Shown here one piece after another: positions 1 to 64,000 of a stretch of DNA of 64,000 nucleotides; position 1 is the first letter of the stretch; each line of letters starts with the position of its first letter. Below the pieces are notes generated by a model. The model was not told the origin of the DNA. It worked only from the letters and a program-made list of their open reading frames with translations, and did no database searches. The stretch spans positions 1-64,000 of the forward strand of contig CALJFB010000015.1 of NCBI GenBank assembly GCA_938073895.1, in the 5' to 3' direction. Position numbers and translations under genes: made by a program. Origin of the DNA: an uncultured Flavobacteriaceae bacterium (lineage in GTDB: Bacteria > Bacteroidota > Bacteroidia > Flavobacteriales > Flavobacteriaceae).

Positions 1-10
1 CAACGTAGGA

Positions 11-32
11 ATAAACACACTGTTGTGTTTAT
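11..32. repeat. Short inverted repeat 3' of the recombinase gene
   Basis: Two 9-base arms (11-19 and 24-32) with a 4-base loop lie 14 bases beyond the stop of the recombinase gene. It could be a weak terminator for that gene, but no T-tract follows on the minus strand. It could equally be part of a recombination site. The window edge prevents a decision. Confidence 0.4.
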
Positions 33-46
33 TTCTTATTTGTTTA

Positions 47-1177
47 TTACAAATCTAATGGATTTTTTATAGAATTAAAACTAGAAACGGCAACATGTGT
101 ATAAATCTCTGTTGTTTTTGAGGAACTATGACCTAAAAGTATTTGAATATGTCGTAAATCTGTCCCCGATTCGAGTAAGTGAGTTGCGAAAGTGTGTCTT
201 AACGTATGCGGAGTTACCTTTTTTGTGATATTTGCTTTTTTTGCTGAATTCTTCACAATCATTCCAACACTATTACCTGTGTATTGTTTTCCTTTCTCGC
301 CTTCAAATAAGTAGTTTTTTGGTTTATATTGGATATAATAGCACCTTAAATCAAGTAATATCGTGCTTGATAGTAACGTATATCTGTCTTTATTTCTCTT
401 AGAATCCTTTATATGTATAAGCATACGATCTGAGTCGATATCATTAATCTTTAAATTTAAAAGTTCACATCTACGCAAACCAGCAGAGTAGAGCAGACTA
501 ACAATACATTTGTGTTTTATATTATTAGTTGAGCTTATAAGGCGTTTTATTTCTTCCTTTGAAAGGACTACAGGTAATTTAGTCTCTTTAATAGGTCTTT
601 CTATTTTGTAAAGTCTATTAGGCATATTATGAACAACTTCATAATAGAATTTGATACTATTTATAATTTGATTTAAATATGAGTTTGAAAGGTTTTCATC
701 TATTAAGTGAGATAAATATGACCTGATATCTCTTTCATCTAGTGAATCTATATCCTTTTTTTTATGAAAATTTAAATATTTCTCAAAGCAATTTACATAG
801 GTTTTAATAGTATTATTAGCGTATTTCTTTAATTTAAGTTTTTCAATATATAGTTCTGGACATCTAATATAATCATTAGTTAGAGTTCTTTTTTCTTCCC
901 AAGTAGAATCTTTAATCTCATTAAGATTTTTTGAATTCGTGTTTTTAAAAAAGTATTTGCAGTCAATCCACGCAACACCTTTAAATAATGTAAATATAGC
1001 ATTAGTATTTCCTAAATTATTTGAAATGTATTGCATATTATGTTCTTTGCACCACGATATACCTTTTAATTCCTTGATTAAAGCATTAATAACTTTGTTG
1101 TAATTATACTGTAATCCAATGCATTTTTGGCCATTTATTAATAGGTGATGTAATGTAATATGTGAATTAGTGTTCAT
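47..1177 (-). CDS. Tyrosine recombinase/integrase, XerC/D-like
   Basis: A 376-residue site-specific recombinase that would cut and rejoin DNA through a phosphotyrosine intermediate. The catalytic set is complete: Arg235 in SAGLRR, Lys260, His324 and Arg327 in PHTLRHTFATHLL, His350 in LLGH, and the nucleophile Tyr359. Residues about 1-75 form an N-terminal domain seen in many Bacteroidota integrases. Residues about 104-185 are the SAM-like core-binding domain, followed by the catalytic domain. It lacks the extra helix of integron integrases, so it is not IntI. It is transcribed away from a perfect palindrome and lies 1 kb from a tRNA-Met, which suggests it belongs to a mobile or formerly mobile element. 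The recombination target is unknown. Confidence 0.93.
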   Translation of the reverse strand: MNTNSHITLHHLLINGQKCIGLQYNYNKVINALIKELKGISWCKEHNMQYISNNLGNTNAIFTLFKGVAWIDCKYFFKNTNSKNLNEIKDSTWEEKRTLTNDYIRCPELYIEKLKLKKYANNTIKTYVNCFEKYLNFHKKKDIDSLDERDIRSYLSHLIDENLSNSYLNQIINSIKFYYEVVHNMPNRLYKIERPIKETKLPVVLSKEEIKRLISSTNNIKHKCIVSLLYSAGLRRCELLNLKINDIDSDRMLIHIKDSKRNKDRYTLLSSTILLDLRCYYIQYKPKNYLFEGEKGKQYTGNSVGMIVKNSAKKANITKKVTPHTLRHTFATHLLESGTDLRHIQILLGHSSSKTTEIYTHVAVSSFNSIKNPLDL

Positions 1178-1225
1178 TTATAAATAGGGCTTATGCTCTA
1201 ATTTACAATGTATTAATAAGAAATC

Positions 1226-1260
1226 CGTGTATTAAACGTATATTATACGTTTAATACACG
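1226..1260. repeat. Perfect 35-base palindrome between divergent genes
   Basis: Two identical 17-base arms in inverse orientation (1226-1242 and 1244-1260) flank one central base. It lies between the recombinase (start 1177, minus) and the small zinc-ribbon gene (start 1265, plus), ending 4 bases before that ATG. A further partial copy of the arm's inner part (ACGTTTAAT) follows at 1258-1266. Candidate roles are an operator for both genes, a recombinase core site, or an RNA hairpin masking the start codon of the plus-strand gene. The structure is seen directly; the role is inference. Confidence 0.85.
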
Positions 1261-1264
1261 TTTA

Positions 1265-1645
1265 ATGTCGAATAAAAAATATTGTAAGAATTGTAAAAAA
1301 GAAGTATTAGGTCGTTCTGATAAGAAATTTTGTGATGATTATTGTAAAAGCCAGTTTCATTATAAAAAACTGACAGATGAAGAGTTGCCTTTTTATAAAA
1401 AGGTTGATAATCAATTAAAATTAAACCGAAAAATACTTAAGAGCTTTAATCGCTCCGGAAAATCTATTATTAGGGCTAAAACTTTGATCAAAGAAGGTTT
1501 TAATCATAACTTTTTTACTCATTATTGGAAAAATCAAAAAGGTGATGTATATTTTTTTAATTATGAATATGGATTTTTGAAGAAAAAAGAGAATGGAATA
1601 GATAAATATATTTTAATAACGCATCAAAATTATATGAGTAGATAA
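1265..1645 (+). CDS. Small zinc-ribbon protein of unknown function
   Basis: A 126-residue basic protein. The N-terminus has four cysteines in a CxxC and FCxxxC arrangement (CKNC at 7-10, then Cys23 and Cys27), typical of a short treble-clef or zinc-ribbon motif found in many flavobacterial proteins of this size. The rest is rich in Lys, Tyr and Phe, with no recognised domain. The ATG lies 4 bases after the 35-base palindrome, so its expression may depend on that element. Position beside a recombinase and an integrase remnant suggests accessory DNA. I do not recognise a specific function; a DNA-binding role is possible from the zinc ribbon. Confidence 0.8.
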   Translation: MSNKKYCKNCKKEVLGRSDKKFCDDYCKSQFHYKKLTDEELPFYKKVDNQLKLNRKILKSFNRSGKSIIRAKTLIKEGFNHNFFTHYWKNQKGDVYFFNYEYGFLKKKENGIDKYILITHQNYMSR

Positions 1646-1670
1646 TTTGTGTTTACCTTTATTTTTTGAC

Positions 1671-2123
1671 TTAAATAAACAACACTTTTGTCGTAATATT
1701 ATAGAATGAAAACTCTCCATTTTTACTCAATGGCATATTTTGTTTTGGTTGTTTTGGTTGTTCTGGTAGAGTAGGAGTTACATCAATCTTATTATTTAAA
1801 TTATGATGAAGTGCGCTATTATCTTCATAAGGAAATAGCCTTGGCTTAATAATTTAAGAAGCGTTTTTTCCATATTGAGTTAACACTTCTAATCGATCTT
1901 CTTTTGTTTTATAGGTGTTAGCATCGCCATAAAAAGGAGTTACTCTTTTTAGTTTCCCTGTTTCAGGGTTTCGAAATGAAAAATAGACATACCAACGCTT
2001 GGACAAATCACCCTTGGCGTTATAGATTTTTGGAGATGAAAAATTCTTCTTAATAGTCAAATCGTATGCAGTTTCGTATTCACTTTCGTATGCAAATGTA
2101 ACAATCTGTTTAAAATTAAGCAT
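1671..2123 (-). pseudogene. Remnant of a second tyrosine integrase (N-terminal part)
   Basis: The first 89 codons (2123 down to 1857) encode the N-terminal arm-binding region of a Bacteroidota phage/ICE-type integrase, recognisable from DLSKRWYVYFSFRNPETGKL and the following KTKEDRLEVLTQYGKN. An in-frame TAA at 1854-1856 interrupts it. The same frame then continues with PYEDNSALH and a Pro/Gln-rich linker, as expected in that family, until a stop at 1671-1673. The core-binding and catalytic domains are missing. It starts 53 bases beyond the 3' end of tRNA-Met, the standard place for an integrase of an element inserted in a tRNA gene. I infer a dead integrative element. Confidence 0.75.
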
Positions 2124-2128
2124 AAAAA

Positions 2129-2155
2129 AAACGGTTTAGTAAGGCTAAACCGTTT
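2129..2155 (-). terminator. Terminator of tRNA-Met
   Basis: An 11-base perfect stem (2129-2139 with 2145-2155) and 5-base loop, followed on the minus strand by a run of T (complement of A at 2124-2130). It stands 21 bases past the tRNA-Met 3' end and directly in front of the integrase remnant's ATG. Confidence 0.8.
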
Positions 2156-2176
2156 AATTGTACTGATTTTTACTTG

Positions 2177-2250
2177 TAGCGAGAATGGGGCACGATCCCA
2201 TGACCTCCGAGTTATGAATCCGACGCTCTAACCAGCTGAGCTACCTCGCC
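2177..2250 (-). tRNA. tRNA-Met (CAT)
   Basis: A 74-base cloverleaf read on the minus strand: acceptor GGCGAGG pairs with TCTCGCT apart from two G-T pairs, D-stem GCTC/GAGC, anticodon loop TTCATAA, T-stem ATGGG/CCCAT. The CAT anticodon and overall match to elongator tRNA-Met argue against Ile2 (which needs lysidine modification), although sequence alone cannot fully exclude it. CCA is not encoded. The T-loop reads ATCGTGC instead of the usual TTCGANT, so the 54-58 pair is exchanged. The gene has its own strong promoter and terminator. Confidence 0.93.
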
Positions 2251-2265
2251 ATTATTTTGAGATTG

Positions 2266-2295
2266 CAAATATAATAAGTTTATAGAATATTGCAA
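2266..2295 (-). promoter_or_regulatory. tRNA-Met promoter, Bacteroidota type
   Basis: On the minus strand a TTG at 2295-2293 is followed after 19 bases by TATATTTG (2273-2266), matching the Bacteroidota -33/-7 consensus. The tRNA starts 15 bases further on. The extended -33 block GCTTGCAATATT and its spacing are identical to the tRNA-His promoter at 44454. Confidence 0.8.
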
Positions 2296-2377
2296 GCTTT
2301 TTTAAGTTAAATAAAATAAAAAAATAAGCTTTAATTTAATTAATAATTATATATTGAGCCTTTATAAAGAATATAGC

Positions 2378-2764
2378 ATGGACGATAAAATTAAATACGA
2401 GATAGAATTCCCAATTCACGCTTCACCTTCATTACTATATCAGTATTTGGCAACACCTTCAGGTTTGTCTGAGTGGTTTGCAGACAATGTGAATTCTAGA
2501 GGCGAGTTATTTGAGTTTATTTGGGATGGTGCAGAGGAGAAGGCAAAAATGCTTACCAAAAAAAATGGAGAACGTATTAAATTTAAATGGTTAGAAGATG
2601 AAGATGAATCTTACTATTTTGAATTGCGTATTCAAGTAGACGAGATTACTAAAGATGTTTCTATTATGATTATAGACTTTGCCGAAGAAGATGAAGTCGA
2701 GGAATCTAAAATGCTTTGGGCTAATCAAATTTCTAGTTTAAAACAAGTGATAGGTTCTGTTTAA
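2378..2764 (+). CDS. START-like domain protein
   Basis: A 128-residue protein of the START/AHSA1-like helix-grip fold (Bacteroidota START-like family). The conserved block FPIHASPSLLYQYLATPSGL (about residues 12-31) followed by SEWFADNV is characteristic, and many acidic residues occupy the second half. Its ligand is unknown; the fold usually makes a hydrophobic pocket. I chose the ATG at 2378 because homologous proteins begin M-x-D-K-I-K-Y-E and the upstream alternative (TTG at 2354) adds unrelated residues. A terminator and then a class IV aminotransferase gene follow, a pairing often seen in flavobacteria. Confidence 0.88.
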   Translation: MDDKIKYEIEFPIHASPSLLYQYLATPSGLSEWFADNVNSRGELFEFIWDGAEEKAKMLTKKNGERIKFKWLEDEDESYYFELRIQVDEITKDVSIMIIDFAEEDEVEESKMLWANQISSLKQVIGSV

Positions 2765-2782
2765 AAAACAATCTATTTAAAG

Positions 2783-2790
2783 TATATTTG
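2783..2790 (+). promoter_or_regulatory. Candidate -7 element for the aminotransferase gene
   Basis: TATATTTG matches the Bacteroidota -7 consensus and lies 26 bases before the ATG at 2817. No clear TTG is present at the -33 position. The last base of the element is the first base of the terminator stem that follows. Confidence 0.5.
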
Positions 2791-2816
2791 TCCTAAAGAA
2801 ATTTAGGACTTTTTTT
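2790..2816 (+). terminator. Terminator abutting the next start codon
   Basis: An 8-base stem (2790-2797 with 2802-2809), a GAAA tetraloop and seven T residues (2810-2816) form an intrinsic terminator for the START-like gene. The T-tract runs directly into the ATG of the aminotransferase gene at 2817, and the stem overlaps its candidate promoter. Confidence 0.75.
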
Positions 2817-3659
2817 ATGATTAATATTAACGCTACATTACAGGAGAATACCAATACAATATCACTTAATAATAGAGGATTTAATTACGGCGATGCTGTT
2901 TTTGAAACTATTAAAGTAAGTAATACTAAAATTCTTTTTTGGGAAGATCATTATTTCCGCTTAATGGCTAGTATGCGTATTATGCGTATGGAAATTCCAA
3001 TGAATTTTACAATGGAATATCTTGAATCTCAAATTTTAAAAACTATTACTGCAAACAATGCAGATAATAAAACAGTTCGAGTTAAATTTCTAGTTAGTAG
3101 AAGCGAAGGTGGTTTGTATTATCCTACTACAAACTCTGTAGATTTTCATATTTCGATAAAAGTATTGGATCAAGAATTTTATGCTTTAAATGAAGAAACT
3201 TATGTAGTTGATTTATATAAAGATTTCTATGTTGCGCCTACTTTATTATCAACTTTAAAAACTAATAATAAAGCACTAAATGTTTTAGCAAGTATTTATG
3301 CTAAAGAAAACGATTTTGATAATTCTTTATTATTAAATACTAATAAGAGTATTGTAGAGGCTTTAAATGGAAACTTGTTTTTGGTAAAAGGCACTACAAT
3401 AAAAACACCACCATTAGAAGATGGTTGTTTAAATGGAGTTATGCGCAAACAGTTAATAGAGTTAATTAAGTTAATGCCAGATTACACATTAGAGGAATCT
3501 TCTATTTCGCCTTTTGAATTACAAAAAGCAGACGAATTATTTATTACCAACGTAATTACAGGAATTCAGCCAATAACAAATTACAGAAAAAAGTCTTTTA
3601 AATCTGAAGTAGCTAAATTGGTATTACAGAAAATTAATGTAAAAATACGCTTAGGTTAA
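2817..3659 (+). CDS. Aminotransferase class IV (PabC/D-amino-acid aminotransferase fold)
   Basis: A 280-residue PLP enzyme of fold type IV, the family of branched-chain aminotransferase, D-amino-acid aminotransferase and 4-amino-4-deoxychorismate lyase. Lys148 in STLKTNNKALNVLA aligns with the PLP-binding lysine. The N-terminal NRGFNYGDAVFETI (about 19-32) and the phosphate-binding GCLNGVMR region (about 203-210) fit the family. Length is normal. Sequence does not decide the substrate; PabC-like activity in folate synthesis is plausible because no other pabC is visible here, but this is inference. It converges on the yqgE gene with a 4-base overlap of the stop codons. Confidence 0.88.
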   Translation: MININATLQENTNTISLNNRGFNYGDAVFETIKVSNTKILFWEDHYFRLMASMRIMRMEIPMNFTMEYLESQILKTITANNADNKTVRVKFLVSRSEGGLYYPTTNSVDFHISIKVLDQEFYALNEETYVVDLYKDFYVAPTLLSTLKTNNKALNVLASIYAKENDFDNSLLLNTNKSIVEALNGNLFLVKGTTIKTPPLEDGCLNGVMRKQLIELIKLMPDYTLEESSISPFELQKADELFITNVITGIQPITNYRKKSFKSEVAKLVLQKINVKIRLG

Positions 3660-4216
3660 TTATAACTAGGATTTTCTGGAGCATTACTCCAAATAGAATA
3701 ATCTCCACCAAGTTCTACCATTTTGTTTTTCCAAAAGAATTTATCTTCTTTTTCAATTATATCTTGTTTATAGATATTTTTAGAAACAATCCAAGCATTG
3801 GTTTTTAATTCTTCTTCTAATTGATTGTAATCCCAGCCAGAATATCCTAAAAAGAATTTAATGTCCTTAGGCTGTATTTGTCTGTTTTTTATAAGTTTTA
3901 CAACAGTTTCAAAATGTCCACCCCAAAAAATCCCATTAGAAATCTCAATACTATTTGGTATTAGTTTAGGTGATTTATGAATAAAATATAAGTTATCTTG
4001 CTCTACTGGTCCACCATTGTAAACCTTAAAAGATATTTCAATTTCGGGAATTAAATCGCTTATAGTAAATTGTAGTGGTTTATTTAAAATAAATCCAATT
4101 GAGCCTTCTTTACTGTGGTTTGTTAATAAAATTACAGATCTGTTAAAGGACATATCTCCTATTATTGTAGGTTCTGCAAATAATAAGTTTCCCTTTGTAG
4201 GTTTTACTTCAATCAT
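3656..4216 (-). CDS. YqgE/AlgH family protein (UPF0301)
   Basis: A 186-residue member of UPF0301, known in other bacteria as YqgE or AlgH. The family signature is present: KGNLLFAEP, then FNRSVILLTNH, GFILNKPL, and GYSGWDYNQLEEEL near residues 140-153. Its biochemical role is not settled; AlgH was linked to alginate regulation in Pseudomonas, which need not apply here. I placed the start at the ATG at 4216 (MIEVKPTKG) because homologues begin there; an upstream ATG at 4237 would add seven residues. It is downstream of the HU gene but separated from it by a strong terminator. Confidence 0.9.
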   Translation of the reverse strand: MIEVKPTKGNLLFAEPTIIGDMSFNRSVILLTNHSKEGSIGFILNKPLQFTISDLIPEIEISFKVYNGGPVEQDNLYFIHKSPKLIPNSIEISNGIFWGGHFETVVKLIKNRQIQPKDIKFFLGYSGWDYNQLEEELKTNAWIVSKNIYKQDIIEKEDKFFWKNKMVELGGDYSIWSNAPENPSYN

Positions 4217-4292
4217 AAGATTAATAATTAATTCCATATTAAATATAGCTTTTTTTATTTAATCAAACAATTTTATATAACTATACATACAA

Positions 4293-4326
4293 AAAAATCC
4301 CTTAAACCAATGTTTAAGGGATTTTT
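4293..4326. terminator. Terminator after the HU gene
   Basis: A 15-base perfect stem (4293-4307 with 4312-4326), 4-base loop, with A/T-runs at both ends. It follows the HU stop codon by 22 bases on the minus strand. Confidence 0.88.
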
Positions 4327-4348
4327 ATAAGTTTATTTAACGTAATGC

Positions 4349-4621
4349 TTAGTTTACAGCACCAGATAAATCAGAACCAGCTTTGAATTTTACTACATTC
4401 TTAGCTTTAATTTTGATAGTTTCTCCTGTTTGAGGATTTCTTCCATCTCTTGCAGCTCTTTTTGTAACTGACCAAGATCCAAAACCTACTAAAGAAACTC
4501 TGTTTCCTTTTTGTAAAGCTCCTTCAATTTCTATTAACGCACATTCTAAAGCTTTTTTTGAAGCTGCTTTAGTAATTCCTGCGTGTTCTGCCATTGCGTC
4601 GATTAAATCTGTTTTGTTCAT
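4349..4621 (-). CDS. hup: HU family DNA-binding protein
   Basis: A 90-residue histone-like protein that binds DNA as a dimer and helps to compact the nucleoid. The whole family pattern is visible: MNKTDLIDAMAEHAGITKAAS at the N-terminus, GFGSWSVTKRAARDGRNPQTGE (about 47-68), which forms the beta-arm, and the closing VVKFKAGSDL. Length equals that of typical HU. It is a monocistronic gene with a consensus Bacteroidota promoter at 4674-4703 and a strong terminator at 4293-4326, in keeping with high constitutive expression. Confidence 0.95.
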   Translation of the reverse strand: MNKTDLIDAMAEHAGITKAASKKALECALIEIEGALQKGNRVSLVGFGSWSVTKRAARDGRNPQTGETIKIKAKNVVKFKAGSDLSGAVN

Positions 4622-4673
4622 AGTTTTTACTTTAAATTGTTAATATAAGTTGGTAATAAAATTATTTCCTTTA

Positions 4674-4703
4674 CAAATTTAAAAGGAATATCGTCTCACG
4701 CAA
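4674..4703 (-). promoter_or_regulatory. HU gene promoter
   Basis: Minus strand TTG at 4703-4701, 19 bases, then TAAATTTG at 4681-4674. This matches the Bacteroidota sigma-A consensus and gives a leader of roughly 45 bases to the ATG at 4621. Confidence 0.75.
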
Positions 4704-4806
4704 GTAATGACATGGGAAATCCATTGTATTGTTAATAACTTATTAAAATTGTTAATAAAGTTGCTTGTTTTTTATGTTTTTTAATAAATGTAATGGCAGT
4801 AAGGTT

Positions 4807-5754
4807 TTACAAGAGTTTTGAGTTTTCCTCAAATTTATATCCGTTTAGTAAAGATTTTACATCCATTTTACGTTTGCCTTGTACTTTAATTTCAAGTAAA
4901 TTTAGATAACCTTTTGGTACCGCTACTTTTAGTTCTTTTTTAGAGATTAGTAAATCACCAAAAGTATAATTATGGTCTTCAATAATTTTTTCGGTTTTAT
5001 GAATTTTAATTTCTAATTCTTCAGCTCCATTTTTTAATAGGCACCAAGCTGCTGGATATGGATCTAATCCTCTAATATGGTTATATATCGTATTTATATC
5101 TTTTGTAAAATCTATTTTGCAATTTTCTCTATTTAACTTGTATGCCGTTTTTATACCTTTAAAATCTACTTGTGGTTTTGTAGTTACAGCAGCTTTTTCA
5201 ATTTCAGAAACGGTTTTAATTACTAGATCACTTCCAAGATGCATTAACTTGTCGTGTAAGCTTCCTGCGTTTTCATTGGATTCAATTGCAACGGTTTCTT
5301 GGAAAATCATTTCACCTGTATCAATTCTATCATCTATAAAAAAAGTAGATACGCCTGTTTCTGTTTCACCATTAATAATTGCCCAGTTTATTGGAGCAGC
5401 ACCACGATATTGTGGTAACAAAGATGCATGTAAATTAAAGGTACCATATTCTGGCATTTGCCACACAACTTTTGGAAGCATTCTAAAGGCTACAATAATT
5501 TGAAGATTTGCATTTAAAGCTTTTAATTTGGCATTAAAGTCTTCGCTTTTTAGGTTTGTAGGTTGTAATATGTTTAATTCTTGCTCTAAAGCAAATTGTT
5601 TTACCGAAGATTGGTTTAATTTTCTTCCACGTCCAGCAGGTTTGTCTGGTGCAGTAATTACACCAACTACATTATATTTTGCTTTTAATAAAGATTTTAA
5701 AATGGTAACTGCAAAATCTGGAGTTCCCATAAATACTATTCTTAAATCTTTCAT
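4807..5754 (-). CDS. fmt: Methionyl-tRNA formyltransferase
   Basis: A 315-residue enzyme that transfers a formyl group from 10-formyltetrahydrofolate to initiator Met-tRNA. The N-terminal Rossmann domain starts MKDLRIVFMGTPDFAV. The catalytic triad is visible as Asn107, His109 (FNLHASLLPQYRGAAPI) and Asp145 in IDTGE. The C-terminal OB-like domain ends about residue 310. Length is normal. It begins 3 bases after the recQ stop and is the last gene of a kinase-recQ-fmt operon on the minus strand. Confidence 0.96.
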   Translation of the reverse strand: MKDLRIVFMGTPDFAVTILKSLLKAKYNVVGVITAPDKPAGRGRKLNQSSVKQFALEQELNILQPTNLKSEDFNAKLKALNANLQIIVAFRMLPKVVWQMPEYGTFNLHASLLPQYRGAAPINWAIINGETETGVSTFFIDDRIDTGEMIFQETVAIESNENAGSLHDKLMHLGSDLVIKTVSEIEKAAVTTKPQVDFKGIKTAYKLNRENCKIDFTKDINTIYNHIRGLDPYPAAWCLLKNGAEELEIKIHKTEKIIEDHNYTFGDLLISKKELKVAVPKGYLNLLEIKVQGKRKMDVKSLLNGYKFEENSKLL

Positions 5755-5757
5755 TTT

Positions 5758-7659
5758 TTATATTGTTTTAATTTTGTAGTTATTATTAGGTGTAATTTCT
5801 ATTTTAGAATGTTCTAATAAATACGCTATTGCTTCTTTAATTTGTTGTTCGGGAATTTTAAGCGCTTGAAATAATGCTCTAGAATTGGCCTCGGTAGTTT
5901 TTAAATACTGTAATATTTGGCCAGCAATGTCTTGTTTTTTATATGATTTGTTTAAGTTTTTTTTTATACAAACCGAACAAATACCACATTTTTCTGTTAG
6001 TTTTTCGCCAAAATAAGTAGTTAGTTGTATGGTTTTACAAACCTGATCATTTTTAATATATTCTAAAACCGATGCTACTTGTGTTTCCTTTAGCTCATTT
6101 TGTTGTCTAATAATTTTAGCAACTCTATTTATTGCTAAATCGTCTTCTCTTAATTGTAAGAATGAGATGGAAGCGTCTGTTTTATTATGTTTAAAGCTTA
6201 TAATGTCGTCTTTTTCTAATTGTTCTAAAACTGATATAATTTTAGATTGAGAAATACTTGTTTTTTTTGAAACTAATGCTAGATTTATTTTTGTTTCGTG
6301 CTCAAAAATTCCGCCATAAGTTCTTAAAATGGATTTTGTAACTAAAGCAAGATCTTGATGTGTTTCTAAATATCTAAATAATTGTCCGCTACTTATTTTA
6401 AACTGAACAAATATTGTGGTGTTAAATTGTTTTGATAAACTAATTATGCCAACACGATCTAAAGTTTGTAAACTATTATATGTTAGAGTATAGTTGAATT
6501 TATAGTGCTTGCAAAAATCTGTAAAGTCAAAATCGAAGCTAGTTTCTATAAATTCGCCATAAGCAATTTGAAAATAGTTGCTCAGTTTTTTATATACTGT
6601 TTTAATGTAATCTATACTTGGTAAAACACTTAAAAACTGATGCTTTAAAACTTGCTCATCATTAGTGTTGCAAAGAATTACAGCAAAAGCTTTTTCTCCG
6701 TTTCTTCCAGCTCTTCCTGCTTCTTGAAAATAACTTTCTATATTTTCTGGTAAATTTAAATGTACAACTGTTTTTACATTGCCTTTATCAATTCCCATTC
6801 CAAAAGCACTAGTAGCAACCATAACTTGTGCTTGGTTAGCCATCCAAGAGTCATAATTAGTTTCTTTTTCTTTGTTTGTAAGTCCGCCATTATAAAATGT
6901 AGCCGATATATTTTTACTTTTTAAATATTGAGAAACTTCTATTGTGCTTCGTCTGTTTCTAACATACACTATGGAACTTGCTGTGTTTTTTCTTAAAATG
7001 GTTTCTAATCTGTAAAGTTTATCTTCTTCATTAAAAACCATATAAGCCAAATTATCTCGCTTAAAAGATGTTTTAAAAGTATTTGATGAGATAAAATCTA
7101 ATTCCTTTTTAATATCTTCTTCAACTAATGGTGTTGCAGATGCTGTAAGCGCAATAATATTTACAGTTGGTTGTAATGTTCTAAGTAATGTTATGTTTTT
7201 GTAAGCTGGTCTAAAATCGTTTCCCCATTGGCTAATACAATGCGCTTCGTCTACTGCAATTAAATTTACAGGCATTTGCTTTATACGTTCTTGTACAATA
7301 TCTTGTTGCAAACGCTCTGGAGATAAATAAAGGAATTTATATTTACCGTAAATACAATTATCTAATTTGGTACTTAATTCATCTTGAGAAATACCACTGG
7401 TTAAAGCCATAGCTTTTATACCTTTATCTGTTAAAGCTGTAACTTGATCTTTCATTAAAGCAACTAAAGGAGAAATTACAATACAAATACCATCTTTTGC
7501 TAATGCAGGAACTTGGAAACATAAAGATTTTCCGCCACCAGTTGGCATTAAAGCTAGCGTATCTTCTCCAGAAATTACACTATCAATAATTTCTTCTTGA
7601 AGTGGTCTAAATTTGGTATAATTAAAATACTTTTCTAGTATGTTTAAAGGATGTTCCAT
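5758..7659 (-). CDS. recQ: RecQ-family ATP-dependent DNA helicase (short form)
   Basis: A 633-residue superfamily 2 helicase that unwinds DNA 3' to 5' in repair and recombination. Walker A is PTGGGKS at 39-45 and the Walker B box is DEAH at 137-140, followed by CISQWGNDFRP. RecQ zinc-binding cysteines lie at about 541, 558, 561 and 564, with winged-helix sequence around them. The C-terminal HRDC domain of longer RecQ proteins is absent. This is one of two recQ genes in the window; the other, at 45266-47434, has the HRDC region. The start overlaps the upstream kinase stop as TAATG, so the two are co-translated. fmt follows after 3 bases. Confidence 0.95.
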   Translation of the reverse strand: MEHPLNILEKYFNYTKFRPLQEEIIDSVISGEDTLALMPTGGGKSLCFQVPALAKDGICIVISPLVALMKDQVTALTDKGIKAMALTSGISQDELSTKLDNCIYGKYKFLYLSPERLQQDIVQERIKQMPVNLIAVDEAHCISQWGNDFRPAYKNITLLRTLQPTVNIIALTASATPLVEEDIKKELDFISSNTFKTSFKRDNLAYMVFNEEDKLYRLETILRKNTASSIVYVRNRRSTIEVSQYLKSKNISATFYNGGLTNKEKETNYDSWMANQAQVMVATSAFGMGIDKGNVKTVVHLNLPENIESYFQEAGRAGRNGEKAFAVILCNTNDEQVLKHQFLSVLPSIDYIKTVYKKLSNYFQIAYGEFIETSFDFDFTDFCKHYKFNYTLTYNSLQTLDRVGIISLSKQFNTTIFVQFKISSGQLFRYLETHQDLALVTKSILRTYGGIFEHETKINLALVSKKTSISQSKIISVLEQLEKDDIISFKHNKTDASISFLQLREDDLAINRVAKIIRQQNELKETQVASVLEYIKNDQVCKTIQLTTYFGEKLTEKCGICSVCIKKNLNKSYKKQDIAGQILQYLKTTEANSRALFQALKIPEQQIKEAIAYLLEHSKIEITPNNNYKIKTI

Positions 7660-8201
7660 TAAATGGCTTTAATCTCATTTAAAATATAATTTGTACGTTC
7701 TTTTATGCTACCAAAAGGTACATCTAATAGTTTATAGTTGTAATTTTTATAAGTTTTAAGTAAAGCTTCATGAATTTCTTTTGCTTGCTCAAAAGTTTCG
7801 TAGCGCTCGTTATCTTGAACATAAATATCTTGCCAAGGTGCTAAAACAAAAACGTAATTGTAAGTGTTTTCTTTACAAGATGTATTAAACGTTTCTGGAT
7901 ATTCTTGATTAACAAAATCCATATAAGCTACTGTATCTGGAATTCCACGATCTAAAAACACAAAATCTGCTTTGCTGTTTGCTGCATCTTTAAATTGTAA
8001 TTCTCGTCCTTTAAGAAGTAGCTCACTAAATAATAACGGTTTTTCAAGAAATAAATGGTTTATACCATCTTTTCTAGCATCCAAGATTACTTGTCTCGAA
8101 ATCTCTTCAAAACAGGTAAAACCTTCGGCTTTTAAATTATTTATTATCGAGGATTTTCCTGTGCTTGGTCCGCCAGTAATTACTATTTTTTTTGTTTTCA
8201 A
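7659..8201 (-). CDS. P-loop ATPase/kinase, AAA_28 (NadR/Ttd14-like)
   Basis: A 180-residue P-loop protein. Walker A is GGPSTGKS at 10-17; EEISRQVI follows at about 32-39 and FLDRGIPDTVAYMDF near 80-95, a pattern of the AAA_28 group related to the kinase domain of NadR and to Ttd14. These proteins may phosphorylate a small substrate or bind phosphoinositide-like ligands; the true substrate is unknown here. It is the first gene of the operon with recQ and fmt and overlaps recQ by one base. Start ATG at 8201 places the P-loop at the usual distance. Confidence 0.85.
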   Translation of the reverse strand: MKTKKIVITGGPSTGKSSIINNLKAEGFTCFEEISRQVILDARKDGINHLFLEKPLLFSELLLKGRELQFKDAANSKADFVFLDRGIPDTVAYMDFVNQEYPETFNTSCKENTYNYVFVLAPWQDIYVQDNERYETFEQAKEIHEALLKTYKNYNYKLLDVPFGSIKERTNYILNEIKAI

Positions 8202-8267
8202 ATTAAATAAAGTATTAAAAAGTAAAAATCGGAATTAAATTCATTAAAAAAAAATGTTAGTAAAGCT

Positions 8268-8275
8268 TATATTTG
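8268..8275 (+). promoter_or_regulatory. Candidate -7 element for the DUF493 gene
   Basis: TATATTTG, a match to the Bacteroidota -7 consensus, lies 19 bases before the ATG at 8295. No TTG is found at the expected -33 distance. Confidence 0.5.
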
Positions 8276-8294
8276 TATACTTTCAAAAACACTT

Positions 8295-8588
8295 ATGAAT
8301 CCAAATCAAGACCCAAAAGCATTTTATGCTAAATTAAAAGAGCAATTATTAGACACATCTACCTGGCCATCAGAATATTTGTACAAATTTATTGTATTAA
8401 CAGATGCGACTAAAATTAAGCAAATAGAAGATGTTTTCGATAATTTAGGAGCTGTAATTAACACTAAAGCATCTTCTAACGGAAAATACACAAGCGTTTC
8501 TATAGATGTGCAAATGAAAAATCCTGATGCAGTTATTGGAAAGTACCAAGAAATAGCAGAAAAAGTTGAAGGCGTTATTAGTCTTTAA
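8295..8588 (+). CDS. DUF493 family protein (YbeD-like)
   Basis: A 97-residue protein of the DUF493/YbeD family, small ACT-like alpha/beta proteins proposed to have regulatory roles. The conserved WPSEYLYKFIV (about 19-29) and the central NTKASSNGKYTSVSI (about 56-70) are recognisable. Length agrees with the family. It lies on the plus strand in front of the DUF4290 and murA genes, 72 bases from the first, and may share a transcript with them. Confidence 0.88.
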   Translation: MNPNQDPKAFYAKLKEQLLDTSTWPSEYLYKFIVLTDATKIKQIEDVFDNLGAVINTKASSNGKYTSVSIDVQMKNPDAVIGKYQEIAEKVEGVISL

Positions 8589-8660
8589 CCTATTTTTTTT
8601 GTAAGTTGCACAAGCATTAAAACTTCAGTGCATTAGTACTAAAATCTACACTTTTTTATT

Positions 8661-9344
8661 TTGATAGACGACATAGAATACAACACAGAGCGCGAGCATT
8701 TAATTATACCTGAATATGGAAGACATATGCAGAAAATGATTAATCACGCCAAATCTCAAGAAACCAAAGAAGAACGTAATAAAATAGCAAAAGCTATAAT
8801 TGCCGTTATGGGAAATATGCAACCGCATTTGCGCGATGTTCCAGATTTTCAACATAAACTTTGGGATCAATTATTTATAATGTCTAAGTTTGAGTTAGAT
8901 GTAGATTCGCCTTTCGATATGCCATCGGAAGAAGAATTGCGTGAGCCACCAAAACCTTTAGAATATCCTCAAAATTTTCCTAAATATCGTTTCTACGGAA
9001 ATAATATTAAGACCATGATTGATGTAGCTAACACTTGGGAAGATGGCGACATGAAAGAAGCTTTAGTTTTTACTATTGCCAATCATATGAAAAAATGTTT
9101 CTTAAATTGGAATAAAGATACGGTTGAAGATACTGTTATTTTTCAACATTTATTCGAGCTTTCAGAAGGTAAAATAAATATAAAAGATACAACAGAAAGC
9201 TTAACAGATGCAGGTAGATTAATGAAATCTAATAAGAAATACACATCTAAATCAAGCTTAAATACACCTGTAAATAAGAAAAATTACCACAAAAAAAGTA
9301 ACAATACCAACAACAACAATAACCGCAATAAAAAACGCTATTAA
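8661..9344 (+). CDS. DUF4290 domain protein
   Basis: A 227-residue protein of a family confined to Bacteroidota, function unknown. The DUF4290 region spans about residues 3-185, beginning with EYNTEREHLIIPEYGRHMQK. After residue about 190 the sequence becomes low complexity, rich in Asn, Lys and Ser, and ends in NKKRY; such a basic tail could contact nucleic acid, but that is a guess. The start is a TTG at 8661, preferred because the first in-frame ATG lies 22 codons later, inside the conserved region. The murA gene follows after 5 bases, so they are very probably co-transcribed. Confidence 0.88.
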   Translation: MIDDIEYNTEREHLIIPEYGRHMQKMINHAKSQETKEERNKIAKAIIAVMGNMQPHLRDVPDFQHKLWDQLFIMSKFELDVDSPFDMPSEEELREPPKPLEYPQNFPKYRFYGNNIKTMIDVANTWEDGDMKEALVFTIANHMKKCFLNWNKDTVEDTVIFQHLFELSEGKINIKDTTESLTDAGRLMKSNKKYTSKSSLNTPVNKKNYHKKSNNTNNNNNRNKKRY

Positions 9345-9349
9345 TAGAT

Positions 9350-10660
9350 ATGGGGACATTTATTATTGAAGGTGGACACCAATTAAAAGGTGAAATCCAG
9401 CCACAAGGAGCAAAAAATGAAGCATTACAAATTTTATGTGCTGTATTATTAACTCCAGAAAAAGTGACAATTAATAATATTCCAGATATTATTGATATCA
9501 ATAAACTTATAACTTTATTAGGGAATTTAGGCGTTAAAGTAGAACGTTTAAATAACTCATCTTACAGATTTCAAGCAGACGAAATTAATTTAGATTACAT
9601 GCAATCTGCCGACTTTAAAAAAGAAGGAAGCGGATTACGTGGTTCTATTATGATGGTTGGACCATTATTAGCGCGTTTTGGAAAAGGCTATATCCCAAAA
9701 CCTGGAGGCGATAAAATTGGAAGAAGACGTTTAGATACACATTTTGAAGGTTTTATTAAATTAGGAGCTAAATTTAGATATAACAGAGAAGATTATTTCT
9801 ATGGTGTAGAAGCAAACGAGCTAGTTGGAACAGATATGCTTTTAGATGAAGCTTCTGTAACAGGTACAGCAAATATAGTAATGGCTGCTGTTTTAGCAAA
9901 AGGAACCACAACTATCTATAATGCAGCTTGCGAACCTTACTTACAACAATTATGTAAGATGTTAAACCGTATGGGTGCAAAAATTGGTGGTGTTGGTTCT
10001 AACCTTTTAACTATTCAAGGTGTTGATTCTCTTTTAGGTACAGAACACACAATGCTTCCAGATATGATTGAAATTGGAAGTTGGATTGGTTTAGCAGCTA
10101 TGACTAAAAGTGAATTAACGATTAAAAACGTAAGTTGGGACGATTTAGGTCAGATCCCAGATGTGTTTAGAAAGTTAGGAATTACTTTAGAACGTAAAGG
10201 CGACGATATTTTTATTCCACAACATAAAGATGGATACGAAATTCAGAATTATATAGATGGTTCTATTCTTACCATTGCCGATGCGCCTTGGCCTGGATTT
10301 ACACCAGACTTATTAAGTATTATTTTAGTAGTTGCAACGCAAGCAAGAGGCGAAGTTTTAGTACATCAAAAAATGTTTGAAAGTCGTTTATTCTTTGTAG
10401 ATAAGGTAATAGATATGGGTGCAAAAATTATTCTTTGCGATCCGCACAGAGCAACAATTATTGGTCACGATTTTAAATCGCAATTAAAGGCAACTACAAT
10501 GGTTTCTCCAGATATTAGAGCTGGAATTTCACTGTTAATTGCTGCTTTAAGTGCAAAAGGAACTTCTAAAATTCATAATATTGAACAAATAGATAGAGGT
10601 TACCAATATATTGTAGAACGTTTACAAAAGATTGGTGCTAAAATTTCTAGAGTAGAGTAG
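9350..10660 (+). CDS. murA: UDP-N-acetylglucosamine 1-carboxyvinyltransferase
   Basis: A 436-residue enzyme catalysing the first committed step of peptidoglycan synthesis, the transfer of enolpyruvate from PEP to UDP-GlcNAc. The substrate contacts Lys22-Asn23 are present in AKNEAL. The active-site loop reads KPGGDKIGRRRLDTH, so the Cys that is alkylated by fosfomycin in E. coli (Cys115) is Asp121 here. A Cys-to-Asp change at this site is known from Mycobacterium and Chlamydia MurA and gives intrinsic fosfomycin resistance; I infer the same property. Length is normal. It is the last gene after DUF493 and DUF4290. Confidence 0.96.
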   Translation: MGTFIIEGGHQLKGEIQPQGAKNEALQILCAVLLTPEKVTINNIPDIIDINKLITLLGNLGVKVERLNNSSYRFQADEINLDYMQSADFKKEGSGLRGSIMMVGPLLARFGKGYIPKPGGDKIGRRRLDTHFEGFIKLGAKFRYNREDYFYGVEANELVGTDMLLDEASVTGTANIVMAAVLAKGTTTIYNAACEPYLQQLCKMLNRMGAKIGGVGSNLLTIQGVDSLLGTEHTMLPDMIEIGSWIGLAAMTKSELTIKNVSWDDLGQIPDVFRKLGITLERKGDDIFIPQHKDGYEIQNYIDGSILTIADAPWPGFTPDLLSIILVVATQARGEVLVHQKMFESRLFFVDKVIDMGAKIILCDPHRATIIGHDFKSQLKATTMVSPDIRAGISLLIAALSAKGTSKIHNIEQIDRGYQYIVERLQKIGAKISRVE

Positions 10661-10823
10661 TAGTGCCATACTTTTTTTAATTTATTGTATTATAAGTGTT
10701 AATTATACACAGTCCAATAAAATAGTGGATATAATAAAGGTTTTAGATCTAGATTAATTTTGTTTAATCTTTTAAAATTTTAAAAAAAACACTGTTTATA
10801 ACTAAATTTTTTCTAATAAACTT

Positions 10824-10863
10824 ATACCAAAATAAAATTGATTTAACTTAATTATTTTGGTAT
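10824..10863 (+). terminator. Possible terminator downstream of murA
   Basis: A 12-base perfect inverted repeat (10824-10835 with 10852-10863) with a 16-base loop precedes a T-rich stretch, about 160 bases after murA. The stem contains only two G-C pairs, so its strength is doubtful. The remaining murA-photolyase gap (10661-10948) shows no other clear element. Confidence 0.4.
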
Positions 10864-10948
10864 TAGTTTTTTGTAACATTTTACAAGTCATTTTAATATA
10901 AACTCTTTAATATCTATAAATATTAAGGCTAACAAAAAGCCTTATATA

Positions 10949-12253
10949 CTAACTTACGGCAGCTTTATAAACCAGTAAACAGCGTTCTCTGGCTTCTTTA
11001 TGATCTACAATAGGTTTAGGATAAGTAAATTCTTGATAGTCTGGAACCCATTTTCTAATGTATTTGTGCGCTTTATCAAACTTATCTATTTGTGTGGTTG
11101 GATTAAAAATTCTAAAATAAGGCGATGCGTCTACACCAGATCCAGCAACCCATTGCCAATTCCCAACATTACTAGACATGTCGTAATCATGAAGTTTTTC
11201 GGCAAAATACGCTTCGCCTAAACGCCAATCTATAAGTAAATGTTTACACAAAAAACTACCCACAAGCATTCTAACACGATTATGCATAAAACCTGTGGCA
11301 TTTAATTGTCTCATTCCTGCGTCTACTAGTGGATATCCTGTTTTTCCTTCGCACCAGGCTTTAAATTCAGTTTCGTTATTACGCCATTCAATTCTATCGT
11401 ATTTTGGTTTAAAAGCATTTTTATATGTATGTGGAAAATGCCATAAAATTTGCATAAAAAATTCACGCCAAATTAATTCTTGCCAAAAGATTTCGTTGTT
11501 TTCTGCAATAGCTTTTTTTACCATTTTACGAATACTAACGGTTCCAAATCGTAAATGTGGTCCTAATTTAGATGTACTATCTAAAGCAGGGAAATTTCTT
11601 GTGTCTTCGTAAGTCTGAATTAATTTTGGATTTACAGTAAAAGCTTCAATGGGTTGATTTGATTTTTCAAAACCCATTTGGTTTAATGTTATGTTTGGTG
11701 CGTTTTTTAGATTAACTAAATTATTAAAAAGTGGTTCTGTTTTAAATTCATCTAACATTGTACCTTTAAAACGTGCTTTCCATTGTTTCATGTATGGCGT
11801 GTAAACCATGTAAGGTTTGCCATCTTTTTTAGTAATATCGTCTCGCTCGTTTATTACTTGATCTTTAAATGTTTTAAAATTAATGTTTTTTTGCTCTAAT
11901 AATTTAGCTATTTCTTTATCGCGATCTAAAGCATATGGCTCGTAATCGTGATTGGTATAAACCGTATCTATTGTGTAAGTCTCTAATAGTTGTTTGTATA
12001 TAGTTTCTGGTTTTCCGTAATAAAAAGCGATTGTACCAAGATTTTGGTTTTCTAATTTTTTTCTTAGATTTTGAAGCGTTTCGAATATAAAGGTAACTCT
12101 GGCATCGTTTTTTGGGAGTTTAGTCAGAATTTCTGAATCAAATATAAAAATAGGTAAGACTTTTTTATTAGAAGATAAGGCTTTAAATAATGCAACATTA
12201 TCGTCTAATCTTAAATCGCGTCTAAACCAAAATATATGAATTGCTTCTGTCAT
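10949..12253 (-). CDS. phrB: Deoxyribodipyrimidine photolyase, class I CPD type
   Basis: A 434-residue flavoprotein that repairs UV-made pyrimidine dimers using light. The N-terminal antenna domain begins IHIFWFRRDLRLDDNVAL (5-22). The FAD-binding and catalytic domain includes KLGPHLRFGTVS, a WxELIWREFF-type stretch, PLVDAGMRQLNATGFMHNR, and NVGNWQWVAGSGVDASPYF (about 362-380), with FRIFNP at 380-385. These are class I CPD photolyase features. It is the last gene of the photolyase/cryptochrome block (all minus strand). A 130-base gap separates it from the SRPBCC gene to its right, so it may have its own promoter. Confidence 0.93.
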   Translation of the reverse strand: MTEAIHIFWFRRDLRLDDNVALFKALSSNKKVLPIFIFDSEILTKLPKNDARVTFIFETLQNLRKKLENQNLGTIAFYYGKPETIYKQLLETYTIDTVYTNHDYEPYALDRDKEIAKLLEQKNINFKTFKDQVINERDDITKKDGKPYMVYTPYMKQWKARFKGTMLDEFKTEPLFNNLVNLKNAPNITLNQMGFEKSNQPIEAFTVNPKLIQTYEDTRNFPALDSTSKLGPHLRFGTVSIRKMVKKAIAENNEIFWQELIWREFFMQILWHFPHTYKNAFKPKYDRIEWRNNETEFKAWCEGKTGYPLVDAGMRQLNATGFMHNRVRMLVGSFLCKHLLIDWRLGEAYFAEKLHDYDMSSNVGNWQWVAGSGVDASPYFRIFNPTTQIDKFDKAHKYIRKWVPDYQEFTYPKPIVDHKEARERCLLVYKAAVS

Positions 12254-12383
12254 AAAAATTTTATTTTTTCTTTCTACAAACGCAGAAATCTTTTTATTAC
12301 TTCGTTTTAATACTATTTATAAAAATCACATTTTATTTAATGTTCTAATTTATACAACTTCAAATAATAATAATAGTAAAGTA

Positions 12384-12848
12384 TTAAAGGTATTTTCCAA
12401 AAATTGTTTCCAACTGTTTTGTTCTATATTTAAATATACTTTCTAGTTTTGGTTTAACTAATATAGGATGCACTAATTGGCCTAATAGTCCAAATGGCAC
12501 TTTATAATCTATAATATCTTCCATTTCTACGCCACCATCAATTTCTTTAATAAAATGCTTGTGATGCCAAAATGCATAAGGTCCATAAAGTTGTAAATCT
12601 ATAAAGTACTTTTTATCTTGGAATTGAGTGATTTCGCTTACCCATTTAGTTTTAAATCCAGGTAATGGTGTTACACTATATTGTATAACTTGTCCAGCAT
12701 ACATTTGTTTTTCTGCACCAGATATAATTTTCATATTCATTTCTGGTGGTGTTAATTTAGATAAATTTGCTGGGTTGCATAAAAAAGCCCATGCTTGATC
12801 TAAAGTTATGGGCAATTTTTGTTTTTTTTGAAATCGGTATATTTTCAT
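12384..12848 (-). CDS. SRPBCC family protein
   Basis: A 154-residue protein of the SRPBCC (START/Bet v1-like) superfamily, ligand-binding cyclase-like type. Start FQKKQKLPITLDQAWAFLCN and the following LSKLTPPEMNMKI are characteristic of a group found beside photolyase and SDR genes. It probably binds a hydrophobic small molecule; no catalytic residues can be assigned. It begins one base after the tspO stop codon, in one operon with tspO, the glutathione peroxidase and the SDR. A link to pigment or lipid protection under light is suggested only by position. Confidence 0.85.
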   Translation of the reverse strand: MKIYRFQKKQKLPITLDQAWAFLCNPANLSKLTPPEMNMKIISGAEKQMYAGQVIQYSVTPLPGFKTKWVSEITQFQDKKYFIDLQLYGPYAFWHHKHFIKEIDGGVEMEDIIDYKVPFGLLGQLVHPILVKPKLESIFKYRTKQLETIFGKYL

Positions 12849-12849
12849 T

Positions 12850-13311
12850 TTAATTATATATTACAATATAAGCATTTAAAGATGTGGCTAATACAGACCA
12901 AATCATATAGGGTAAAAGTAAGTAACTGTATTTGGGCTCTATTTTTTTACTAACAATATATAGGTAATAAACCACCGCAGTTAAGAGCAAAATGTTTATT
13001 AATCCTAACACAATAAAATGGTTATTAAAAAATATAAAATTCCACATAATATTAAAAATTACTTGTAATGTAAATGTAATTTTTATTTTTACTGAAGGCT
13101 TTTTACTAAATAATTTAGCTAATAAAACCGATAAGCAAATCATTATGCTAGTCCAAGCAATTCCAAAGAGCCAACCTGGTGGCGACCAAGGTGCTTTATT
13201 TAGATTTGTGTACCATTCTGTTTGTGGCCCATTATCCATTAGTAAACTTCCTAAGGCTAAACTTCCAAAGTTTATTATTAAGAAAATAATGAATAACTTT
13301 AGACTTTTCAT
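12850..13311 (-). CDS. tspO: TspO/MBR family membrane protein
   Basis: A 153-residue integral membrane protein with five predicted helices, homologous to the bacterial tryptophan-rich sensory protein and mitochondrial translocator protein. The first loop is aromatic-rich (Trp33, Trp42, Trp47, Trp53, with APWSPPGW at 40-47), which forms the ligand site for porphyrins in this family. TspO proteins bind and degrade or move tetrapyrroles in a light- and oxygen-dependent way, which suits the photolyase neighbourhood. It overlaps the glutathione peroxidase gene by 4 bases and so is translationally coupled to it. Confidence 0.93.
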   Translation of the reverse strand: MKSLKLFIIFLIINFGSLALGSLLMDNGPQTEWYTNLNKAPWSPPGWLFGIAWTSIMICLSVLLAKLFSKKPSVKIKITFTLQVIFNIMWNFIFFNNHFIVLGLINILLLTAVVYYLYIVSKKIEPKYSYLLLPYMIWSVLATSLNAYIVIYN

Positions 13312-13844
13312 TTTAAATGCTTTAAAATTTTAGAACTTTTAGGAGATGTAGTAGAATAGTAAAAATCTATTAATTGCCCATCTGGATTGACTAAATATTT
13401 TTGAAAATTCCATTTAACTGAAGAATTTTTTACACCATTTTTAGCTGAATTTGTTAACCATTTATAAAGTAAATGTTGGTTTGTACCTTTAACATCTACT
13501 TTTTCAGAAATTGTAAAATCTACACCATAATTTACGGCACAAAATTCTGAAATTTCTGATGCATTTCCAGGTTCTTGTTTTCCAAATTGATTACAAGGAA
13601 CTCCAATAACTTCTAATTTGTCTTTATGCTTAGTATATAATTCCTGTAACTCTTTATATTGTGGTGTAAATCCACATTTTGAAGCGACGTTTACAAAAAG
13701 AATGTACTTTCCTTTGTATTTAGATAAGTCTAAATTTTTACCTTGTAAGGTATTAATCTTAATATCGTAAATAGAGGTCGGTTTAGACGTGTTTGTGGAA
13801 ACTTTAGACCCTAAAGTTGCTAAAAATGCTTTAAAAGGATTCAT
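13308..13844 (-). CDS. Glutathione peroxidase (Cys type)
   Basis: A 178-residue thiol peroxidase that reduces hydrogen and lipid peroxides. The three family motifs are present: peroxidatic Cys57 in ASKCGFTPQY, the CNQFGKQEP block (84-92), and KWNFQKYLVN with Trp145 and Asn146. It uses Cys rather than selenocysteine, as most bacterial members do; these often take electrons from thioredoxin rather than glutathione. No signal peptide is obvious, although the first 12 residues are mildly hydrophobic. It is 4 bases from the upstream SDR and overlaps tspO downstream. Its presence supports an oxidative-stress role for the operon. Confidence 0.93.
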   Translation of the reverse strand: MNPFKAFLATLGSKVSTNTSKPTSIYDIKINTLQGKNLDLSKYKGKYILFVNVASKCGFTPQYKELQELYTKHKDKLEVIGVPCNQFGKQEPGNASEISEFCAVNYGVDFTISEKVDVKGTNQHLLYKWLTNSAKNGVKNSSVKWNFQKYLVNPDGQLIDFYYSTTSPKSSKILKHLK

Positions 13845-13848
13845 ATAA

Positions 13849-14532
13849 TTATATTTTAAAACTTACAATTCCACAGTCCATTTGGAATATTTGACCTGAT
13901 ATAGATGCGGCTTTGTCCGAAATTAGAAAAGCAGCCATATCAGCAACTTCTTCTGGAGCTAAGTATTTTTTTAATGGATGGCGTTCTTTCATGGCTTCTT
14001 CCATTTTTTCGTTACGTAACAACTTTGCAGCTAATTCTGTATCTGTAACTGTTGGAGCTATTGCATTAACTCTTATGGTTGGTGCAAATTCTGCTCCAAG
14101 AGATTTTGTTAAGCCTTCTACAGCACTTTTAGAAGCAGCAACACTTGCGTGAAAAGGCATTCCTAATTTTGCGGCAACAGTACTAAACAATACAATAGAT
14201 GGCTTAGTTCCGTTTTTTAATATGCTTAAATAGTGCTGTATTACTTTAACAGCTCCAATTACATTTATATTAAAATCGTTTTGGAAATCTTCTATTTTTA
14301 AACGTTTAAGTGGCTTTAGATTTATACTACCTGGGCAATATATAATACTATCTAAATGGTCTATATCGGGTAAATTGTCTTGTAAAACATCTATTCCGAA
14401 ATGGCTAACGTTTGGATGTTTAAAGTCTGGTTCTGTACGACTTAAGTTAATTATTTGGTGTGTATTGGCTAAGTTTTTAAGAATGGAATTCCCAATACCT
14501 TTACTACCGCCGACGATAAGTATGGTTTTCAT
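13849..14532 (-). CDS. SDR-family protein lacking the catalytic tyrosine
   Basis: A 227-residue short-chain dehydrogenase/reductase fold. The NAD(P) motif GGSKGIG is at 8-14, Ser117 is in place, and the C-terminal substrate region is normal (NAIAPTVTDTEL). The usual YxxxK is altered: Lys135 is kept in VAASKSAVEG, but the position of the catalytic Tyr is Val131. Classical SDR proton transfer therefore looks impaired, so the protein may bind nucleotide without normal turnover or use another residue. I read homologues from similar loci as having the same change, so it is probably a family trait rather than damage. It lies 4 bases before the glutathione peroxidase gene. Confidence 0.88.
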   Translation of the reverse strand: MKTILIVGGSKGIGNSILKNLANTHQIINLSRTEPDFKHPNVSHFGIDVLQDNLPDIDHLDSIIYCPGSINLKPLKRLKIEDFQNDFNINVIGAVKVIQHYLSILKNGTKPSIVLFSTVAAKLGMPFHASVAASKSAVEGLTKSLGAEFAPTIRVNAIAPTVTDTELAAKLLRNEKMEEAMKERHPLKKYLAPEEVADMAAFLISDKAASISGQIFQMDCGIVSFKI

Positions 14533-14591
14533 AACACTAATTTTTAGTTAAAGTATATTTGGCTTTATAGCCTAAAATGTAGAATAATCTT

Positions 14592-14831
14592 TTAAGATTT
14601 ATCTGGTCGTCCTCTCAAACGTTTTTCAATTTTCTGTTTAATAACAGTTAAACGTTTCATTAAGTCCATTAATTCTGGGTCTTTAGATTCTTTATAAAGA
14701 TCATTAATCCCTAAAATTAATTCTTTAGCTTCTCTAGACGATAAAATTCTATCGCTAGTTGTTTTAAAAGTATGTCTTCTACCTTCAAACTCTTCTGCGT
14801 GTTCTAGTAACGTTATTTTTTTTTTAGCCAT
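14592..14831 (-). CDS. Conserved small basic protein in the photolyase block
   Basis: A 79-residue, highly charged protein (many Lys, Arg and Glu), predicted to be mostly helical, with no cysteines, signal peptide or membrane segment. I do not recognise a named domain. Its ATG overlaps the folE stop codon (TAATG), so the two are translationally coupled, and it lies 59 bases upstream of the SDR gene. The tight coupling to GTP cyclohydrolase in a light-related operon suggests a role in that pathway or in DNA binding, but nothing in the sequence proves either. Confidence 0.7.
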   Translation of the reverse strand: MAKKKITLLEHAEEFEGRRHTFKTTSDRILSSREAKELILGINDLYKESKDPELMDLMKRLTVIKQKIEKRLRGRPDKS

Positions 14832-15517
14832 TAATTAAGATAGTTTTGTAATTCTACAATTTTAGCAGCATTGTTAAACGCGCCACCATAATACGTTGTA
14901 ACTGTCGAAGACGTATCGTCTTTTACACCTCTAGAAGATACACATAAGTGCTTTGCATCTATAATTACTGCAACGTCTTCTGTTTGTAAAATTGCTTTTA
15001 AATCTTCGGCAATTTGGTTTGTTAAACGTTCCTGTACCTGTGGACGTTTAGCGTAATACTGTACAATTCTATTTAATTTTGATATTCCAATAACCTTTCC
15101 AGAGGAAATATATGCTACGTGAGCTCTACCAATAATTGGTACAAAATGATGTTCGCAATTAGAATAAAACGTAATGTTTTTTTCTACAAGCATCTGATTG
15201 TAATTGTATTTATTGTCAAATAAAGCAATTTTTGGCTTATTTTTAGGGTTTAATCCAGAAAATATTTCATCAATGTACATTTTAGCCACTCTTTTTGGCG
15301 TACCTTTTAATGAATCGTCTGTTAAATCTAATCCAATTACATTCATTATATCCTCAAACAATAGAGCAATTTTTTCTTTTTTTTCTTCATCTGAAACTTT
15401 AAAAGCATCTGCTCTTAAAGGTGTCTGCAAACCTGTGTAAAGATGATCGTCTCCAATTTCTTCTGTATTAAAGTCCTTAAGACTATTGTCGTTTACCAAT
15501 GTTTGTTTGTTTTTCAT
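14831..15517 (-). CDS. folE: GTP cyclohydrolase I
   Basis: A 228-residue enzyme converting GTP to 7,8-dihydroneopterin triphosphate, the first step to folate and pterins. The zinc and catalytic residues are visible in SNCEHHFVPIIGRAHVAYI and HLCVSSRGVKD, and QERLTNQIAEDL is in place. I chose the ATG at 15517; an upstream TTG at 15559 would add 14 residues unlike the family N-terminus. Its place among four photolyase-family genes makes sense because many of these enzymes use methenyltetrahydrofolate as an antenna, so folE may supply that pterin. The 79-residue gene follows with a one-base overlap. Confidence 0.94.
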   Translation of the reverse strand: MKNKQTLVNDNSLKDFNTEEIGDDHLYTGLQTPLRADAFKVSDEEKKEKIALLFEDIMNVIGLDLTDDSLKGTPKRVAKMYIDEIFSGLNPKNKPKIALFDNKYNYNQMLVEKNITFYSNCEHHFVPIIGRAHVAYISSGKVIGISKLNRIVQYYAKRPQVQERLTNQIAEDLKAILQTEDVAVIIDAKHLCVSSRGVKDDTSSTVTTYYGGAFNNAAKIVELQNYLN

Positions 15518-15577
15518 GTAACTCTTTTTAATTGCTGTCCAATAACTTAATAAAGGCAAAGCAGATTTTATAAATAC

Positions 15578-15856
15578 CTAACGTTTAGATATTTTGTTGT
15601 GTGTAATTTGTCTTTGTCTGGTACATTTAAATCTACCATCTTCAAATTCACGTTTTTTACTATGTTTAGTAGCTCTTCCTTGTACTCTTTTGCGCCACAT
15701 TCTAAAACTGCTAGGTTTCATTTCTTTGCGCATTAGTTCAATAACTTCTTGTTCTTTAATTCCAAATTGAAATGTAATAGCATCAAAAGGTGTTCTGTCT
15801 TCCCAAGCCATTTCTATAATTCTATCTGTTTGTTCTATGCTAAAAATTTTATTCAA
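15578..15856 (-). CDS. TIGR03643 family protein
   Basis: A 92-residue protein matching the TIGR03643 family, found mostly in marine bacteria and of unknown function. Recognisable parts are DRIIEMAWEDRTPFDAI (about 11-27), the EQEVIELMRKEMKPSSFRMWRKR stretch and a strongly basic C-terminal tail. It has a helix-turn-helix-like start followed by positive charge, so nucleic-acid binding is possible. It overlaps the preceding 143-residue gene by 8 bases and is 60 bases upstream of folE, so it belongs to the same operon. Confidence 0.88.
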   Translation of the reverse strand: MNKIFSIEQTDRIIEMAWEDRTPFDAITFQFGIKEQEVIELMRKEMKPSSFRMWRKRVQGRATKHSKKREFEDGRFKCTRQRQITHNKISKR

Positions 15857-16280
15857 GATTTGTAAAATTATATTGTTTGTCGTATTCTACTTTTATGTGT
15901 GTTAATTTATCAAAAAACGCTTTATTTTCTTTAAATGTTTTGTTGTTTTTAAAGTTTACAAATCGTCCGTTTGCGTGAATACTTGTTCCATCTGTTTTGT
16001 AAATAACTAATTGGTATAAAGGTATTACCCAGGCAAAGTTTTTTTGTCCTTTTGTAATATGAACTATTATTCCATTAGGTCTTAGCTCTATATTACCATA
16101 ATTTACATCAGCTATTTTATTAATTACAGACGCTAAATTAGGGCTAACTTTATCTATTACCATTCTTTTGGAGCCAATTCCTTTTAATTTAATAGATTGA
16201 AAAAAAGTGTAAGCTTTTCCTACTTTATTATCTATTAAATTATTGTTCTCTTTATTAAAATGTGTTGTATTTAAAAGCAC
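15849..16280 (-). CDS. Conserved protein of unknown function in the photolyase block
   Basis: A 143-residue soluble protein with no cysteines and no signal peptide or membrane helix. The middle is beta-rich (IELRPNGIIVHITKG, then FAWVIPLYQLVIYKTDG), somewhat like small PH- or SRPBCC-unlike beta domains; I do not recognise a family. It is the first gene of the run toward folE and overlaps the TIGR03643 gene by 8 bases. A -7-like element and two palindromes sit directly upstream (16300-16354), so it probably heads a regulated transcript. Confidence 0.72.
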   Translation of the reverse strand: MLLNTTHFNKENNNLIDNKVGKAYTFFQSIKLKGIGSKRMVIDKVSPNLASVINKIADVNYGNIELRPNGIIVHITKGQKNFAWVIPLYQLVIYKTDGTSIHANGRFVNFKNNKTFKENKAFFDKLTHIKVEYDKQYNFTNLE

Positions 16281-16299
16281 TCCTATTTTTTTTGTTTAT

Positions 16300-16354
16300 C
16301 AAATATACATTATGTTTAAACATTAATAAATAGTGTTAAACAAAATTTAACACT
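16300..16354 (-). promoter_or_regulatory. Promoter with two palindromes before the folE-side operon
   Basis: On the minus strand TATATTTG (16307-16300) fits the Bacteroidota -7 element, 20 bases before the ATG at 16280. A 12-base perfect palindrome (ATGTTTAAACAT, 16312-16323) lies just upstream within the -33/-7 spacer, and a second inverted repeat with 9-base arms (16332-16340 and 16346-16354, 5-base spacer) covers or precedes the -33 region. The layout resembles repressor operators. The regulator is unknown; the TetR-type protein at 24782-25438 is a candidate by position only. Confidence 0.5.
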
Positions 16355-16407
16355 TAATTATACTATTTAATTAAATGCAATTATTAAACTTTAGTAGTTA
16401 TAAGGCT

Positions 16408-17883
16408 TTAGCTTGAAGTTCTATTACTAAATGTATGTCTAGATAAAATTCTGTAGGCTTCTTTTTTTACTAGCGGTTTGTCTTTGTAAGACCAAAGAGA
16501 ATCGCTAGCAAATTTGCGCGATTTTTTTTCGTTTATTATTGGAAATGGATAATCTTTACCTAATTCGAAACCAGATAATTGTTGATCAAAGTAACTCATT
16601 TTTGAAGGTTCGTGTATGCTTGCTGCATCTAGATTTGCTAACTCTGGAACCCATTTTTTTATAAATATGCCTTCTGGATCGTGTTCTACACTATTTTTAA
16701 TTGGATTATATATGCGTAACATATTTATGCCAGTTTCTCCAGCTTGCATTTGTATTTGCGGATAATGTATGCCTGGTTCAAAATCTAAAAATAGAGATGC
16801 TAAATGGTTGCTTAAATCCTGCCAAGGTTGCCAAAGATTATGCGTAAAGAAAGAAACGACTAAAGCACGCATTCTAAAATTTAAATAACCAGTTTGATTT
16901 AAACAACGCATACATGCATCTACCAAAGGAAAACCTGTTTGTCCGTTTTTCCAGGCGTTTTGAAACTCTAAGTTAATTGGTTTATCTAAATCATGATAGC
17001 CTATATTTACACTTTTAAACTCCATTTTATGTTCCATTTCGAACTTTTGAATAAAATGAGCTTGCCAACGTAATCTAGATATAAACCCATTTAAAGGTCT
17101 TTTATATATTGTAGTTTCTTTTAAAGTATACGCTGCATTAATAACTTCTTTAATAGATAAATTTCCCCATGCTATGTAGGGCGAAATTCTACCACAGCTT
17201 TTTCTTGCTAATTCTGGCTTACTTATATGGCTGCTGTATTTTTTAAAGCGTCCATTAAAAAAACTATTTAGATATTTTAATCCAGTAGTTCTTCCGCCTT
17301 TTTGAAAATTTGTAGAAATTTCTGTTTCTAAAGCTATTGTTTCAAAATATATCTCTAGGTTTTTAATAATAATAAGATCTAAAAGTTGATTTGATTTTGG
17401 TTGAAATTTAAACTCAGGTGTGTTCATAAAAATTTCCCAATCTTTTACCCAATTAGTTCTATTTTTTAAACCTCTTTTTATAGCGTTATTTAGGTTTTCG
17501 GACCATAAAATGGAATTTGTTTTACAGTAAGTCTTTAATTTTAAATCTCTTTTAAATGTTGAATTTATTCCTGTTTCTTGATGCGAAAATATATGTGTAA
17601 TAGTGTAAAACCGTTGTAACGTTTCTAGGGTTGAAATTATATTGTTTTTAATAACTAAAACCTTTGTAGAATAGGGCAGAAGTTGTTTGTTTATGTCTTC
17701 TAAAGATTGTTTTACAAAATCCCAATGTCTTTTACTATAATGCAAATCGTCTAAAAGAAAGTCTTCAAAAAGATATATAAATAGAGTTTTTGTACCAGAT
17801 TTTAAAGCATTAAAAATGGCTTCGTTATCGTGTAAGCGTAAATCGCGTTTAAACCAGACTATATGTAAGTTTTCTTTATTAAT
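16408..17883 (-). CDS. Photolyase/cryptochrome-family flavoprotein, non-ATG start
   Basis: About 491 residues of the photolyase family. The FAD-binding domain includes [51 protein letters not shown] and a long [17 protein letters not shown] block, typical of a flavobacterial branch distinct from the CPD type at 10949. Conceptual translation upstream of the first conventional start (TTG at 17745) continues without a stop to 17925 and contains the obligatory N-terminal motif [19 protein letters not shown], so the real protein begins earlier. No in-frame ATG, GTG or TTG exists there; the best candidate is ATT at 17883 (second choice ATT at 17910). Either an unusual start or a mutated ATG is implied. 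Lesion specificity is unknown. Confidence 0.82.
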
Positions 17884-17937
17884 TTTTTTGTTTTTATTTG
17901 TTTCTGAAATGTTTTCTATATGTCTTTATTATACGCT

Positions 17938-17957
17938 ATTGTTTCAAATTAAACAAT
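17938..17957. repeat. Inverted repeat upstream of the non-ATG photolyase gene
   Basis: Arms of 7 bases (17938-17944 and 17951-17957) with a 6-base spacer. The half-site TTGTTT/AAACAA resembles the TGTTTAA half-sites at 16312 and 25473. It lies about 55 bases before the likely start at 17883 and overlaps a near-consensus -7 element on the minus strand. An operator role is possible but the region is very AT-rich. Confidence 0.35.
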
Positions 17958-18068
17958 TTAAAAAAACGTTTTACTTTACTATAATATGTAGCTTTTATAG
18001 CTCATTATTTAAATTTATCTAGGTTGCTTAAAACGAAACATTATACTAAAATAATGAATAAAGAAACA

Positions 18069-19601
18069 CTAATAATTATCTGGATGTTCTATAATGTCTT
18101 TAGCTTTTAGCTTTATTTTATGTAAATCTTCTGGATTCATTTTATTAAGCAAACTATACATCATTTTCATTCTAAAATTATCTTGTAAATAAGCTCTTTT
18201 ATCATCTAAGAAGTTCCAATATAAACTGTTAAATGGACAAGCATTATCTGTTACTTTTTCCTTTACATTGTAACTGCAATTACTACAGTAATTTCCCATT
18301 TTATTTATATAGCTACCGCTAGAAACATATGGTTTAGTTGCTATTTTTCCTCCATCTGCAAATTGACTCATACCACGCGTGTTTGGTAATTGTACCCATT
18401 CTACAGCATCTACATAAATGCCCAAATACCAAGCGTCTACTTGGTCTGGATCAATTTGTGTAAGTAGTGCATAATTTCCGGTAACCATTAAACGTTGTAT
18501 ATGGTGTGCGTAACTATTATCTAAAGAGTTATTTATAGCTTTGCTAAGGCAATTCATTTTGGTTTTACCTGTCCAGAAAAAATCTGGTAATTTATTAGTG
18601 TTTTCTAAGTAGTTTAACGTTTTATATTCTGGCATTAAATGCCAATACATACCACGCATATACTCGCGCCAACCAATTATTTGTCTTATAAATCCTTCTA
18701 CTTGAGAGATGTTTATGTTATCTCCATGTTTGCGCCAATAATTTAAAACTGTTGTAACAATATCTTTAGGTGAAATTGCTTTTATATTCATGGCAAAAGA
18801 CAATCTAGAATGGAACAAATAAGCTTGTTCTGTATGCATTGCATCTTGATAGTCGCCAAAATGAATTAATAAATGCTCGCAAAAGTATTTTAATTGTTCT
18901 AAGGCTTGAGTTCTATTTATGGGGTAACTAAAATTATGGTCTTTTAAATTACCAATTGTTTTTATGTTCTCTTTTTTTATTAATTCTAAAATGTCCGAAA
19001 TTGGATTGTTAAAATTTTTAAAAGGTGGAATAGCATCTTTTTCGTTCCATTTATTACGATTGCTTTTATCAAAATTCCATTTTCCACCTTCTGGTTGTTT
19101 TCCTACAATTAGAATATCGTGTTTTTTTCTCATGTCACGATAGAAATTCTCCATAAGAAATTGTTTTTTTCCTTTAAAGAATTCGCTTAAATCACTTCTT
19201 TTTGTATAAAAATGTTCTGTACAATAAACTTCTGTTTTAATAGATATACTTTTAGTAAACAAGTTAAGTTGTTTATCTAATCTAAACTCGTCTGGTAATT
19301 GGTATTCAAATTTTTCTATTTGATTTTCATTAAATAGAAATTTAAGATTTTCTGTTAAATCTTGTGTGTTGTTTTTGTGGTCTAAATTAAAATAAATAAT
19401 ATTATGACCTTCAGATTCTAGCCATTTAGAGAAATTACGCATGGCACTAAAAAAACCAACTATTTTTTGAATATGATGAGTTACATAGTTTGTTTCTTGT
19501 TTCATTTCAAAAATACAATAGGTTATATTTTTGTCTTTAGTTTTGTACCAAGAATGCTTAGTGTTTAGTTGGTCTCCTAATATTAATCTTAATGTTTTCA
19601 A
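18069..19601 (-). CDS. FeS-BCP cryptochrome/photolyase (PhrB-like, probable (6-4) photolyase)
   Basis: A 510-residue member of the iron-sulfur bacterial cryptochromes and photolyases. It starts LRLILGDQLNTKHSW (4-18), the signature of this branch. Four cysteines at 351, 439, 442 and 455 match, one residue shifted, the 4Fe-4S ligands of Agrobacterium PhrB (350, 438, 441, 454). The FAD region includes GFIRQIIGWREYMRGMYW. PhrB repairs (6-4) photoproducts and uses a lumazine antenna; I infer similar chemistry. The gene lies between the CRY-DASH gene (105 bases upstream) and the second photolyase. Length is normal for the family. Confidence 0.93.
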   Translation of the reverse strand: MKTLRLILGDQLNTKHSWYKTKDKNITYCIFEMKQETNYVTHHIQKIVGFFSAMRNFSKWLESEGHNIIYFNLDHKNNTQDLTENLKFLFNENQIEKFEYQLPDEFRLDKQLNLFTKSISIKTEVYCTEHFYTKRSDLSEFFKGKKQFLMENFYRDMRKKHDILIVGKQPEGGKWNFDKSNRNKWNEKDAIPPFKNFNNPISDILELIKKENIKTIGNLKDHNFSYPINRTQALEQLKYFCEHLLIHFGDYQDAMHTEQAYLFHSRLSFAMNIKAISPKDIVTTVLNYWRKHGDNINISQVEGFIRQIIGWREYMRGMYWHLMPEYKTLNYLENTNKLPDFFWTGKTKMNCLSKAINNSLDNSYAHHIQRLMVTGNYALLTQIDPDQVDAWYLGIYVDAVEWVQLPNTRGMSQFADGGKIATKPYVSSGSYINKMGNYCSNCSYNVKEKVTDNACPFNSLYWNFLDDKRAYLQDNFRMKMMYSLLNKMNPEDLHKIKLKAKDIIEHPDNY

Positions 19602-19706
19602 ATGCGTTTATACGTTTAGTTGTTCTCTTATTTATTATGGATATTTCCAGTAATGGAAAGCTATGTTGGTCTATATTTTATTAATGTAACAGATTTTTAT
19701 TTAATT

Positions 19707-21020
19707 TTAAAAAAGTGTTTCTTGTAACCATAATTTTTGGTATTTCCCATTGCTATCATAGCGATCTGCCTGTAGTTTTACATTAAACGTTCTGTTTCTT
19801 GGATCGTTACCAACACCAGAAACATACATCCAATTTCCGTAATTACTATGTACATCGTAATCTATAAGTAAACTTTCAAAATAGCTTGCGCCAATACGCC
19901 AATCTAATTCTAGATTTTTAGCAAAATAGCTTGCTACATTTTGTCTGCCACGATTACTCATAAAACCTGTATGTTTTAATTCTAACATATTAGCATTTAC
20001 AAACGGTTCTTTGGTTTGCCCATTAATCCACTTATTTATTTCTAATTGGTTTATTTTCCAATCGTAATTTTTTTGTAAAATGCCACCAATTTTAAATAGC
20101 TTATTATTGTGTTTAAGCGATATATATTTGAAATAATCGCGCCAAATTAATTCGAAAATTAACCAATAAGTCGATTCGTTTTTAAAATGAATTTTCTCAA
20201 ATTCTTTAATTTTCCAATAAATAGTTTTAGCCGAAATGCTTCCATTAGCTAACCAACACGAGAATTTTGAACTGTAATCTGTACCAATTAATCCGTTTCT
20301 TGTTTTTTTGTAAAAGCCAAGTTTCTTAGTTTCAAAAAAATAATTTTCTAAACGTTTTAAAGCTTCATTTTCTCCACCTTTAAAGGGAAATGCAGTTTTT
20401 GTAGAAGGTGTAATTTCTTCTAAACCTAAATAGTTAAGTGTTGGTGTTTTGGTTGTATTATTTACTAAATTAGTTTTGGGTAAAACAACTTCTAATTTAG
20501 TTATAGTTCTAATTCTTGATTCTTTTTCGCATTTTTTTCTGAATTCTGTAAATACGCGTGGAATGTCTTGAAATTGGTAAGGAATATCTTCTGGATGAAA
20601 TAGGAACTGATCATATGTTTCAATAAAATCAATATTTTGAGGTAAAACAGATTTAGCTTCTAATATACTATTTGCTTCTTCTTGTGTCCATTCGGACTGA
20701 TAAAACACAGCATTAAAGTTATGCGTTTTGTATAAACTATTTATTGCTTGTGCGGTATTCTTATTGTAAATAAATAAAGAGATATTTAGGGTTTCTAAGT
20801 TAGCTTTAAGTTCTTGGACCGTTTCTATTAGAAATTGTGCTCTATATTTATCTGTTTTCTTAAATCCGTATTTATTTGTACTAAATTGTTTAGGATCGAA
20901 TACATATATGGCAATTACATTATTGCTAGACGCTATAGCATTTAAAAGCGATTTGTTATCGTTTACACGTAAATCGTTTTTAAACCATACTAAGCTTGTT
21001 TTATTTTGTTTCTTCTGCAT
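19707..21020 (-). CDS. DASH-family cryptochrome
   Basis: A 437-residue flavoprotein of the CRY-DASH branch, which repairs dimers in single-stranded DNA and may sense blue light. The N-terminal [18 protein letters not shown] begins the antenna domain. The diagnostic C-terminal stretch [20 protein letters not shown] (with [12 protein letters not shown]) is present, as are [18 protein letters not shown] and the [16 protein letters not shown] block. Length fits the family without the plant-type extension. The upstream DUF2256 gene overlaps its first 31 bases, indicating translational coupling. Confidence 0.95.
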
Positions 21021-21130
21021 TTTTCGCTACAATATTTTACGTTTTCCCAGTTTTTCTCCCATTTTTTTCGCCAAGTAAAAGGAAGTTTACATGTTTGGCA
21101 GATTTTTGTTGGAAGATGTTGTTTTTTCAA
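20990..21130 (-). CDS. DUF2256 zinc-ribbon protein (46 residues)
   Basis: A small gene that overlaps the start of the CRY-DASH gene by 31 bases in another frame. It starts with TTG at 21130 and stops with TAG at 20990-20992. The translation has the DUF2256 layout: [20 protein letters not shown] followed by [19 protein letters not shown], with cysteines at 11, 14, 34 and 38 for one zinc ion and the invariant tryptophans. DUF2256 proteins are commonly encoded beside photolyases; their function is unknown. The strong pattern match makes it credible despite its length. Confidence 0.88.
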
Positions 21131-21260
21131 ATTAAGTTTCTTTTGTTATAGGTAAAATTAAATTTTATATAATCTTTATTTTTTACTATTGTATAAATTA
21201 TGATAAACGAATTAACGTGCTTTTAAATTATAACTTAAGGTCTCAAATTTAATTTTAAAA

Positions 21261-22688
21261 CTATTTTGCGTTGGCTATTTTTTTTATCATTCCATTAAAT
21301 ATAAAACCATGAAAAGGTACAACACTATACCAATATAATCTACCAGCTAATCCTTTTGGTCTAAACGTTGCACGTTGATAAACTTTGCCTTTTACAACTT
21401 TAAATTCAAGCCAAGCTTCTCCTGGTAATTTCATTTCTGCAAAAAGAATTAATCTTTTTTGTTCTTTATCTGCTACTAAAACACGCCAAAAATCTAAGGC
21501 GTCTCCTGTTTTTAATTCAGTTTTATTTGTTCGTCCTCTACGTAAGCCAATACCACCAAATAATTTGTCTATATAGCCTCTAAACTTCCATAATATTGTG
21601 CCATAATACCAGCCGTTTTCTCCTCCAATTGCCCATATTTTTTCTAAGGTTTTTTCTTCATCTAAAACCTTTAACTCTTTAATATCTTTAAAACAGCCAT
21701 ATTTTGGAACCTTTAAATATTTTGTAGATGCTTGTTTGTTGTTTGTACCGTTTATAAACGCGTCTTTCCAACTAGATGTTATACTGTTAGTTTCAATCTT
21801 TACAAAAGCAAGTTCTATGGCGCTTTTATAATTCATGGGTTCTACGTCTAAAATGGTATTAATTTTACTTTTTATACCAATAATTTCTATGCCCATGCTA
21901 TTAACTAAAGATGCAGCTAATTTGTAAGATGTAGAGGTTACAAAATATAGCCAGTAACTAGATAGTTTTGGTGTCATAACAGGAACTGTTAAGATATAGC
22001 GTTTTAGTTTGCGGACTTCAGAGAATTTTAAAAGCATTTGCTTATACGTCAAAATTTCTGGGCCAAAAATATCGTGAGACGTGTTAAATAATTCTTTTTT
22101 ATTTAAGGCTTTGGTTAAAAAAGCTAAAACATCTCTTACGCTTATAGGTTGCGTTTTTGTGTCTAGCCATTTTGGGGCAACCATTACAGGAAGTTTTTCT
22201 ACTAAATCTCTAATAATTTCGAAACTTGCGCTTCCAGATCCTACTATTATTCCAGCTTTAAATACTGTTAATCCATAAATTTTAGACTGCAATGTATGTT
22301 CTACATTTTTTCGAGATAATAAGTGTTTAGATAATTTTGTATCGTTTGTAATGCCGCTTAAATAAATAACTTGTTTTGTTTGCGTCGTTTCAATATACTT
22401 TTTAAAATTAACAGCGCAATCTTCTTCCATTTTGTGAAATTGATCAATGGAATTTGACATAGAATGTATTAAATAATAAGCTATATCTATATCTTTAGGA
22501 ATATTTTTTAATGTATCTGGTTTTAAAAAATCGGCTTCTACAACTTGAATTTTATCTTCTTCGGCGTATTTTTTTTGAGTTCTTAGTTTTCCTCTAACAG
22601 TACAAACAATGGTATGACCTTGCTCTAAAAGAATTGGAATTATTCTTTTACCAATGTAGCCTGTTGCGCCTGTTATTAGAATTTTCAT
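21261..22688 (-). CDS. NAD(P)-binding epimerase-like protein with DUF2867 domain
   Basis: A 475-residue two-domain protein. Residues about 1-290 are an extended SDR/NmrA-like Rossmann domain (GATGYIG at 7-13, YYLIHSMS near 71-78). Residues about 320-470 are DUF2867, with WAIGGENGWYYGTILWKFRG and the LRRGRTN and PGEAWLEF blocks. The fusion is common in marine bacteria, often near photolyases. The reaction is unknown; redox chemistry on a lipid or pigment is possible. It is 53 bases downstream of the flavin reductase and upstream of DUF2256/CRY-DASH, so it is probably part of the same unit. Confidence 0.9.
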   Translation of the reverse strand: MKILITGATGYIGKRIIPILLEQGHTIVCTVRGKLRTQKKYAEEDKIQVVEADFLKPDTLKNIPKDIDIAYYLIHSMSNSIDQFHKMEEDCAVNFKKYIETTQTKQVIYLSGITNDTKLSKHLLSRKNVEHTLQSKIYGLTVFKAGIIVGSGSASFEIIRDLVEKLPVMVAPKWLDTKTQPISVRDVLAFLTKALNKKELFNTSHDIFGPEILTYKQMLLKFSEVRKLKRYILTVPVMTPKLSSYWLYFVTSTSYKLAASLVNSMGIEIIGIKSKINTILDVEPMNYKSAIELAFVKIETNSITSSWKDAFINGTNNKQASTKYLKVPKYGCFKDIKELKVLDEEKTLEKIWAIGGENGWYYGTILWKFRGYIDKLFGGIGLRRGRTNKTELKTGDALDFWRVLVADKEQKRLILFAEMKLPGEAWLEFKVVKGKVYQRATFRPKGLAGRLYWYSVVPFHGFIFNGMIKKIANAK

Positions 22689-22741
22689 AGTTACAATTCT
22701 GTGTTGCCATTTATTATTTATTAGATAATAATTGGTAACCT

Positions 22742-23371
22742 TTAATGCTCAATGTTAATTGATTTTGGTCTTTGGTAATCTAAACGTTTTTCTATTTTAG
22801 GAAGTGCGTAAGTATCCAGACCAATTATAGTTGCAACATCTGCTTTACTAAGATTTATTAATCCGTCTTTTTCTATAATATCTTTATTAACGTGTATGTG
22901 CTGAATTTCGCCAATTACTAGAATAGTTCCATTTTCTTTAATTGGATATTCTGTAACGTATTTCATTTCTAGTTGTACCGGAGCATCTTTTACAAATGGC
23001 GCTATGCAATTTTCTTTTACTTCTGATTTTAGGCCAGTCATATCAAATTCTGAAGTGTTTTCATTATAAGCAGCAGATGTATGATGCGCGTCTTCTATAA
23101 TAGATTTATGAATGTGGTTTATGGTATAGATGCCTGTTTCTTTAATATTATTATAGGTATGTCTAATTACAGTTGTTGGTCTGCAAAAAAAGCCTAGTAA
23201 TGGTGGATTGCTTCCAATATGTGTAACAGAACTAAATACGGCTACATTTTGCTGACCAGTTTTAGAACTTGTTCCAATTAGATTAGCACTTTTAAAACCA
23301 GACGAACTATTAATTAAATTTATTTTATAAAAACGTTCTAATGTTTCAAAATCTGCCTTAGAAAAAGTCAT
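22742..23371 (-). CDS. Flavin reductase family protein (FMN-binding split barrel)
   Basis: A 209-residue protein of the flavin-reductase-like split-barrel family, which binds FMN and reduces it or related flavins with NAD(P)H. The pattern NVAVFSSVTHIGSNPPLLGFF (about 42-62), then YTINHIHKS, matches the family. No signal peptide is seen. The start lies one base after the ABC1-kinase-like stop region, so the two are one operon. A reduced-flavin supply for the flavoproteins of this block is a reasonable inference, not a demonstration. Confidence 0.9.
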   Translation of the reverse strand: MTFSKADFETLERFYKINLINSSSGFKSANLIGTSSKTGQQNVAVFSSVTHIGSNPPLLGFFCRPTTVIRHTYNNIKETGIYTINHIHKSIIEDAHHTSAAYNENTSEFDMTGLKSEVKENCIAPFVKDAPVQLEMKYVTEYPIKENGTILVIGEIQHIHVNKDIIEKDGLINLSKADVATIIGLDTYALPKIEKRLDYQRPKSINIEH

Positions 23372-23372
23372 A

Positions 23373-24683
23373 TTAAAGGTTTTTGTAATTGTTAATTTTA
23401 ATGTTTTGAGCTTTTAAATCAAACATTAAATTATAAAGTCCAAAAAAGGTTCTATTAATATATATAAAGTGTTTAGAACCTCTATTTCCATTCATTTTTC
23501 TAAGTTCTGTACTTTTGCTGTAACGTTGACCAAGTTCTGTAATGGCATCAAAGAATTTTGGATCTGAAAAATCAAAAGTATCGCCATGAAATGGTTGAGT
23601 AAATAAACTTAACATTTCGTGAAATAAATCTGTAAAAAACACAGTTTCTTCAGGAGTATCTTCTTCTTTTAATATTTCTAACTGATACATTTTATTGTTA
23701 AAGAAGTCTAGGTTTTCTATGTTTTCTTTAACAGCTAGTTCAAAATATGGGATATAAAAATCTTCTGGAATAATTTTCATACACCCAAAATCTAAAGCAA
23801 TTAGATTTGCATCTTTAGAAACTAAGAAGTTTCCTGGATGTGGATCTGCGTGTACTTTTTTAAGAATATGCATTTGATACATGTAAAAATCCCAAAGTGC
23901 TTGACCAATTTTATTAGAGTTTTCTTGGCTTGTATTATGTGCTGTAAATTCAGATAAATGTTCGCCTGTCATCCAATCCATAGTAATAATACGTTCAGAA
24001 GATAAATCTTCGTAATATCTTGGGAATTGTAAATTTGGAATGTGCTGGCAAGCATCTACTATTTCTTTAGATTGCTTAACTTCTAGAATATAATTAGTTT
24101 CTTCTACTAATTTGTCTTCAACTTCTTTAAAATATTTTCCAGAATCTTTTCCTTTAATATTAAACATTTTAATAGCAATTGGTTTTACCATTGCTAAATC
24201 GCTAGAAATACTTTCGGCAACACCAGGATACTGAATTTTAACAGCAAGTCTTTTTCCATCTTTTTCTGCTAAATGCACTTGTCCAATACTAGCAGCATTT
24301 ACAGAATTTAGATTAAATGTGTCGTAAATTTGACTTGGTAATTTACCAAAATATTTTTTAAATGTTTTTTCTACAAGTGGCGCAGATAATGGCGGTACAG
24401 AAAATTGTGCTAAAGAAAATTTTTCTACATAAGCTTTAGGCAATATGCTTTTTTCCATACTTAGCATTTGTGCAACTTTTAAGGCGCTACCTTTAAGTTG
24501 TTTTAAGCCGTCGTAAATATCTTCTGCATTGTTTTCGTTTAAACGTTGTTTAGCTTCATCTGCAGTTTTGGTAATCTTATCACCATAATATTTTAGGTAG
24601 TTAACACCAACTTTAGCTCCTGTGGATACCAGTTTTGATGCTCTTGATATTTTTCCAGTAGGTATGCTGTCTATAGTTTTCAT
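23373..24683 (-). CDS. AarF/ABC1/UbiB kinase-like protein
   Basis: A 436-residue atypical kinase of the ABC1/UbiB/ADCK family, which supports quinone or prenyl-lipid metabolism and is linked to photo-oxidative stress in plastids and bacteria. The family's KxGQ motif appears as KVAQ (69-72) with Ala for Gly. The ATP lysine is in AVKIQYPGV, and the catalytic and metal sites appear in HADPHPGNF and ALDFG. No membrane helices are evident at the C-terminus. It is transcribed after the TetR-type gene, from which a long hairpin separates it (24714-24791), and directly before the flavin reductase. Confidence 0.9.
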   Translation of the reverse strand: MKTIDSIPTGKISRASKLVSTGAKVGVNYLKYYGDKITKTADEAKQRLNENNAEDIYDGLKQLKGSALKVAQMLSMEKSILPKAYVEKFSLAQFSVPPLSAPLVEKTFKKYFGKLPSQIYDTFNLNSVNAASIGQVHLAEKDGKRLAVKIQYPGVAESISSDLAMVKPIAIKMFNIKGKDSGKYFKEVEDKLVEETNYILEVKQSKEIVDACQHIPNLQFPRYYEDLSSERIITMDWMTGEHLSEFTAHNTSQENSNKIGQALWDFYMYQMHILKKVHADPHPGNFLVSKDANLIALDFGCMKIIPEDFYIPYFELAVKENIENLDFFNNKMYQLEILKEEDTPEETVFFTDLFHEMLSLFTQPFHGDTFDFSDPKFFDAITELGQRYSKSTELRKMNGNRGSKHFIYINRTFFGLYNLMFDLKAQNIKINNYKNL

Positions 24684-24713
24684 AGGACTTTTATTAAGGT
24701 AATAAATTAAAAT

Positions 24714-24791
24714 AATGGGATAATTTGTTTAGCTATTTCAAAGACACTTAAAACAAACCAAACTTATTGAGATAGCTTTAATTATCCCATT
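24714..24791 (-). terminator. Long interrupted hairpin at the end of the TetR-type gene
   Basis: Outer arms of 12 bases (24714-24725 with 24780-24791) and an inner 9-base helix with one G-T pair (24731-24739 with 24769-24777). The right outer arm spans the stop codon of the TetR-type gene, and the minus-strand sequence after the left arm is T-rich. It is most likely a terminator; an operator or attenuator for the ABC1 gene (start 24683) is the alternative. Confidence 0.5.
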
Positions 24792-25438
24792 TTTATTTTT
24801 TCTTTGAAAATAAATTTACCAAAATCTATTAAGCTTTTTAATGGTGCTACATCTAAAACATCAAAACTTGTGTTAACCGCTTTTTCTATGAAAATGTCTG
24901 TTTTTTCAAAAGAAGTAGACGTATCGTCTAACCAAAATTTTAGTGTAATTAATAATTGTAACCAAGCTGTTTCTGTTAAACCTCTATTTTGAATTTTTTC
25001 TAATGTATCTTGCTTAACATCTATTAACTCTATACCTAACTCTTTAATGTAATGAGAAAAACTAGATTTTAAGCTACCTAAAGATTGTAAAGACTTTAAA
25101 CTATTTTTATGTTGGTCTAATGCATAAACCACATAACTTCTGTTAGCAGTAAGGTTTTCAAAAAACGTAAAATAAAAACTTAATAATTTATCTCTAGGCT
25201 CGAAATTAGAATAGTCTTCACTGCTATGTAATGCAGTTATTGTATTATCGTAAAAGGCTTTAAAAACATTTTTTTCTAAAGCATTAAATGATGCAAAATG
25301 TTCGTAGAATTTAGATTCTTCAAAATTGTTGTGTTTTGCAAAAGCATAAACTGTTTTAGGTTGTTGGTTATGCTCTAAAACATAATCCATGTAAAACCCA
25401 TATAAATCTTGTGATGTAATATTTTTTTTCTTAGCCAT
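24782..25438 (-). CDS. TetR-type transcriptional regulator
   Basis: A 218-residue protein with the length and helical pattern of TetR regulators. The N-terminal part (about 8-55) has an HTH-like arrangement with KTVYAFAKHNNFEESKFYEHF, matching helices 2-3 of the TetR DNA-binding domain in a divergent form; the rest is all-helical, as in a ligand-binding domain. The family in flavobacteria often accompanies an ABC1 kinase gene. It may control this locus; candidate palindromes lie at 25473-25502 in front of it and at 16312-16354. Ligand and targets are unknown. Confidence 0.78.
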   Translation of the reverse strand: MAKKKNITSQDLYGFYMDYVLEHNQQPKTVYAFAKHNNFEESKFYEHFASFNALEKNVFKAFYDNTITALHSSEDYSNFEPRDKLLSFYFTFFENLTANRSYVVYALDQHKNSLKSLQSLGSLKSSFSHYIKELGIELIDVKQDTLEKIQNRGLTETAWLQLLITLKFWLDDTSTSFEKTDIFIEKAVNTSFDVLDVAPLKSLIDFGKFIFKEKIKMG

Positions 25439-25795
25439 TAGTTCTCTAATTTGATGGTATAAAGGTACAAAATGTTTAATTATTTTTTAATCTGATTAAA
25501 CAAAAATTAACAAATCATTATGCATTTGCTAAATAGACAACTTTAAATAGTATTGATTTTTACTAATTTACATCTCAAAATAGTCTTTAAATTTAAGAAT
25601 ATGCCATGTTTATGGTATTGATATTAACTGAAATTTGTTAAAAAAAGAGTAGGATTTATTAAGTTAGAAATATCATAATAGCTCTAATAATCTTTTATTT
25701 AAAACCTATATAAACCATTTTATAGTTTTGTTAACATTTAAGGTTTTTATTATGATTAAATTTATACTTCAAAATTAAATTTGATAATATATACT
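25439..25795. other. Divergent intergenic region, TetR-type gene / DUF2911
   Basis: About 357 AT-rich bases between divergent genes. It holds an inverted repeat with 8-base arms (TGTTTAAT at 25473-25480 and ATTAAACA at 25495-25502, 14 bases apart) 35 bases before the TetR-type start, a possible autoregulatory operator. A -7 element for the DUF2911 gene lies at 25776-25783. I see no small ORF or RNA gene here. Confidence 0.5.
25776..25783 (+). promoter_or_regulatory. Candidate -7 element for the DUF2911 gene
   Basis: TAAATTTG matches the Bacteroidota -7 consensus, 12 bases before the ATG at 25796, so the leader would be very short. No TTG is seen at the -33 distance. Confidence 0.5.
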
Positions 25796-26650
25796 ATGAA
25801 AAAACTAGTCCTTTTAGCTGTAATAGCTTTATCATCTTGTGTTACTGTAAGAGCACAAATTGAAACACCACAACCAAGTCCTTCTCAAAAAATGGAGCAA
25901 AAAGTTGGTTTAACAGACGTTACTTTAGAATATTCTAGACCTTCTATGAGAGGAAGAACTATTTTTGGAGATTTAGTGCCTTTCGACAAAATGTGGCGTA
26001 CTGGTGCAAATAAAAATACAATAGTAACTTTTTCTTCTGATGTTAAAATTGGTGGAAAAGATGTAAAAGCTGGTTCTTATGCTATTTATACTTTACCAGG
26101 AAAAACATCTTGGGATGTTATTTTTTATGCCGATACAAATAATTGGGGAACACCAGCAGAATGGAACGATACAAAAATAGCTGCTAGAGTTACTGTAGAT
26201 GCGTTACCAATTCCAATGGATATTGAAACATTTACAATAACTTTTGATGATTTAACCAATAATTCTGCTGTTATAGGAATTATGTGGGAGAAAACTTATG
26301 CTGGAATAAAGTTTGAAGTTGGAACAGATAAAACGGTTTCTGCTGCCATTACTAAAATAATGGCTGGACCAAGTGCAGAGGATTTTTACGCATCTGCTCG
26401 TTACTACTTAGAAGCTGGAAAAGATATTAAAAAAGCTAATACTTGGATGGATAAAGCTGTAGATATGACTAAAGATAACCCAAAATTTTGGTGGTTACGT
26501 CAGCAATCTTTAATTAAAGCTAAGGCTGGAGATACTAAAGGTGCTATTAAAGCTGCAAAAGCTTCTTTGGCTGGTGCAACTAAAGCTGAAAATGCAGATT
26601 ACGTTAAAATGAACTTAGATTCTTTAAAAGAATGGGGCATAAAAATGTAA
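25796..26650 (+). CDS. DUF2911 domain protein, exported
   Basis: A 284-residue exported protein. The N-terminal signal (MKKLVLLAVIALSSC) could be read as a lipoprotein signal with Cys at 15 or as a type I signal cut after VRA; I cannot decide. Residues about 22-165 are DUF2911, with VTLEYSRPSMRGRTIFG and FDKMWRTGANKNT. The C-terminal part (about 190-280) has TPR-like helices. Function is unknown; the family is common in Bacteroidota. I chose the ATG at 25796 over the TTG at 25781 because it begins a proper signal peptide and lies after the promoter element. Confidence 0.9.
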   Translation: MKKLVLLAVIALSSCVTVRAQIETPQPSPSQKMEQKVGLTDVTLEYSRPSMRGRTIFGDLVPFDKMWRTGANKNTIVTFSSDVKIGGKDVKAGSYAIYTLPGKTSWDVIFYADTNNWGTPAEWNDTKIAARVTVDALPIPMDIETFTITFDDLTNNSAVIGIMWEKTYAGIKFEVGTDKTVSAAITKIMAGPSAEDFYASARYYLEAGKDIKKANTWMDKAVDMTKDNPKFWWLRQQSLIKAKAGDTKGAIKAAKASLAGATKAENADYVKMNLDSLKEWGIKM

Positions 26651-26667
26651 TCCATTTTAAACTAGAT

Positions 26668-26705
26668 AAAAAAAGCCTTAAACTTAATTGTTTAAGGCTT
26701 TTTTT
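26668..26705. terminator. Bidirectional terminator between convergent genes
   Basis: A 16-base perfect stem (26668-26683 with 26690-26705), 6-base loop and A/T-runs on both sides. It ends the DUF2911 gene, and its right arm overlaps the stop codon of the convergent gene at 26704. Confidence 0.9.
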
Positions 26706-27453
26706 AGTTTAAATCATAATACTTCATAATCAAATAAATGTTTTCAATAGAGTAGAAGTCGTTATCAATTTTATCTGTTAATGTAATGTTGTCAATAAAT
26801 AAATCTATTAACTGCTGCTTGTAATTTGAGTTAGAAATTAAGTATAGTTTATTAGATTTTTCGATAATATAATAGGTTTTTGGGTCTACTTTTTCTACAT
26901 CGCTTCTAATGGTTTTGTATTTGTATAAGCTTGCTTTTCCTTTATATATGCGTTTTAAGTATATATCTTTACTTATAGATAATATGGGTTTTGAAATCTG
27001 TTTTAAATGGTAAACTGCATTATCTTTTCTATATGAAATGCTTTCCTTTTTACAAATTTTTACCTTTTTGTTAGAAGTTTGTTTTATATATTTTGCACCT
27101 ATAAAAGGATCTTTAATTGTGCCGTAAACTGTATCTAAACTTGAAGTTACAATGTAATCTTGCTCTTTTTCTGGTGTTGAAATAAATTGCTTGTATTCTA
27201 AAATTAATGCGTGCTTTTCTGCTTTATAATCTTCAGGTTTTTGTTTATAAATGATATCATTCTTTCTAATGGCTTTAGCTTTAGAAATAGAATAAATATA
27301 GGCAGAATCTTTAGTTGTTTTATATAGTTTATTGCCTTTAATAATGCCAAAAACAGTATCGTTAGTAGTTGTTATTAAATAATCTAAGACGTTGTTTTGT
27401 GCTTGTGTTTGAGCTGAGATTAGCAATAATATAATGTATAAAAACGTTTTCAT
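26704..27453 (-). CDS. Secreted protein of unknown function with internal repeat
   Basis: A 249-residue protein with a clear signal peptide (MKTFLYIILLLISAQTQAQ). Two related segments occur: DYLITTTNDTVFGIIKG (about 24-40) and DYIVTSSLDTVYGTIKD (about 99-115), so the mature part probably has duplicated small beta domains. The segment begins with a D-T-V-x-G pattern frequent in uncharacterised Bacteroidota envelope proteins. No enzyme motif is recognised. It is the last gene of a run with the lipoprotein and the symporter, 10 bases after the lipoprotein stop. Confidence 0.75.
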   Translation of the reverse strand: MKTFLYIILLLISAQTQAQNNVLDYLITTTNDTVFGIIKGNKLYKTTKDSAYIYSISKAKAIRKNDIIYKQKPEDYKAEKHALILEYKQFISTPEKEQDYIVTSSLDTVYGTIKDPFIGAKYIKQTSNKKVKICKKESISYRKDNAVYHLKQISKPILSISKDIYLKRIYKGKASLYKYKTIRSDVEKVDPKTYYIIEKSNKLYLISNSNYKQQLIDLFIDNITLTDKIDNDFYSIENIYLIMKYYDLN

Positions 27454-27463
27454 AAGGTTTAAT

Positions 27464-28063
27464 TTATTTAGAGATTAAACTTTTCTTTTTAATTTTTTTT
27501 AAGATTTTTTTCAACCCTTTTATTAATATTTGATCTTGAGATGTAGCAAAGGATAAATCTCTATTACTATTTTCAACAGTTACATCTCCGGTAATTTCAT
27601 AATGATTACTAATTTCTAAGGTATTAAGATCATAGATTTCTAATGTTAGTTTTGCAACATTAGATTTTTTAGAATTGATATCGCCAATCTGAACAACGTT
27701 CATATCATTTCTCCCTTTTTCTGTTACAATATTAATTACAAAATCTAAACCCGTTTCTTGTTTTATCTTTTGGAGTTTTAGTTTATCTGGGTTTACAGGT
27801 ATAAATGGTAAAAAGATATCTTTATTGTTTTTTGATAGAACTAATTGACGACCTAGATATTCTTCAAAAAAAATAAAAGCTTTTTCTTCTAATTTATCTT
27901 TAATTAAGTAAGATGTTTCTATTTCGTTTAAGGCCCATTTTCCGTCTCTAAAATCTACACCATAGTTGTTAGATTCAAATGAGTATTTATATTTTGCACC
28001 ATGACAATTAAACAATAAAAGAACTACAATAAGTAGTGTCGAGATTTTAAATAGAGTTTTCAT
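27464..28063 (-). CDS. Lipoprotein of unknown function
   Basis: A 199-residue protein with a lipoprotein signal (LLFNC, Cys at 20), so it should be anchored in a membrane, probably the outer one. The mature part alternates charged strands and ends in a very Lys-rich tail. No domain is recognised; the layout resembles small lipoproteins that assemble with envelope complexes. Its first 17 bases overlap the end of the symporter gene, suggesting translational coupling, though the functions may be unrelated. Confidence 0.72.
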   Translation of the reverse strand: MKTLFKISTLLIVVLLLFNCHGAKYKYSFESNNYGVDFRDGKWALNEIETSYLIKDKLEEKAFIFFEEYLGRQLVLSKNNKDIFLPFIPVNPDKLKLQKIKQETGLDFVINIVTEKGRNDMNVVQIGDINSKKSNVAKLTLEIYDLNTLEISNHYEITGDVTVENSNRDLSFATSQDQILIKGLKKILKKIKKKSLISK

Positions 28064-29798
28064 AAATTAAATAGCCAAACGCAATTAATAATGAACTTAA
28101 TATAACTAAAATACCTTTGCTTTTAGGTGTTGCATCTTTTAGGCTTATAATTAAAGCAATAATAATAGCTAAAATACAACCCACAAAATTAAGCCATAAA
28201 AATGGTAGTTTTATGTACTCGAATTCGTTTAAACCAAACAGCATAATAATTATAATTTGAGTGATTAATGCCGAAATAAAGACTGCATTTGCTTTAACGT
28301 GTTTAAAGAAAAAAGCTAATAAGAAAATCCCTAAAACATTACCATAAAATATGGATCCAATAATATTTACTAACTGAATTAAATTTTCTGCCAAGTTAGC
28401 AATACAGGCAATACCTATGGCTAATATGCCCCAAAGTAAGGTAAAGACTCTGGAAACTTTTAGCATTTGTTTATCGTTGTTTTTATTAGATTCGTTTTGG
28501 TATAAATCTATAGTTGTTGTACTTGCTAAAGCATTCAGTTCGCTTGCAGTACTGGACATTGCAGCACTTAAAATTACGGCTAATAATAAACCAATTAAAC
28601 CTCTTGGTAAATTGTTAAGAATAAAATGAATAAACACATAATCCTTGTCGTTAGTTTCAACTTTTAAATCTTTAGAATCTCCTGCTTTTTCTATTAATAG
28701 CTTAGCAGCTTCACGATTTTTATCGACTTGATGTGTTATGTTTAATATCTTAGCTGCAGAAGCATCTTTATAATCTGTAATTAATTTTTGTTTTAACTCA
28801 AATAAATTAGCATGCTCTTTTTCAAGCTTTTTGTAGTCTTGTGCATATTCCGAATTTAAAACCACTTCTGTTGCAGTAGGATTAAAGTTTAGTGGCGATG
28901 CATTAAACTGATAAAACACAAATACCATTACACCAATAAACAAAATAAAAAACTGCATTGGTACTTTTAATAAGCCATTAAAAACCAAACCTAATTGCAT
29001 TTCTTTAACAGATTTACCCGATAAATAGCGTTGTACTTGACTTTGGTCTGTTCCAAAATAACTTAACATTAAAAATGTTCCACCAATAAGTCCACTCCAA
29101 ATGGTGTATCTATTATCTAAATCGAAAGAGAAATCTAAAACCTCCATTTTACCACTTGCTCCAGCAATATCTACTGCTTTTTTAAAGGTTATATCTGCTG
29201 GTAATTGGTGCATTATTAAGATAAAAGCAATAACCATTCCTGTAAAAATTACAATCATTTGGTGCTTTTGAGTTACGTTTACGGCTTTTGTACCTCCAGA
29301 AACTGTGTAAATAATTACTAATATTCCAATTATAATATTTAGTAGTATTAAATTCCATCCTAAAACAACGGATAATATAATTGCAGGTGCAAAAATGGTA
29401 ATTCCAGCAGCTAATCCACGTTGAATTAAAAATAGAACTGCTGTTAAGGTTCTGGTTTTTTTATCGAATCTATTTTCAAGAAATTCGTAAGCTGTATAGA
29501 CTTTTAATTTATGATATAATGGAATAAAAACCATACAAATAATAACCATAGCTAAAGGTAATCCAAAATAGAATTGCACAAAACCCATTCCATCGTTAAA
29601 AGCTTGTCCTGGAGTAGATAAAAAGGTAATAGCACTAGCTTGTGTTGCCATAACAGATAACCCAATTGTCCACCATTTACTGTTGTTTCCGCCTTTTAAA
29701 AAATCTTCTACATTTTTGCTTCCGCGTGTTTGGTAAGTTCCATAACCCACAATAGTAACCAAAGTTCCAATTAAAACAATCCAATCTATTGTTTGCAT
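28047..29798 (-). CDS. Sodium:solute symporter (SSS family)
   Basis: A 583-residue inner-membrane transporter with about 13-15 hydrophobic helices. The family signature region is visible around GTDQSQVQRYLSGKS (near residue 250), and ITFLSTPGQAFNDGMGFVQF lies near 60. It couples uptake of a solute to sodium; the substrate cannot be read from sequence (sugar- or sialate-like relatives exist). A charged insertion (about residues 325-375) lies between helices. It is preceded by a 31-residue membrane ORF and the PIG-L deacetylase on the same strand, which hints at handling of an amino sugar, but this is inference only. Confidence 0.9.
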   Translation of the reverse strand: MQTIDWIVLIGTLVTIVGYGTYQTRGSKNVEDFLKGGNNSKWWTIGLSVMATQASAITFLSTPGQAFNDGMGFVQFYFGLPLAMVIICMVFIPLYHKLKVYTAYEFLENRFDKKTRTLTAVLFLIQRGLAAGITIFAPAIILSVVLGWNLILLNIIIGILVIIYTVSGGTKAVNVTQKHQMIVIFTGMVIAFILIMHQLPADITFKKAVDIAGASGKMEVLDFSFDLDNRYTIWSGLIGGTFLMLSYFGTDQSQVQRYLSGKSVKEMQLGLVFNGLLKVPMQFFILFIGVMVFVFYQFNASPLNFNPTATEVVLNSEYAQDYKKLEKEHANLFELKQKLITDYKDASAAKILNITHQVDKNREAAKLLIEKAGDSKDLKVETNDKDYVFIHFILNNLPRGLIGLLLAVILSAAMSSTASELNALASTTTIDLYQNESNKNNDKQMLKVSRVFTLLWGILAIGIACIANLAENLIQLVNIIGSIFYGNVLGIFLLAFFFKHVKANAVFISALITQIIIIMLFGLNEFEYIKLPFLWLNFVGCILAIIIALIISLKDATPKSKGILVILSSLLIAFGYLIYENSI

Positions 29799-29799
29799 A

Positions 29800-29895
29800 T
29801 TAAAACGCTTTAGTAATTAAGTAAAAAACCACCATGTAAATTGCATTTGCAACTAATATTAAGGTGTATAATTTGTTCCATTTATAGTTTTCCAT
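29800..29895 (-). CDS. 31-residue membrane protein beside the symporter
   Basis: ATG at 29893-29895 and TAA at 29800-29802 enclose 31 codons, ending one base before the symporter ATG. The product has a charged start (MENYKWNKL) and one hydrophobic helix (about residues 10-28). I recall small ORFs of this kind directly before SSS symporters in flavobacteria, so a symporter-associated subunit or a translation-coupling leader is possible. The very short length leaves room for doubt. Confidence 0.6.
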   Translation of the reverse strand: MENYKWNKLYTLILVANAIYMVVFYLITKAF

Positions 29896-29931
29896 TTTTT
29901 AGTCTTTACTTGGTAGTGGTTAGTTTTTTAC

Positions 29932-29992
29932 AATGATGAGTTTACAATTATCAAATTTTAAAATTGGCTCATATTTAAATTAACTCATCATT
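29932..29992. repeat. Inverted repeat after the PIG-L gene
   Basis: Perfect 11-base arms (29932-29942 and 29982-29992) with a 39-base loop that can itself fold. It begins 4 bases past the PIG-L stop on the minus strand. It could be a terminator or an mRNA-stabilising hairpin; no T-run follows. Confidence 0.45.
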
Positions 29993-29995
29993 AAA

Positions 29996-32494
29996 TTAAT
30001 TAGATTTCCCTATACTTAACATATTTGCAAATAGACGATAAGCTCCAGAAACTCCTGCTGGAAATTCTCTAAAAAAGCTTAAACCTGTGTATAAGTAATA
30101 GCCTTTCCCGTATTTAGCAACTAATAAACTTCCTGTTTTAGCTGTTTCGCCTTTATCGTGCATAGATAAAATTGGCGTGAATTCTTTTGCCCATTCGTTC
30201 GGGAAATATAAACCACGTTCTTGAGTCCAGCCTTTAAAATCGTTTTGAGTAATTTTATTTGGGTAATTTAGTAGACTATGATTTGGACTTAAAAATGTTA
30301 CGTCTGCAGTTTCGTCTGTAACGCGATCTCTTGATAATTTTAAGCTATAAGGCGCTAATTTTTCTACTTTTAATCTATGACTTGTATTGTATTGCACAAT
30401 CATATTTCCACCATTTTTTACAAAGTTAAAAAGAAGTTCTTGTTTAAATTTTATGGTTTCTAAAGTGTTGTAAGCTCTAATTCCAACAACTAGAGCATCA
30501 AATTTAGATAGGTTTTCTTTAGATATTTCCTCTACTTTTAAAATAGTGACTTTGTAACCTATTTGCTCTAAACTTTGTGGTACAATATCTCCAGCGCCTT
30601 CAATATAAGCTACATTTATACCAGCTTTTTTAATGTTTAGTTTAACCACTTTACTTTCCGATGGTAATAAAACGGTTTGGTATGGAATATGGTCGTATTC
30701 TATTTCTATTAATTCTTTAGAATAGGTCTTGTTGTCAACATTTAACACAGGTTTTATAGAACCTTCGCTTTCTTTATTTAAAGGTTTTAAGCTGAAAACT
30801 ACAGTTTGTTCTTGACCTTTATTTTTTATTGAAATAGAATGAAATTCAGGCAAAACCGACCAAGAATTTGGAATATCTAAAGTTAAGTTTCCTTTTAAGT
30901 TATTTTTTCCTGCTTTTACAGTTACTTTAATGTTTTTAGCGTTATTAGAATTAAAAATAAACACTTTCTCGTCTAACTTAACCGATGCTTCTGGGATAAT
31001 CTCAAAAGGTTTGTAAACTTCGCCTTTTACAGGATCGTTTGTTTTATAAACCAACGGTTTTGTAAAACTAATTGTTGTATTATTTATAATTAAATTAAAG
31101 GTGTAATTGTAAACTCTTGGTGTTTCTGGTAAACCAATTAATACTTTATCTGCCACATTATACATTCCTAAAGTACCTTTTTTATTTAACCAATAAGGCG
31201 TTGTAGATGTTGTGTTTTTTGGAATATTTAATTGTTCTTCAACGTTAAATGATTTGTTTTCTGTTAAAACCATATTTTTTTCTACTGATGTATTTTCCGG
31301 TAGATTAATGCTTTTTAAAGTGATTAGGTTTGAACTCCTATTTATAGCTTCAATTTTTACATTAACTAGTGAATTTGGTGTTCCATAATTAGTATCTGCA
31401 ACAGCTTCTAAATACAAACCAGAGCAGGCATAAATAATAGCTTTAATTTCTTTAGTTTTTTGAGTTTTCCAATGTTTATTTTCTAAATTCAGAATTAATT
31501 GATATGCTTTTACCAATTCTAAAACTGAAGCAGAAGGCATATCATAATTAAAATTACGTTCTACTTTTGATAAAATGTCTTGAATAGCTTTTCCGCCTTT
31601 AACTCTTGTCCAAGTGGTGTTTATGCCATCAAAAATATTGGATTTATCTTTTGGTAAATCGCCTTTTATTAATTCTATATATTCGGTTTGGTTTCCACGA
31701 GTTCCAGTGTTTCCAAAGCCTTGAGATTTATGCTGACTTCTACTAAGCGAAGCAATTTCGGTATTACTTAAACCTAATTTTGGGAAATACGTTCCAACAT
31801 TAAAGTTTAATAATTTTGATTTATCTGCTGCTTCAAATTTTTCTTTAGATCCGTAAAACCACCAAGATGTGTTAAAAAATTCGCGTTTTGCTTGCCAAGT
31901 TCCATATTTTGCAACTTGTTCTGGATATGCATTTTTTGTGTTGGCCAAATTAAAAGCTTCAAAACTTAAAAGTGCAGAAGTAGTATGATGTCCGTGCGTT
32001 GTTCCAGGACTTCTATGGTCAAATCTGTTAATAATAATATCTGGTTTAAACTGTCTAATAGCTAAAACGACATCGCTTAATACTTCTTTTTTATTCCAAA
32101 TAGCTAAAGTTTCGTCTGGATGTTTAGAGTAACCAAAATCGTTAGCACGTGTAAAACGTTGTTCTCCGCCATCTACTTGTCTTGCTGTTAATAATTCTTG
32201 AGTTCTAATTACGCCTAGTAATTCTCTAATTTCTGGGCCAATTAAATTTTGTCCGCCATCGCCACGCGTTAAAGATAAATAAGCAGTTCTGGCTTTTATT
32301 TTATTAGATAAATAGGAAATAAGCCTTGTGTTTTCGTCGTCTGGATGCGCTGCAATGTATAAAACCGATCCTAAAAAGTTTAGTTTTTTAATGGATTCGT
32401 GAATTTCTGCTGCGTTTGGTTTTGTAGGTTGTTGCGCTGTTAGTTGTAAAGAAAATCCTATTAAAAATAGGAGCAAAGCGTGTATTTTTGTCAT
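29996..32494 (-). CDS. PIG-L family deacetylase, secreted, multidomain
   Basis: An 832-residue exported protein with signal peptide (1-20). The N-terminal PIG-L/LmbE domain has the zinc motif AAHPDDE (48-54), the RTQELLTARQVDGGEQ region and HGHHTTSALL, as in N-acetylglucosamine deacetylases. The middle is beta-rich, with a NEW3-like segment around 500-600. The C-terminus (about 640-830) resembles a type 1 glutamine-amidotransferase-like fold: VVGIRAYNTLE, then GGNMIVQYNT. This three-part form is common in Bacteroidota. The substrate is probably a secreted N-acetylated sugar, by inference. Confidence 0.9.
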   Translation of the reverse strand: MTKIHALLLFLIGFSLQLTAQQPTKPNAAEIHESIKKLNFLGSVLYIAAHPDDENTRLISYLSNKIKARTAYLSLTRGDGGQNLIGPEIRELLGVIRTQELLTARQVDGGEQRFTRANDFGYSKHPDETLAIWNKKEVLSDVVLAIRQFKPDIIINRFDHRSPGTTHGHHTTSALLSFEAFNLANTKNAYPEQVAKYGTWQAKREFFNTSWWFYGSKEKFEAADKSKLLNFNVGTYFPKLGLSNTEIASLSRSQHKSQGFGNTGTRGNQTEYIELIKGDLPKDKSNIFDGINTTWTRVKGGKAIQDILSKVERNFNYDMPSASVLELVKAYQLILNLENKHWKTQKTKEIKAIIYACSGLYLEAVADTNYGTPNSLVNVKIEAINRSSNLITLKSINLPENTSVEKNMVLTENKSFNVEEQLNIPKNTTSTTPYWLNKKGTLGMYNVADKVLIGLPETPRVYNYTFNLIINNTTISFTKPLVYKTNDPVKGEVYKPFEIIPEASVKLDEKVFIFNSNNAKNIKVTVKAGKNNLKGNLTLDIPNSWSVLPEFHSISIKNKGQEQTVVFSLKPLNKESEGSIKPVLNVDNKTYSKELIEIEYDHIPYQTVLLPSESKVVKLNIKKAGINVAYIEGAGDIVPQSLEQIGYKVTILKVEEISKENLSKFDALVVGIRAYNTLETIKFKQELLFNFVKNGGNMIVQYNTSHRLKVEKLAPYSLKLSRDRVTDETADVTFLSPNHSLLNYPNKITQNDFKGWTQERGLYFPNEWAKEFTPILSMHDKGETAKTGSLLVAKYGKGYYLYTGLSFFREFPAGVSGAYRLFANMLSIGKSN

Positions 32495-32580
32495 TATAAA
32501 TGATTAAAATTTTGATAAAAAATGATAAGTATCAAATATAACCATTCACTTTTTTTTATATAGTGTTTTGCAATATAGTT

Positions 32581-33084
32581 TTAGATTTTTTTTAGCATTT
32601 TTTCAATTTTACTTCTCTGATTACCAAACCATTTTTTTACAATTTTTCCTTTTTTATCTATTAAATAGAAATATGGATAACCATCAATTTTATAAGCAGA
32701 AATTATATTCGATTTATCCTTTGATTCCCAAATAGAAGTGCATTTAAAATCTATATTCTTTTTTTGAGCAATTGCATTCCATTTTTCTATATTGTTATCA
32801 AAGTGGAAAGAAATTACTTTTAATTTATTAGAATATTTTTCTTGGACCTCATTCATTATACTATAAGTTTTCCAGCAAGGTCCACAATTAGTTGCAGTAA
32901 AATTTAGTAAATTGTATTTGCCTCTATAGTTGTAAAGATTAATTTTATTTCCATTTTGGTCAGTTCCTACAATATTATACGCGTTATCTCCAACAGAGAC
33001 TTTTTTTATTTTTTGAGCATTAATTGTAATTGATGTAAAAATCATTACTATTATAGAAAGTGTAAGTTTCACCTTGTTTTTCAT
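32581..33084 (-). CDS. TlpA-like thioredoxin-fold protein, exported
   Basis: A 167-residue protein with a signal peptide (about 1-23) and a thioredoxin fold. The redox motif CGPC is at 67-70 in NFTATNCGPCWKTY, as in TlpA/ResA proteins that reduce disulfides in the periplasm. The cis-Pro region reads DGYPYFYLIDKKG. I used the ATG at 33084; a TTG at 33096 would add four residues before the signal peptide. The gene is preceded by a gap of 276 bases, so it probably has its own promoter. Confidence 0.9.
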   Translation of the reverse strand: MKNKVKLTLSIIVMIFTSITINAQKIKKVSVGDNAYNIVGTDQNGNKINLYNYRGKYNLLNFTATNCGPCWKTYSIMNEVQEKYSNKLKVISFHFDNNIEKWNAIAQKKNIDFKCTSIWESKDKSNIISAYKIDGYPYFYLIDKKGKIVKKWFGNQRSKIEKMLKKI

Positions 33085-33360
33085 AATGTTGTACAATGGT
33101 TTAGAAGATAATTAGTGGCGTATTATAACAACCAATTCAGTTTTAGTTTTCGCTTTCTACCAGTTTATACTCGTTTTTAGGTGTTTTGGTTTTTATTCAT
33201 ATTGATATTGATATGGTTCTTTATAGTAAGTCATTATCTGACAGCTAACTCGATATCTCCTAAATAATTGAGGATTTGGTACAATTACAATTACAATATA
33301 AAGATAATTTTTTATGTACTTATCCAAAGCGTTGTTTATTGTTTTAAATATGATTAAAAA

Positions 33361-34440
33361 CTAGAGCCACTTCTTTCTTTTAAAATAATACAACATTCCA
33401 GCCAACATAACAATCATAACAAACCAAACGGTTTGGTATCCGTACTTGTAATGAAGTTCTGGCATATGGTCAAAATTCATACCATAGATTCCTGCAATAA
33501 AGGTTAGCGGAATAAAAATGGTAGCAATAATGGTAAGAACTTTCATTACTTCGTTCATTTTATTACTAATGGTTGTCATGTACATATCCATTAAACCCCA
33601 AATCATTTCTCGGTAAATATCTATGGTTTCTGTAACTTGTATTACGTGATCGTAAACATCGCTAAAATACCTTTGTGTAACAGATTCTATAAGTTTACTT
33701 TCGGTTTTTTCTATGCGATTTATTATTTCTCTTAGCGGAAAAATGGCACGTCTAATTTTTAGAATTTCTCTTTTTAAAGTTTGAATTTGATTGGTAATTT
33801 GGGATTGATGTAATCCATCAAACAAATCGTCTTCTAATTCTTCAATCTTATTGCCCATGGTTTCAATAATAGCGTAGTAGTGGTCAACAATTGAATCTAT
33901 TAAAGCATACAATAAGTAATCTGCTCCTTGGGTTCTTATTCTACCTTTTCCTTGGCGTAAACGTTCTCTTAATCCATTAAATACATCGCCTTCTGCTTCT
34001 TGAAACGTAAGTACGTAATCTTCGCCTAAGATAAAACTAACTTGCTCGGATACTAGAGTTTCGTTAGTGTCGTAATACATCATTTTTACCACTAAAAAGG
34101 TATAGTTTTCATACTCGTCTATTTTAGGTCGTTGTGATGTGTTTACAATATCTTCTAAAACTAATGGGTGAAATTTAAAATGCACGCCTAACTTTTCTAT
34201 AGCTTCTATATGGTTTAAGCCATTAATATTTAGCCAAGTTGTGGAGTTGGAGTTTTTAAATTTTATAGCATCATTTATAGATTTAAGTTCTTTTTCTTGG
34301 CAGTAACTAGAGTTATAGTCAAAGGTTTCTATAAATAGGTTGGCATTTTTTTTAGTACCAGTATAAACTAAGGCGCCAGGAATTTGTCCTAATTGTTTTT
34401 TATAGTTTTCGGTTCTTTTTTTTAAACGTCTTTTTGCCAT
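33361..34440 (-). CDS. corA: CorA-family magnesium/cobalt transporter
   Basis: A 359-residue inner-membrane channel for divalent cations. The C-terminus carries two transmembrane helices, and the hallmark GMN selectivity motif is at 320-322 (IYGMNF) after the first. The long N-terminal cytoplasmic domain has the usual helical funnel, with SEQVSFILGEDYVLTFQE near 145-162. It is the last gene of a six-gene minus-strand operon and starts 2 bases after the MscS-type gene. The gap downstream (33097-33360) contains only short tandem-like AT repeats and no gene. Confidence 0.94.
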   Translation of the reverse strand: MAKRRLKKRTENYKKQLGQIPGALVYTGTKKNANLFIETFDYNSSYCQEKELKSINDAIKFKNSNSTTWLNINGLNHIEAIEKLGVHFKFHPLVLEDIVNTSQRPKIDEYENYTFLVVKMMYYDTNETLVSEQVSFILGEDYVLTFQEAEGDVFNGLRERLRQGKGRIRTQGADYLLYALIDSIVDHYYAIIETMGNKIEELEDDLFDGLHQSQITNQIQTLKREILKIRRAIFPLREIINRIEKTESKLIESVTQRYFSDVYDHVIQVTETIDIYREMIWGLMDMYMTTISNKMNEVMKVLTIIATIFIPLTFIAGIYGMNFDHMPELHYKYGYQTVWFVMIVMLAGMLYYFKRKKWL

Positions 34441-34442
34441 AA

Positions 34443-34979
34443 TTAAAAAGTTTCTTCAAAATCGTCTATTGCATCTTTCTTGACTAAAGTTACAGCTTTT
34501 TGCAGAATTAAGTTGTTGGGATAGGTTACTAAATCGCCATTGTCTAATCTTAAATGTAATTGAAAAGCTCTAATATCTTCAATTATAGCTTCTATGGGAT
34601 AATCTTTATCGTGAATTTTAATTTTATCGCCTACCTTATATGGAAACGAAAAAAACATAATAATTCCTGAAGTTATGTTGCTTAAAATTGACCAAATGGC
34701 AAATAAACCAATTCCTATTACTGCAAATACAGACGAAAATATAACCGATATATCTTTAATATCTACACCTAAAACAAAGGCTTCTACTAACAAAAAAAGT
34801 AGAAATAAGGTAACAGACGTATATCTTGAAATTAGACGAATTCTGGCATCGTTAATTTCGCTTTTATGGCCAATTTTTCTAATAGATAGTTTAAGTATAA
34901 ATCTAACTATTATAAATATACCTAATATAATTAAGGTATTGTAAACTCTTGGTTCTAAACCTTCCGAAAAATTAAACAT
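34443..34979 (-). CDS. MscS-type mechanosensitive channel family protein
   Basis: A 178-residue membrane protein with about three N-terminal helices and a cytoplasmic beta domain. The pore-lining helix and following region are recognised in IGLFAIWSILSNITSGIIMF and FPYKVGDKIKI (about 97-131), typical of MscS. The C-terminal domain is short, so this is a small member and may lack the full vestibule cage. It would release solutes at low osmolarity, or sense other tension. It sits between the maf and corA genes. Confidence 0.9.
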   Translation of the reverse strand: MFNFSEGLEPRVYNTLIILGIFIIVRFILKLSIRKIGHKSEINDARIRLISRYTSVTLFLLFLLVEAFVLGVDIKDISVIFSSVFAVIGIGLFAIWSILSNITSGIIMFFSFPYKVGDKIKIHDKDYPIEAIIEDIRAFQLHLRLDNGDLVTYPNNLILQKAVTLVKKDAIDDFEETF

Positions 34980-34994
34980 AATTATTTTGTGTTT

Positions 34995-35588
34995 TTATAA
35001 GCTTAAATCTAGGTGTTCTAAAGTTTGGTAAACCAAATGTGTTGGTAATCCCATAACATTAAAATAAGAACCTTCTATATGTGTTACCGCTATTTGTCCA
35101 ATCCAATCTTGAATTCCATAAGAACCTGCTTTATCTAATGGTGCGTAATTTTTAATATAATACCAAATCTCGTTATCGGTTAAAGCTTTAAATGTCACTT
35201 TTGTTGTGGCATTTACCGTTTTTTGAGCCATTTGATTTTTAAAATTTACAGATGTAATTACTTCGTGCGTGGCATTGCTTAGAGATTTTAGCATTGTAAA
35301 CGCTTCGTTGTTATTTCTTGGTTTTCCTAAAGCTGTGTTGTTGTGCCAAACTATAGTGTCGCTGGTAATTAGCAAATCGTTTGGCTTTAATTCCTCCTTA
35401 AAAGGTAAGGCTTTAAGTCGTGCTAAATAATCTGTTATTTGAGAATGTACTAAGGTGTTATCAAAGACTTCGTCTATTTCTTTTAAACGAACTTCAAAAG
35501 GAATATTTAAATCTCTAAAAAACTGTTGTCTTCTTGGAGATCCAGATGCTAAAATAACGTTGTAATTTTTAAGGATTTCTTTAAGCAT
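34995..35588 (-). CDS. maf: Maf-family nucleoside triphosphate pyrophosphatase
   Basis: A 197-residue house-cleaning enzyme that hydrolyses dTTP, UTP or modified nucleoside triphosphates to monophosphates. The N-terminal ILASGSPRRQQF (13-24) is the family signature, and SDTIVWHNNTALGKPRN (about 70-86) and AGSYGIQDW carry the active-site residues. Length is standard. Its start overlaps the end of the UbiA-like gene by 8 bases, so it belongs to the same operon. Confidence 0.94.
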   Translation of the reverse strand: MLKEILKNYNVILASGSPRRQQFFRDLNIPFEVRLKEIDEVFDNTLVHSQITDYLARLKALPFKEELKPNDLLITSDTIVWHNNTALGKPRNNNEAFTMLKSLSNATHEVITSVNFKNQMAQKTVNATTKVTFKALTDNEIWYYIKNYAPLDKAGSYGIQDWIGQIAVTHIEGSYFNVMGLPTHLVYQTLEHLDLSL

Positions 35589-36495
35589 TTAAAATGTATT
35601 TAAATAAAAACATAGAGCAAACTCCAGTAAATAGTGTGATTTTTAGAACTAAACTTATTCTTGCAAATTCCTTTTTTTGTGTTGCCGATATTAATTGAAC
35701 CGCACAATAGAGTAGTGGTGCAATAACTAAAAATACAAAATATGCTAAAACATAGGTGTATTTATATAAGTATGCATAATTGTAAAAAATAACGCTTATA
35801 ATAGTAATAGCAACTAATGCGAAACACACCAAAGCAGTTCTTTTTATACCAAATGCAATAGCTAAAGTATTTACACCTTGCTTATAATCGCCATCTACAT
35901 CTTCGCAATCTTTTACTATTTCTCTAGTTAAGTTAATTAAAAAAGCAAAAATGGCATAGTCTAAAAGTAAAGACATCATTTGTTTTTGAAAATCTCTATT
36001 TGCCAAATTAATTGCAGGCGTTAAATCAAAAACACCAACAATTAAAATGCTTAAACCTACAATAAGCGATATAAGTACATTTCCTGCAAGAGGTATTTTT
36101 TTAATGTTAGTGGCATAAGCATAAAGTAGCCCAGCAACCAGAATAAAAACAGCCAGAAAACTGTTTTTATCTATACTATTACTAACATATAAACCAAAAC
36201 AAACGCCAATTATGGTTAATACCATATATAGGTTGTTTGCAGTGTTTAAACTTACTTTTTTTGTTACAATAAGTTTATCTGGTTTATTGATTCCATCTGC
36301 AATAACATTGTTAATATCTTTAATAACGTATCCTGCAGCAGCAATTAAAACAGTTGCTAAAACCAAACAGGTAAATTGAAAATTATTAAGTGTTGTAAAA
36401 ACACCAAATGTTGGAAACAACACAAACTTTATTACAATTTGAGTGAAGGCAATAATGCTTAAATTTTTATATCTGATTAAATTTAGATAATGCAT
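35581..36495 (-). CDS. UbiA-family prenyltransferase
   Basis: A 304-residue integral membrane protein of the UbiA superfamily with about eight helices. The two Asp-rich motifs that bind prenyl diphosphate through magnesium are visible: NNVIADGINKPDK (about 66-78) and DCEDVDGDYKQG (about 196-207). Automatic pipelines usually name flavobacterial members geranylgeranylglycerol-phosphate geranylgeranyltransferase; the true acceptor is unknown here and could be a quinone, haem or lipid precursor. Overlap with maf and closeness to KdsC indicate co-transcription. Confidence 0.9.
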   Translation of the reverse strand: MHYLNLIRYKNLSIIAFTQIVIKFVLFPTFGVFTTLNNFQFTCLVLATVLIAAAGYVIKDINNVIADGINKPDKLIVTKKVSLNTANNLYMVLTIIGVCFGLYVSNSIDKNSFLAVFILVAGLLYAYATNIKKIPLAGNVLISLIVGLSILIVGVFDLTPAINLANRDFQKQMMSLLLDYAIFAFLINLTREIVKDCEDVDGDYKQGVNTLAIAFGIKRTALVCFALVAITIISVIFYNYAYLYKYTYVLAYFVFLVIAPLLYCAVQLISATQKKEFARISLVLKITLFTGVCSMFLFKYILNA

Positions 36496-36584
36496 TAATT
36501 TATTGTTTTTTTCTTGAATTATAAGTTTATGTAAAGCTAAAAAAAGCCTGATTTATTGGGGTTTTTAATAAATGAAACGTGAAA

Positions 36585-37097
36585 CTAAAAATCCCATTTA
36601 TTCTGAACTTTTAAAACTTGCTCTATAATTTCTCTAACACAACCTTTACCGCCATTTTTATGAGAAATATATTTGGATATTTGCTTAACTTCGGGAACAG
36701 CATCTTGCGGACAACAAGCTAAACCAACTAATTTCATAACTTCAATATCCATAACATCATCTCCAACGTAAAGTATTTCTTCAGGTTTTAAATGGTGTTT
36801 TTTAGTAAAAGCTTTGAAAACTTCTAATTTATTTTGTGCATTTAAAAAAACATCTCCAACTCCTAAAGTTTCTAAACGTTGTTTAACACCTTGATTAGTT
36901 CCAGCAGATATTATTGCCATTTTATAGCCTTGTTTTATAGCATATTTTAACCCAAAACCATCTTTAACATTCATGGTTCTTAATAAGTCGCCATTTTCAG
37001 ATATCTGAATATCGCCATTTGTTAAAACACCATCTACATCAAAAATAAAGGTTGTAATTTGGTGTAAGTATTCTTTGTAACTTTTAGTGTTGTCCAT
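36585..37097 (-). CDS. KdsC-like HAD phosphatase
   Basis: A 170-residue HAD-superfamily phosphatase of the KdsC type, which removes phosphate from 3-deoxy-D-manno-octulosonate 8-phosphate in lipopolysaccharide synthesis. HAD motif I is FDVDGVLT (Asp20 and Asp22). Motif II is the Ser in IISAG and motif IV is GDDVMDIEVM. It has no cap domain, as expected for a tetrameric C0 member. The start overlaps the DUF2520 gene by 14 bases, a pairing usual in Bacteroidota. Confidence 0.92.
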   Translation of the reverse strand: MDNTKSYKEYLHQITTFIFDVDGVLTNGDIQISENGDLLRTMNVKDGFGLKYAIKQGYKMAIISAGTNQGVKQRLETLGVGDVFLNAQNKLEVFKAFTKKHHLKPEEILYVGDDVMDIEVMKLVGLACCPQDAVPEVKQISKYISHKNGGKGCVREIIEQVLKVQNKWDF

Positions 37098-37848
37098 GAG
37101 TTTGTTTTATTGATTTTGTTAATAGTTCGTAAACGTCTTTTTGCATATCATTATCTAGCATTTTTAATTGCTTTTTAATGGTTTTTTTATCGCCTCGTTT
37201 TGCTGGTCCTGTTTGCGCTTTGTAAGGCGAAACAGTATTGATTTTACGAGCAGTTTCTTTAATTAGCGGTTTTAAAATATCAAAATCTGCTGCCTCACTT
37301 TCGCAAATTTCGTGCGCTAATCTATATATTTGATTTGTAAAGTTATTAGCAAAAACAGCTGCTAAATGCAAAGCTTTACGCTGATTGGTGTTTACTTTAT
37401 GAACTTTACAGCCTAAAGCTTCTCCAATTGTTTTTAATGTATTAAAATCTTCTTTTCTTAAAGCTTCAATACAAATTGGAACTTCAGAAAAGTTTAATTC
37501 TACAGCTTTAGAGAAACTTTGTAACGGATAAAAAACGCCTCTTTTATGGTGTTTCATATCAATATCATATAAGCGTACACTTCCAGAAGTATGAACAACT
37601 AATCTGTTATCAAAAGGTAATTGTTTAGAAACATCTTCAATAGCGTCATCACTAATTGCAATAATATAAACGTCGCTTTCTTTTAGTTCTTGCAAGTTGT
37701 CTGTTATGCTAACTTCTGTATTATACTTAGAAATTTGCGTTAAATCTCTGCTAAACCATTGGTTAACAGCAACTTTTTCGCATTTTTTTAATGCGTTGTA
37801 TAAATGTGTGGCAACGTTTCCGGCGCCAATAAGTGTAATTGTAATCAT
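37084..37848 (-). CDS. Rossmann-like and DUF2520 domain protein
   Basis: A 254-residue dehydrogenase-like protein. The N-terminal Rossmann domain starts ITLIGAGNVATHLYNAL (3-19), a NAD(P)-binding glycine pattern. The C-terminal half is DUF2520, with HLAAVFANNFTNQIYRLAHEI. It resembles pyrroline-5-carboxylate reductase and 6-phosphogluconate dehydrogenase in layout; the reaction is not known. It is the first gene of the six-gene operon running to corA. Confidence 0.9.
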   Translation of the reverse strand: MITITLIGAGNVATHLYNALKKCEKVAVNQWFSRDLTQISKYNTEVSITDNLQELKESDVYIIAISDDAIEDVSKQLPFDNRLVVHTSGSVRLYDIDMKHHKRGVFYPLQSFSKAVELNFSEVPICIEALRKEDFNTLKTIGEALGCKVHKVNTNQRKALHLAAVFANNFTNQIYRLAHEICESEAADFDILKPLIKETARKINTVSPYKAQTGPAKRGDKKTIKKQLKMLDNDMQKDVYELLTKSIKQTHGQH

Positions 37849-37895
37849 GCCGCTAAAATAGCTAAGTTATGGCACATAAAAAAAAGGAAAAGTTG

Positions 37896-37903
37896 TATCT
37901 TTG
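37896..37903 (+). promoter_or_regulatory. -7 element giving a near-leaderless haemoglobin mRNA
   Basis: TATCTTTG fits the Bacteroidota -7 consensus and ends only 6 bases before the ATG at 37910. If used, the transcript would begin at or within a few bases of the start codon. It also argues against the upstream TTG at 37901, which lies inside the element. Confidence 0.5.
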
Positions 37904-37909
37904 GTAGAG

Positions 37910-38308
37910 ATGAAAGATTCAATTAAAAACAGAGAAGACATTGCGTTGTTAGTAGATGTTTTTTACCAAAAAATTAGAAAAGACAAGGTTTTAGGACCTA
38001 TTTTTAATGGAATGATTAAAGATTGGGATTCGCACTTAAATCATTTAACTACATTTTGGGAAAGTTCCTTGTTTATAACTAAAAAGTTAGAGCAGCGCTA
38101 TTCTGGAAACCCTATAGATGCACATATTAAAGTAGATCATTTTGCTAAGAATACTATAGACGAGCATCATTTTGGAATATGGTTAAATTATTGGTCGCAA
38201 ACTGTCGACGATTTGTTTGTTGGCGAAATTGCAGATATGGCTAAACGTAGAGCTAGAAAAATGGCTACTTTTATTCATATAAGTATGTTTAAAGCCCGAG
38301 AAAATTAG
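37910..38308 (+). CDS. Group III truncated haemoglobin
   Basis: A 132-residue haem protein of the truncated (2-on-2) globin family. DIALLVDVFYQKIRKDKVLGPIFN at the N-terminus, HLTTFWESSLF and the proximal-histidine region HFGIWLNYW match group III members. These bind oxygen or nitric oxide; the physiological role is not clear. It is a single gene, divergent from the DUF2520 operon, with a cytochrome c biogenesis gene next in the same direction. Confidence 0.9.
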   Translation: MKDSIKNREDIALLVDVFYQKIRKDKVLGPIFNGMIKDWDSHLNHLTTFWESSLFITKKLEQRYSGNPIDAHIKVDHFAKNTIDEHHFGIWLNYWSQTVDDLFVGEIADMAKRRARKMATFIHISMFKAREN

Positions 38309-38368
38309 TTGCTTAAATTTAACATAATATTACCTTATTTTTAGCAAAATAAAACCGACATAAACCTT

Positions 38369-38376
38369 TATCTTTG
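38369..38376 (+). promoter_or_regulatory. Candidate -7 element for ccsBA
   Basis: TATCTTTG, 25 bases before the ATG at 38402, fits the Bacteroidota -7 consensus. There is no clear TTG at the -33 position. Confidence 0.5.
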
Positions 38377-38401
38377 CATTCAAAATTTAAGCCTTTAAGT
38401 T

Positions 38402-41400
38402 ATGCAAAATAAGCTCGCTAAAATTCTATTTTCTACTCGATTAATGTCTATCCTATTTGTTGTTTTTGCAGTTGCTATGGCAGCAGGAACAATTTTAGAT
38501 AGAAATATGGATACATCTCCAACGCCATACACTAGAAATGTTATTTATAACGCATGGTGGTTTGAAGCAATAATGGTGTTTTTTGTGATCAACTTTTGTG
38601 GAAACATTGTAAGATTTAGACTATTTAGAAAAGAAAAATGGGCAACCTTAACGTTGCATTTAGCTTTTATTTTAATTTTAATAGGTGCTTTTATTACGCG
38701 TTACCACAGTTTTGAAGGTATGATGCCAATTAGAGAAGGCGAAACTGAAAACACATTCTTATCTCAAAAAACCTACATAACAGGTTTTGTAAATGGCGAT
38801 TATAAAATTAATGGCGTAGCACAACGTTTACCAGTAAATAAAGAAGTAGATTTTTCTGGCAGAATGGAAAATAGCTTTTCTTACAATGCAGTTTATGGCG
38901 ATCAACCGTTTAGTATAGAATTAGAAAAATTTGTAGTTGGTGCAGAGAAAGATATTATTGAGTCCGAAACTGGCGAATCTTATTTAAAAATGGTTGAAGC
39001 TGGTAACGGTACACCACATAATCATTACTTAAAAGATGGCGAAAAAGCCCAAAATATACATAACACTTTAATAGCTTTAAATAATTACCAAGCTGGCGCT
39101 ATAAATATTACCTCTAAAAATGGGCAATTATTTATAGAATCTCCTTTTGAAGGTGAATATCTTCAAATGGCAACTATGAATAAAGGAAAACTTTATAAAG
39201 ATAGTATTCAGCCTTTAATGTTACGTTCGCGTTATGTAATTGGAGAAATGCAAATGGTATTTCCTAAACCTGTTACTAAAGGTGAATTTGATATTGTACA
39301 GAAATCTAAAATGCTTAAAAACGATGAAGATGGCGCAGTATTAAAAATTACAACTAATAACGAAACCAAACGTCTACTATTGCTTGGTGGTTTAGGTATG
39401 AACAACCAGTTTGAACGTGTAGAAGTTGGCGGATTAGAATTTGATTTCCGTTATGGTTCTAAAGTTCTGGATTTACCTTTTAGTATAAAACTTAACGATT
39501 TTGTTGCCGAGCGTTATCCTGGTTCTGAAACAGCTTATGCCTCTTTTATGAGTAAAGTTACGGTTATAGACGAAGCGCAAGGCAATTTTGATTATAAAGT
39601 GTTTATGAATAATATTTTAGATCATCGAGGTTATCGTTTTTTTCAAGCCAAGTTTGATGAGAATGAAACAAGAACCATTCTTTCTGTAAATCACGATTTT
39701 TATGGCACTTGGGTAACTTATATTGGTTACACCTTATTATATTTTGGTATGTTAGCTATTTTATTTGACAAAAAAACACGTTTTGCAGATTTAAAACGTT
39801 ACTTAGAAAAAGTAAAAGAGAAAAAATCAACTTTACTTTCTGCATTATTAATTGCCTTTACTATTGGTTTAAGCGCGCAAGAGCAACATACTAATCACGA
39901 TGGCCATAATCATGCTGCAGATCAAGCACAAGTTGTAGAAAAGGTAGAGCAAGACGTACAGCATTCTGAAAACGATGGACATGATCATACTAAAAGAGAA
40001 TCAAGAAAAGCACCATCTAAAACGCAAATAGATTCTGTATTATTAGCAAATGTTGCCCCTAAAGCTATTGCAGATCATTTTGGAAAATTAGTAATTCAAG
40101 ATGTTGGTGGTCGAATGATGCCTATAGATACTTACGCTTCAGAATTGTTACGTAAAGTTTCAAAAAGTGATACTTATGCTGGTTTAACTGCCAATCAAGT
40201 CTTTTTAAGTATTCAGGAAAGTCCAATGTTATGGTATAATGTCCCTGTTATTCATTTAAATTACCAAAAGGCAGATTCATTACGAGGTATTTTAGGCGTT
40301 CCAAAAACTCAAAAGTATGTAACGTTATTAGATTTCTTTTCAGACGATTTTAGATACAAGTTAGATCCATATTTAGAAGATGCCACTTCAGCACAAATTA
40401 AAAGTGGAATTCAGAAAGAATTTGTAGAAGCTAACGAACGTGTTAGTTTATTATCTGCTGCTATAGAAGGTAGAGCTCTAAAAATCTACCCAATCCCAAA
40501 CGATGATAATAATAAATGGATTTCGGCTTTCGAATATAAAAACGAAGGTTATAAAGAAAAAGTAAACGATACTATTTACGGTAATTACATTCAATCAAGT
40601 TTTGATTACTATCTCTATAATTTAAATAACGACAAGCAGACAAAAGATTACACTAAATCTCAGAAATTATTATCAGAATTTACAAAACTTCAAAATAAAT
40701 TAGGCGCAGATGTAATGATTTCTGAGTCTAAAGTTAATGCAGAAGTAAGTTACAATAAGTTTGATGTTTTTAAGAAATTATTTAGCTGGTATATGTATGC
40801 TGGTGTGTTATTATTTATATTATTAATTGTTCAAATTTTTAAAGATAAAAGTAAAGCTTTAGGTCTTGTAGTAAACATCTTAAAAATTATACTTTTTATT
40901 CTATTTGTAATACATACTTTAGGCCTAATTGCACGTTGGTATATTTCTGGTCATGCACCATGGAGTGATGCTTATGAGTCTATGATTTATGTAGCTTGGG
41001 CAACAATGTTTTTTACACTAACCATTGGAGTTACCAAAAAGAAATCAACAGTTATAGGATTAACTTTTTTAGAAAAATTAAAGTCATTATTTAATGTTAG
41101 AACATCAGATCTAACTCTAGCAGCAGGAACTTTTGTAACAGCTATGATTTTAATGATTGCACATTGGAATTGGATGGATCCAGCTATTGCAAACTTACAA
41201 CCTGTTTTAAATAGTTATTGGTTAATGATTCACGTTGCTGTAATTGTAGCAAGTTATGGCCCATTTACATTAGGTGCTATTTTAGCAATTGTATCTTTAT
41301 TATTAATGATTTTAACTACAGATAAAACTAAAGTTAAAATGGATTTAAACATAAAAGAGCTTACAACTATAACAGAAATGGCTTTAACGGTTGGTTTAGT

Positions 41401-41761
41401 TATGTTAACTATTGGAAACTTTTTAGGTGGACAATGGGCTAACGAAAGTTGGGGACGTTATTGGGGTTGGGATCCAAAAGAAACTTGGGCTTTAATTAGT
41501 ATAATGGTGTACGCATTTGTAATCCATATGCGTTTAGTGCCAGGATTAAGAGGTCGCTGGTTTTTTAACCTAATGTCTATTATTGCTTTTGGAAGTATTT
41601 TAATGACATATTTTGGTGTAAATTTTTACCTAGCAGGACTACATAGTTATGCCAGTGGAGATCAAATATTAAGCTTTAAACTTATTGCTACAACACTAGG
41701 TTTTGTAGCTGTTTTAGGTTTCTTTTCGTATAGAAAATATTCAAAATATTACAAGAAGTAA
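38402..41761 (+). CDS. ccsBA: Fused cytochrome c synthase CcsB-CcsA (System II)
   Basis: A 1119-residue membrane protein that carries haem outward and ligates it to apocytochromes c. The N-terminal ResB/CcsB-like part (about 1-475) has three helices near the start and one near 440-460. A central linker (about 490-535) starts like a signal peptide (ALLIAFTIGLSAQEQ) and is rich in His and Asp. The C-terminal CcsA part (about 790-1119) has the WWD haem-binding motif SWGRYWGWDPKETW around 1015-1027 and conserved histidines. Fusion of both subunits is usual in Bacteroidota. It is followed by two tiny membrane ORFs. Confidence 0.94.
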   Translation: MQNKLAKILFSTRLMSILFVVFAVAMAAGTILDRNMDTSPTPYTRNVIYNAWWFEAIMVFFVINFCGNIVRFRLFRKEKWATLTLHLAFILILIGAFITRYHSFEGMMPIREGETENTFLSQKTYITGFVNGDYKINGVAQRLPVNKEVDFSGRMENSFSYNAVYGDQPFSIELEKFVVGAEKDIIESETGESYLKMVEAGNGTPHNHYLKDGEKAQNIHNTLIALNNYQAGAINITSKNGQLFIESPFEGEYLQMATMNKGKLYKDSIQPLMLRSRYVIGEMQMVFPKPVTKGEFDIVQKSKMLKNDEDGAVLKITTNNETKRLLLLGGLGMNNQFERVEVGGLEFDFRYGSKVLDLPFSIKLNDFVAERYPGSETAYASFMSKVTVIDEAQGNFDYKVFMNNILDHRGYRFFQAKFDENETRTILSVNHDFYGTWVTYIGYTLLYFGMLAILFDKKTRFADLKRYLEKVKEKKSTLLSALLIAFTIGLSAQEQHTNHDGHNHAADQAQVVEKVEQDVQHSENDGHDHTKRESRKAPSKTQIDSVLLANVAPKAIADHFGKLVIQDVGGRMMPIDTYASELLRKVSKSDTYAGLTANQVFLSIQESPMLWYNVPVIHLNYQKADSLRGILGVPKTQKYVTLLDFFSDDFRYKLDPYLEDATSAQIKSGIQKEFVEANERVSLLSAAIEGRALKIYPIPNDDNNKWISAFEYKNEGYKEKVNDTIYGNYIQSSFDYYLYNLNNDKQTKDYTKSQKLLSEFTKLQNKLGADVMISESKVNAEVSYNKFDVFKKLFSWYMYAGVLLFILLIVQIFKDKSKALGLVVNILKIILFILFVIHTLGLIARWYISGHAPWSDAYESMIYVAWATMFFTLTIGVTKKKSTVIGLTFLEKLKSLFNVRTSDLTLAAGTFVTAMILMIAHWNWMDPAIANLQPVLNSYWLMIHVAVIVASYGPFTLGAILAIVSLLLMILTTDKTKVKMDLNIKELTTITEMALTVGLVMLTIGNFLGGQWANESWGRYWGWDPKETWALISIMVYAFVIHMRLVPGLRGRWFFNLMSIIAFGSILMTYFGVNFYLAGLHSYASGDQILSFKLIATTLGFVAVLGFFSYRKYSKYYKK

Positions 41762-41822
41762 ATTATTAAATTTGTATTTTGTTTAAGATTAATATACTTT
41801 TATAACGTAAAAATTACTAATA

Positions 41823-42008
41823 ATGAGTTTTATAAAGAAAATAGGTGTTACCAATTTATTAATGCTAATGTTATGTTTTGCAATTATTATATTTGCAGAA
41901 TATCAGTTTTTATCTGGAAATAAACTTGAAGCTATATTTATGGGTTTATGGTGTCCTACATTATTAGGTGTTTTAATTTATTTTAGATTAGTTAATAATG
42001 GAAAGTAA
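41823..42008 (+). CDS. 61-residue membrane protein
   Basis: A small protein with two hydrophobic helices (about 11-29 and 36-54) and positively charged ends. I do not recognise the family. It lies 61 bases after ccsBA and its last bases overlap the ATG of the next tiny ORF (41998), so both could be accessory membrane peptides of one transcript. Whether they belong to cytochrome c maturation is unknown. Confidence 0.6.
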   Translation: MSFIKKIGVTNLLMLMLCFAIIIFAEYQFLSGNKLEAIFMGLWCPTLLGVLIYFRLVNNGK

Positions 42009-42102
42009 TAATCAAATTTTTTGGTTTTCTATTGTCGTATTTGTGTGCGTTATATTTTGGGCTTTTACAATGATTAAGGCTTACAATAATTCAGATAAAT
42101 AA
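41998..42102 (+). CDS. 34-residue membrane peptide
   Basis: ATG at 41998 and TAA at 42100-42102 enclose 34 codons in another frame, overlapping the preceding ORF by 11 bases. The product is MESNNQIFWF followed by one hydrophobic helix to about residue 25 and a polar tail. The stop/start overlap is typical of coupled genes, but its length makes the call tentative. Confidence 0.5.
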   Translation: MESNNQIFWFSIVVFVCVIFWAFTMIKAYNNSDK

Positions 42103-42163
42103 TTAGACTTACTAACTTAAAAATCAGCTTAGCTTAAACAAATAGCATTGTTATTAGATAATT

Positions 42164-42584
42164 ATGAAGCTTTTAAAAGCATTCATATTTAAAGGTAATA
42201 TGGTAGATATCTCTATAAGTGTTATTTTTTGAGTTTCATTTAATAAAGTAATAGATGTTTTATTAACAAAGTATTCTTGCCACCATTATCTATAATTATT
42301 GACGGTTTAAATTATTAAGATAAACGTTGAATTTTAAGAGAAGCAACATTAAACAAAAATAAATCTGTAAAAATTCAAGAAGTTGCAGTTTATTTCGGGA
42401 AATTGCTTAACGTGTTTAGCCTTTTATATAATTACAATAACGGTTTTTGTTATAGTAAAAGGTATAAATAGATTGAAATATAAATTAGTAAAACCCAAAA
42501 GATATAGAGTTGCTAACTAATCTTAACGATTTAATGGAAAATCAAAATATATTATTGGCTAAATTAAACCAGGAAAATGGGTAA
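42164..42584 (+). pseudogene. mscL: Decayed mscL (large mechanosensitive channel)
   Basis: The first 22 codons encode MKLLKAFIFKGNMVDISISVIF, matching the start of MscL, then a TGA replaces an expected Gly codon (42230-42232) and the frame continues VSFNKVIDVLLTK. The homology moves to other frames: FLPPLSIIIDGLNY, then TITVFVIVKGINRLKYKL (the second helix), then LNDLMENQNILL (the C-terminal helical bundle). At least two stops and three frame changes are needed, so the gene is dead. It ends within the start of the small basic ORF at 42577. An MscS-type gene at 34443 could take over osmotic protection. Confidence 0.8.
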
Positions 42585-42729
42585 AACAGGACGCGAAAAA
42601 AACACCAAAAACAAAGCGAAACACTCCAAATTAATGGACAAGAAATTAAATAAGAAAAAGCAAGAAGAAGCTTTGCGTAAAGCAAGATTAAAAGAAATTA
42701 TCCAGAAAGCAAATCAGAGTAAAGCCTAA
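42577..42729 (+). CDS. 50-residue basic protein
   Basis: ATG at 42577, TAA at 42727-42729. The product begins MGKTGREKNTKNKAKHSK and is almost entirely Lys, Arg, Glu, Gln, Asn and Ala, with predicted single-helix character. Similar small highly basic proteins occur in other flavobacteria, as far as I recall, which supports a real gene. It may bind RNA or DNA. Its ATG lies within the last codons of the mscL remnant, and rlmF begins 97 bases downstream. Confidence 0.6.
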   Translation: MGKTGREKNTKNKAKHSKLMDKKLNKKKQEEALRKARLKEIIQKANQSKA

Positions 42730-42826
42730 AATAATACAACCTAATTAGTTCAAAATGAAATTAGTATTAGTAAAATCTAATTTTTTAACTAACTTCAAAA
42801 AATAATTAACACTAAATTTAAAACGA

Positions 42827-43714
42827 TTGAATTCTAATAATCCGCATATAAATAATTACGATTTAAAAAAGTTAGCAAAAAAAACACCTGAATTAAAGGA
42901 TTTTATGTTTGTTAACGACTACGGAACTGAGACTATAGATTTTTCTAAAGCCGAAGCTGTTAAAACACTTAATAAAGCATTATTAAGATCTCATTATGCA
43001 GTAAAACATTGGGATTTTCCAGATGCACATTTGTGTCCACCAATTCCTAGTCGTGTAGATTATTTATTCGAGCTAAATGATGTACTTACAGCTTCAAATT
43101 TAGGCCAAAATGCCAAAATACTTGATATTGGTACAGGTGCAACTTGTATTTATCCATTACTAGGACAAGCACAATTTGGTTGGAGTTTTATTGCATCAGA
43201 TGCAGATAAGAAAGCCATAGAAGTGGCTAAAAAAATTGTAGATAAGAACGATTTATCAGAAAAGATTAAAATTCGTTTTCAAGCAAATCCACAGCACATA
43301 TTACAGCATATTTTAAAAGACGATGAAAAAATTACAGCTTCGGTTTGTAATCCACCTTTTTATACAACCGAAGAAGAAGCAATAAAGGCAACTCAGAAAA
43401 AATGGCGTGGTTTAAAGAAAGAAGAAAACCAACGTAATTTCTCTGGTAAAGCTAACGAATTATGGTACAAAGGTGGCGAAAAAGCTTTTATTCAGAATTA
43501 TATTTACGACAGTCATTTAGTTAAAACACAATGTGCTTGGTTTACAACTTTAGTTTCTAATAAAGACTTGTTAAGACCTTTAAAAGTAGTTCTTAAAAAT
43601 TACGACCCACAGCAAGTAAAAGTAATTAAAATGACACTTGGAAAAAAGGTAAGTCATATGCTTTTATGGACCTATTTATCTGAAGATGAATTAAAAACTT
43701 TTGAAACCAATTAA
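42827..43714 (+). CDS. rlmF: 23S rRNA (adenine1618-N6)-methyltransferase
   Basis: A 295-residue SAM-dependent enzyme methylating A1618 (E. coli numbering) of 23S rRNA. SAM motif I is DIGTGA (100-105) and the catalytic NPPF motif is at 175-178, as in N6-adenine methyltransferases. The N-terminal part (PELKDFMFVNDYGTE, ALLRSHYAVKHWDFPDAHLCP) matches RlmF. The start is a TTG at 42827, since E. coli RlmF also has residues before this block and no upstream ATG exists. It is followed by bshB1 after 3 bases. Confidence 0.93.
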   Translation: MNSNNPHINNYDLKKLAKKTPELKDFMFVNDYGTETIDFSKAEAVKTLNKALLRSHYAVKHWDFPDAHLCPPIPSRVDYLFELNDVLTASNLGQNAKILDIGTGATCIYPLLGQAQFGWSFIASDADKKAIEVAKKIVDKNDLSEKIKIRFQANPQHILQHILKDDEKITASVCNPPFYTTEEEAIKATQKKWRGLKKEENQRNFSGKANELWYKGGEKAFIQNYIYDSHLVKTQCAWFTTLVSNKDLLRPLKVVLKNYDPQQVKVIKMTLGKKVSHMLLWTYLSEDELKTFETN

Positions 43715-43717
43715 GTC

Positions 43718-44434
43718 ATGAAATTAGATATTTTAGCATTTGGAGCTCATCCAGACGATGTAGAGTTAGGTTGCGGCGCAACAATAGCCAAAGAAGTAGC
43801 TAATGGTAAAAAAGTTGGTATTATAGATCTAACTAAAGGCGAATTAGGAACTCGCGGTACAGAGTTTACGCGCAAAGAAGAAGCTACAAATGCAGCTAAA
43901 ATATTAGGTGTTAAAGTTAGAGAAAATTTAGGCTTTGCTGATGGTTTTTTTATTAACGATAAAGCACATCAGTTAGAAATTATAAAAATGATACGAAAGT
44001 ATCAACCAGAAATAGTATTATGTAATGCTATAGACGATAGACATATAGATCACGCAAAAGGTAGCCAATTAGTAAGTGATGCTTCTTTTTTAAGTGGACT
44101 TGTAAAAATTGAAACCAAAGTAGAAGGTAAGCTACAAGATAAATGGCGACCAAAAACTGTTTACCATTATATACAATGGAAATCTATTGAGCCAGATTTT
44201 GTTATAGATGTTACTGGATATATGGCGCAAAAAAAAGAAAGTGTATTAGCTTATAAAACACAATTTTTTGATCCTAATAGCAAAGAGCCAGAAACTCCAA
44301 TTACAAGCAAGAATTTTAGTGATAGCATAGATTATAGAGCAAGAGATCTAGGCCGATTAATAAACTGTGAATATGCAGAAGGCTTTACATCAGAACGTTA
44401 TGTAGCTACTGAAACTTTATTTAATTTAAAGTAA
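43718..44434 (+). CDS. bshB1: Bacillithiol biosynthesis deacetylase BshB1
   Basis: A 238-residue zinc deacetylase of the PIG-L family that removes acetyl from GlcNAc-malate in bacillithiol synthesis. The zinc motif AHPDDVELGCG is at 10-20, with TKGELGTRGT and the conserved DDRHIDHAKGS following, which distinguish the BshB1 branch. Length is normal. It is directly downstream of rlmF (3 bases). Bacillithiol is the usual low-molecular thiol of many Bacteroidota. Confidence 0.93.
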   Translation: MKLDILAFGAHPDDVELGCGATIAKEVANGKKVGIIDLTKGELGTRGTEFTRKEEATNAAKILGVKVRENLGFADGFFINDKAHQLEIIKMIRKYQPEIVLCNAIDDRHIDHAKGSQLVSDASFLSGLVKIETKVEGKLQDKWRPKTVYHYIQWKSIEPDFVIDVTGYMAQKKESVLAYKTQFFDPNSKEPETPITSKNFSDSIDYRARDLGRLINCEYAEGFTSERYVATETLFNLK

Positions 44435-44453
44435 AAAAATTATTAAAAAATGC

Positions 44454-44483
44454 TTGCAATATTTAATAAAAGAACTAAATTTG
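44454..44483 (+). promoter_or_regulatory. tRNA-His promoter, Bacteroidota type
   Basis: TTG at 44454-44456, 19 bases, TAAATTTG at 44476-44483. The block GCTTGCAATATT at 44452-44463 and the distance to the -7 element are the same as in front of tRNA-Met (2266-2295), which suggests a shared strong promoter form for tRNA genes. Confidence 0.82.
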
Positions 44484-44509
44484 CACTCGCACTTATAAAG
44501 TGTTTAAAT

Positions 44510-44584
44510 GGTGATTGTAGCTCAGTTGGTTAGAGCATCGGTTTGTGGTACCGAGGGTCGCGGGTTCGAATCCCGTCTTTCACC
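44510..44584 (+). tRNA. tRNA-His (GTG)
   Basis: A cloverleaf with the extra 5' G of tRNA-His (44510) opposite C at position 73, D-stem GCTC/GAGC, anticodon loop TTGTGGT with anticodon GTG, and a standard T-arm GCGGG TTCGAAT CCCGT. Two T-T oppositions occur in the acceptor stem. CCA is not fully encoded. A promoter and a strong terminator enclose it. Confidence 0.95.
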
Positions 44585-44591
44585 CAAAAGC

Positions 44592-44623
44592 AAAAAGCTT
44601 CTCTGAAAAGAGAAGCTTTTTTT
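44592..44623 (+). terminator. Terminator of tRNA-His
   Basis: A 13-base perfect stem (44592-44604 with 44609-44621), GAAA tetraloop and T-tract to 44623, placed 7 bases after the tRNA. Confidence 0.92.
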
Positions 44624-44674
44624 GTGGCATTAAATTAATTTTATATTTAAAGTATATTACATTCTCATAAATAT

Positions 44675-44705
44675 AAAAAGCTTAAAAATAAATTTTAAGC
44701 TTTTT
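44675..44705 (-). terminator. Terminator of the PEGA-like lipoprotein gene
   Basis: A 13-base perfect stem (44675-44687 with 44693-44705) and 5-base loop, 66 bases after the stop of the minus-strand gene at 44772. Between the two hairpins (44624-44674) there is no gene. Confidence 0.65.
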
Positions 44706-44771
44706 ATAATAGTGTTTAAATTTATTTAAATAAATTTAAACACTTAATAGACTCGGTTTATTACTAGTTTA

Positions 44772-45203
44772 TTATCCTTTGCACTCAGAATAATCTACTG
44801 TAAATTTGTAATCTTTGGTAGACAACTTATCTATATTTGGATTATTTTTATGGTCAGGTTTGTAAGCTGCTCCAGTTGCTAAATCAACACCAATACCAAT
44901 AAAACCAAAAGAGAAAGCACTTAAAATAAAGTTACCTGTTCTAAATTTTTTATTAAATTCTTGAGTTTTAGGTTGACATTTGTCTTGTTTCACTTCAATT
45001 TTTAATGGTTCATTTCTTTTAAATGAAGTTGTAACTTCTCCAGTTCCAATCTTTTCGCCATTGGCATAAATTTCAGCATTTGGATGATCTTTTACTGTAA
45101 TGTTGGCATTATACTTACTTCCTCCAAACATAACGCCACAACTTGACAATAATAGTGAAGAAGACATAGTAATTGCTGTAATTAATAAAGTGCTTTTTTT
45201 CAT
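44772..45203 (-). CDS. PEGA-like lipoprotein
   Basis: A 143-residue protein with a lipoprotein signal (LLLSSCG, Cys22). The mature N-terminal part (about 33-80) reads like a PEGA-type beta domain, with HPNAEIYANGEKIGTG. A hydrophobic segment follows (FILSAFSFGFIGIGVDLATG, about 94-113), which resembles glycine-zipper sequences. Two cysteines (CQPK and the C-terminal SECKG) could form a disulfide. The role is unknown; such proteins usually sit in the outer membrane or periplasm. It is a single gene with its own terminator. Confidence 0.78.
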   Translation of the reverse strand: MKKSTLLITAITMSSSLLLSSCGVMFGGSKYNANITVKDHPNAEIYANGEKIGTGEVTTSFKRNEPLKIEVKQDKCQPKTQEFNKKFRTGNFILSAFSFGFIGIGVDLATGAAYKPDHKNNPNIDKLSTKDYKFTVDYSECKG

Positions 45204-45265
45204 AAAATAGATTGTTTTAATTTAGGATAACTAATTTTTGGTAATATTAAGTATATTTAATCATG

Positions 45266-47434
45266 TTAAAAATAAGAAAAAATAGTGTTTATTAATATAT
45301 ATATCATCTTAATTTTATGCGACTTCGTTTTTTCCAGAACACTTAGTGCTAAACGTATTTTAAAATAGTCCATTTGCTCGTTATAATAGTCAAAATAAGG
45401 CTTTAGAGCAGTTGGGTTGTCTAATTCTATTTTTGCTTTATGAATAGCTTCTACATCAGATTTTGTTATAAAGTTGTAGATGTTTATTGGTTTTCCTTCT
45501 AAAAAGAGTTTAGCTATGTGAGAATAAATAGTAGGTGTTTTTAATTTTCGTTGAATAGAGATTTCTTCAATACTTAAACCTTTTTTATATAAATCATAGG
45601 TTACTAAATGTGTGTCTGATTTTTTTACAGTTTTCTTTTTAGAGCCAATAAAATCTAATATTTCGGCAATAAACTCTTCGCCATAAACTTCTAATTTGCG
45701 TTGTCCAACTCCCGAAATAGTTAAAAAGTCGTCTTCACTCATTGGTCTGACTTGTTCCATTTCTTTTAAAGTAGCATCGCTAAATATTAAGTATGCTGGA
45801 ATATTTTCTTCCAAAGAAATTTTATACCTAAGCTTGCGTAAACGTTCAAATAAACTATTAGTTTTAGTACTTTTTGGTGCCGTTGTTTTTGTTTTATTTT
45901 TTGCTAATTCCTTGTATGCAACAGGTTGTGTTAAAGAAATTTTAGTGCCATTAAATAAAATACTATTTGCAAATTCTGTTAATTGTAGAGCATTATTTTT
46001 ATGAAATGCAATTTCGCATGCACCTTGATTGGCTAATTGAATTATAAAATGTTGCCAATGATTCCAAGAAATATCTTTTCCAATACCAAAAGTTCTAATT
46101 TTATTTAATCCTTTTTCTAATACATTAGCATTTTGTGCACCTCGCAAAACATCTATAATTGTTCCTGTTGCTTCGGTTTCTTTAACTCTATAAATAGCTG
46201 ATAGAATTTTCTGAGCAATTAATGTTCCATCAAAAAACTGTGGTGGATTTTTACAAACGTCGCAATTACCACAGTTATCTTGGAGTAATTCTCCAAAATA
46301 ACTTAATAGAATTTTTCTACGGCAGGTAGTAGCTTCGCTAAATTGTTTCATTCGGTCTAATTTTGCAATCTGCACGTCTTCGTTACTGGCACCAGATGCA
46401 AATTTTCTAAGTTGAATTACATCTGCATAACTATGAAACAATACGGCTTTTGCTTTTAATCCATCTCTACCTGCACGTCCAATTTCTTGATAATAACCTT
46501 CTATATTTTTTGGCATATTATGATGAATAACCCAACGTACGTTAGATTTATCTATTCCCATACCAAAAGCTACAGTTGCACAAACTATTTGAGTTTTATC
46601 GTAAATAAAATCTTCTTGAACTCTGGAACGATCTTCAAAACTCATTCCTGCATGATAAGCGTCGGAATTTATTCCATTTTGATTTAGTTTTTTTGCTATT
46701 TGCTCTGTGTTTTTACGACTTAAACAGTATACAATTCCAGATTGTCCTGGATGCTGATTTATAAATCTAACAATTTGGTTAGCTCTTCCATCTGCAGGTC
46801 TAATTTCTAATTCAATATTTGCTCTATCAAAAGACGAAATAAATTGTTTAGCATTTGGAACTTTTAGCTGGTTTAAAATATCTTGTCTTGTAGCTTTATC
46901 TGCAGTTGCTGTTAGGGCAATAACTGGTGTATTTGGTAATATTTTCTTTAAAAAACTAAGTTCTTGGTAACTTGGTCTAAAATCGTGTCCCCAACTGGAT
47001 ATACAATGTGCTTCGTCTATAGCAACACAACTTATATAAGTTTCATTTATAATATTTTGCAATCCTGCTAAACTTTCTGGAGCTACATATAAAAGCTTTA
47101 AATCTTTTTTTAAAACACGTTCTATAATAGATTGTTGTATGTCTGACGATTGACTACTATTATAATAACTAGCTTTTATTCCATTGGCATTTAATCCATC
47201 GACTTGATCTTTCATTAAGGCAATTAATGGCGAAATAACTAAGGTTAATCCTTCAAAAATTAATGCAGGTAATTGAAAACAAATCGATTTTCCGCCACCA
47301 GTTGGCATAATAACCAAGGTGTCTTTTTTATCTAATAAGTTGGTGATTATATCTTCTTGTTGGCCACGAAAACTATCGTATCCAAAATGTGTTTTTAAGT
47401 GTTTTAGAAGTATATCTAAGGTAACTTTGGGCAT
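45266..47434 (-). CDS. recQ: DNA helicase RecQ (long form with HRDC)
   Basis: A 722-residue helicase. Walker A is PTGGGKS (44-50) and DEAH is at 140-143, followed by [11 protein letters not shown]. Zinc-binding cysteines occur in TTCRRKIL and CGNCDVC. The winged-helix region follows, and an HRDC domain lies about 525-595 ([33 protein letters not shown]). The last about 120 residues resemble a helicase-associated HTH ([19 protein letters not shown]). It is the fuller paralogue of the RecQ at 5758-7659. It ends within a hydrophobic-looking tail that seems nonconserved. Confidence 0.95.
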
Positions 47435-47435
47435 A

Positions 47436-47726
47436 TTAATTTAAGACTTTAAAGGCAAATAGTAGAAGTAGTACAGATATAACTGAAACAAAAAAGGTAA
47501 GGTTAAAAATAGATTTATCTGCTACCTTTTTTTTAACTAAATCTACAATTAGCCAAATAGGAATTGCTACTATTAATAGTATAACAGGAATAGTTAGTAA
47601 TTCTCCAATAATTTGATGCCATTGCGCTTTAACTTGATTAACATACATAAAAAGTGTTAATAGTATAAATAGAAAAGCAAAAAAAGCTAAACCTAATCTT
47701 ATAAATTCTAATTTAAGTTTTGTCAT
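47436..47726 (-). CDS. Small membrane protein of unknown function
   Basis: A 96-residue protein with three hydrophobic helices (about 9-28, 40-61 and 73-94) and positively charged loops. No domain is recognised. It overlaps the formimidoylglutamase stop by one base (TAATG) and is followed by recQ after one base, so the three genes form one operon even though their functions seem unrelated. Confidence 0.72.
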
Positions 47727-48748
47727 TATATAGTATAATTGGCGTTAATAAAATCTAATATAAAATAGGATAGGAGTTTACCAACTTGTTTTTGATTTTT
47801 TTTTGTGCAAGAAGCTTCGCAAATATGAAAATAACTTAGGTTATTAAATTTAGAAAAATGATTAATAAACTGTCTAGTTTGCGTAACCGAAAATCCGCTT
47901 GGTGTTTGTGCACTACTATTTACATTAATTATGGCATCGCAATCTAGTTCTAATCCAAAATTAGATTTTGTACAATGTTTTTCGGCTTGATATAATGCTT
48001 TTTCAAAAGATATTTCGTTTCTAACTTCTAAAGCTTCAAAGGTATTAAAATCTAAAGTTTCGTCTTCATTTAAAATATTTAAAACATCATTTTGTATGTA
48101 GTTTTCGTGTAATCCAAACATAAAATAATTGTTTAAAAATCCTTCGTGTTTAGCATAACTAAAGCCATTTCCGCTATGTCTGCCTTCAATAGGTCTAAAA
48201 TCTGTATGCGCATCAAAATTTATGGCATTTATAGGATAATTTAACGCTAAAGCTGTTCCTTTTAAATTGCCATAGGCATTGTTGTGTCCGCCACCAATAA
48301 TAATTGGTGTTTTTCCGGCTTTAACAATTTCGTAAATCAAAGTGGTTACATCTTTATCTATAATTTCTACTAAGCGTCTAGCTTTTTTTAAATCTGTTGG
48401 ATTATCTAAGTTTAAATTTTTTAATTGCTCTTGAAGTTCTGGATAAGCTAATTGTCCCAAAATTAATACGTTTTCTGGCTTAGAATACGAGTTACTTTGC
48501 GTATTTAATAACACTTTTAGCGTGGCATTAAATGTTTTATAAGCTTTAGAAAAACCAAGATTTGCTTGAATTCCTATAGTTTCAGATATACCAATTAACA
48601 CATACTTAACATCTGTTTTTAAAATTTCAGCGTTATAAGACGTATTATTGGGAGCACATTTTACAAGTTCTCCAAATTTAGTTTCTTTATTTCTTGTAGA
48701 AATAAGCTTTTTTCGATCTGTTTCAGTAAATAAAACAAGGTTTTTCAT
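47726..48748 (-). CDS. hutG: Formimidoylglutamase (arginase family)
   Basis: A 340-residue manganese hydrolase of the ureohydrolase family. Metal-binding motifs are GGGHNNAYGN (about 150-159), NFDAHTDFR and LELDCDAI, corresponding to the H, DxHxD and DxD sets of arginase. In flavobacteria this branch is annotated as formimidoylglutamase, the last step of one histidine-degradation route. The nearby hutI gene (49867-51102) supports that reading, although the two are separated by an unrelated plus-strand gene. An arginase or agmatinase activity is the alternative. Confidence 0.85.
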   Translation of the reverse strand: MKNLVLFTETDRKKLISTRNKETKFGELVKCAPNNTSYNAEILKTDVKYVLIGISETIGIQANLGFSKAYKTFNATLKVLLNTQSNSYSKPENVLILGQLAYPELQEQLKNLNLDNPTDLKKARRLVEIIDKDVTTLIYEIVKAGKTPIIIGGGHNNAYGNLKGTALALNYPINAINFDAHTDFRPIEGRHSGNGFSYAKHEGFLNNYFMFGLHENYIQNDVLNILNEDETLDFNTFEALEVRNEISFEKALYQAEKHCTKSNFGLELDCDAIINVNSSAQTPSGFSVTQTRQFINHFSKFNNLSYFHICEASCTKKNQKQVGKLLSYFILDFINANYTI

Positions 48749-48835
48749 GGCATTATAAATAAAGAAATAAAATTACACTTTTAAATTAACTATTCAACAA
48801 AAAACACTTAAGTTTAACCTATAAAAATCAATATT

Positions 48836-49720
48836 ATGTTAGAGAACAAAAGTAACAATAGATTAAAAGTCTTATTAGGAATATTATTAGCTTTATTAAT
48901 AATAGTAGGCTATTTTTCTTTCGATTTATATACTACAAACAAAGAAAATGTAATTGAATTAACCGCAGAAAAAGAAGCCGTTTTAAGCGATTTAAATCTG
49001 ATGCAAACACGATTAGCAGCGGCAACAAGCGAAAACAATATTACTAACAATAATCTAGCGTTAGCTCGCGAACGTGTAAAAGGATTAATAGATTCTTTAC
49101 AAATGAGTACAACTAACGTAAAGAATTTAAGAAGTTACGTTTCTAAATACAAGGCATTACAAAAACAAATGACGTCTATATTAAAAGAAAACGACTTGTT
49201 GAAAACCAAAAATAAGCTACTTGCTACATCTTTAGACAGTACAAATGTACAATTAAAAGAACGTAAATTATTAGGCGATTCTTTAATAACACAAAATAAT
49301 GCTTTAGTAAATGTAGTAGAATCTGCAAGTGTTTTAAACACAGCCAAACTAAAAGCCGAAGGTGTAATTGTTAGGAATTCCGGAAAAATAAAAGTAACAG
49401 ATAAAGCTAGACGAAGCGATAAATTACGTGTTTGTTTTACCGTAACTAAAAATAGCTTGGTAAAATCTGGAGATAAAGCTTTTTTTGTTCAAGTTATGGA
49501 TCCTAGTAATAATATTTTAGGTGAAAATGAAAAAGTAGCTTTTGGTAAGCAAATACTAAACTACTCTTTAATTAGTACATTTAATTACGCTTCAAAAGAT
49601 TTGGATATTTGTGAATATATTATAAAAAGTGAAAAAGAAGATTTTAAAGCAGGAAATTATAAGGTAAATATTTTTGATAAAAACAGATTGGTATCTTCTT
49701 CTATGTTTGTACTAGATTAG
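48836..49720 (+). CDS. Membrane-anchored coiled-coil protein of unknown function
   Basis: A 294-residue protein with a single transmembrane helix (about 9-29), then a long coiled coil rich in Leu, Lys, Asn and Glu (about 38-170), and a C-terminal globular beta-rich domain (about 185-294) with VCFTVTKNSLVKSGDKAFFVQVMDP-type strands (not enzyme-like). Many flavobacteria carry such a protein. The coiled coil suggests a trimeric or dimeric periplasmic stalk. It is divergent from hutG and has a strong terminator. Confidence 0.75.
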   Translation: MLENKSNNRLKVLLGILLALLIIVGYFSFDLYTTNKENVIELTAEKEAVLSDLNLMQTRLAAATSENNITNNNLALARERVKGLIDSLQMSTTNVKNLRSYVSKYKALQKQMTSILKENDLLKTKNKLLATSLDSTNVQLKERKLLGDSLITQNNALVNVVESASVLNTAKLKAEGVIVRNSGKIKVTDKARRSDKLRVCFTVTKNSLVKSGDKAFFVQVMDPSNNILGENEKVAFGKQILNYSLISTFNYASKDLDICEYIIKSEKEDFKAGNYKVNIFDKNRLVSSSMFVLD

Positions 49721-49738
49721 TAAATGTGTTATAATTTT

Positions 49739-49782
49739 AAAGCTCGAATTAAGGCTATTTTACTAGCTTTTATTCGAGCTTT
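49739..49782. terminator. Bidirectional terminator between coiled-coil gene and hutI
   Basis: A long stem, 11 perfect pairs outside (49739-49749 with 49772-49782) and an extra imperfect helix inside, closed by about 6 loop bases. T-runs follow on the plus strand. It can serve both the plus-strand gene and the convergent hutI gene. Confidence 0.88.
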
Positions 49783-49866
49783 TTTTATATGTTAGATTTA
49801 GTGTTGTAATATTTACTTAGAAATTTTACACTATTAGTTACTATTTATTTAAGACTAAAATAAGCA

Positions 49867-51102
49867 TTAAACAACTTCTCCATTTATAATAACGTGTTCT
49901 ATGCAGTTTTCTCCAAAGGCATAAGGTAAATAGTTGTAGTTTTCTATAGGCGTTGTTATTATTAGGTTTGCCTTTTTACCTTTTGTAATACTTCCGTATT
50001 TGTTAGAAATTTCCATTGCGTAAGCACCATTTAATGTCGCGGCATTTATAGCTTCTTCTGGCGTTAATTTCATTTTAATACAAGCAGTACTTACTACAAA
50101 ATTCATATTTCCACTTGGTGTAGATCCAGGATTAAAATCTGTTGCAAGTGCTACTGGTAAACCAGCATTTAAAAGTTGTCTTGCTGGTGTATATGGAATA
50201 CTTAAAAAGTACGAGCAAGAAGGTAAAGCTACTGGCATTGTATTGCTGTTTTGAAGTGCTTCTATATCATTTGTAGTTAGTTCTTCTAAATGATCTACGC
50301 TAACCGCATTATGCGCTACAGCTAATTTTACGCCACCAAAACTATTAAATTGATTAACGTGTATTTTAGATTTTAAACCATACTGCATTCCAGCTTCCAT
50401 AATTCGTTTTGTATCGTCTAAATCGAAGTAGCCTTTTTCGCAAAAGACATCTATATAATCTGCTAAGTCTTCGGCTTTAATTTGAGGTAACATATCGTTA
50501 ATAATATGATCTAAATAGCCCGATTTATTGTTTTTAAATTCTGTTGGTACTGCGTGAGCACCAAGAAAAGTTGCTTTAATCTTAATGTTTTGCTCCTTTT
50601 TTAATCGTTTTATAACACGCAGCATTTTAAGTTCTGCTTCTAAAGTTAAACCATAACCAGATTTAATTTCTAAAGCGCCAGTTCCTAATTTTATAAGTTG
50701 TTTTACTCGTTGAAGTGATTGTTGGTATAAATCGTTTTCGGTTGTATTTTGAAGTGTTTTAGCCGAGTTTAAAATTCCGCCACCACGATTTGCAATATCT
50801 TCGTAACTTAAACCATTAATTCTGTCTGCAAATTCCTGAACTCTATTTCCTGCATAAACAACATGTGTGTGAGAATCGCACCAAGTTGGCATAACTATTT
50901 TTCCAGTAGCATCTATTATAGTTTCTGCTTTGGTAGAGAAACAATCTTCCATTTTACCAAAATCTACAATAGTATCGTTTTTAATTAAAAGATAAGCGTT
51001 CTCAATTAGTGGTAAGGTTTTCATTTCCTGACCAGAAACCTTTAAAACGTTGGCTTCTCTAATTTGAATTAATTGTTTTATGTTGATGATTAGTGTGGTC
51101 AT
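49867..51102 (-). CDS. hutI: Imidazolonepropionase
   Basis: A 411-residue metallo-hydrolase of the amidohydrolase superfamily, opening imidazolone-propionate to formimidoylglutamate in histidine breakdown. The metal site begins DSHTH (76-80), with VVYAGNR after it, and FLGAHAVPTEF, SKIHVNQFNS and SVDHLEEL (three further metal or substrate histidines) are present, with LATDFNPGSTPSGN near the end. Length is normal. The product is the substrate of the formimidoylglutamase encoded at 47726-48748. Confidence 0.94.
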   Translation of the reverse strand: MTTLIINIKQLIQIREANVLKVSGQEMKTLPLIENAYLLIKNDTIVDFGKMEDCFSTKAETIIDATGKIVMPTWCDSHTHVVYAGNRVQEFADRINGLSYEDIANRGGGILNSAKTLQNTTENDLYQQSLQRVKQLIKLGTGALEIKSGYGLTLEAELKMLRVIKRLKKEQNIKIKATFLGAHAVPTEFKNNKSGYLDHIINDMLPQIKAEDLADYIDVFCEKGYFDLDDTKRIMEAGMQYGLKSKIHVNQFNSFGGVKLAVAHNAVSVDHLEELTTNDIEALQNSNTMPVALPSCSYFLSIPYTPARQLLNAGLPVALATDFNPGSTPSGNMNFVVSTACIKMKLTPEEAINAATLNGAYAMEISNKYGSITKGKKANLIITTPIENYNYLPYAFGENCIEHVIINGEVV

Positions 51103-51105
51103 AAA

Positions 51106-51384
51106 TTAAATTTTAAAATCGGTTAAAGCAATGCCAATTGTAATATAAATAGTAAATAAAATACCAAATATTGAAACAATCCAATTGTACTTTTTAATGG
51201 CTAAATGAGTTAAAAAGTAGAGTAGTAGTGTTATTACACAAAAAAATAAAGGCAACCAAACTACAATTATAGCTGCCATTCCTGCGCCAGAATAATCTAA
51301 ATTAAAGGCAATTACTTGTGTTAACAAGCCTACAATTATAATTGTGATGTAGTTATATGTTTTGTTATTTAAATGGCGCATCAT
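51106..51384 (-). CDS. Small membrane protein of unknown function
   Basis: A 92-residue protein with three hydrophobic helices (about 10-30, 34-58 and 66-87). No named family is recognised. It begins just upstream of hutI (3 bases between its stop and the hutI start), so it is in the same transcript. Either of the two adjacent ATG codons at 51384 and 51381 can be the start. Confidence 0.7.
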   Translation of the reverse strand: MMRHLNNKTYNYITIIIVGLLTQVIAFNLDYSGAGMAAIIVVWLPLFFCVITLLLYFLTHLAIKKYNWIVSIFGILFTIYITIGIALTDFKI

Positions 51385-51482
51385 AAGTGTAAAAGTAAAG
51401 AAATTTTATGTTTTTGGATCTATGAATTGAAAGACAAATTATGAATGGTTTTCTAAACAAATCATTTAAAAAAAAGTAAAAA

Positions 51483-51509
51483 AAACGCCACATAAAATAT
51501 GCAGCGTTT
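51483..51509 (-). terminator. Terminator of fumC
   Basis: A hairpin with AAACGC/GCGTTT outer arms (51483-51488 with 51504-51509) and a weaker inner helix; the minus strand continues with T-runs (complement of 51471-51485). It is 21 bases past the fumC stop. Confidence 0.65.
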
Positions 51510-51529
51510 ATTGTTATATAATGTGTTTT

Positions 51530-52927
51530 TTAGTCTAAACTTCCAACCATATTTTCTGGTTTTACCCATTCGTCGTATTCTTGTGCAGTTACATAACCTA
51601 AATTAACAGCTTCAACTTTTAATGTTGTTCCGTTGGCATGTGCTGTATTTGCAATTTCGGCAGCTTTATAATAACCAATCTTAGTGTTTAATGCAGTTAC
51701 AAGCATTAAAGAATTGTTTAGTAATTCTTTAATTATAGCGTGATTTGGTTCTATACCAGCAACACAATTCTCGTCGAAACTTACACAAGCGTCTCCAATT
51801 AATTGCGCAGATTGTAAAATGTTAGCTGCCATCATTGGTTTAAAAACGTTAAGTTCGTAATGACCTTGCATTCCACCAACTCCAATGGCAACATCGTTAC
51901 CCATAACTTGCGCGCAAACCATTGTAATAGCTTCGCATTGCGTTGGGTTTACTTTTCCTGGCATAATAGAACTTCCTGGTTCGTTTGCTGGAATTGTAAT
52001 TTCTCCAATACCAGAACGTGGACCAGAAGCCATCATTCTAATATCGTTTGCAATTTTATTTAAAGAAACCGCTAATTGTTTTAATGCGCCGTGAGATTCT
52101 ACAATAGCATCGTGTGCCGCTAAAGCTTCAAATTTATTTGGAGCTGTAATAAATGGTAATTTTGTAAATTTAGCAATGTATTTAGCAACTAAAACATCGT
52201 AACCTTTTGGTGTGTTAAGTCCAGTTCCTACGGCAGTTCCACCTAAAGCTAATTCGCTTAAGTGCTCTAAAGTATTTTCTAAAGCTTTTAATCCGTGATC
52301 TAATTGAGATACATATCCAGAGAATTCTTGGCCTAAAGTTAAAGGTGTTGCATCCATTAAATGTGTTCTACCAATTTTAACAACATCTTTAAAAGCAACT
52401 GCTTTATTGTTTAATGTGTTTCTTAATTTTAAAACGCCAGGAATAGTTGTCTCTACAATTTTTTTGTAGGCTGCAATATGCATTCCTGTAGGAAAAGTAT
52501 CGTTAGACGATTGAGATTTGTTCACATCATCGTTAGGTGCAATAATTTTTTCGCCTTCTCCAATAACGCGTCCTGCTAACTGTTGTGCTCTGTTTGCAAC
52601 AACTTCGTTAACATTCATATTAGATTGTGTTCCAGAACCTGTTTGCCAGATTACTAATGGAAATTGATCGTCGTGCTTTCCTTCTAAAATCTCTTCGCAG
52701 GCAGCAGCAATTAAATCGCGTTTATCTTCTGTTAAAACACCTAATTCGCAGTTTGTAAATGCAGCAGCTTTTTTTAAGTAAGCAAAGCCATAAACCACTT
52801 CTAAAGGCATTGATGCAACTGCACCAATTTTAAAATTGTTTCTAGAACGCTCAGTTTGTGCACCCCAAAGTTTATCTGCAGGGACTTTTACATCGCCCAT
52901 TGTATCTTTTTCTATTCTAAATGCCAT
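51530..52927 (-). CDS. fumC: Class II fumarate hydratase
   Basis: A 465-residue iron-independent enzyme interconverting fumarate and malate in the citric acid cycle. The aspartase/fumarase signature [11 protein letters not shown] (about 317-327) is intact. [26 protein letters not shown] and [17 protein letters not shown] carry further active-site parts. I placed the start at ATG 52927 ([12 protein letters not shown]), where homologues begin; the upstream alternative at 52951 adds eight unrelated residues. It is a single gene with its own terminator. Confidence 0.96.
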
Positions 52928-53419
52928 AATAGTCTGTTTTTTTAATGCCACGAATTTAAGGAATTTAACACATTTTTTAGTGAGATTTTTAAAATGATTT
53001 TATCATTTAGTGCAATATTCTTTTTAAACTATTTTAGAATTTTATAATCATTAGTTTTAGGTTTTAAAATTTTATTTATTATGTTAAAATTGTATTAAAT
53101 AATTACATTCTTAACATTTATAGTTATTATTGTTGGGAATAAATATAAAAACTATTCTTTATCACTGAAGAAGAAGAAGAAATTGGAAGAATAGTTATCT
53201 TATATATATTGTACTAGTATACTTCTGTAGTTATTTAAGGATATCTACTAGAGTTTTTTTTTGAAATTAAATGAATAAGAATAAATAGTTTAAAGTAATT
53301 ATTAGTCAGTTTTTGCTTTAGACTTTAAATTAATCCATTTATTTGGGTTGGTTTTTGTTTTACTGTTAAAAATTGGCTACTAATGATATTAATTTTACCA
53401 CTAATTTAAATCAACTAAT
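52928..53419. other. AT-rich intergenic region between fumC and the barrel pseudogene
   Basis: About 490 bases between divergent genes. A near-consensus -7 element for fumC (TAAATTCG, minus strand, 52958-52951) is present, without a clear -33 partner. The rest is very AT-rich with short purine runs near 53167-53185. I see no ORF, RNA gene or strong hairpin. Confidence 0.5.
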
Positions 53420-54596
53420 ATGAAAAATTTACTTTTACTTGTTATGCTATTAAGTTTTAGCTTTCTAAATGCCCAAAATAATTTTGAAGAAGGTTATTAT
53501 ATTGATAATTCTGGAAATAAAATTAATTGTTTAATTAAAAATTTAGATTGGAAGAATAGTCCAGAATCAATAGTTGTTAAGAATAATAATGGTGAAGAGA
53601 AATTAATCAATATTTTAGATTTTAAATAATTTAGTGTAGAAGGAATTAAATACATTAAGTCTAAAGTGCTTATAGACAGATCTTTTGAATTATCTAACAA
53701 ATTATCTGATCATTTTGAACCAGATTTTATTGAAGAAACTGTTTTTCTAAAGTGCTTATCTTTAGGTAAAGCAAACTTATATTTATACAGAGATACAAAC
53801 TTATTTAAGTTATTTACAGATGATACATCTGGAACTAAGGAGCAATTAATGTTTAAATCGTATACCATTAGTGGAACTGTTAGACAAAATAATACGTATA
53901 AATCTCAAATTCTATTTTTAAACGATTGTGAAAATATTTCTAGTTTAGATCTCCAAAAACTTAATTATTCAGAGAAAGAGTTAACAAAATTATTTAATGC
54001 GTATAATACCTGTTATAATGAGAATTTTTCAAATGAATTGAAAGTTGTAAGAAAAGGAACTTTTAATTTATACCCTAGAATTGGAGCTAGTTTTTTTTAA
54101 TGGAAAATTAGAGGCAAGTAATAACTTAGTTGCTACATCTAGCACTAAATATGACAGTAAAATATCTTACAGATTAGGTTTAGAACTTGAATATATATTA
54201 CCTTTTAATAATAATAAATGGGCTGTTTCTGTAGAGCCCATTTACACCACTTATTCATCAGACGATACGTCAGATAATTTAATAAAATTTGACGTTGTTT
54301 ACAAAGGATTATCATCTGCATTTGGAATAAAGCATTATATGTTTCTACCTAATGAAAAATATAAATTATTTCTTAACGCTGGAATGAATATTCCCTTATT
54401 AACTAGTTCAGATTCTAAGGTTGGTAGAGTAGAGTCTAAATCTTCAACTAACCTTTATTTTGGTGGAGGATTAAATATTAATAAAAAAATAAGTGTAGAA
54501 GCTAGATTCGATGCAAATAAAAAAATAACTCAAGTTAATGGTATTGCAGCAGGTATTAATTCATTGAGTTTAATTTTTGCATATAATATTTTATAG
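53420..54596 (+). pseudogene. Broken outer-membrane beta-barrel-like protein gene
   Basis: The reading frame begins with a signal peptide (MKNLLLLVMLLSFSFLNAQ) and an N-terminal segment EEGYYIDNSGNKINCLIKN typical of a Bacteroidota family with a C-terminal barrel. It is interrupted twice. A TAA at 53627-53629 takes the place of an expected Glu codon, after which the same frame continues with FSVEGIKYIKSKV. Then an 8-T run at 54091-54098 shifts the frame; removing one T joins IGASFF to NGKLEA and the barrel part (KISYRLGLELEYILPF to the end LIFAYNIL). The promoter-less gap before it gives no clue to expression. Sequencing error at the T-run is possible, but not for both lesions together. Confidence 0.8.
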
Positions 54597-54603
54597 ATAG
54601 TTG

Positions 54604-54634
54604 TTGCATTAAAAAATGGTTTGCTTTATATTTG
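54604..54634 (+). promoter_or_regulatory. Promoter of the 57-residue membrane protein gene
   Basis: TTG at 54604-54606, 20 bases, TATATTTG at 54627-54634, matching the Bacteroidota consensus. It supports the ATG at 54667 as the start, since an upstream start at 54616 would lie inside the promoter. Confidence 0.75.
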
Positions 54635-54666
54635 CAACAATAACAATTATTAAGATACACAAGGTT

Positions 54667-54840
54667 ATGTTCGAATTTGATCAATATTTAGGATTTTTAG
54701 CATTTTTAACCATTTTAACTATAGGTTTTTGGTTACTAATTTTTTTAGCAACTTTTGTTGTACCATATTGGATTGGTGGTTCTTTAATAGAACGTCTTAA
54801 AGAAATTAATGAAGAACGTAAGGCTAAGAATAATGCTTAG
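54667..54840 (+). CDS. 57-residue membrane protein
   Basis: A small protein with one or two hydrophobic helices (about 7-38) and a highly charged C-terminal tail (ERLKEINEERKAKNNA). The family is unrecognised. It has a consensus promoter and a strong terminator, so it is a self-contained, probably well expressed gene. The tail's charge pattern suggests a short helix facing the cytoplasm. Confidence 0.72.
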   Translation: MFEFDQYLGFLAFLTILTIGFWLLIFLATFVVPYWIGGSLIERLKEINEERKAKNNA

Positions 54841-54857
54841 TAGCATTTTATAGATAC

Positions 54858-54891
54858 AAAAAAAGGAGCAATTTTAATTGCTCCTTTTTTT
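54858..54891. terminator. Strong terminator between convergent genes
   Basis: A 16-base perfect stem (54858-54873 with 54876-54891) with A/T-runs on both sides; the true loop is four bases. It serves the 57-residue gene on the plus strand and the secreted-protein gene at 54921 on the minus strand. Confidence 0.92.
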
Positions 54892-54920
54892 GTGCCTTAC
54901 TTTAATATATTACAGTAGTA

Positions 54921-55784
54921 TTAGTTATGGATAAGATTTGTTAATACTTTGTTTTTATTAATGTTTTCTTTTGTACGCTTGTGGTTGTCTTCAAATGTTT
55001 TTAGATCTGTTCCTTTGCATATACCATAAGAATAATGATATTTTATTAGCTCGTAATCTAATTCTGTTAGCTCAAAATTTGGCTTACTACAACCAGAAAA
55101 GAAGTTTTTACAATCTAAGTTATTATTGGTATAATTAAACTGTCCAAGAGAAATTATAAATTGATTTTTTAATTTATTCAATTTTAGATTACTATTAAAT
55201 TCAATATCATTTTTAAGTCTCATAGACATTCTGTAAATCTGATTTTTATTATTCCAATACACATAATAATCTGTGGACTTGTATTTGGACATTCTAGGTT
55301 CGTATTGGAAATCAGAATCTGTATAAATAATATAATTTGAGTCTTTTGGATCTTTAACTTGGTAGATATTTAAAGAGTCTATTTTTTCACTAACCTTATT
55401 GGTAAAATCAAAAAAGGCCTTTCTAGTTTTTTTATCGAAAGATTTTGAAATATAAATCTTAATATCATCTTTCCAATAATGCATGAACGATTTCTGCTTT
55501 GTAGAATCTGTAACGTTATTAAACGCAACCGATTTATAAATTTCTAAAAAATTATCGTCTTTATAATCATATGGTACTTTAGTTCCTGTTGGAGCCACAT
55601 AAAATTCATCTAAAACCAAAGTATCATTTTTATGAAACCTAAAATTTAAGGAATCTTTTTTAGTTAAAGCTCTTTTGTACTTTTGCTTAAATCTTTTTAA
55701 TGAAATAAATACTTCGCCTTGTTGAGCATTACCGTAAAATAGGCCAAAAACTAAAGTAAATAAGATTAATTTATAAGTTTTCAT
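54921..55784 (-). CDS. Secreted protein of unknown function (paired with 55786)
   Basis: A 287-residue protein with a signal peptide (about 1-20, ending GNAQ). The central part (DDIKIYISKSFDKKTRKAF, then KIDSLNIYQVKDPKDSNYIIY) and the closing ELDYELIKYHYSYGICKG resemble DUF2927-type proteins, but I cannot confirm this. Three cysteines lie near the C-terminus (two in DCKNFFSGCSK, one in GICKG). It stands one base after the neighbour at 55786, and the two share a pattern, so they are probably tandem paralogues. Confidence 0.7.
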   Translation of the reverse strand: MKTYKLILFTLVFGLFYGNAQQGEVFISLKRFKQKYKRALTKKDSLNFRFHKNDTLVLDEFYVAPTGTKVPYDYKDDNFLEIYKSVAFNNVTDSTKQKSFMHYWKDDIKIYISKSFDKKTRKAFFDFTNKVSEKIDSLNIYQVKDPKDSNYIIYTDSDFQYEPRMSKYKSTDYYVYWNNKNQIYRMSMRLKNDIEFNSNLKLNKLKNQFIISLGQFNYTNNNLDCKNFFSGCSKPNFELTELDYELIKYHYSYGICKGTDLKTFEDNHKRTKENINKNKVLTNLIHN

Positions 55785-55785
55785 A

Positions 55786-56592
55786 TTACAATTTTAAAAG
55801 TGATTTATAACTAGTTAAATTTACTTTATATGGGTAAATGTAGTTGTAATGATTTTTTAAGAGAAGAATATCGTAATCTGTTAAATGTTTTGCATTAATT
55901 GTTTTCTTGTTTAATAAAGATTCTTTTTCGGCATAATTACTTCTGTAAAAGTCAGTTAAAGATAAGTAGAAAATAATTTTTAATTTACTTAATAAATATC
56001 TATTTTTTAATTCTGAATTACTAATTTTTATAACTCCACTTGTGCATTTAAAATTATAATTACAATTTAAATCATAAGTTATTCCAGAATAAATTTCTGT
56101 TTCAATCTCTTCTTTGGTTAACGTTTTGTAATCTTTATCTGTGTAAGCAGAAACATGTTCTTTATAAACTTTTAAGTAATAATTAGAGTTTTCAATATTT
56201 TTGGTTGTTGAAACGTTTAGGTTATTTATAGAATTAAACTTCTTAAAATAGTCTGTTAAGCTCTGTTTTATATCTTTAGGTAGTTGCTCATCAAAATAGA
56301 CTCTAATTGGAACATTCCATTGTCTTATAAATTTAATGTTTTTATTTCCAAAGGCATGGTATTTATATCTACTATTTAGTTTTTTATCTTTTAAAAAAGG
56401 AACAAAATTAACGTCTAAGCTATCTTTAGTAATAACCAAGCTATCACTAATTAATTTTTGACGCTTTGGATAAATTATATCTTTAGAAATTGCATTCTTT
56501 ACTATTTTGGTATGTTCTCTAAACGGAATATTTTCTTGCGATATTCCGTTTAAAGATATTAAAAATAGTGCTGTAAAAACTAAATTCTTCAT
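55786..56592 (-). CDS. Secreted protein of unknown function (paired with 54921)
   Basis: A 268-residue protein with a signal peptide (about 1-19, ending GISQ). The part RQWNVPIRVYFDEQLPKDIK followed by NSNYYLKVYKE parallels the neighbour's KIYISKSFDKKTRKAF and SNYIIYTDSD segments, and both end with an LTDYDILLLKNHYNY / LTELDYELIKYHYSY motif. Thus the two are distant paralogues. Two cysteines occur in LNCNYNFKCTSG. The function is unknown; position after the carboxylase (2 bases) may be chance. Confidence 0.7.
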   Translation of the reverse strand: MKNLVFTALFLISLNGISQENIPFREHTKIVKNAISKDIIYPKRQKLISDSLVITKDSLDVNFVPFLKDKKLNSRYKYHAFGNKNIKFIRQWNVPIRVYFDEQLPKDIKQSLTDYFKKFNSINNLNVSTTKNIENSNYYLKVYKEHVSAYTDKDYKTLTKEEIETEIYSGITYDLNCNYNFKCTSGVIKISNSELKNRYLLSKLKIIFYLSLTDFYRSNYAEKESLLNKKTINAKHLTDYDILLLKNHYNYIYPYKVNLTSYKSLLKL

Positions 56593-56594
56593 AT

Positions 56595-58238
56595 TTAAAC
56601 TTGTAAAACACCCATGTTAAATTTTTTCTCAATAGGTGCGTGGTTAGCAGCTTCTATTCCCATAGAAATCCAAGTTCTTGTATCTAGCGGGTCTATAACG
56701 CCATCTGTCCAAATTCGAGATGCTGCGTAGTATGGCGATACTTGATTATCGTATCTAGCTTTAATTTTATTAAATAATTCTTCTTCTTTTTCTGGAGTAA
56801 TTTCTTCACCTTTCTTTTTAAGAGAAGCTTTTTCTATTTGTAATAATACTTTAGCGGCACTTTTACCACTCATAACTGCTAATTCTGCACTTGGCCAAGC
56901 TACAATTAATCTTGGATCGTAAGCTTTACCGCACATAGCATAATTTCCAGCACCATAACTGTTTCCTAATATAATAGTAAATTTTGGAACTACAGAGTTA
57001 GCTAAGGCATTTACCATTTTAGCGCCATCTTTTATAATTCCAGAATGCTCAGATTTACTACCAACCATAAATCCAGTAACATCTTGTAAAAATACTAATG
57101 GAATTTTTTTCTGATTACAATTTGCCATAAAACGTGTTGCTTTATCTGCGCTATCATTATAAATAACACCACCAAATTGCATTTCGGCACTTTTAGTTTT
57201 TGCAGCTTTGGTTTTAACTAATTTTCTCTGATTAGCAATAATACCAACAGCCCAACCATCTATTCTAGCATAAGCTGTAATAATGGTTTTTCCGTAGCCT
57301 TCTTTATACTCGTCAAATTTAGAACCATCAACTAAGCGCTTAATAATATCTCGCATTTCGTATTGATCTGCTCTAGATTTTGGTAAGATACCGTAAATAT
57401 CTTCAGGATTTTCTTTTGGTTCTTCAGCTTCAGCTCTATTAAAACCAGCTTTATCAAAATCGCCAATTTTATCAAAAATGCGTTGTATTTTCTGTAAACA
57501 ATCTTTATCGTCTAAAGCTTTATGATCTATAACACCAGAAACTTCGCAATGTGTAGTTGCTCCACCTAAAGTCTCGTTATCAATAACTTCTCCAATTGCA
57601 GCTTTTACAAGGTAACTTCCTGCAAGAAAAATACTTCCAGTTTTATCTACAATTAAAGCTTCGTCGCTCATAATTGGTAAATAAGCGCCACCAGCAACAC
57701 AACTTCCCATAACAGCAGCAATTTGGGTAATTCCCATACTACTCATAACCGCATTATTTCTAAATATACGACCAAAATGTTCTTTATCTGGAAAAATCTC
57801 GTCTTGCATTGGTAAATATACACCTGCAGAATCTACTAAATATATAATTGGTAATCTATTTTCTATAGCAATTTCCTGAGCACGTAAATTCTTTTTTCCT
57901 GTAATTGGAAACCAAGCACCAGCTTTTACAGTAGCATCGTTAGCTACAACAATACATTGTTTGCCTTTTACATAACCCATTTTTACAACAACGCCACCAG
58001 ATGGACAACCACCATGATCTTCGTACATGCCATCTCCAGCAAAAGCACCTATTTCTATACTTGGTTTCTTTGTGTCTAATAAAAAATCTATACGCTCACG
58101 AGCAGTCATTTTTCCTTGACTATGTAATTTATCTATGCGTTTTTGTCCGCCACCAAGCTTTACTTGTGCAAAACGTTTTTTTAAGTCAGATACTAAAAGT
58201 TTATTGTGGTCTTCGTTTTTGTTGAAGTTTATGTCCAT
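56595..58238 (-). CDS. Acyl-CoA carboxylase, carboxyltransferase (beta) subunit
   Basis: A 547-residue biotin-dependent carboxyltransferase of the propionyl/methylcrotonyl-CoA carboxylase type. Substrate-binding GGxxxKG-type segments and the oxyanion-hole glycines are seen in GGCPSGGVVVKMGYVKGKQ, VMGSCVAGGAYLPIMSDE and GNSYGAGNYAMCGKAYDPR. Which acyl-CoA is used cannot be read from sequence; no biotin carboxylase subunit is in the window. I chose the ATG at 58238 (MDINFNKNED) rather than 58283, since the extra 15 residues are not family-like. Confidence 0.92.
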   Translation of the reverse strand: MDINFNKNEDHNKLLVSDLKKRFAQVKLGGGQKRIDKLHSQGKMTARERIDFLLDTKKPSIEIGAFAGDGMYEDHGGCPSGGVVVKMGYVKGKQCIVVANDATVKAGAWFPITGKKNLRAQEIAIENRLPIIYLVDSAGVYLPMQDEIFPDKEHFGRIFRNNAVMSSMGITQIAAVMGSCVAGGAYLPIMSDEALIVDKTGSIFLAGSYLVKAAIGEVIDNETLGGATTHCEVSGVIDHKALDDKDCLQKIQRIFDKIGDFDKAGFNRAEAEEPKENPEDIYGILPKSRADQYEMRDIIKRLVDGSKFDEYKEGYGKTIITAYARIDGWAVGIIANQRKLVKTKAAKTKSAEMQFGGVIYNDSADKATRFMANCNQKKIPLVFLQDVTGFMVGSKSEHSGIIKDGAKMVNALANSVVPKFTIILGNSYGAGNYAMCGKAYDPRLIVAWPSAELAVMSGKSAAKVLLQIEKASLKKKGEEITPEKEEELFNKIKARYDNQVSPYYAASRIWTDGVIDPLDTRTWISMGIEAANHAPIEKKFNMGVLQV

Positions 58239-58352
58239 AATTGTGCTATGTAATTTTTTAACGAATTTACAAAATTGCTTCATCTAAAGAAAACGTTAGA
58301 GTTATTTATTTGTTAATTCAACGTTAAACTAATTGTTATGGAATTAATCTCC

Positions 58353-58383
58353 TTGGAAACTAATTATGTATTAACTAAATTTG
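58353..58383 (+). promoter_or_regulatory. Promoter of the DoxX-FMN reductase-MarR-pirin operon
   Basis: TTG at 58353-58355, 20 bases, TAAATTTG at 58376-58383, a close match to the Bacteroidota consensus. The leader is about 40 bases. The operon encodes its own MarR-type regulator, which may bind here; I found no strong palindrome. Confidence 0.75.
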
Positions 58384-58429
58384 TAGTGTTAAAAAGTTAA
58401 AAATAAAAATTAATAGAAAATTATAAAAC

Positions 58430-58786
58430 ATGAAAAAAATTAAAACTATCCATTACGTTACAAAGGGATTATTTACAGCTTTAATGCTTTTTTCTATAAG
58501 CATGTATCTGTTTAATAACGATGCAATAAGATCTGCTTTTTTAGCCTTTGGTTATCCTGCTTATTTAGTTTATCCGTTAGCAACAGCAAAGTTTTTGGGG
58601 TTAATAGCAATATGGCAAACTAAAGTTAAAACCATTAATGAATGGGCTTATGCAGGTTTTGCTTTTAATATAATTTTAGCATTTTTCGCCCATTTTATGA
58701 TTAGCGATGGCGAGTATTTATTTGCTTTAATTGGAGCTCTTTTATTAATAGTAAATTACATGACATACAATAAACTAAATCACTAA
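58430..58786 (+). CDS. DoxX family membrane protein
   Basis: A 118-residue protein with four hydrophobic helices (about 11-27, 43-61, 70-88 and 94-111), typical of the DoxX/DoxD-like family. The motif LVYPLATAKFLGLIAIWQTK in the second helix region is characteristic of the DoxX_2-like group. Function is unclear, often linked with redox or detoxification proteins. It is first in a four-gene operon and is 12 bases before the FMN reductase gene. Confidence 0.85.
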   Translation: MKKIKTIHYVTKGLFTALMLFSISMYLFNNDAIRSAFLAFGYPAYLVYPLATAKFLGLIAIWQTKVKTINEWAYAGFAFNIILAFFAHFMISDGEYLFALIGALLLIVNYMTYNKLNH

Positions 58787-58798
58787 ATATTTTTTAAG

Positions 58799-59335
58799 AT
58801 GAAAAAAATTATAGCATTTGCAGGAAGTAATAGTTACACATCAATAAACAAGCAATTAGTAACTTTTGCTGGTGGTTTATTAGAAAATTCTGCAGTAGAA
58901 ATTTTGGATTTAAACAATTTTGAAGTGCCAACTTATAGCGTAAATCTTGAACAAGCTTCTGGAATAGAAGCTAACGCACAAAAATTTTATAGTAAGCTGG
59001 AAGAAGCCGATGGATTTATAATTTCGTTAGCAGAACACAATGGCGCATATACATCTGCTTTTAAAAGCTTATTTGATTGGGTTAGTAGAGTTAATGTTAA
59101 AATGTTTCAAAACAAACCTGTTTTATTAATGAGTACTGCGCCAGGACCACGAGGCGGACAATCGGTTTTTGATATGGCAGCAAATCGTTTTCCAAGACAC
59201 AACGCTGCTATTGTATCAACTTTTGTGTTGCCAACTTTTGGAGACCATTTTAAAGACGGTAAAATTGTTAATCCAGAGTTTTTAAGTAAGCTTACACATG
59301 CAGTAAAAACTTTAGAAACATCGGTTTTAAATTAA
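58799..59335 (+). CDS. NAD(P)H-dependent FMN reductase-like protein
   Basis: A 178-residue flavodoxin-fold oxidoreductase of the NADPH-dependent FMN reductase family (including azoreductase and ChrR-type quinone reductases). The FMN phosphate loop is AGSNSYTSINKQL (about 8-20), and AEHNGAYTSAFKSLFDW and PGPRGGQ follow, all conserved. It probably reduces quinones or similar compounds by two electrons. It stands between doxX and the MarR-type regulator in a detoxification-like operon. Confidence 0.92.
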   Translation: MKKIIAFAGSNSYTSINKQLVTFAGGLLENSAVEILDLNNFEVPTYSVNLEQASGIEANAQKFYSKLEEADGFIISLAEHNGAYTSAFKSLFDWVSRVNVKMFQNKPVLLMSTAPGPRGGQSVFDMAANRFPRHNAAIVSTFVLPTFGDHFKDGKIVNPEFLSKLTHAVKTLETSVLN

Positions 59336-59344
59336 TTAGTAATT

Positions 59345-59785
59345 ATGGGAGATTTTGCAAAAGATATTAATTCTAAGTTTGAAAACGAGCAGCAAAAAGC
59401 ACTGCTTAATATTATGTACACATCAAGTTATATTGCAAGTTTTCAAAACGATTTTTTTAAACCTTACGGTTTATCGCCACAACAATATAACATTCTAAGA
59501 ATTTTAAGAGGCGCAAAAGAGCCTTTAAAAGTTCAAGTAATAAAAAGTAGAATGATTGATAGATCGCCAAATGTAACTAGATTAACAGATAAGTTAATAG
59601 ATAAAGGTTTAATAGAGCGTTTAAATTGTGAAACAGATAGGCGAGTGGTTCATATTCAAATTACAAAAAAAGGATTGGAACTTTTAGCCAAAATTCCTAC
59701 AAATAAAAGTAAATTAACAAAGTCTAATTTATCTATAGAAGAAGCAGAAACTTTAAATCAATTATTAGATAAATTAAGAGTATAA
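59345..59785 (+). CDS. MarR family transcriptional regulator
   Basis: A 146-residue winged-helix regulator. The recognition part reads SPQQYNILRILRGA then LKVQVIKSRMIDRSPNVTRLTDKLIDKGLIERL, and the wing includes DRRVVHIQITKKG, as in MarR proteins. These are usually repressors released by phenolic or oxidant signals. It follows the FMN reductase by 9 bases and precedes pirin by 11, so it probably controls this operon. The inducer is unknown. Confidence 0.93.
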   Translation: MGDFAKDINSKFENEQQKALLNIMYTSSYIASFQNDFFKPYGLSPQQYNILRILRGAKEPLKVQVIKSRMIDRSPNVTRLTDKLIDKGLIERLNCETDRRVVHIQITKKGLELLAKIPTNKSKLTKSNLSIEEAETLNQLLDKLRV

Positions 59786-59796
59786 ATAACATAATT

Positions 59797-60516
59797 ATGA
59801 ATGTAGTAGTACATAGATCAGAAGATAGAGGACAAGCCAATCATGGCTGGTTACAAGCAAGACATTCGTTTAGTTTTGCAAATTATTTTGATAGAACAAA
59901 AATGCAATTTGGAGCATTAAGAGTTTTTAACGACGATATTATTGCCCCAAGCATGGGTTTTGGAACGCATCCACACGATAATATGGAAATTATTACCATT
60001 CCATTATCTGGTGTTTTAAAACACAAAGATTCTATGGGAAATACGGAATGGCAACATGTAAAATCTGGCGAAGTCCAATTAATGAGTGCAGGAACAGGTT
60101 TACAACATTCGGAAATTAATGGTTCCATTACAGATGAGTTAAGGTTATTTCAAATTTGGATAATGCCTAACCAAAAAAATGTAAAGCCACGATACGATCA
60201 AGCCTTTTTTAAAGCTGAAGACAGACAAGGAAAGCTTCAAACTTTGGTAACAGGTTTTTCAAATGAAGAAAAAGGCTTAAAAATTCATCAAGACGCTAAA
60301 ATATCTCGTATAGATTTAAGTAAAGACCAATCGTATACTTATTCCTTAATGAGTCAAAACAATGGCGTTTACACTATGGTAATTTCAGGTGAAATTGTTG
60401 TAGCAGATAATAGTTTAGGATTAAGAGATGCAATTGGCGTTAATAATGTTAATAATTTTAGTGTTAGCTCTAAAACTAAATCAGAATTATTATTTATTGA
60501 AGTGCCAATGTTTTAG
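59797..60516 (+). CDS. Pirin family protein
   Basis: A 239-residue bicupin of the pirin family. The metal-binding cupin motif is in GFGTHPHDNMEIITIPLSG (with two His and Glu) and in GTGLQHSEIN. Bacterial pirins such as YhhW act on quercetin as dioxygenases, or as redox-linked regulators; the activity here is unknown. It is the last gene of the DoxX-FMN reductase-MarR operon and is followed by a terminator. Confidence 0.93.
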   Translation: MNVVVHRSEDRGQANHGWLQARHSFSFANYFDRTKMQFGALRVFNDDIIAPSMGFGTHPHDNMEIITIPLSGVLKHKDSMGNTEWQHVKSGEVQLMSAGTGLQHSEINGSITDELRLFQIWIMPNQKNVKPRYDQAFFKAEDRQGKLQTLVTGFSNEEKGLKIHQDAKISRIDLSKDQSYTYSLMSQNNGVYTMVISGEIVVADNSLGLRDAIGVNNVNNFSVSSKTKSELLFIEVPMF

Positions 60517-60591
60517 GTTTAAAAAGGCACATTTTATATGATGTAAATTATAAATAAATCTATTTTTGAGTTTAATCAAGTAATTCCTCGG

Positions 60592-60619
60592 AAAAAGCAG
60601 CTTTTTAGCTGCTTTTTTT
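60592..60619 (+). terminator. Terminator after the pirin gene
   Basis: An 11-base perfect stem (60592-60602 with 60607-60617), 4-base loop and T-tract to 60619. It closes the operon about 75 bases after pirin. Confidence 0.88.
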
Positions 60620-60664
60620 GTTAAAAAAACCGATATTTGTTTTCTATTTTGAAAAGAGAAGATT

Positions 60665-60847
60665 ATGGCAATGAATAAAAATACAGTTTTAGCTTGGGCT
60701 ACAACAATAATGATAATAGTAGGTTTAGCATTAATAGCTTTAGGCGCATTTAGATACGATGATGTTGCAGGTTACGGCTTTGGTGCAGTTGGCATTGGCT
60801 TTTTTGCTATTGCTTGGGTATTTAATGCACTAAAAGGACGCGTTTAA
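60665..60847 (+). CDS. CAL67264-type small membrane protein
   Basis: A 60-residue protein with two hydrophobic helices (about 8-27 and 34-54) joined by FRYDDVAGYGFGAVG. It corresponds to a small membrane protein family of flavobacteria (named CAL67264 after the first member). Function unknown. Its strong conservation, including NKNTVLAWATTIMIIVGL and FAIAWVFNALKGR, makes it a true gene. Either ATG at 60665 or 60671 can be the start. ettA follows after 103 bases. Confidence 0.85.
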   Translation: MAMNKNTVLAWATTIMIIVGLALIALGAFRYDDVAGYGFGAVGIGFFAIAWVFNALKGRV

Positions 60848-60950
60848 ACAAAGCAAAAAACAACATGCTTTTTAGTATAACATGTAAAGCTTTAAACCTA
60901 CAAAAATTAAGTCTTTAGACTATAAACTAACAACTAAAATAAAAATAAAA

Positions 60951-62642
60951 ATGGCTGACGATAAAAAAATTATATTTTCAATGACTGGCGTTACAAAAAC
61001 GTTTAAGTCGGCAAATACACCAGTATTAAAAAATATTTATTTAAGTTTCTACTACGGAGCAAAAATTGGAATTTTAGGTCTTAATGGATCGGGTAAATCA
61101 ACCTTATTAAAAATTATTGCTGGAATTGATAAGAATTTTCAAGGAGATTTAACATCAGATAAAGAATTTACTACAGGTTACTTAGAACAAGAACCACAAT
61201 TAGATCCCGAAAAAACAGTTTTAGAAGTAGTTAAAGAAGGCGCAGCAGCAACAGTTGCAATTCTTGAAGAATATAACAAAATTAACGACCAGTTTGGATT
61301 AGAAGAAGTTTATTCTGATGCTGATAAAATGGATAAGTTAATGGCAAGACAAGCCGTTTTACAAGACGAAATTGATGCTGCTGGCGCTTGGGAATTAGAT
61401 ACCAAGTTAGAAATTGCTATGGATGCGTTACGCACACCAGATGGCGATAAGAAAATTGGCGTACTTTCTGGAGGAGAAAAACGTCGTGTAGCATTATGTC
61501 GTTTATTATTACAAGAACCAGATGTGTTATTGTTAGATGAACCTACCAACCACTTAGATGCAGAATCTGTACATTGGTTAGAAATGCACTTAGCACAATA
61601 TAAAGGAACTGTAATTGCAGTAACTCACGATAGATATTTCTTAGATAATATTGCCGGTTGGATTTTAGAATTAGATAGAGGTGCAGGAATTCCTTGGGAA
61701 GGAAACTACTCGTCTTGGTTAGATCAAAAATCTACGCGTATGGCTCAAGAATCTAAAACAGCATCTAAACGTCAGAAGACTTTAGAGCGCGAATTAGAAT
61801 GGGTTAAGCAAGGTGCAAAAGGAAGACAGACAAAGCAGAAAGCACGTTTAAAGAATTACGATAAATTAATGAGTCAAGATCAACAAAAACTTGACGAGAA
61901 ATTAGAAATCTACATTCCTAACGGACCACGTTTAGGAACCAATGTAATTGAAGCGTCTGGCGTAAGTAAAGCGTTCGACGATAAATTACTTTACGAAGAT
62001 TTAAACTTTAATTTACCACAAGCAGGAATAGTAGGTGTAGTAGGACCAAATGGTGCTGGTAAAACCACTATTTTTAGAATGATAATGGGCGAAGAAAAAC
62101 CTGACAAAGGTGAATTCAAAGTCGGAGAAACTGCTAAAATTGCTTACGTAGATCAAGCGCATAGTAATATAGATATGGACAAAACCATTTGGCAAAACTT
62201 TAGCGACGAGCAAGAGTTAATCCTTATGGGCGGAAAAGAAGTTAACTCAAGAGCGTATTTAAGTCGTTTTAACTTCTCAGGAAGCGAGCAAAACAAAAAA
62301 GTAAGTCAGCTTTCTGGTGGAGAACGTAACCGTTTACACTTAGCAATGACACTTAAAGAAGAAGGTAACGTGTTGCTTTTAGATGAACCTACTAACGATT
62401 TAGATGTAAATACATTACGTGCTTTAGAAGAAGGTTTAGAAAACTTTGCAGGTTGTGCAGTAGTTATTTCTCACGACAGATGGTTTTTAGATCGTATTTG
62501 TACACACATTTTAGCTTTTGAAGGAAACTCTGAAGTGTATTTCTTTGAAGGTGGCTATTCTGAATACGAAGAAAATAAAAAGAAACGTCTTGGTGGAGAT
62601 TTAATGCCAAAACGTATTAAGTATAAGAAGTTGGTTCGTTAA
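60951..62642 (+). CDS. ettA: Energy-dependent translational throttle protein EttA
   Basis: A 563-residue ABC-F ATPase that binds the ribosomal E site and gates the first elongation step according to the ATP/ADP state. It has two ABC domains. Walker A motifs are GLNGSGKST (43-51) and GPNGAGKTT (about 365-373). Signatures are LSGGEKRRVAL and LSGGERNRLHL, with LLLDEPTNHLD and LLLDEPTNDLD following. The linker between them is basic (about 255-310), as in the P-site tRNA-interacting motif. Length is that of EttA rather than Uup or YheS. Confidence 0.95.
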   Translation: MADDKKIIFSMTGVTKTFKSANTPVLKNIYLSFYYGAKIGILGLNGSGKSTLLKIIAGIDKNFQGDLTSDKEFTTGYLEQEPQLDPEKTVLEVVKEGAAATVAILEEYNKINDQFGLEEVYSDADKMDKLMARQAVLQDEIDAAGAWELDTKLEIAMDALRTPDGDKKIGVLSGGEKRRVALCRLLLQEPDVLLLDEPTNHLDAESVHWLEMHLAQYKGTVIAVTHDRYFLDNIAGWILELDRGAGIPWEGNYSSWLDQKSTRMAQESKTASKRQKTLERELEWVKQGAKGRQTKQKARLKNYDKLMSQDQQKLDEKLEIYIPNGPRLGTNVIEASGVSKAFDDKLLYEDLNFNLPQAGIVGVVGPNGAGKTTIFRMIMGEEKPDKGEFKVGETAKIAYVDQAHSNIDMDKTIWQNFSDEQELILMGGKEVNSRAYLSRFNFSGSEQNKKVSQLSGGERNRLHLAMTLKEEGNVLLLDEPTNDLDVNTLRALEEGLENFAGCAVVISHDRWFLDRICTHILAFEGNSEVYFFEGGYSEYEENKKKRLGGDLMPKRIKYKKLVR

Positions 62643-62700
62643 TCTTTTAATAGACAAGAACTAGTCTTTAGTCAACAATACATAGTTGGCAGTAAAATTA

Positions 62701-62736
62701 AAAAGCTCCAAATTACAATTGTAATTTGGAGCTTTT
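62701..62736. terminator. 36-base palindromic terminator between convergent genes
   Basis: A perfect palindrome (62701-62718 with 62719-62736) with A/T-runs; a hairpin with a four-base loop forms in RNA. It ends ettA on the plus strand and the MBL-fold gene on the minus strand. Confidence 0.92.
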
Positions 62737-62780
62737 TGTTTGTAATTATAATATATAAAACAAGAAATATTAATAAATAA

Positions 62781-63566
62781 CTATTTAGCTTTATACCAAT
62801 CTAACTGCACAACCTCAATATCATCTGTTGTTGCATTAACTATGCGTTTAAATTGTCCAACGTTACTAAAGCCTTCTTTATTTCTGTAATGGTAAGGATA
62901 TACTTTTTTAGGCTTAAAATCTAAAACAGCACTTGCAGCGCTATTTATAGTCATAGTCCAAGGTAAATTCATACAAATAAAGGCAATATCTATATTTTTA
63001 AGTTTTCGCATTTCAGGAATATCTTCCGTATCACCAGAAATATAAACACGTTGTTCGCCAAAAGTTAGCACATAACCATTTCCTCTTCCTTTAGCGTGAA
63101 AATGTAAAGCTTCTTCACGTAAGTTATACATAGGAACCGTTTCTATACCAACATTTTTAAGTGTTTTTGAGTTTCCGTTATGTAACACAATAGTTTTACG
63201 TTGTAAATTTTCTGGTAGTTTGTTTTTTACTGCTAAAGGTGCAATAATGGCGGCTTTACTTAAATCTAAACTATCTAAAGTAGGAAGATCTAAATGGTCA
63301 AAATGAATATCTGTAATAAATACTAAATCGGCAGGCTTTTGATTTTTAAACGCTTCTTTTCCACCAAAAGGATCTACGTAAATTACTTTGTTTTCGTATT
63401 CTAAAACCATTGTAGCATGCTCAATAGGAGTAATTTTTAATTCAGAAGATGTTTTTACAATTTCGGTAGTTACTTCGGTTTTAGTTGTTGTTTTTTCATC
63501 TTTCTTACAGCTCGATAAAACTAAAGTTAGGATTAAAACAAATGCAATAGTATAATTGGTTTTCAT
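62781..63566 (-). CDS. MBL-fold metal-dependent hydrolase, lipoprotein
   Basis: A 261-residue protein with a lipoprotein signal (LVLSSCKK, Cys20). The mature part is a metallo-beta-lactamase fold related to UlaG-like proteins. The metal motif normally HxHxDH reads TDIHFDHLD (85-93), so the first His is Asp86, while His88, Asp90 and His91 remain. Further ligands may be in YISGDTED and YPYHYRNKEG. It may therefore bind one or two metals in an altered site. The substrate is unknown; an exported phosphodiesterase- or lactonase-like activity is possible. Confidence 0.88.
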   Translation of the reverse strand: MKTNYTIAFVLILTLVLSSCKKDEKTTTKTEVTTEIVKTSSELKITPIEHATMVLEYENKVIYVDPFGGKEAFKNQKPADLVFITDIHFDHLDLPTLDSLDLSKAAIIAPLAVKNKLPENLQRKTIVLHNGNSKTLKNVGIETVPMYNLREEALHFHAKGRGNGYVLTFGEQRVYISGDTEDIPEMRKLKNIDIAFICMNLPWTMTINSAASAVLDFKPKKVYPYHYRNKEGFSNVGQFKRIVNATTDDIEVVQLDWYKAK

Positions 63567-63710
63567 AATTTGAATTGATTTTAGTGTAAAAATATATTTT
63601 TAAAATTAATTAATAATACATAATTCACTTTTATGACTTCTATTTAGTACGATTAGTAAATTATAAAAATAGCTGAATTGAAACTTCTATTATTAAGCAG
63701 TTAACTGATG

Positions 63711-64000
63711 TTAGTTTTTTAATGTAAAATGGCCTTTCTTCTCAAATTCTTTGCCTTGATACTTAATTTTGGCTAGATACCAATAATCGTTGGATGGCAT
63801 TAAATTACCGTTGTAAAATCCATCCCATCCACGAGACCTGTAATCTAAAGTTTTTAATATTTTCCCATATCTATCGTAAATATAAACTATTGTGCCAGTT
63901 AAATTTCCTACACCAGAAATATGCCAAGTATCTTTAAAACCATCGCCATTTGGTGTAAAGAACAAAGGAATATCAAAAACTATAACTTCTTTAGAAACCG
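63711..64000 (-). CDS. T9SS type B sorting domain protein (partial, C-terminal end)
   Basis: Only the last about 96 codons are inside the window; the frame is open to the right edge. The sequence FFTPNGDGFKDTWHISGVGN followed by IYDRYGKIL, GWDGFYNGNLMPSNDYWY and KKGHFTLKN is the type B (CHU_C, gliding-motility-associated) C-terminal signal that directs export by the type IX secretion system. The N-terminal part, likely a large adhesin or enzyme with repeat domains, lies outside. Its presence implies a functional T9SS in the organism. Confidence 0.93.
   Translation of the reverse strand, partial: VSKEVIVFDIPLFFTPNGDGFKDTWHISGVGNLTGTIVYIYDRYGKILKTLDYRSRGWDGFYNGNLMPSNDYWYLAKIKYQGKEFEKKGHFTLKN

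Follow-up and report, generated by a model that had tools for sequence, protein, structure and literature searches.

A phased CG palindrome between an integron-type integrase gene and a divergent zinc-ribbon gene in Flavobacteriaceae: a candidate shared operator

Between the divergent starts of a tyrosine recombinase gene and a small zinc-ribbon gene, the window analysed here (a 64,000-nucleotide stretch of DNA from an uncultured Flavobacteriaceae bacterium, taken at its full length) carries a perfect 35-bp palindrome, CGTGTATTAAACGTATA-T-TATACGTTTAATACACG, and the question that it raises is what such an element does in this place. An earlier sequence-only reading had offered three answers: a core site for the recombinase, an operator shared by the two genes, and a hairpin that blocks translation. 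The arms (1226–1242 and 1244–1260) are each 17 nt long, 100% complementary and 1 nt apart; the palindrome stops 4 bases short of the zinc-ribbon ATG (1265) and lies 48 bases from the integrase start (1177), both distances being as first read. That such arms are rare by chance was likewise borne out, with ~1e-4 such palindromes expected per 64 kb at the composition of the window and a longest arm of 13 in 40 first-order random 64-kb sequences. A long palindrome is not in itself unique in the window, because two further perfect examples with no spacer (62700–62737 and 44711–44744), terminator-like and close to gene 3′ ends, are also present; the position between two divergent gene starts is unique. 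Four CG dinucleotides (1226, 1237, 1248, and 1259) follow one another through the palindrome in 11-bp steps, and no Rfam element was found there. The features of the locus are collected in Table 1.

Table 1. Features of the integrase/zinc-ribbon locus in window coordinates.
Feature	Coordinates	Strand	Basis
CGTTG crossover box of attI-like site; contig start	1..5	-	
attI-like site palindrome (AATAAACACA ctgt TGTGTTTATT), directly 3′ of integrase	10..33	-	
Integron-type tyrosine recombinase (integrase), 376 aa, ~105-aa extra N-terminal region, without IntI-specific insertion	47..1177	-	
Perfect palindrome, phased array of four CG, proposed operator	1226..1260	.	
Half-site TTAAACG (TTAnnCG type)	1232..1238	+	sequence, consensus
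Half-site CGTTTAA (CGnnTAA type), inverted relative to 1232–1238	1248..1254	+	sequence, consensus
Outer half-site CGTTTAA, shares A of ATG	1259..1265	+	sequence, consensus
Zinc-ribbon/treble-clef protein, 126 aa, possible winged-helix-like C-terminal domain, proposed operator-binding regulator	1265..1645	+	

The recombinase is of the tyrosine type (Phage_integrase E 1e-39); it passes the NCBIfam model NF040815 for site-specific tyrosine recombinase/integron integrase (230.5 against a cutoff of 220) and falls below the NCBIfam integron integrase model TIGR02249 (209 bits against a cutoff of 265). Its relatives, at 46–64% identity, occur throughout the Flavobacteriaceae and neighbouring families. 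Of 105 relatives, nearly all have 91–93 residues between box I and box II (91 in the comparison with VchIntIA, and 97 in a single relative), the reference spans being 134 in VchIntIA (2a3v) and 133 in a Vibrio locus of the same set; by both the TIGR02249 score and the box I–II distance, the IntI-specific additional domain was not found in the window integrase. Bacteroidota integron-type integrases (that of the window and relatives L039–L186) are without the ~42-residue IntI-specific insertion, and the same proteins possess an extra N-terminal region of ~105 aa. The IntI-specific domain is held to be necessary for integron-mediated recombination and is an obligatory profile in IntegronFinder (PMC9668308); Bacteroidota integrases without it would be missed by any search that requires it. 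The recombinase belongs, as its integrase, to an integron-type cassette system of Flavobacteriaceae and other Bacteroidota.

The site at which this system recombines is found at the opposite, 3′ end of the integrase gene. In most loci, the integrase stop is directly followed by a palindrome, perfect or nearly so, and then by CGTTG or ATTGTTG, and in the window the contig begins at the box of this attI-like site, the assembly probably having been broken by the cassette array. Contig ends fall within 200 bp of the integrase 3′ end in 15 of 59 loci and within 3 kb in 36, as compared with 5 of 59 within 3 kb on the opposite (5′) side. Three sister pairs that align clearly (L070/L074, L068/L072, and L063/L042) are similar up to and including the GTT and unrelated past it; in the first two, the integrase (89–93%) and the zinc-ribbon side align too. 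The site beside the integrase can be taken as an attI, at which cassettes enter, because the palindrome and box follow the stop in most loci and sister loci diverge at GTT. Beyond it, the region 3′ of the integrase gene in relatives contains orphan genes, mainly on the integrase strand, with intervening sites of attC layout (e.g., CACAACACAGTGTATAATTC...GAAACTATACACAAACCGTTGTG; sites in L041 and L046). A first regular expression missed most of these sites, and a laxer one was used for the counts in 79 integrase loci, which gave 45 downstream sites in the sense orientation as against 2 in antisense, and 6 upstream, where more than twice the sequence was covered. As judged from their letters, they have the makings of attC sites: AAC...GTT, complementary L boxes, and a single orientation. 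In the genome of the window itself, three attC-like sites near the end of contig C57 are oriented as expected if C57 extended the array leftwards beyond window base 1, a join that is putative.

The recombination site is thus the attI-like site just past the integrase stop (window 1–33), with crossover at GTT, and the palindrome at 1226–1260 is therefore not the crossover site. Its length, which is like that of tyrosine-recombinase core sites, and its place next to a recombinase gene had made an attachment or inversion site conceivable; however, the three sister pairs diverge exactly at the GTT of the 3′ site, and attC-like sites are enriched only downstream and on the sense strand. The search for further copies of the 17-nt arm that the sequence-only reading had proposed returned none at two or fewer mismatches in the 2.26-Mb genome (remaining matches have three mismatches and are scattered), and a looser pattern of the phased array had no second occurrence in that genome. 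With a single copy, no partner site, crossover mapped elsewhere and a sequence that does not track the integrase (see below), the core-site proposal was rejected and is very improbable.

What recurs in relatives is the place and layout of the palindrome. A divergent zinc-ribbon gene stands beside the integrase 5′ end in 77 of 101 loci, and a phased array occupies the same place in about 80 integrase/zinc-ribbon pairs. The intergenic DNA has a common design, not a common sequence, in which CG recurs every 11 bp, or every 12 or 10 bp in other lineages; CG–CG distances of 11 were observed 69 times (5.4 expected) and distances of 12 were observed 32 times (5.0 expected), with echoes at 22, 24, and 33 bp. 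In the array consensus, TTAatCG-TATcTTAtt-CG-aATAg.AT.-CG-TaTAAtAT.-CG-TTTAA, two TTAnnCG half-sites face two CGnnTAA half-sites. The 12-bp steps reach a perfect palindrome of 52 bp in L018/L049, and 10-bp steps characterize the lineage L185–L188 and are found again on Cytophagales plasmids (L202–L204; Rufibacter and Persicobacter), at a protein identity of only 30–37%; the arrays of L206 and L205 (Pontibacter and Adhaeribacter) are similar to the 10-bp version. In some paired loci the array is short or degenerate (L014, L094, L109, and L117). Of the outcomes that had been named beforehand as counting against a functional site, a single copy in the genome was indeed found; absence of conservation in relatives was not, position and design being strongly conserved.

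The same comparison bears on the proposal of an RNA hairpin that blocks zinc-ribbon translation. Such a hairpin agrees with a palindrome ending just ahead of the ATG, and the 65-nt leaders do fold more stably than shuffled sequences (mean z −2.2; −4.5 in the window). However, z is below −2 in only 48% of loci, L041 and L063 have direct repeats instead of a palindrome, the distance from array to ATG varies between loci, and a CG every 10–12 bp is not needed for a hairpin, which leaves the phasing and the non-palindromic arrays unexplained; moreover, a palindromic DNA operator would yield the same folding signal. Folding stability agrees with the hairpin in part of the loci; as a conserved feature it was rejected on this partial signal, and we consider it improbable.

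As to which of the two genes the array belongs, array similarity follows zinc-ribbon identity when the integrase is removed (partial Mantel r 0.58; 0 of 500 permutations as high) and does not follow integrase identity once the zinc-ribbon protein is accounted for (partial r 0.09, p 0.074). The integrase tree contains a second clade whose members mostly have neither zinc-ribbon gene nor array; in its exceptions (L053/L142/L158, L031, and L186), both are present. Four of these loci represent partner swaps (L053, L158, L031, and L186), with zinc-ribbon genes and arrays that resemble those of first-clade loci and integrases that are only 32–42% identical to the integrases of those loci, and near-identical arrays stand beside integrases of only ~41% identity in L053 and L017 and in L158 and L143. 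Inside the first clade, L043 has lost zinc-ribbon gene and array together. Solitary zinc-ribbon paralogues are without an array in 15 of 16 cases, the exception (L173, in G171) having a 10-bp CG-phased array beside which no integrase was found; plasmid locus L205 also keeps array and zinc-ribbon gene, and no integrase was found beside them. The Mantel tracking, the swaps, the joint loss, the paralogue pattern, and loci L173 and L205 mark the array as a cis element that goes with the zinc-ribbon gene. It consists of repeated half-sites that lie between divergent genes and co-vary with the candidate regulator, as an operator would, and the earlier suggestion of a shared operator is well supported.

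Binding by the integrase itself, with the array serving in autoregulation or as an accessory site and not for crossover, would fit the short distance from array to integrase start. It would also fit L083, L091, and L132, in which CG-phased repeats of other sequence (CTGTCGAATGTATGTCGGATA) stand upstream of the integrase with no adjoining zinc-ribbon gene, as well as L063, which has lost the zinc-ribbon gene and kept 10-bp repeats, and ACGTT in the attC R boxes loosely resembles CGTTTAA. L125 is a weak case of phased repeats with no such gene beside them. The lack of tracking of the integrase, the near-identical arrays beside integrases that have diverged so far, and the sister integrases that are mostly without an array where they are without a zinc-ribbon gene all argue against it, and we regard it as unlikely.

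A further possibility is an operator for another regulator of the host, such as an SOS-type or phage-type repressor encoded elsewhere, for which a phased palindrome between divergent promoters would be suitable, the more so as integrases of other integrons are known to be under LexA control (PMC3108266). However, the published Bacteroidetes LexA motifs, GGA-N5-TCC and CTAA-N5-TTAG (PMC8565304), occur in 0 of 91 promoters, on which ground a LexA box, and with it assignment to the LexA-controlled integrons, was rejected; the array is also single-copy, and its 10-, 11-, and 12-bp versions vary with the adjoining zinc-ribbon gene. A regulator encoded elsewhere is about as doubtful as the integrase. 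The Bacteroidetes −7 promoter motif was not enriched relative to shuffled sequence (observed in 54 and 48 of 76 loci, with 49.8 expected), and the promoters are accordingly unplaced.

Four cysteines are invariant in the zinc-ribbon protein, whose body is conserved and whose structure is predicted with confidence (pLDDT 91.9 for the whole and 94.6 for the C-terminal domain alone). The best structural matches of the C-terminal model are weak and mainly winged-helix (RctB, Rpa2WH, CtsR-DNA, and TcpK-oriT; Z 3–5, best 5.0), and several of these proteins, namely RctB, CtsR, and TcpK, bind DNA. A winged-helix-like C-terminal domain is possible on the strength of the model, Z values of 3–5 being too low for fold assignment. 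Foldseek gave no match with E below 0.1, the zinc-ribbon profile gave nothing significant against PDB sequences, and viral contigs gave short zinc-ribbon matches only.

The reading that we favour, with a probability of about 0.6, is that 1226–1260 is an operator that is shared by the integrase gene and the divergent zinc-ribbon gene and bound by the zinc-ribbon protein. In an array of the order TTAnnCG, TTAnnCG, CGnnTAA, CGnnTAA, the CG steps would come once per helical turn, so that several protomers could bind one face of the DNA. The likeliest binder would be the product of the gene that starts 4 bp away, which would bind cooperatively and, when bound, shut both its own promoter and that of the integrase; cassette recombination would then stay off until the zinc-ribbon protein was removed or inactivated, and the protein would take the part of LexA in controlling both itself and the integrase. 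We infer the binding, its repressive direction and an inducing signal; the conserved place and phasing, the tracking of the zinc-ribbon gene, the absence of LexA boxes, and the location of the recombination site elsewhere were observed. Against it, if the module is transferred as a single DNA segment, the array would travel with it regardless of its binder, and phased repeats occur without an adjoining zinc-ribbon gene in the five loci listed above. The four short or degenerate arrays, the weak structural matches, and the unplaced promoters also tell against the operator, and array binding is no property of the whole protein family, because the solitary paralogues are mostly without an array.

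Sedentary chromosomal integrons of the Vibrio cholerae IntIA type likewise have an integrase gene, an attI-type site with a GTT crossover box, and arrays made up largely of orphan genes and bearing attC-type sites (AAC...GTT and complementary L boxes), with turnover at attI. In contrast to these, the cassettes here lie past the integrase 3′ end on the same strand, the attI-like site has a perfect palindrome, the integrase has an extra N-terminal region and no IntI-specific insertion (box I–II 91 versus 134), and the 5′ side has a zinc-ribbon gene and a phased operator and no LexA box. The LexA box of integron integrase promoters (PMC3108266) is comparable as a palindromic element in the promoter region that would keep the integrase off; here, the motif is another one, the array is phased and multi-unit, and the proposed regulator is private and encoded next door. 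Autoregulatory operators of the phage-repressor type share the divergent genes, the repeated half-sites between them, and the adjacent regulator-like gene, but the candidate here is a treble-clef and possibly winged-helix protein of no described DNA-binding family, and half-sites step by 10, 11, or 12 bp according to lineage. Weak resemblance of the C-terminal model (Z 3–5) suggests a possible likeness to the iteron- or repeat-binding winged-helix proteins RctB and TcpK, with which no sequence similarity was found and which function in replication or conjugation.

Integrons have been recorded from Bacteroidota (PMC8618304), and a survey of complete genomes found complete integrons in a single Bacteroidetes species, Salinibacter ruber (PMC9024848). 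No paper describing this flavobacterial integron lineage was found in the open-access literature searched. The lineage itself looks non-canonical, and we see about an even chance that Bacteroidota chromosomes and plasmids harbour an integron lineage with Xer-like integrases devoid of the IntI domain, a palindromic 3′ attI, and a private zinc-ribbon regulator of a phased CG array that replaces LexA. If such a lineage works without the IntI-specific domain, attC-type cassette capture does not need that domain; marine Bacteroidota would hold an overlooked cassette reservoir, and the operator would differ as a regulatory device from known LexA control. Integrase/zinc-ribbon modules were also observed on plasmids of Rufibacter, Pontibacter, and Persicobacter (L204, L206, L202, and L203), with small hypothetical genes after the integrase in L204 and L206, and because of these plasmid-borne modules the lineage may be mobile.

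Beside the module, at 1854–2123 of the window, there is an 89-aa open reading frame that resembles the start of ~445-aa integrases, which are intact in L041, L042, and L053; it is probably a truncated integrase remnant, and a tRNA-Met gene (2176–2250) adjoins it.

Follow-up and report, generated by a model that had tools for sequence, protein, structure and literature searches.

Which signal, if any, coordinates a compact block of genes holding four different members of the photolyase/cryptochrome family is the question raised by positions 10949 to 25438 of the window, i.e. the whole stretch of 64,000 nucleotides analysed here. All 17 minus-strand genes listed in the initial annotation were recovered by gene calls and family scans, the four photolyase/cryptochrome-family genes among them (Pfam and NCBIfam scans), and searches with PF00875 and PF04244 found no further family member in this genome, which is 92.7% complete. 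Read in the direction of transcription, the block begins with a TetR_C_23 family regulator (24782..25438), an ABC1/UbiB-type kinase (23373..24683), a flavin reductase-like gene (22742..23371) and, where separate SDR and DUF2867 proteins had been annotated, one single protein with a NAD-binding SDR part fused to DUF2867 (21261..22688), all four assigned by family scan. A DUF2256-type protein of 46 amino acids (20990..21130), named by eye, overlaps the start of the CRY-DASH gene (19707..21020; TIGR02765 487.6 bits at an NCBIfam cut-off of 317). An FeS-BCP or PhrB-type (6-4) photolyase homologue follows (18069..19601; PF04244 247 bits; E 5e-161 to 7ykn), the [4Fe4S] cysteines of which, YCSNC...AC, were located from the sequence and its alignment to 7ykn, the fourth cysteine by eye. 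The second FAD-binding cryptochrome/photolyase-family protein, here called CRYx (16408..17883), is longer than its TTG-start open reading frame of 445 amino acids; the frame is open to 17925, no ATG, GTG or TTG is found near the aligned N-terminus and the likeliest start is an ATT at 17883.

Downstream, and equally on the minus strand, lie s143, encoding a 143-amino acid protein with a GTG start (15849..16280), DUF2805/TIGR03643 (15578..15856), FolE, a GTP cyclohydrolase I (14831..15559), the 79-amino acid protein s79 (14592..14831), an SDR (13849..14532), a Cys-type glutathione peroxidase (13308..13844), TspO (12850..13311) and an SRPBCC-like protein (12384..12848), which rests on a Polyketide_cyc match under the Pfam cut-off, the other known families again being assigned by family scan. 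The last gene encodes a class I/III-like CPD photolyase homologue (10949..12253), for which TIGR03556 and NF007955 are the best equivalog models, both under their own cut-offs, and which matches the solved structures 4u63 (E 1.6e-88) and 1owl (E 4.7e-87). A terminator-like hairpin is located directly 3' of it (10924..10944, minus strand), with 8 such sites found across the region versus 5.3 expected. Neither s79 nor s143 gave anything over any cut-off in NCBIfam or Pfam. Three helices are predicted for s79. For s143 a PH-like fold, defined as a seven-strand barrel with a C-terminal helix cap, is tentatively predicted: the structure model (pLDDT 86) has PH-domain chains in the top rows of its structural matches (Z up to 10.0, with 117 residues superposed at 3.4 A), but the best Foldseek E is only 0.014; three matches of the s143 sequence to solved structures (best E 0.55) were judged to be due to chance.

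The block is common to many genera of the family, with at least 10 of its genes in 33 of 39 s143-anchored loci and all 17 in 12 of them; cultured species that carry it include Bizionia echini and Gelidibacter algens. Gene order, which the initial annotation had proposed to compare among relatives, is not random: since it is collinear with the window in 36 of the 39 loci, a count that includes one locus with s143 alone, the arrangement is more than chance, and the random neighbourhood that would have spoken against the module is not what the relatives show. DUF2256-type homologues occur in 25 of the 39 loci, and the cassette DUF2256-DASH-FeS-BCP-CRYx is absent from 8, where the other genes are kept. 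Such a separable cassette would suit the view that the genes are neighbours through common inheritance only and form no light regulon; to this view we give scarcely any chance, as one operator is common to two promoters of the block and to remote carotenoid, rhodopsin and photolyase genes.

This operator is a 30-bp inverted repeat, TGTTTAAY-N14-RTTAAACA, which adjoins a Bacteroidota-type -7 box (consensus TAnnTTTG) about 60 bp upstream of both the TetR-type gene and s143. Before the TetR-type gene, operator 1 (25469..25504, minus strand; core TGTTTAA-N16-TTAAACA at 25473-25502) has 0 mismatches to the pattern and is directly followed by the -7 box TACCTTTA (25460..25467, minus strand). Operator 2 (16309..16344, minus strand; core 16313-16342), behind which s143 is the first gene, is overlapped by a further half-site pair at 16293-16322 and followed by the -7 box TATATTTG (16300..16307, minus strand). 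Allowing at most 4 mismatches, the operator precedes the TetR gene in all 44 loci tested and s143 in 47 of 53, compared to 11 of 1940 mononucleotide-shuffled upstream regions, none of which contains it within 2 mismatches. The remaining 15 genes have it in at most one locus each, CRYx with upstream regions covered in 5 loci only because its start codon is not assignable. As the operator stands at the TetR gene and s143 and hardly ever elsewhere in the block, the block looks like two co-regulated operons, presumably transcribed from 25438 to 16408 and from 16280 to 10949; the gap that separates them yielded no terminator-like site, and transcription of operon 1 may therefore continue into operon 2. 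The earlier proposal of a coordinated light-damage module gains support from the conserved order and from one operator at two promoters, whereas co-transcription and light response of the genes are presumed; a photobiology role of s79 and s143 is suggested by their place in the operons. A sigma-70-type promoter scan of the block gave no excess (83 sites versus 83.8 in shuffles). The short half-palindrome TGTTTAAACA, raised in number at TetR and s143, was too unspecific, and the full spaced pattern was used instead. A fully self-complementary palindrome at 44713-44742, flanked by a tRNA-like stretch on one side and by the 3' end of an opposite-strand gene on the other, was set aside.

Elsewhere in this genome operator sites precede a paralogue of s79 and a CIA30 protein, in addition to the TetR gene and s143. 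The proteorhodopsin gene has a site that departs from the 14-base core at 1 position (0.00125 expected per 200 bp under a Markov model) and the CarH start codon a weak one with 2 mismatches; in the CarH-crt cluster of this genome the long pattern is not matched at up to 3 mismatches. Family-wide, 89 of 149 genomes hold 151 operator sites, while the reversed pattern, as a control, is matched 10 times, and the operator recurs before TetR-ABC1, photolyase, folE, fasciclin, CarH and carotenoid operons and proteorhodopsin. Outside the s143-anchored loci, 55 of 81 sites have a member of the photolyase/TetR/carotenoid/FAS1/CIA30 set no more than 300 bp away; this set was compiled after inspecting the sites, and 26 sites adjoin none of its genes. 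Of the 24 CarH-anchored loci with a CarH of the RIWE/RMWE type, 22 carry the operator at CarH or crtI within 2 mismatches and 16 within 1. We regard it as very improbable that the repeat is a core promoter element of a dedicated sigma factor that itself supplies the link to light. A -7-like box does follow the repeat, and ECF sigma genes are found behind the site in several other families (two checked by Pfam). However, the spacing is not fixed: at TetR and s143 the box comes behind the repeat, whereas at crtI and proteorhodopsin it lies within; in 14 of 20 CarH-crtI gaps the repeat (within 5 mismatches) encloses the box, and is thus an operator rather than a core promoter. Moreover, the repeat is symmetric and changes in pairs, one on each arm, as would be expected of a site bound by a protein dimer.

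A candidate regulator is encoded away from the block, beside crtI-crtB. The CarH/LitR-type protein P0001 carries PF13411 (MerR_1) and PF02607 (B12-binding_2), both over cut-off, and its best solved matches are the CarH structures 3whp and 5c8d (E 5e-9 and 6e-9). According to the motif definitions in the available text of PMC9304148, its Wx9EH motif is WQTNTITPAHEH, and in the region of D/ExHx2G, which reads ENEVHELA, the histidine is kept and the last position is A rather than G/P; the recognition helix is RIWEKRY. The operator half-site TAAACA matches the CarH half-site consensus TnnACA given there, and an adenosyltransferase for making AdoCbl is encoded in this genome. Among the 149 genomes, treated as independent, CarH is present in 84 of 89 with a site versus 36 of 60 others (p 2.9e-7); a site within 1 mismatch is missing from 36 of the 120 genomes with CarH.

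The TetR-type protein might instead be the regulator, binding the inverted repeat, repressing both operons and sensing a small molecule that arises from light or oxidative damage. Its gene is the first behind the best operator, and autoregulated TetR repressors are often the first gene behind their own operator. TetR, too, correlates with the site (70 of 89 site-bearing genomes versus 25 of 60 others, p 5.4e-6), and among genomes with at least 2 sites it tracks better (41 of 45, p 2e-6) than CarH (43 of 45, p 0.0015). No CarH was found in G079 and G147, 81% and 73% complete with two sites each, one of those in G079 being exact and right before TetR; the G079 assembly, however, is in about 610 pieces. 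On the other hand, the site is kept in 16 of 28 genomes with CarH and without a TetR homologue, in some (G050, G065, G105, G106) in 2 to 4 copies, many loci have it before CarH or crtI, and in G059 (99% complete, one contig) TetR is present with neither CarH nor site found.

The half-sites vary with the recognition helix of CarH. Loci with a RIWE/RMWE CarH comprise 34 with TGTTTAA-type half-sites, none of the TGTC type and 4 with neither, while those with a RKWE CarH comprise none, 5 and 2, respectively; the half-site is TGTCnAA where the recognition helix is RKWE[TS]RY. The 7 RKWE loci all belong to a single group, and two of them had already been inspected when the TGTC half-sites were defined. 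Of the RIWE/RMWE loci, 14 of 38 were chosen for having a site (12 of the 34 positives), and the 24 CarH-anchored ones left include 22 of the TGTTTAA type within 2 mismatches. The block operators of G038 and G066 follow the same change; in G038, with half-sites TGTCTAA/TTAGACA, TetR is an ordinary orthologue (296 bits) and CarH the divergent RKWE type. L043 is a mixed case: the right half at TetR reads TTAGACA, although its genome, G046, has an ordinary CarH match (285 bits). Control by the TetR-type protein is judged unlikely; rather than being the light sensor, this protein is more probably itself under the control of the switch.

The reading we prefer, with a probability of about three in four, is that CarH governs both operons of the block through TGTTTAAY-N14-RTTAAACA as part of a B12-dependent light regulon. 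One regulator would bind the operator over or beside the -7 box at both operons. If the mechanism resembles that of CarH in Thermus, Bacillus and Myxococcus, the AdoCbl-bound protein would occupy the operator in darkness and obstruct RNA polymerase, until light broke the Co-C bond and released it from the DNA. Release would turn on photorepair by the four photolyase-family proteins and FolE and, together with it, redox and tetrapyrrole/flavin stress genes, carotenoids and proteorhodopsin. We lean slightly towards the wider view that Bacteroidota possess a CarH of their own kind which reads an inverted two-turn operator, that photorepair, carotenoids, proteorhodopsin and s143/s79/DUF2805 belong to one light regulon, and that in one clade the change from RIWE to RKWE re-coded TGTTTAA to TGTCnAA regulon-wide. 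If so, one vitamin B12 photoreceptor would join photorepair, photoprotection and rhodopsin phototrophy in a major bacterial group of surface waters. Flavobacteria probably rely for the most part on external B12, and their light response would then hinge on B12 supply. The operator also provides a ready list of target genes including uncharacterised proteins, and makes light sensing by non-phototrophic Bacteroidota directly testable.

By title and abstract, none of the open-access papers found in the searches describes for Bacteroidota a CarH operator or regulon comprising photolyases or proteorhodopsin, and the available text of PMC11796333, on finding cobalamin photoreceptors, gave no match for Bacteroidota or photolyases. 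For a Chryseobacterium with light-induced carotenoids, no genes of a car or lit operon are reported to have been found, in the part of the source available (PMC7064467). A photolyase gene cluster of proteorhodopsin-bearing Flavobacteriia has been described (ISME J 2018, PMC5932025); its available text does not contain the words MerR or operon, and operator and regulator are added by the present analysis. Vibrio cholerae, too, has photolyase/cryptochrome operons, which are induced by blue light; the circuit outlined in the accessible text is one of sigma-E/ChrR and MerR and differs in this from the present case (PMC5241685). A class II LitR-family repressor of Pseudomonas, as far as its available description goes, controls light-induced phrB, folE, cryB, SDR and ufaM, i.e. 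photolyase, cryptochrome, FolE and SDR genes as here, with a LOV photoreceptor partner and binding to TGTACA-N12-TGTACA (PMC9758184); the CarH of this genome, in contrast, keeps Wx9EH and the axial His of the B12 sensor. CarH/LitR of Thermus, Bacillus megaterium and Myxococcus, as portrayed in the text at hand, shares with the protein analysed here the MerR and B12 domains, Wx9EH, RxWE(K/R)RY, crt neighbours, half-sites that fit TnnACA and a site overlapping the promoter (PMC9304148). The known operators of CarH consist of 11-bp direct repeats in tandem, nnnnTnnACAn, whereas the present one is an inverted TGTTTA-N18-TAAACA with one extra half-site 10 bp upstream and no tandem 11-bp array, and, unlike in known CarH regulons, the putative targets include two photolyase operons and proteorhodopsin.

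The 17 genes of the block (10949-25438, minus strand) are all as the initial annotation described them, except that the SDR and DUF2867 parts assigned there to separate proteins, both present, form one fused protein (21261-22688). The block's four photolyase/cryptochrome members are mutually distinct by domain scores and matches to solved chains, namely a CPD photolyase homologue (E 1.6e-88 to 4u63), a CRY-DASH (487.6 bits), an FeS-BCP (E 5e-161 to 7ykn) and a second FAD-binding cryptochrome, CRYx, whose closest solved chains are remote (E 1e-36). Profile searches of the 92.7% complete assembly located PF00875 matches at three places, all inside the block, and a single PF04244 match. CRYx extends from 16408 to about 17883; no ATG, GTG or TTG was found near its aligned N-terminus (region 16408-17925), and the likeliest start codon is ATT at 17881-17883. 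In photolyases an Asn faces flavin N5; alignment to solved chains places a His at this position in CRYx, and PGIH[YF]PQ[IL]QM is present in 26 of 28 orthologue rows, two organisms being counted twice. In some genomes (L031, L033, L056 and others) the FeS-BCP position holds another FeS-BCP type (about 250 bits versus about 800 or more), a pattern resembling replacement of one type by the other in place.

Conservation was followed with s143, the 143-residue protein of the block, as probe in 149 Flavobacteriaceae genomes, one per genus, and the figures consequently cover s143-bearing loci only. A homologue occurs in 93 of the 149 genomes, and 39 homologues, own genome excluded, reach at least 113 bits, the named relatives obtained in this way being Flavobacteriaceae. 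In the comparison of gene order proposed by the initial annotation, 36 of these 39 loci are collinear with the window, including, trivially, L051 with s143 alone; a single additional copy of the gene for the 79-residue protein s79 breaks the order in L031, and in L067 and L069 the contigs are short and rearranged. All 17 genes are kept in 12 loci and at least 10 genes in 33. Since eight of the 39 loci keep the TetR gene to photolyase gene without the cassette of DUF2256, CRY-DASH, FeS-BCP and CRYx, the block consists of a stable backbone plus a removable photolyase cassette. Twenty of the 53 homologues with lower s143 scores were examined (L070-L089), and none (0/20) has one of the query photolyase genes in its stretch; an argS-like gene, recognized by eye, adjoins 19 of them and an SDR-DUF2867 gene follows s143 in 15, which suggests that s143 and SDR-DUF2867 work together outside the photolyase block. 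Rhodopsin-like genes were seen by eye in four of these loci.

Upstream of s143 and the TetR gene stands a conserved element, TTTGTTTAAY-N14-RTTAAACATTTT, followed in most cases by a TAnnTTTR box, which we consider a candidate operator (25469-25504 at the TetR gene, 16309-16344 at s143). When as many as 4 of its 20 specified bases may differ, the element precedes 44/44 TetR genes and 47/53 s143 genes, beginning 49-77 bp ahead of the start codon; none of the remaining 15 block genes has it in more than one locus (ABC1 1/44, flavin reductase 1/37, SDR-DUF2867 1/44, others 0, with CRYx represented by upstream regions of 5 loci only). Within the 39 family loci it lies within 1 mismatch at 24/32 TetR and 26/37 s143 genes, and within 4 mismatches at 32/32 and 32/37, respectively; of 1940 trials with mononucleotide-shuffled upstream regions, 11 reached 4 mismatches and none reached 2. 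The window itself holds 3 matches within 3 mismatches (0.78 expected), of which the second and third overlap, and 4 matches to the core alone within 1 mismatch (0.34 expected). As the operator stands at the TetR gene and s143, two transcription units are suggested, putative operon 1 from the TetR gene to CRYx (25438-16408) and putative operon 2 from s143 to the photolyase gene (16280-10949), and we infer co-transcription within each. A terminator-like hairpin lies 3' of operon 2; the search showed no terminator-like site between the operons. A fully self-complementary TGTTTAA...TTAAACA at 44713-44742, flanked on one side by a tRNA-like stretch and on the other by the 3' end of a gene encoded on the opposite strand, was set aside as an operator, its place and full self-complementarity pointing to a probable terminator.

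A candidate reader of the operator is encoded next to crtI-crtB, a MerR_1 plus B12-binding_2 protein of the LitR/CarH type (P0001, G000:C10:15953-16774; RIWEKRY, W-x9-EH, ENEVHELA). Its top solved matches are CarH/LitR chains, one displayed alignment spanning the DNA-binding and B12 parts, and an adenosyltransferase for AdoCbl synthesis is encoded in the same genome. CarH repeats have been published as nnnnTnnACAn (PMC9304148), which the operator arm TAAACA fits. CarH (>140 bits) occurs in 120/149 family genomes, in 84/89 site-bearing genomes versus 36/60 others (p 2.9e-7); of the five site-bearing genomes without it, three carry a single site, with 1 mismatch, and the assemblies of the other two are incomplete. 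Equally, TetR occurs in 70/89 versus 25/60 (p 5.4e-6), genomes being taken as independent in both tests, and because both proteins track the site, correlation of presence alone does not choose between them. That the TetR-type protein itself is the regulator is favoured by genomes with at least two sites (TetR 41/45 versus 54/104, p 2e-6; CarH 43/45 versus 77/104, p 0.0015) and by G079, one of three genomes with TetR and without CarH, where an exact site precedes TetR in an 81% complete assembly. On the other hand, the site is kept in 16 of 28 genomes with CarH and without TetR, and G059, complete and with TetR only, lacks it. These separating cases weakly favour CarH, and regulation by TetR appears improbable to us; given the two points in its favour, we put at roughly three in four the probability that a B12-CarH light regulon would govern the two putative operons.

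Co-variation of site and protein bears on the CarH reading. A second CarH group carries RKWE[TS]RY in the recognition helix, and repeats near CarH, scored within 2 mismatches of 14, are TGTTTAA-type in 34, TGTC-type in 0 and neither in 4 RIWE/RMWE loci, versus 0, 5 and 2 RKWE loci. Fourteen of the 38 RIWE/RMWE loci were taken because of a site; the 24 CarH-anchored ones, mostly from block-bearing genomes, have the TGTTTAA-type repeat in 22 cases, 16 within 1 mismatch. Because the seven RKWE loci look like one clade and the TGTC variants were fixed after inspecting two of them, the co-variation amounts to few independent events. The predicted sites of the block follow the change of helix: G038 (RKWETRY) has TGTCTAA/TTAGACA at TetR and TGTATAA/TTAGACA at s143 with spacing unchanged, and G066 (RKWETRY) has TGTCTAA/TTAAACA at TetR; at 296 and 304 bits, the TetR proteins of the two genomes are ordinary orthologues. 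The case of L043 (G046) is mixed. In the CarH-crtI gap 14/20 loci carry the repeat (at most 5 mismatches), and a -7-like box falls inside it there, versus after it at TetR and s143, positions as expected for an operator. In RKWE-type genomes (L273-L276, L278-L280) carH and a fasciclin-domain gene are transcribed divergently, in most with TGTC-type repeats between.

Beyond the block, the best sites of the own genome (0 to 2 mismatches) are those at the TetR gene, s143, a second s79 gene and a CIA30 protein, the latter two distant from the block (L211, G000:C40; L210, G000:C43); with 3 mismatches allowed there is no excess (14 versus 19 in the control). The proteorhodopsin and beta-carotene dioxygenase genes, which are divergent, have a 1-mismatch match to the 14-base core between them (0.00125 expected per 200 bp at random), and this repeat encloses a -7-like TAGATTTG. 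Of the 149 family genomes, 89 carry sites with at most 1 mismatch, 151 in all, versus 10 reversed-pattern matches. Of the roughly 100 sites outside s143-anchored loci, about 80 were covered, in 80 loci that gave 81 sites, one of which (own genome) has 2 mismatches. A photolyase, TetR-ABC1, carotenoid, CarH, fasciclin or CIA30-set gene lies within 300 bp of 55/81, a set defined after first inspection and a figure standing without matched control; of the other 26, 10 lie next to an Hsp90 (HtpG) gene, which other genomes have divergently beside TetR-ABC1, and 5 next to a GLPGLI-type gene. The operator lies between TetR-ABC1 and divergent htpG in L144, L148, L165, L167 and others, and is still at htpG in several genomes without TetR there. 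Class-wide, 45/295 genomes have a site (58 sites versus 14 control matches, 5 sites from Flavobacteriaceae); among 20 loci taken, mostly for exact sites and three from Flavobacteriaceae, CarH, crt genes (in some cases with an ECF sigma gene in front), rhodopsin (three), fasciclin, folE or s79 neighbour the site in 15 or more; Pfam identified the rhodopsins and two of the sigma genes. Such an ECF sigma gene separates operator and crt genes in families of the class other than Flavobacteriaceae (L248 and L253 by Pfam, L258 by eye).

By position, both small proteins are members of the putative regulon, the s79 paralogue of the own genome carrying the operator. s143 is modelled with good confidence as a PH-like barrel (pLDDT 86; PH-domain chains at the top of the structural search, best Z 10.0, though the best Foldseek E is 0.014), a fold that gives no function; s79 is predicted to form three helices, with tandem copies in a number of loci. 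We lean, by a narrow measure, towards the wider view that a Bacteroidota CarH would read the inverted operator in one regulon of photorepair, carotenoids, proteorhodopsin and small proteins, with the operator recoded from TGTTTAA to TGTCnAA in one clade by a RIWE to RKWE change of the recognition helix.

A proximity cluster of photolyase genes that is enriched among Flavobacteriia with rhodopsin has already been reported (PMC5932025), and LitR-controlled photolyase/folE/cry sets have been described in Pseudomonas (PMC9758184). No description of the Bacteroidota operator, the proposed two-operon split or the proposed link to CarH, carotenoids and rhodopsin was found in the searched open-access literature.
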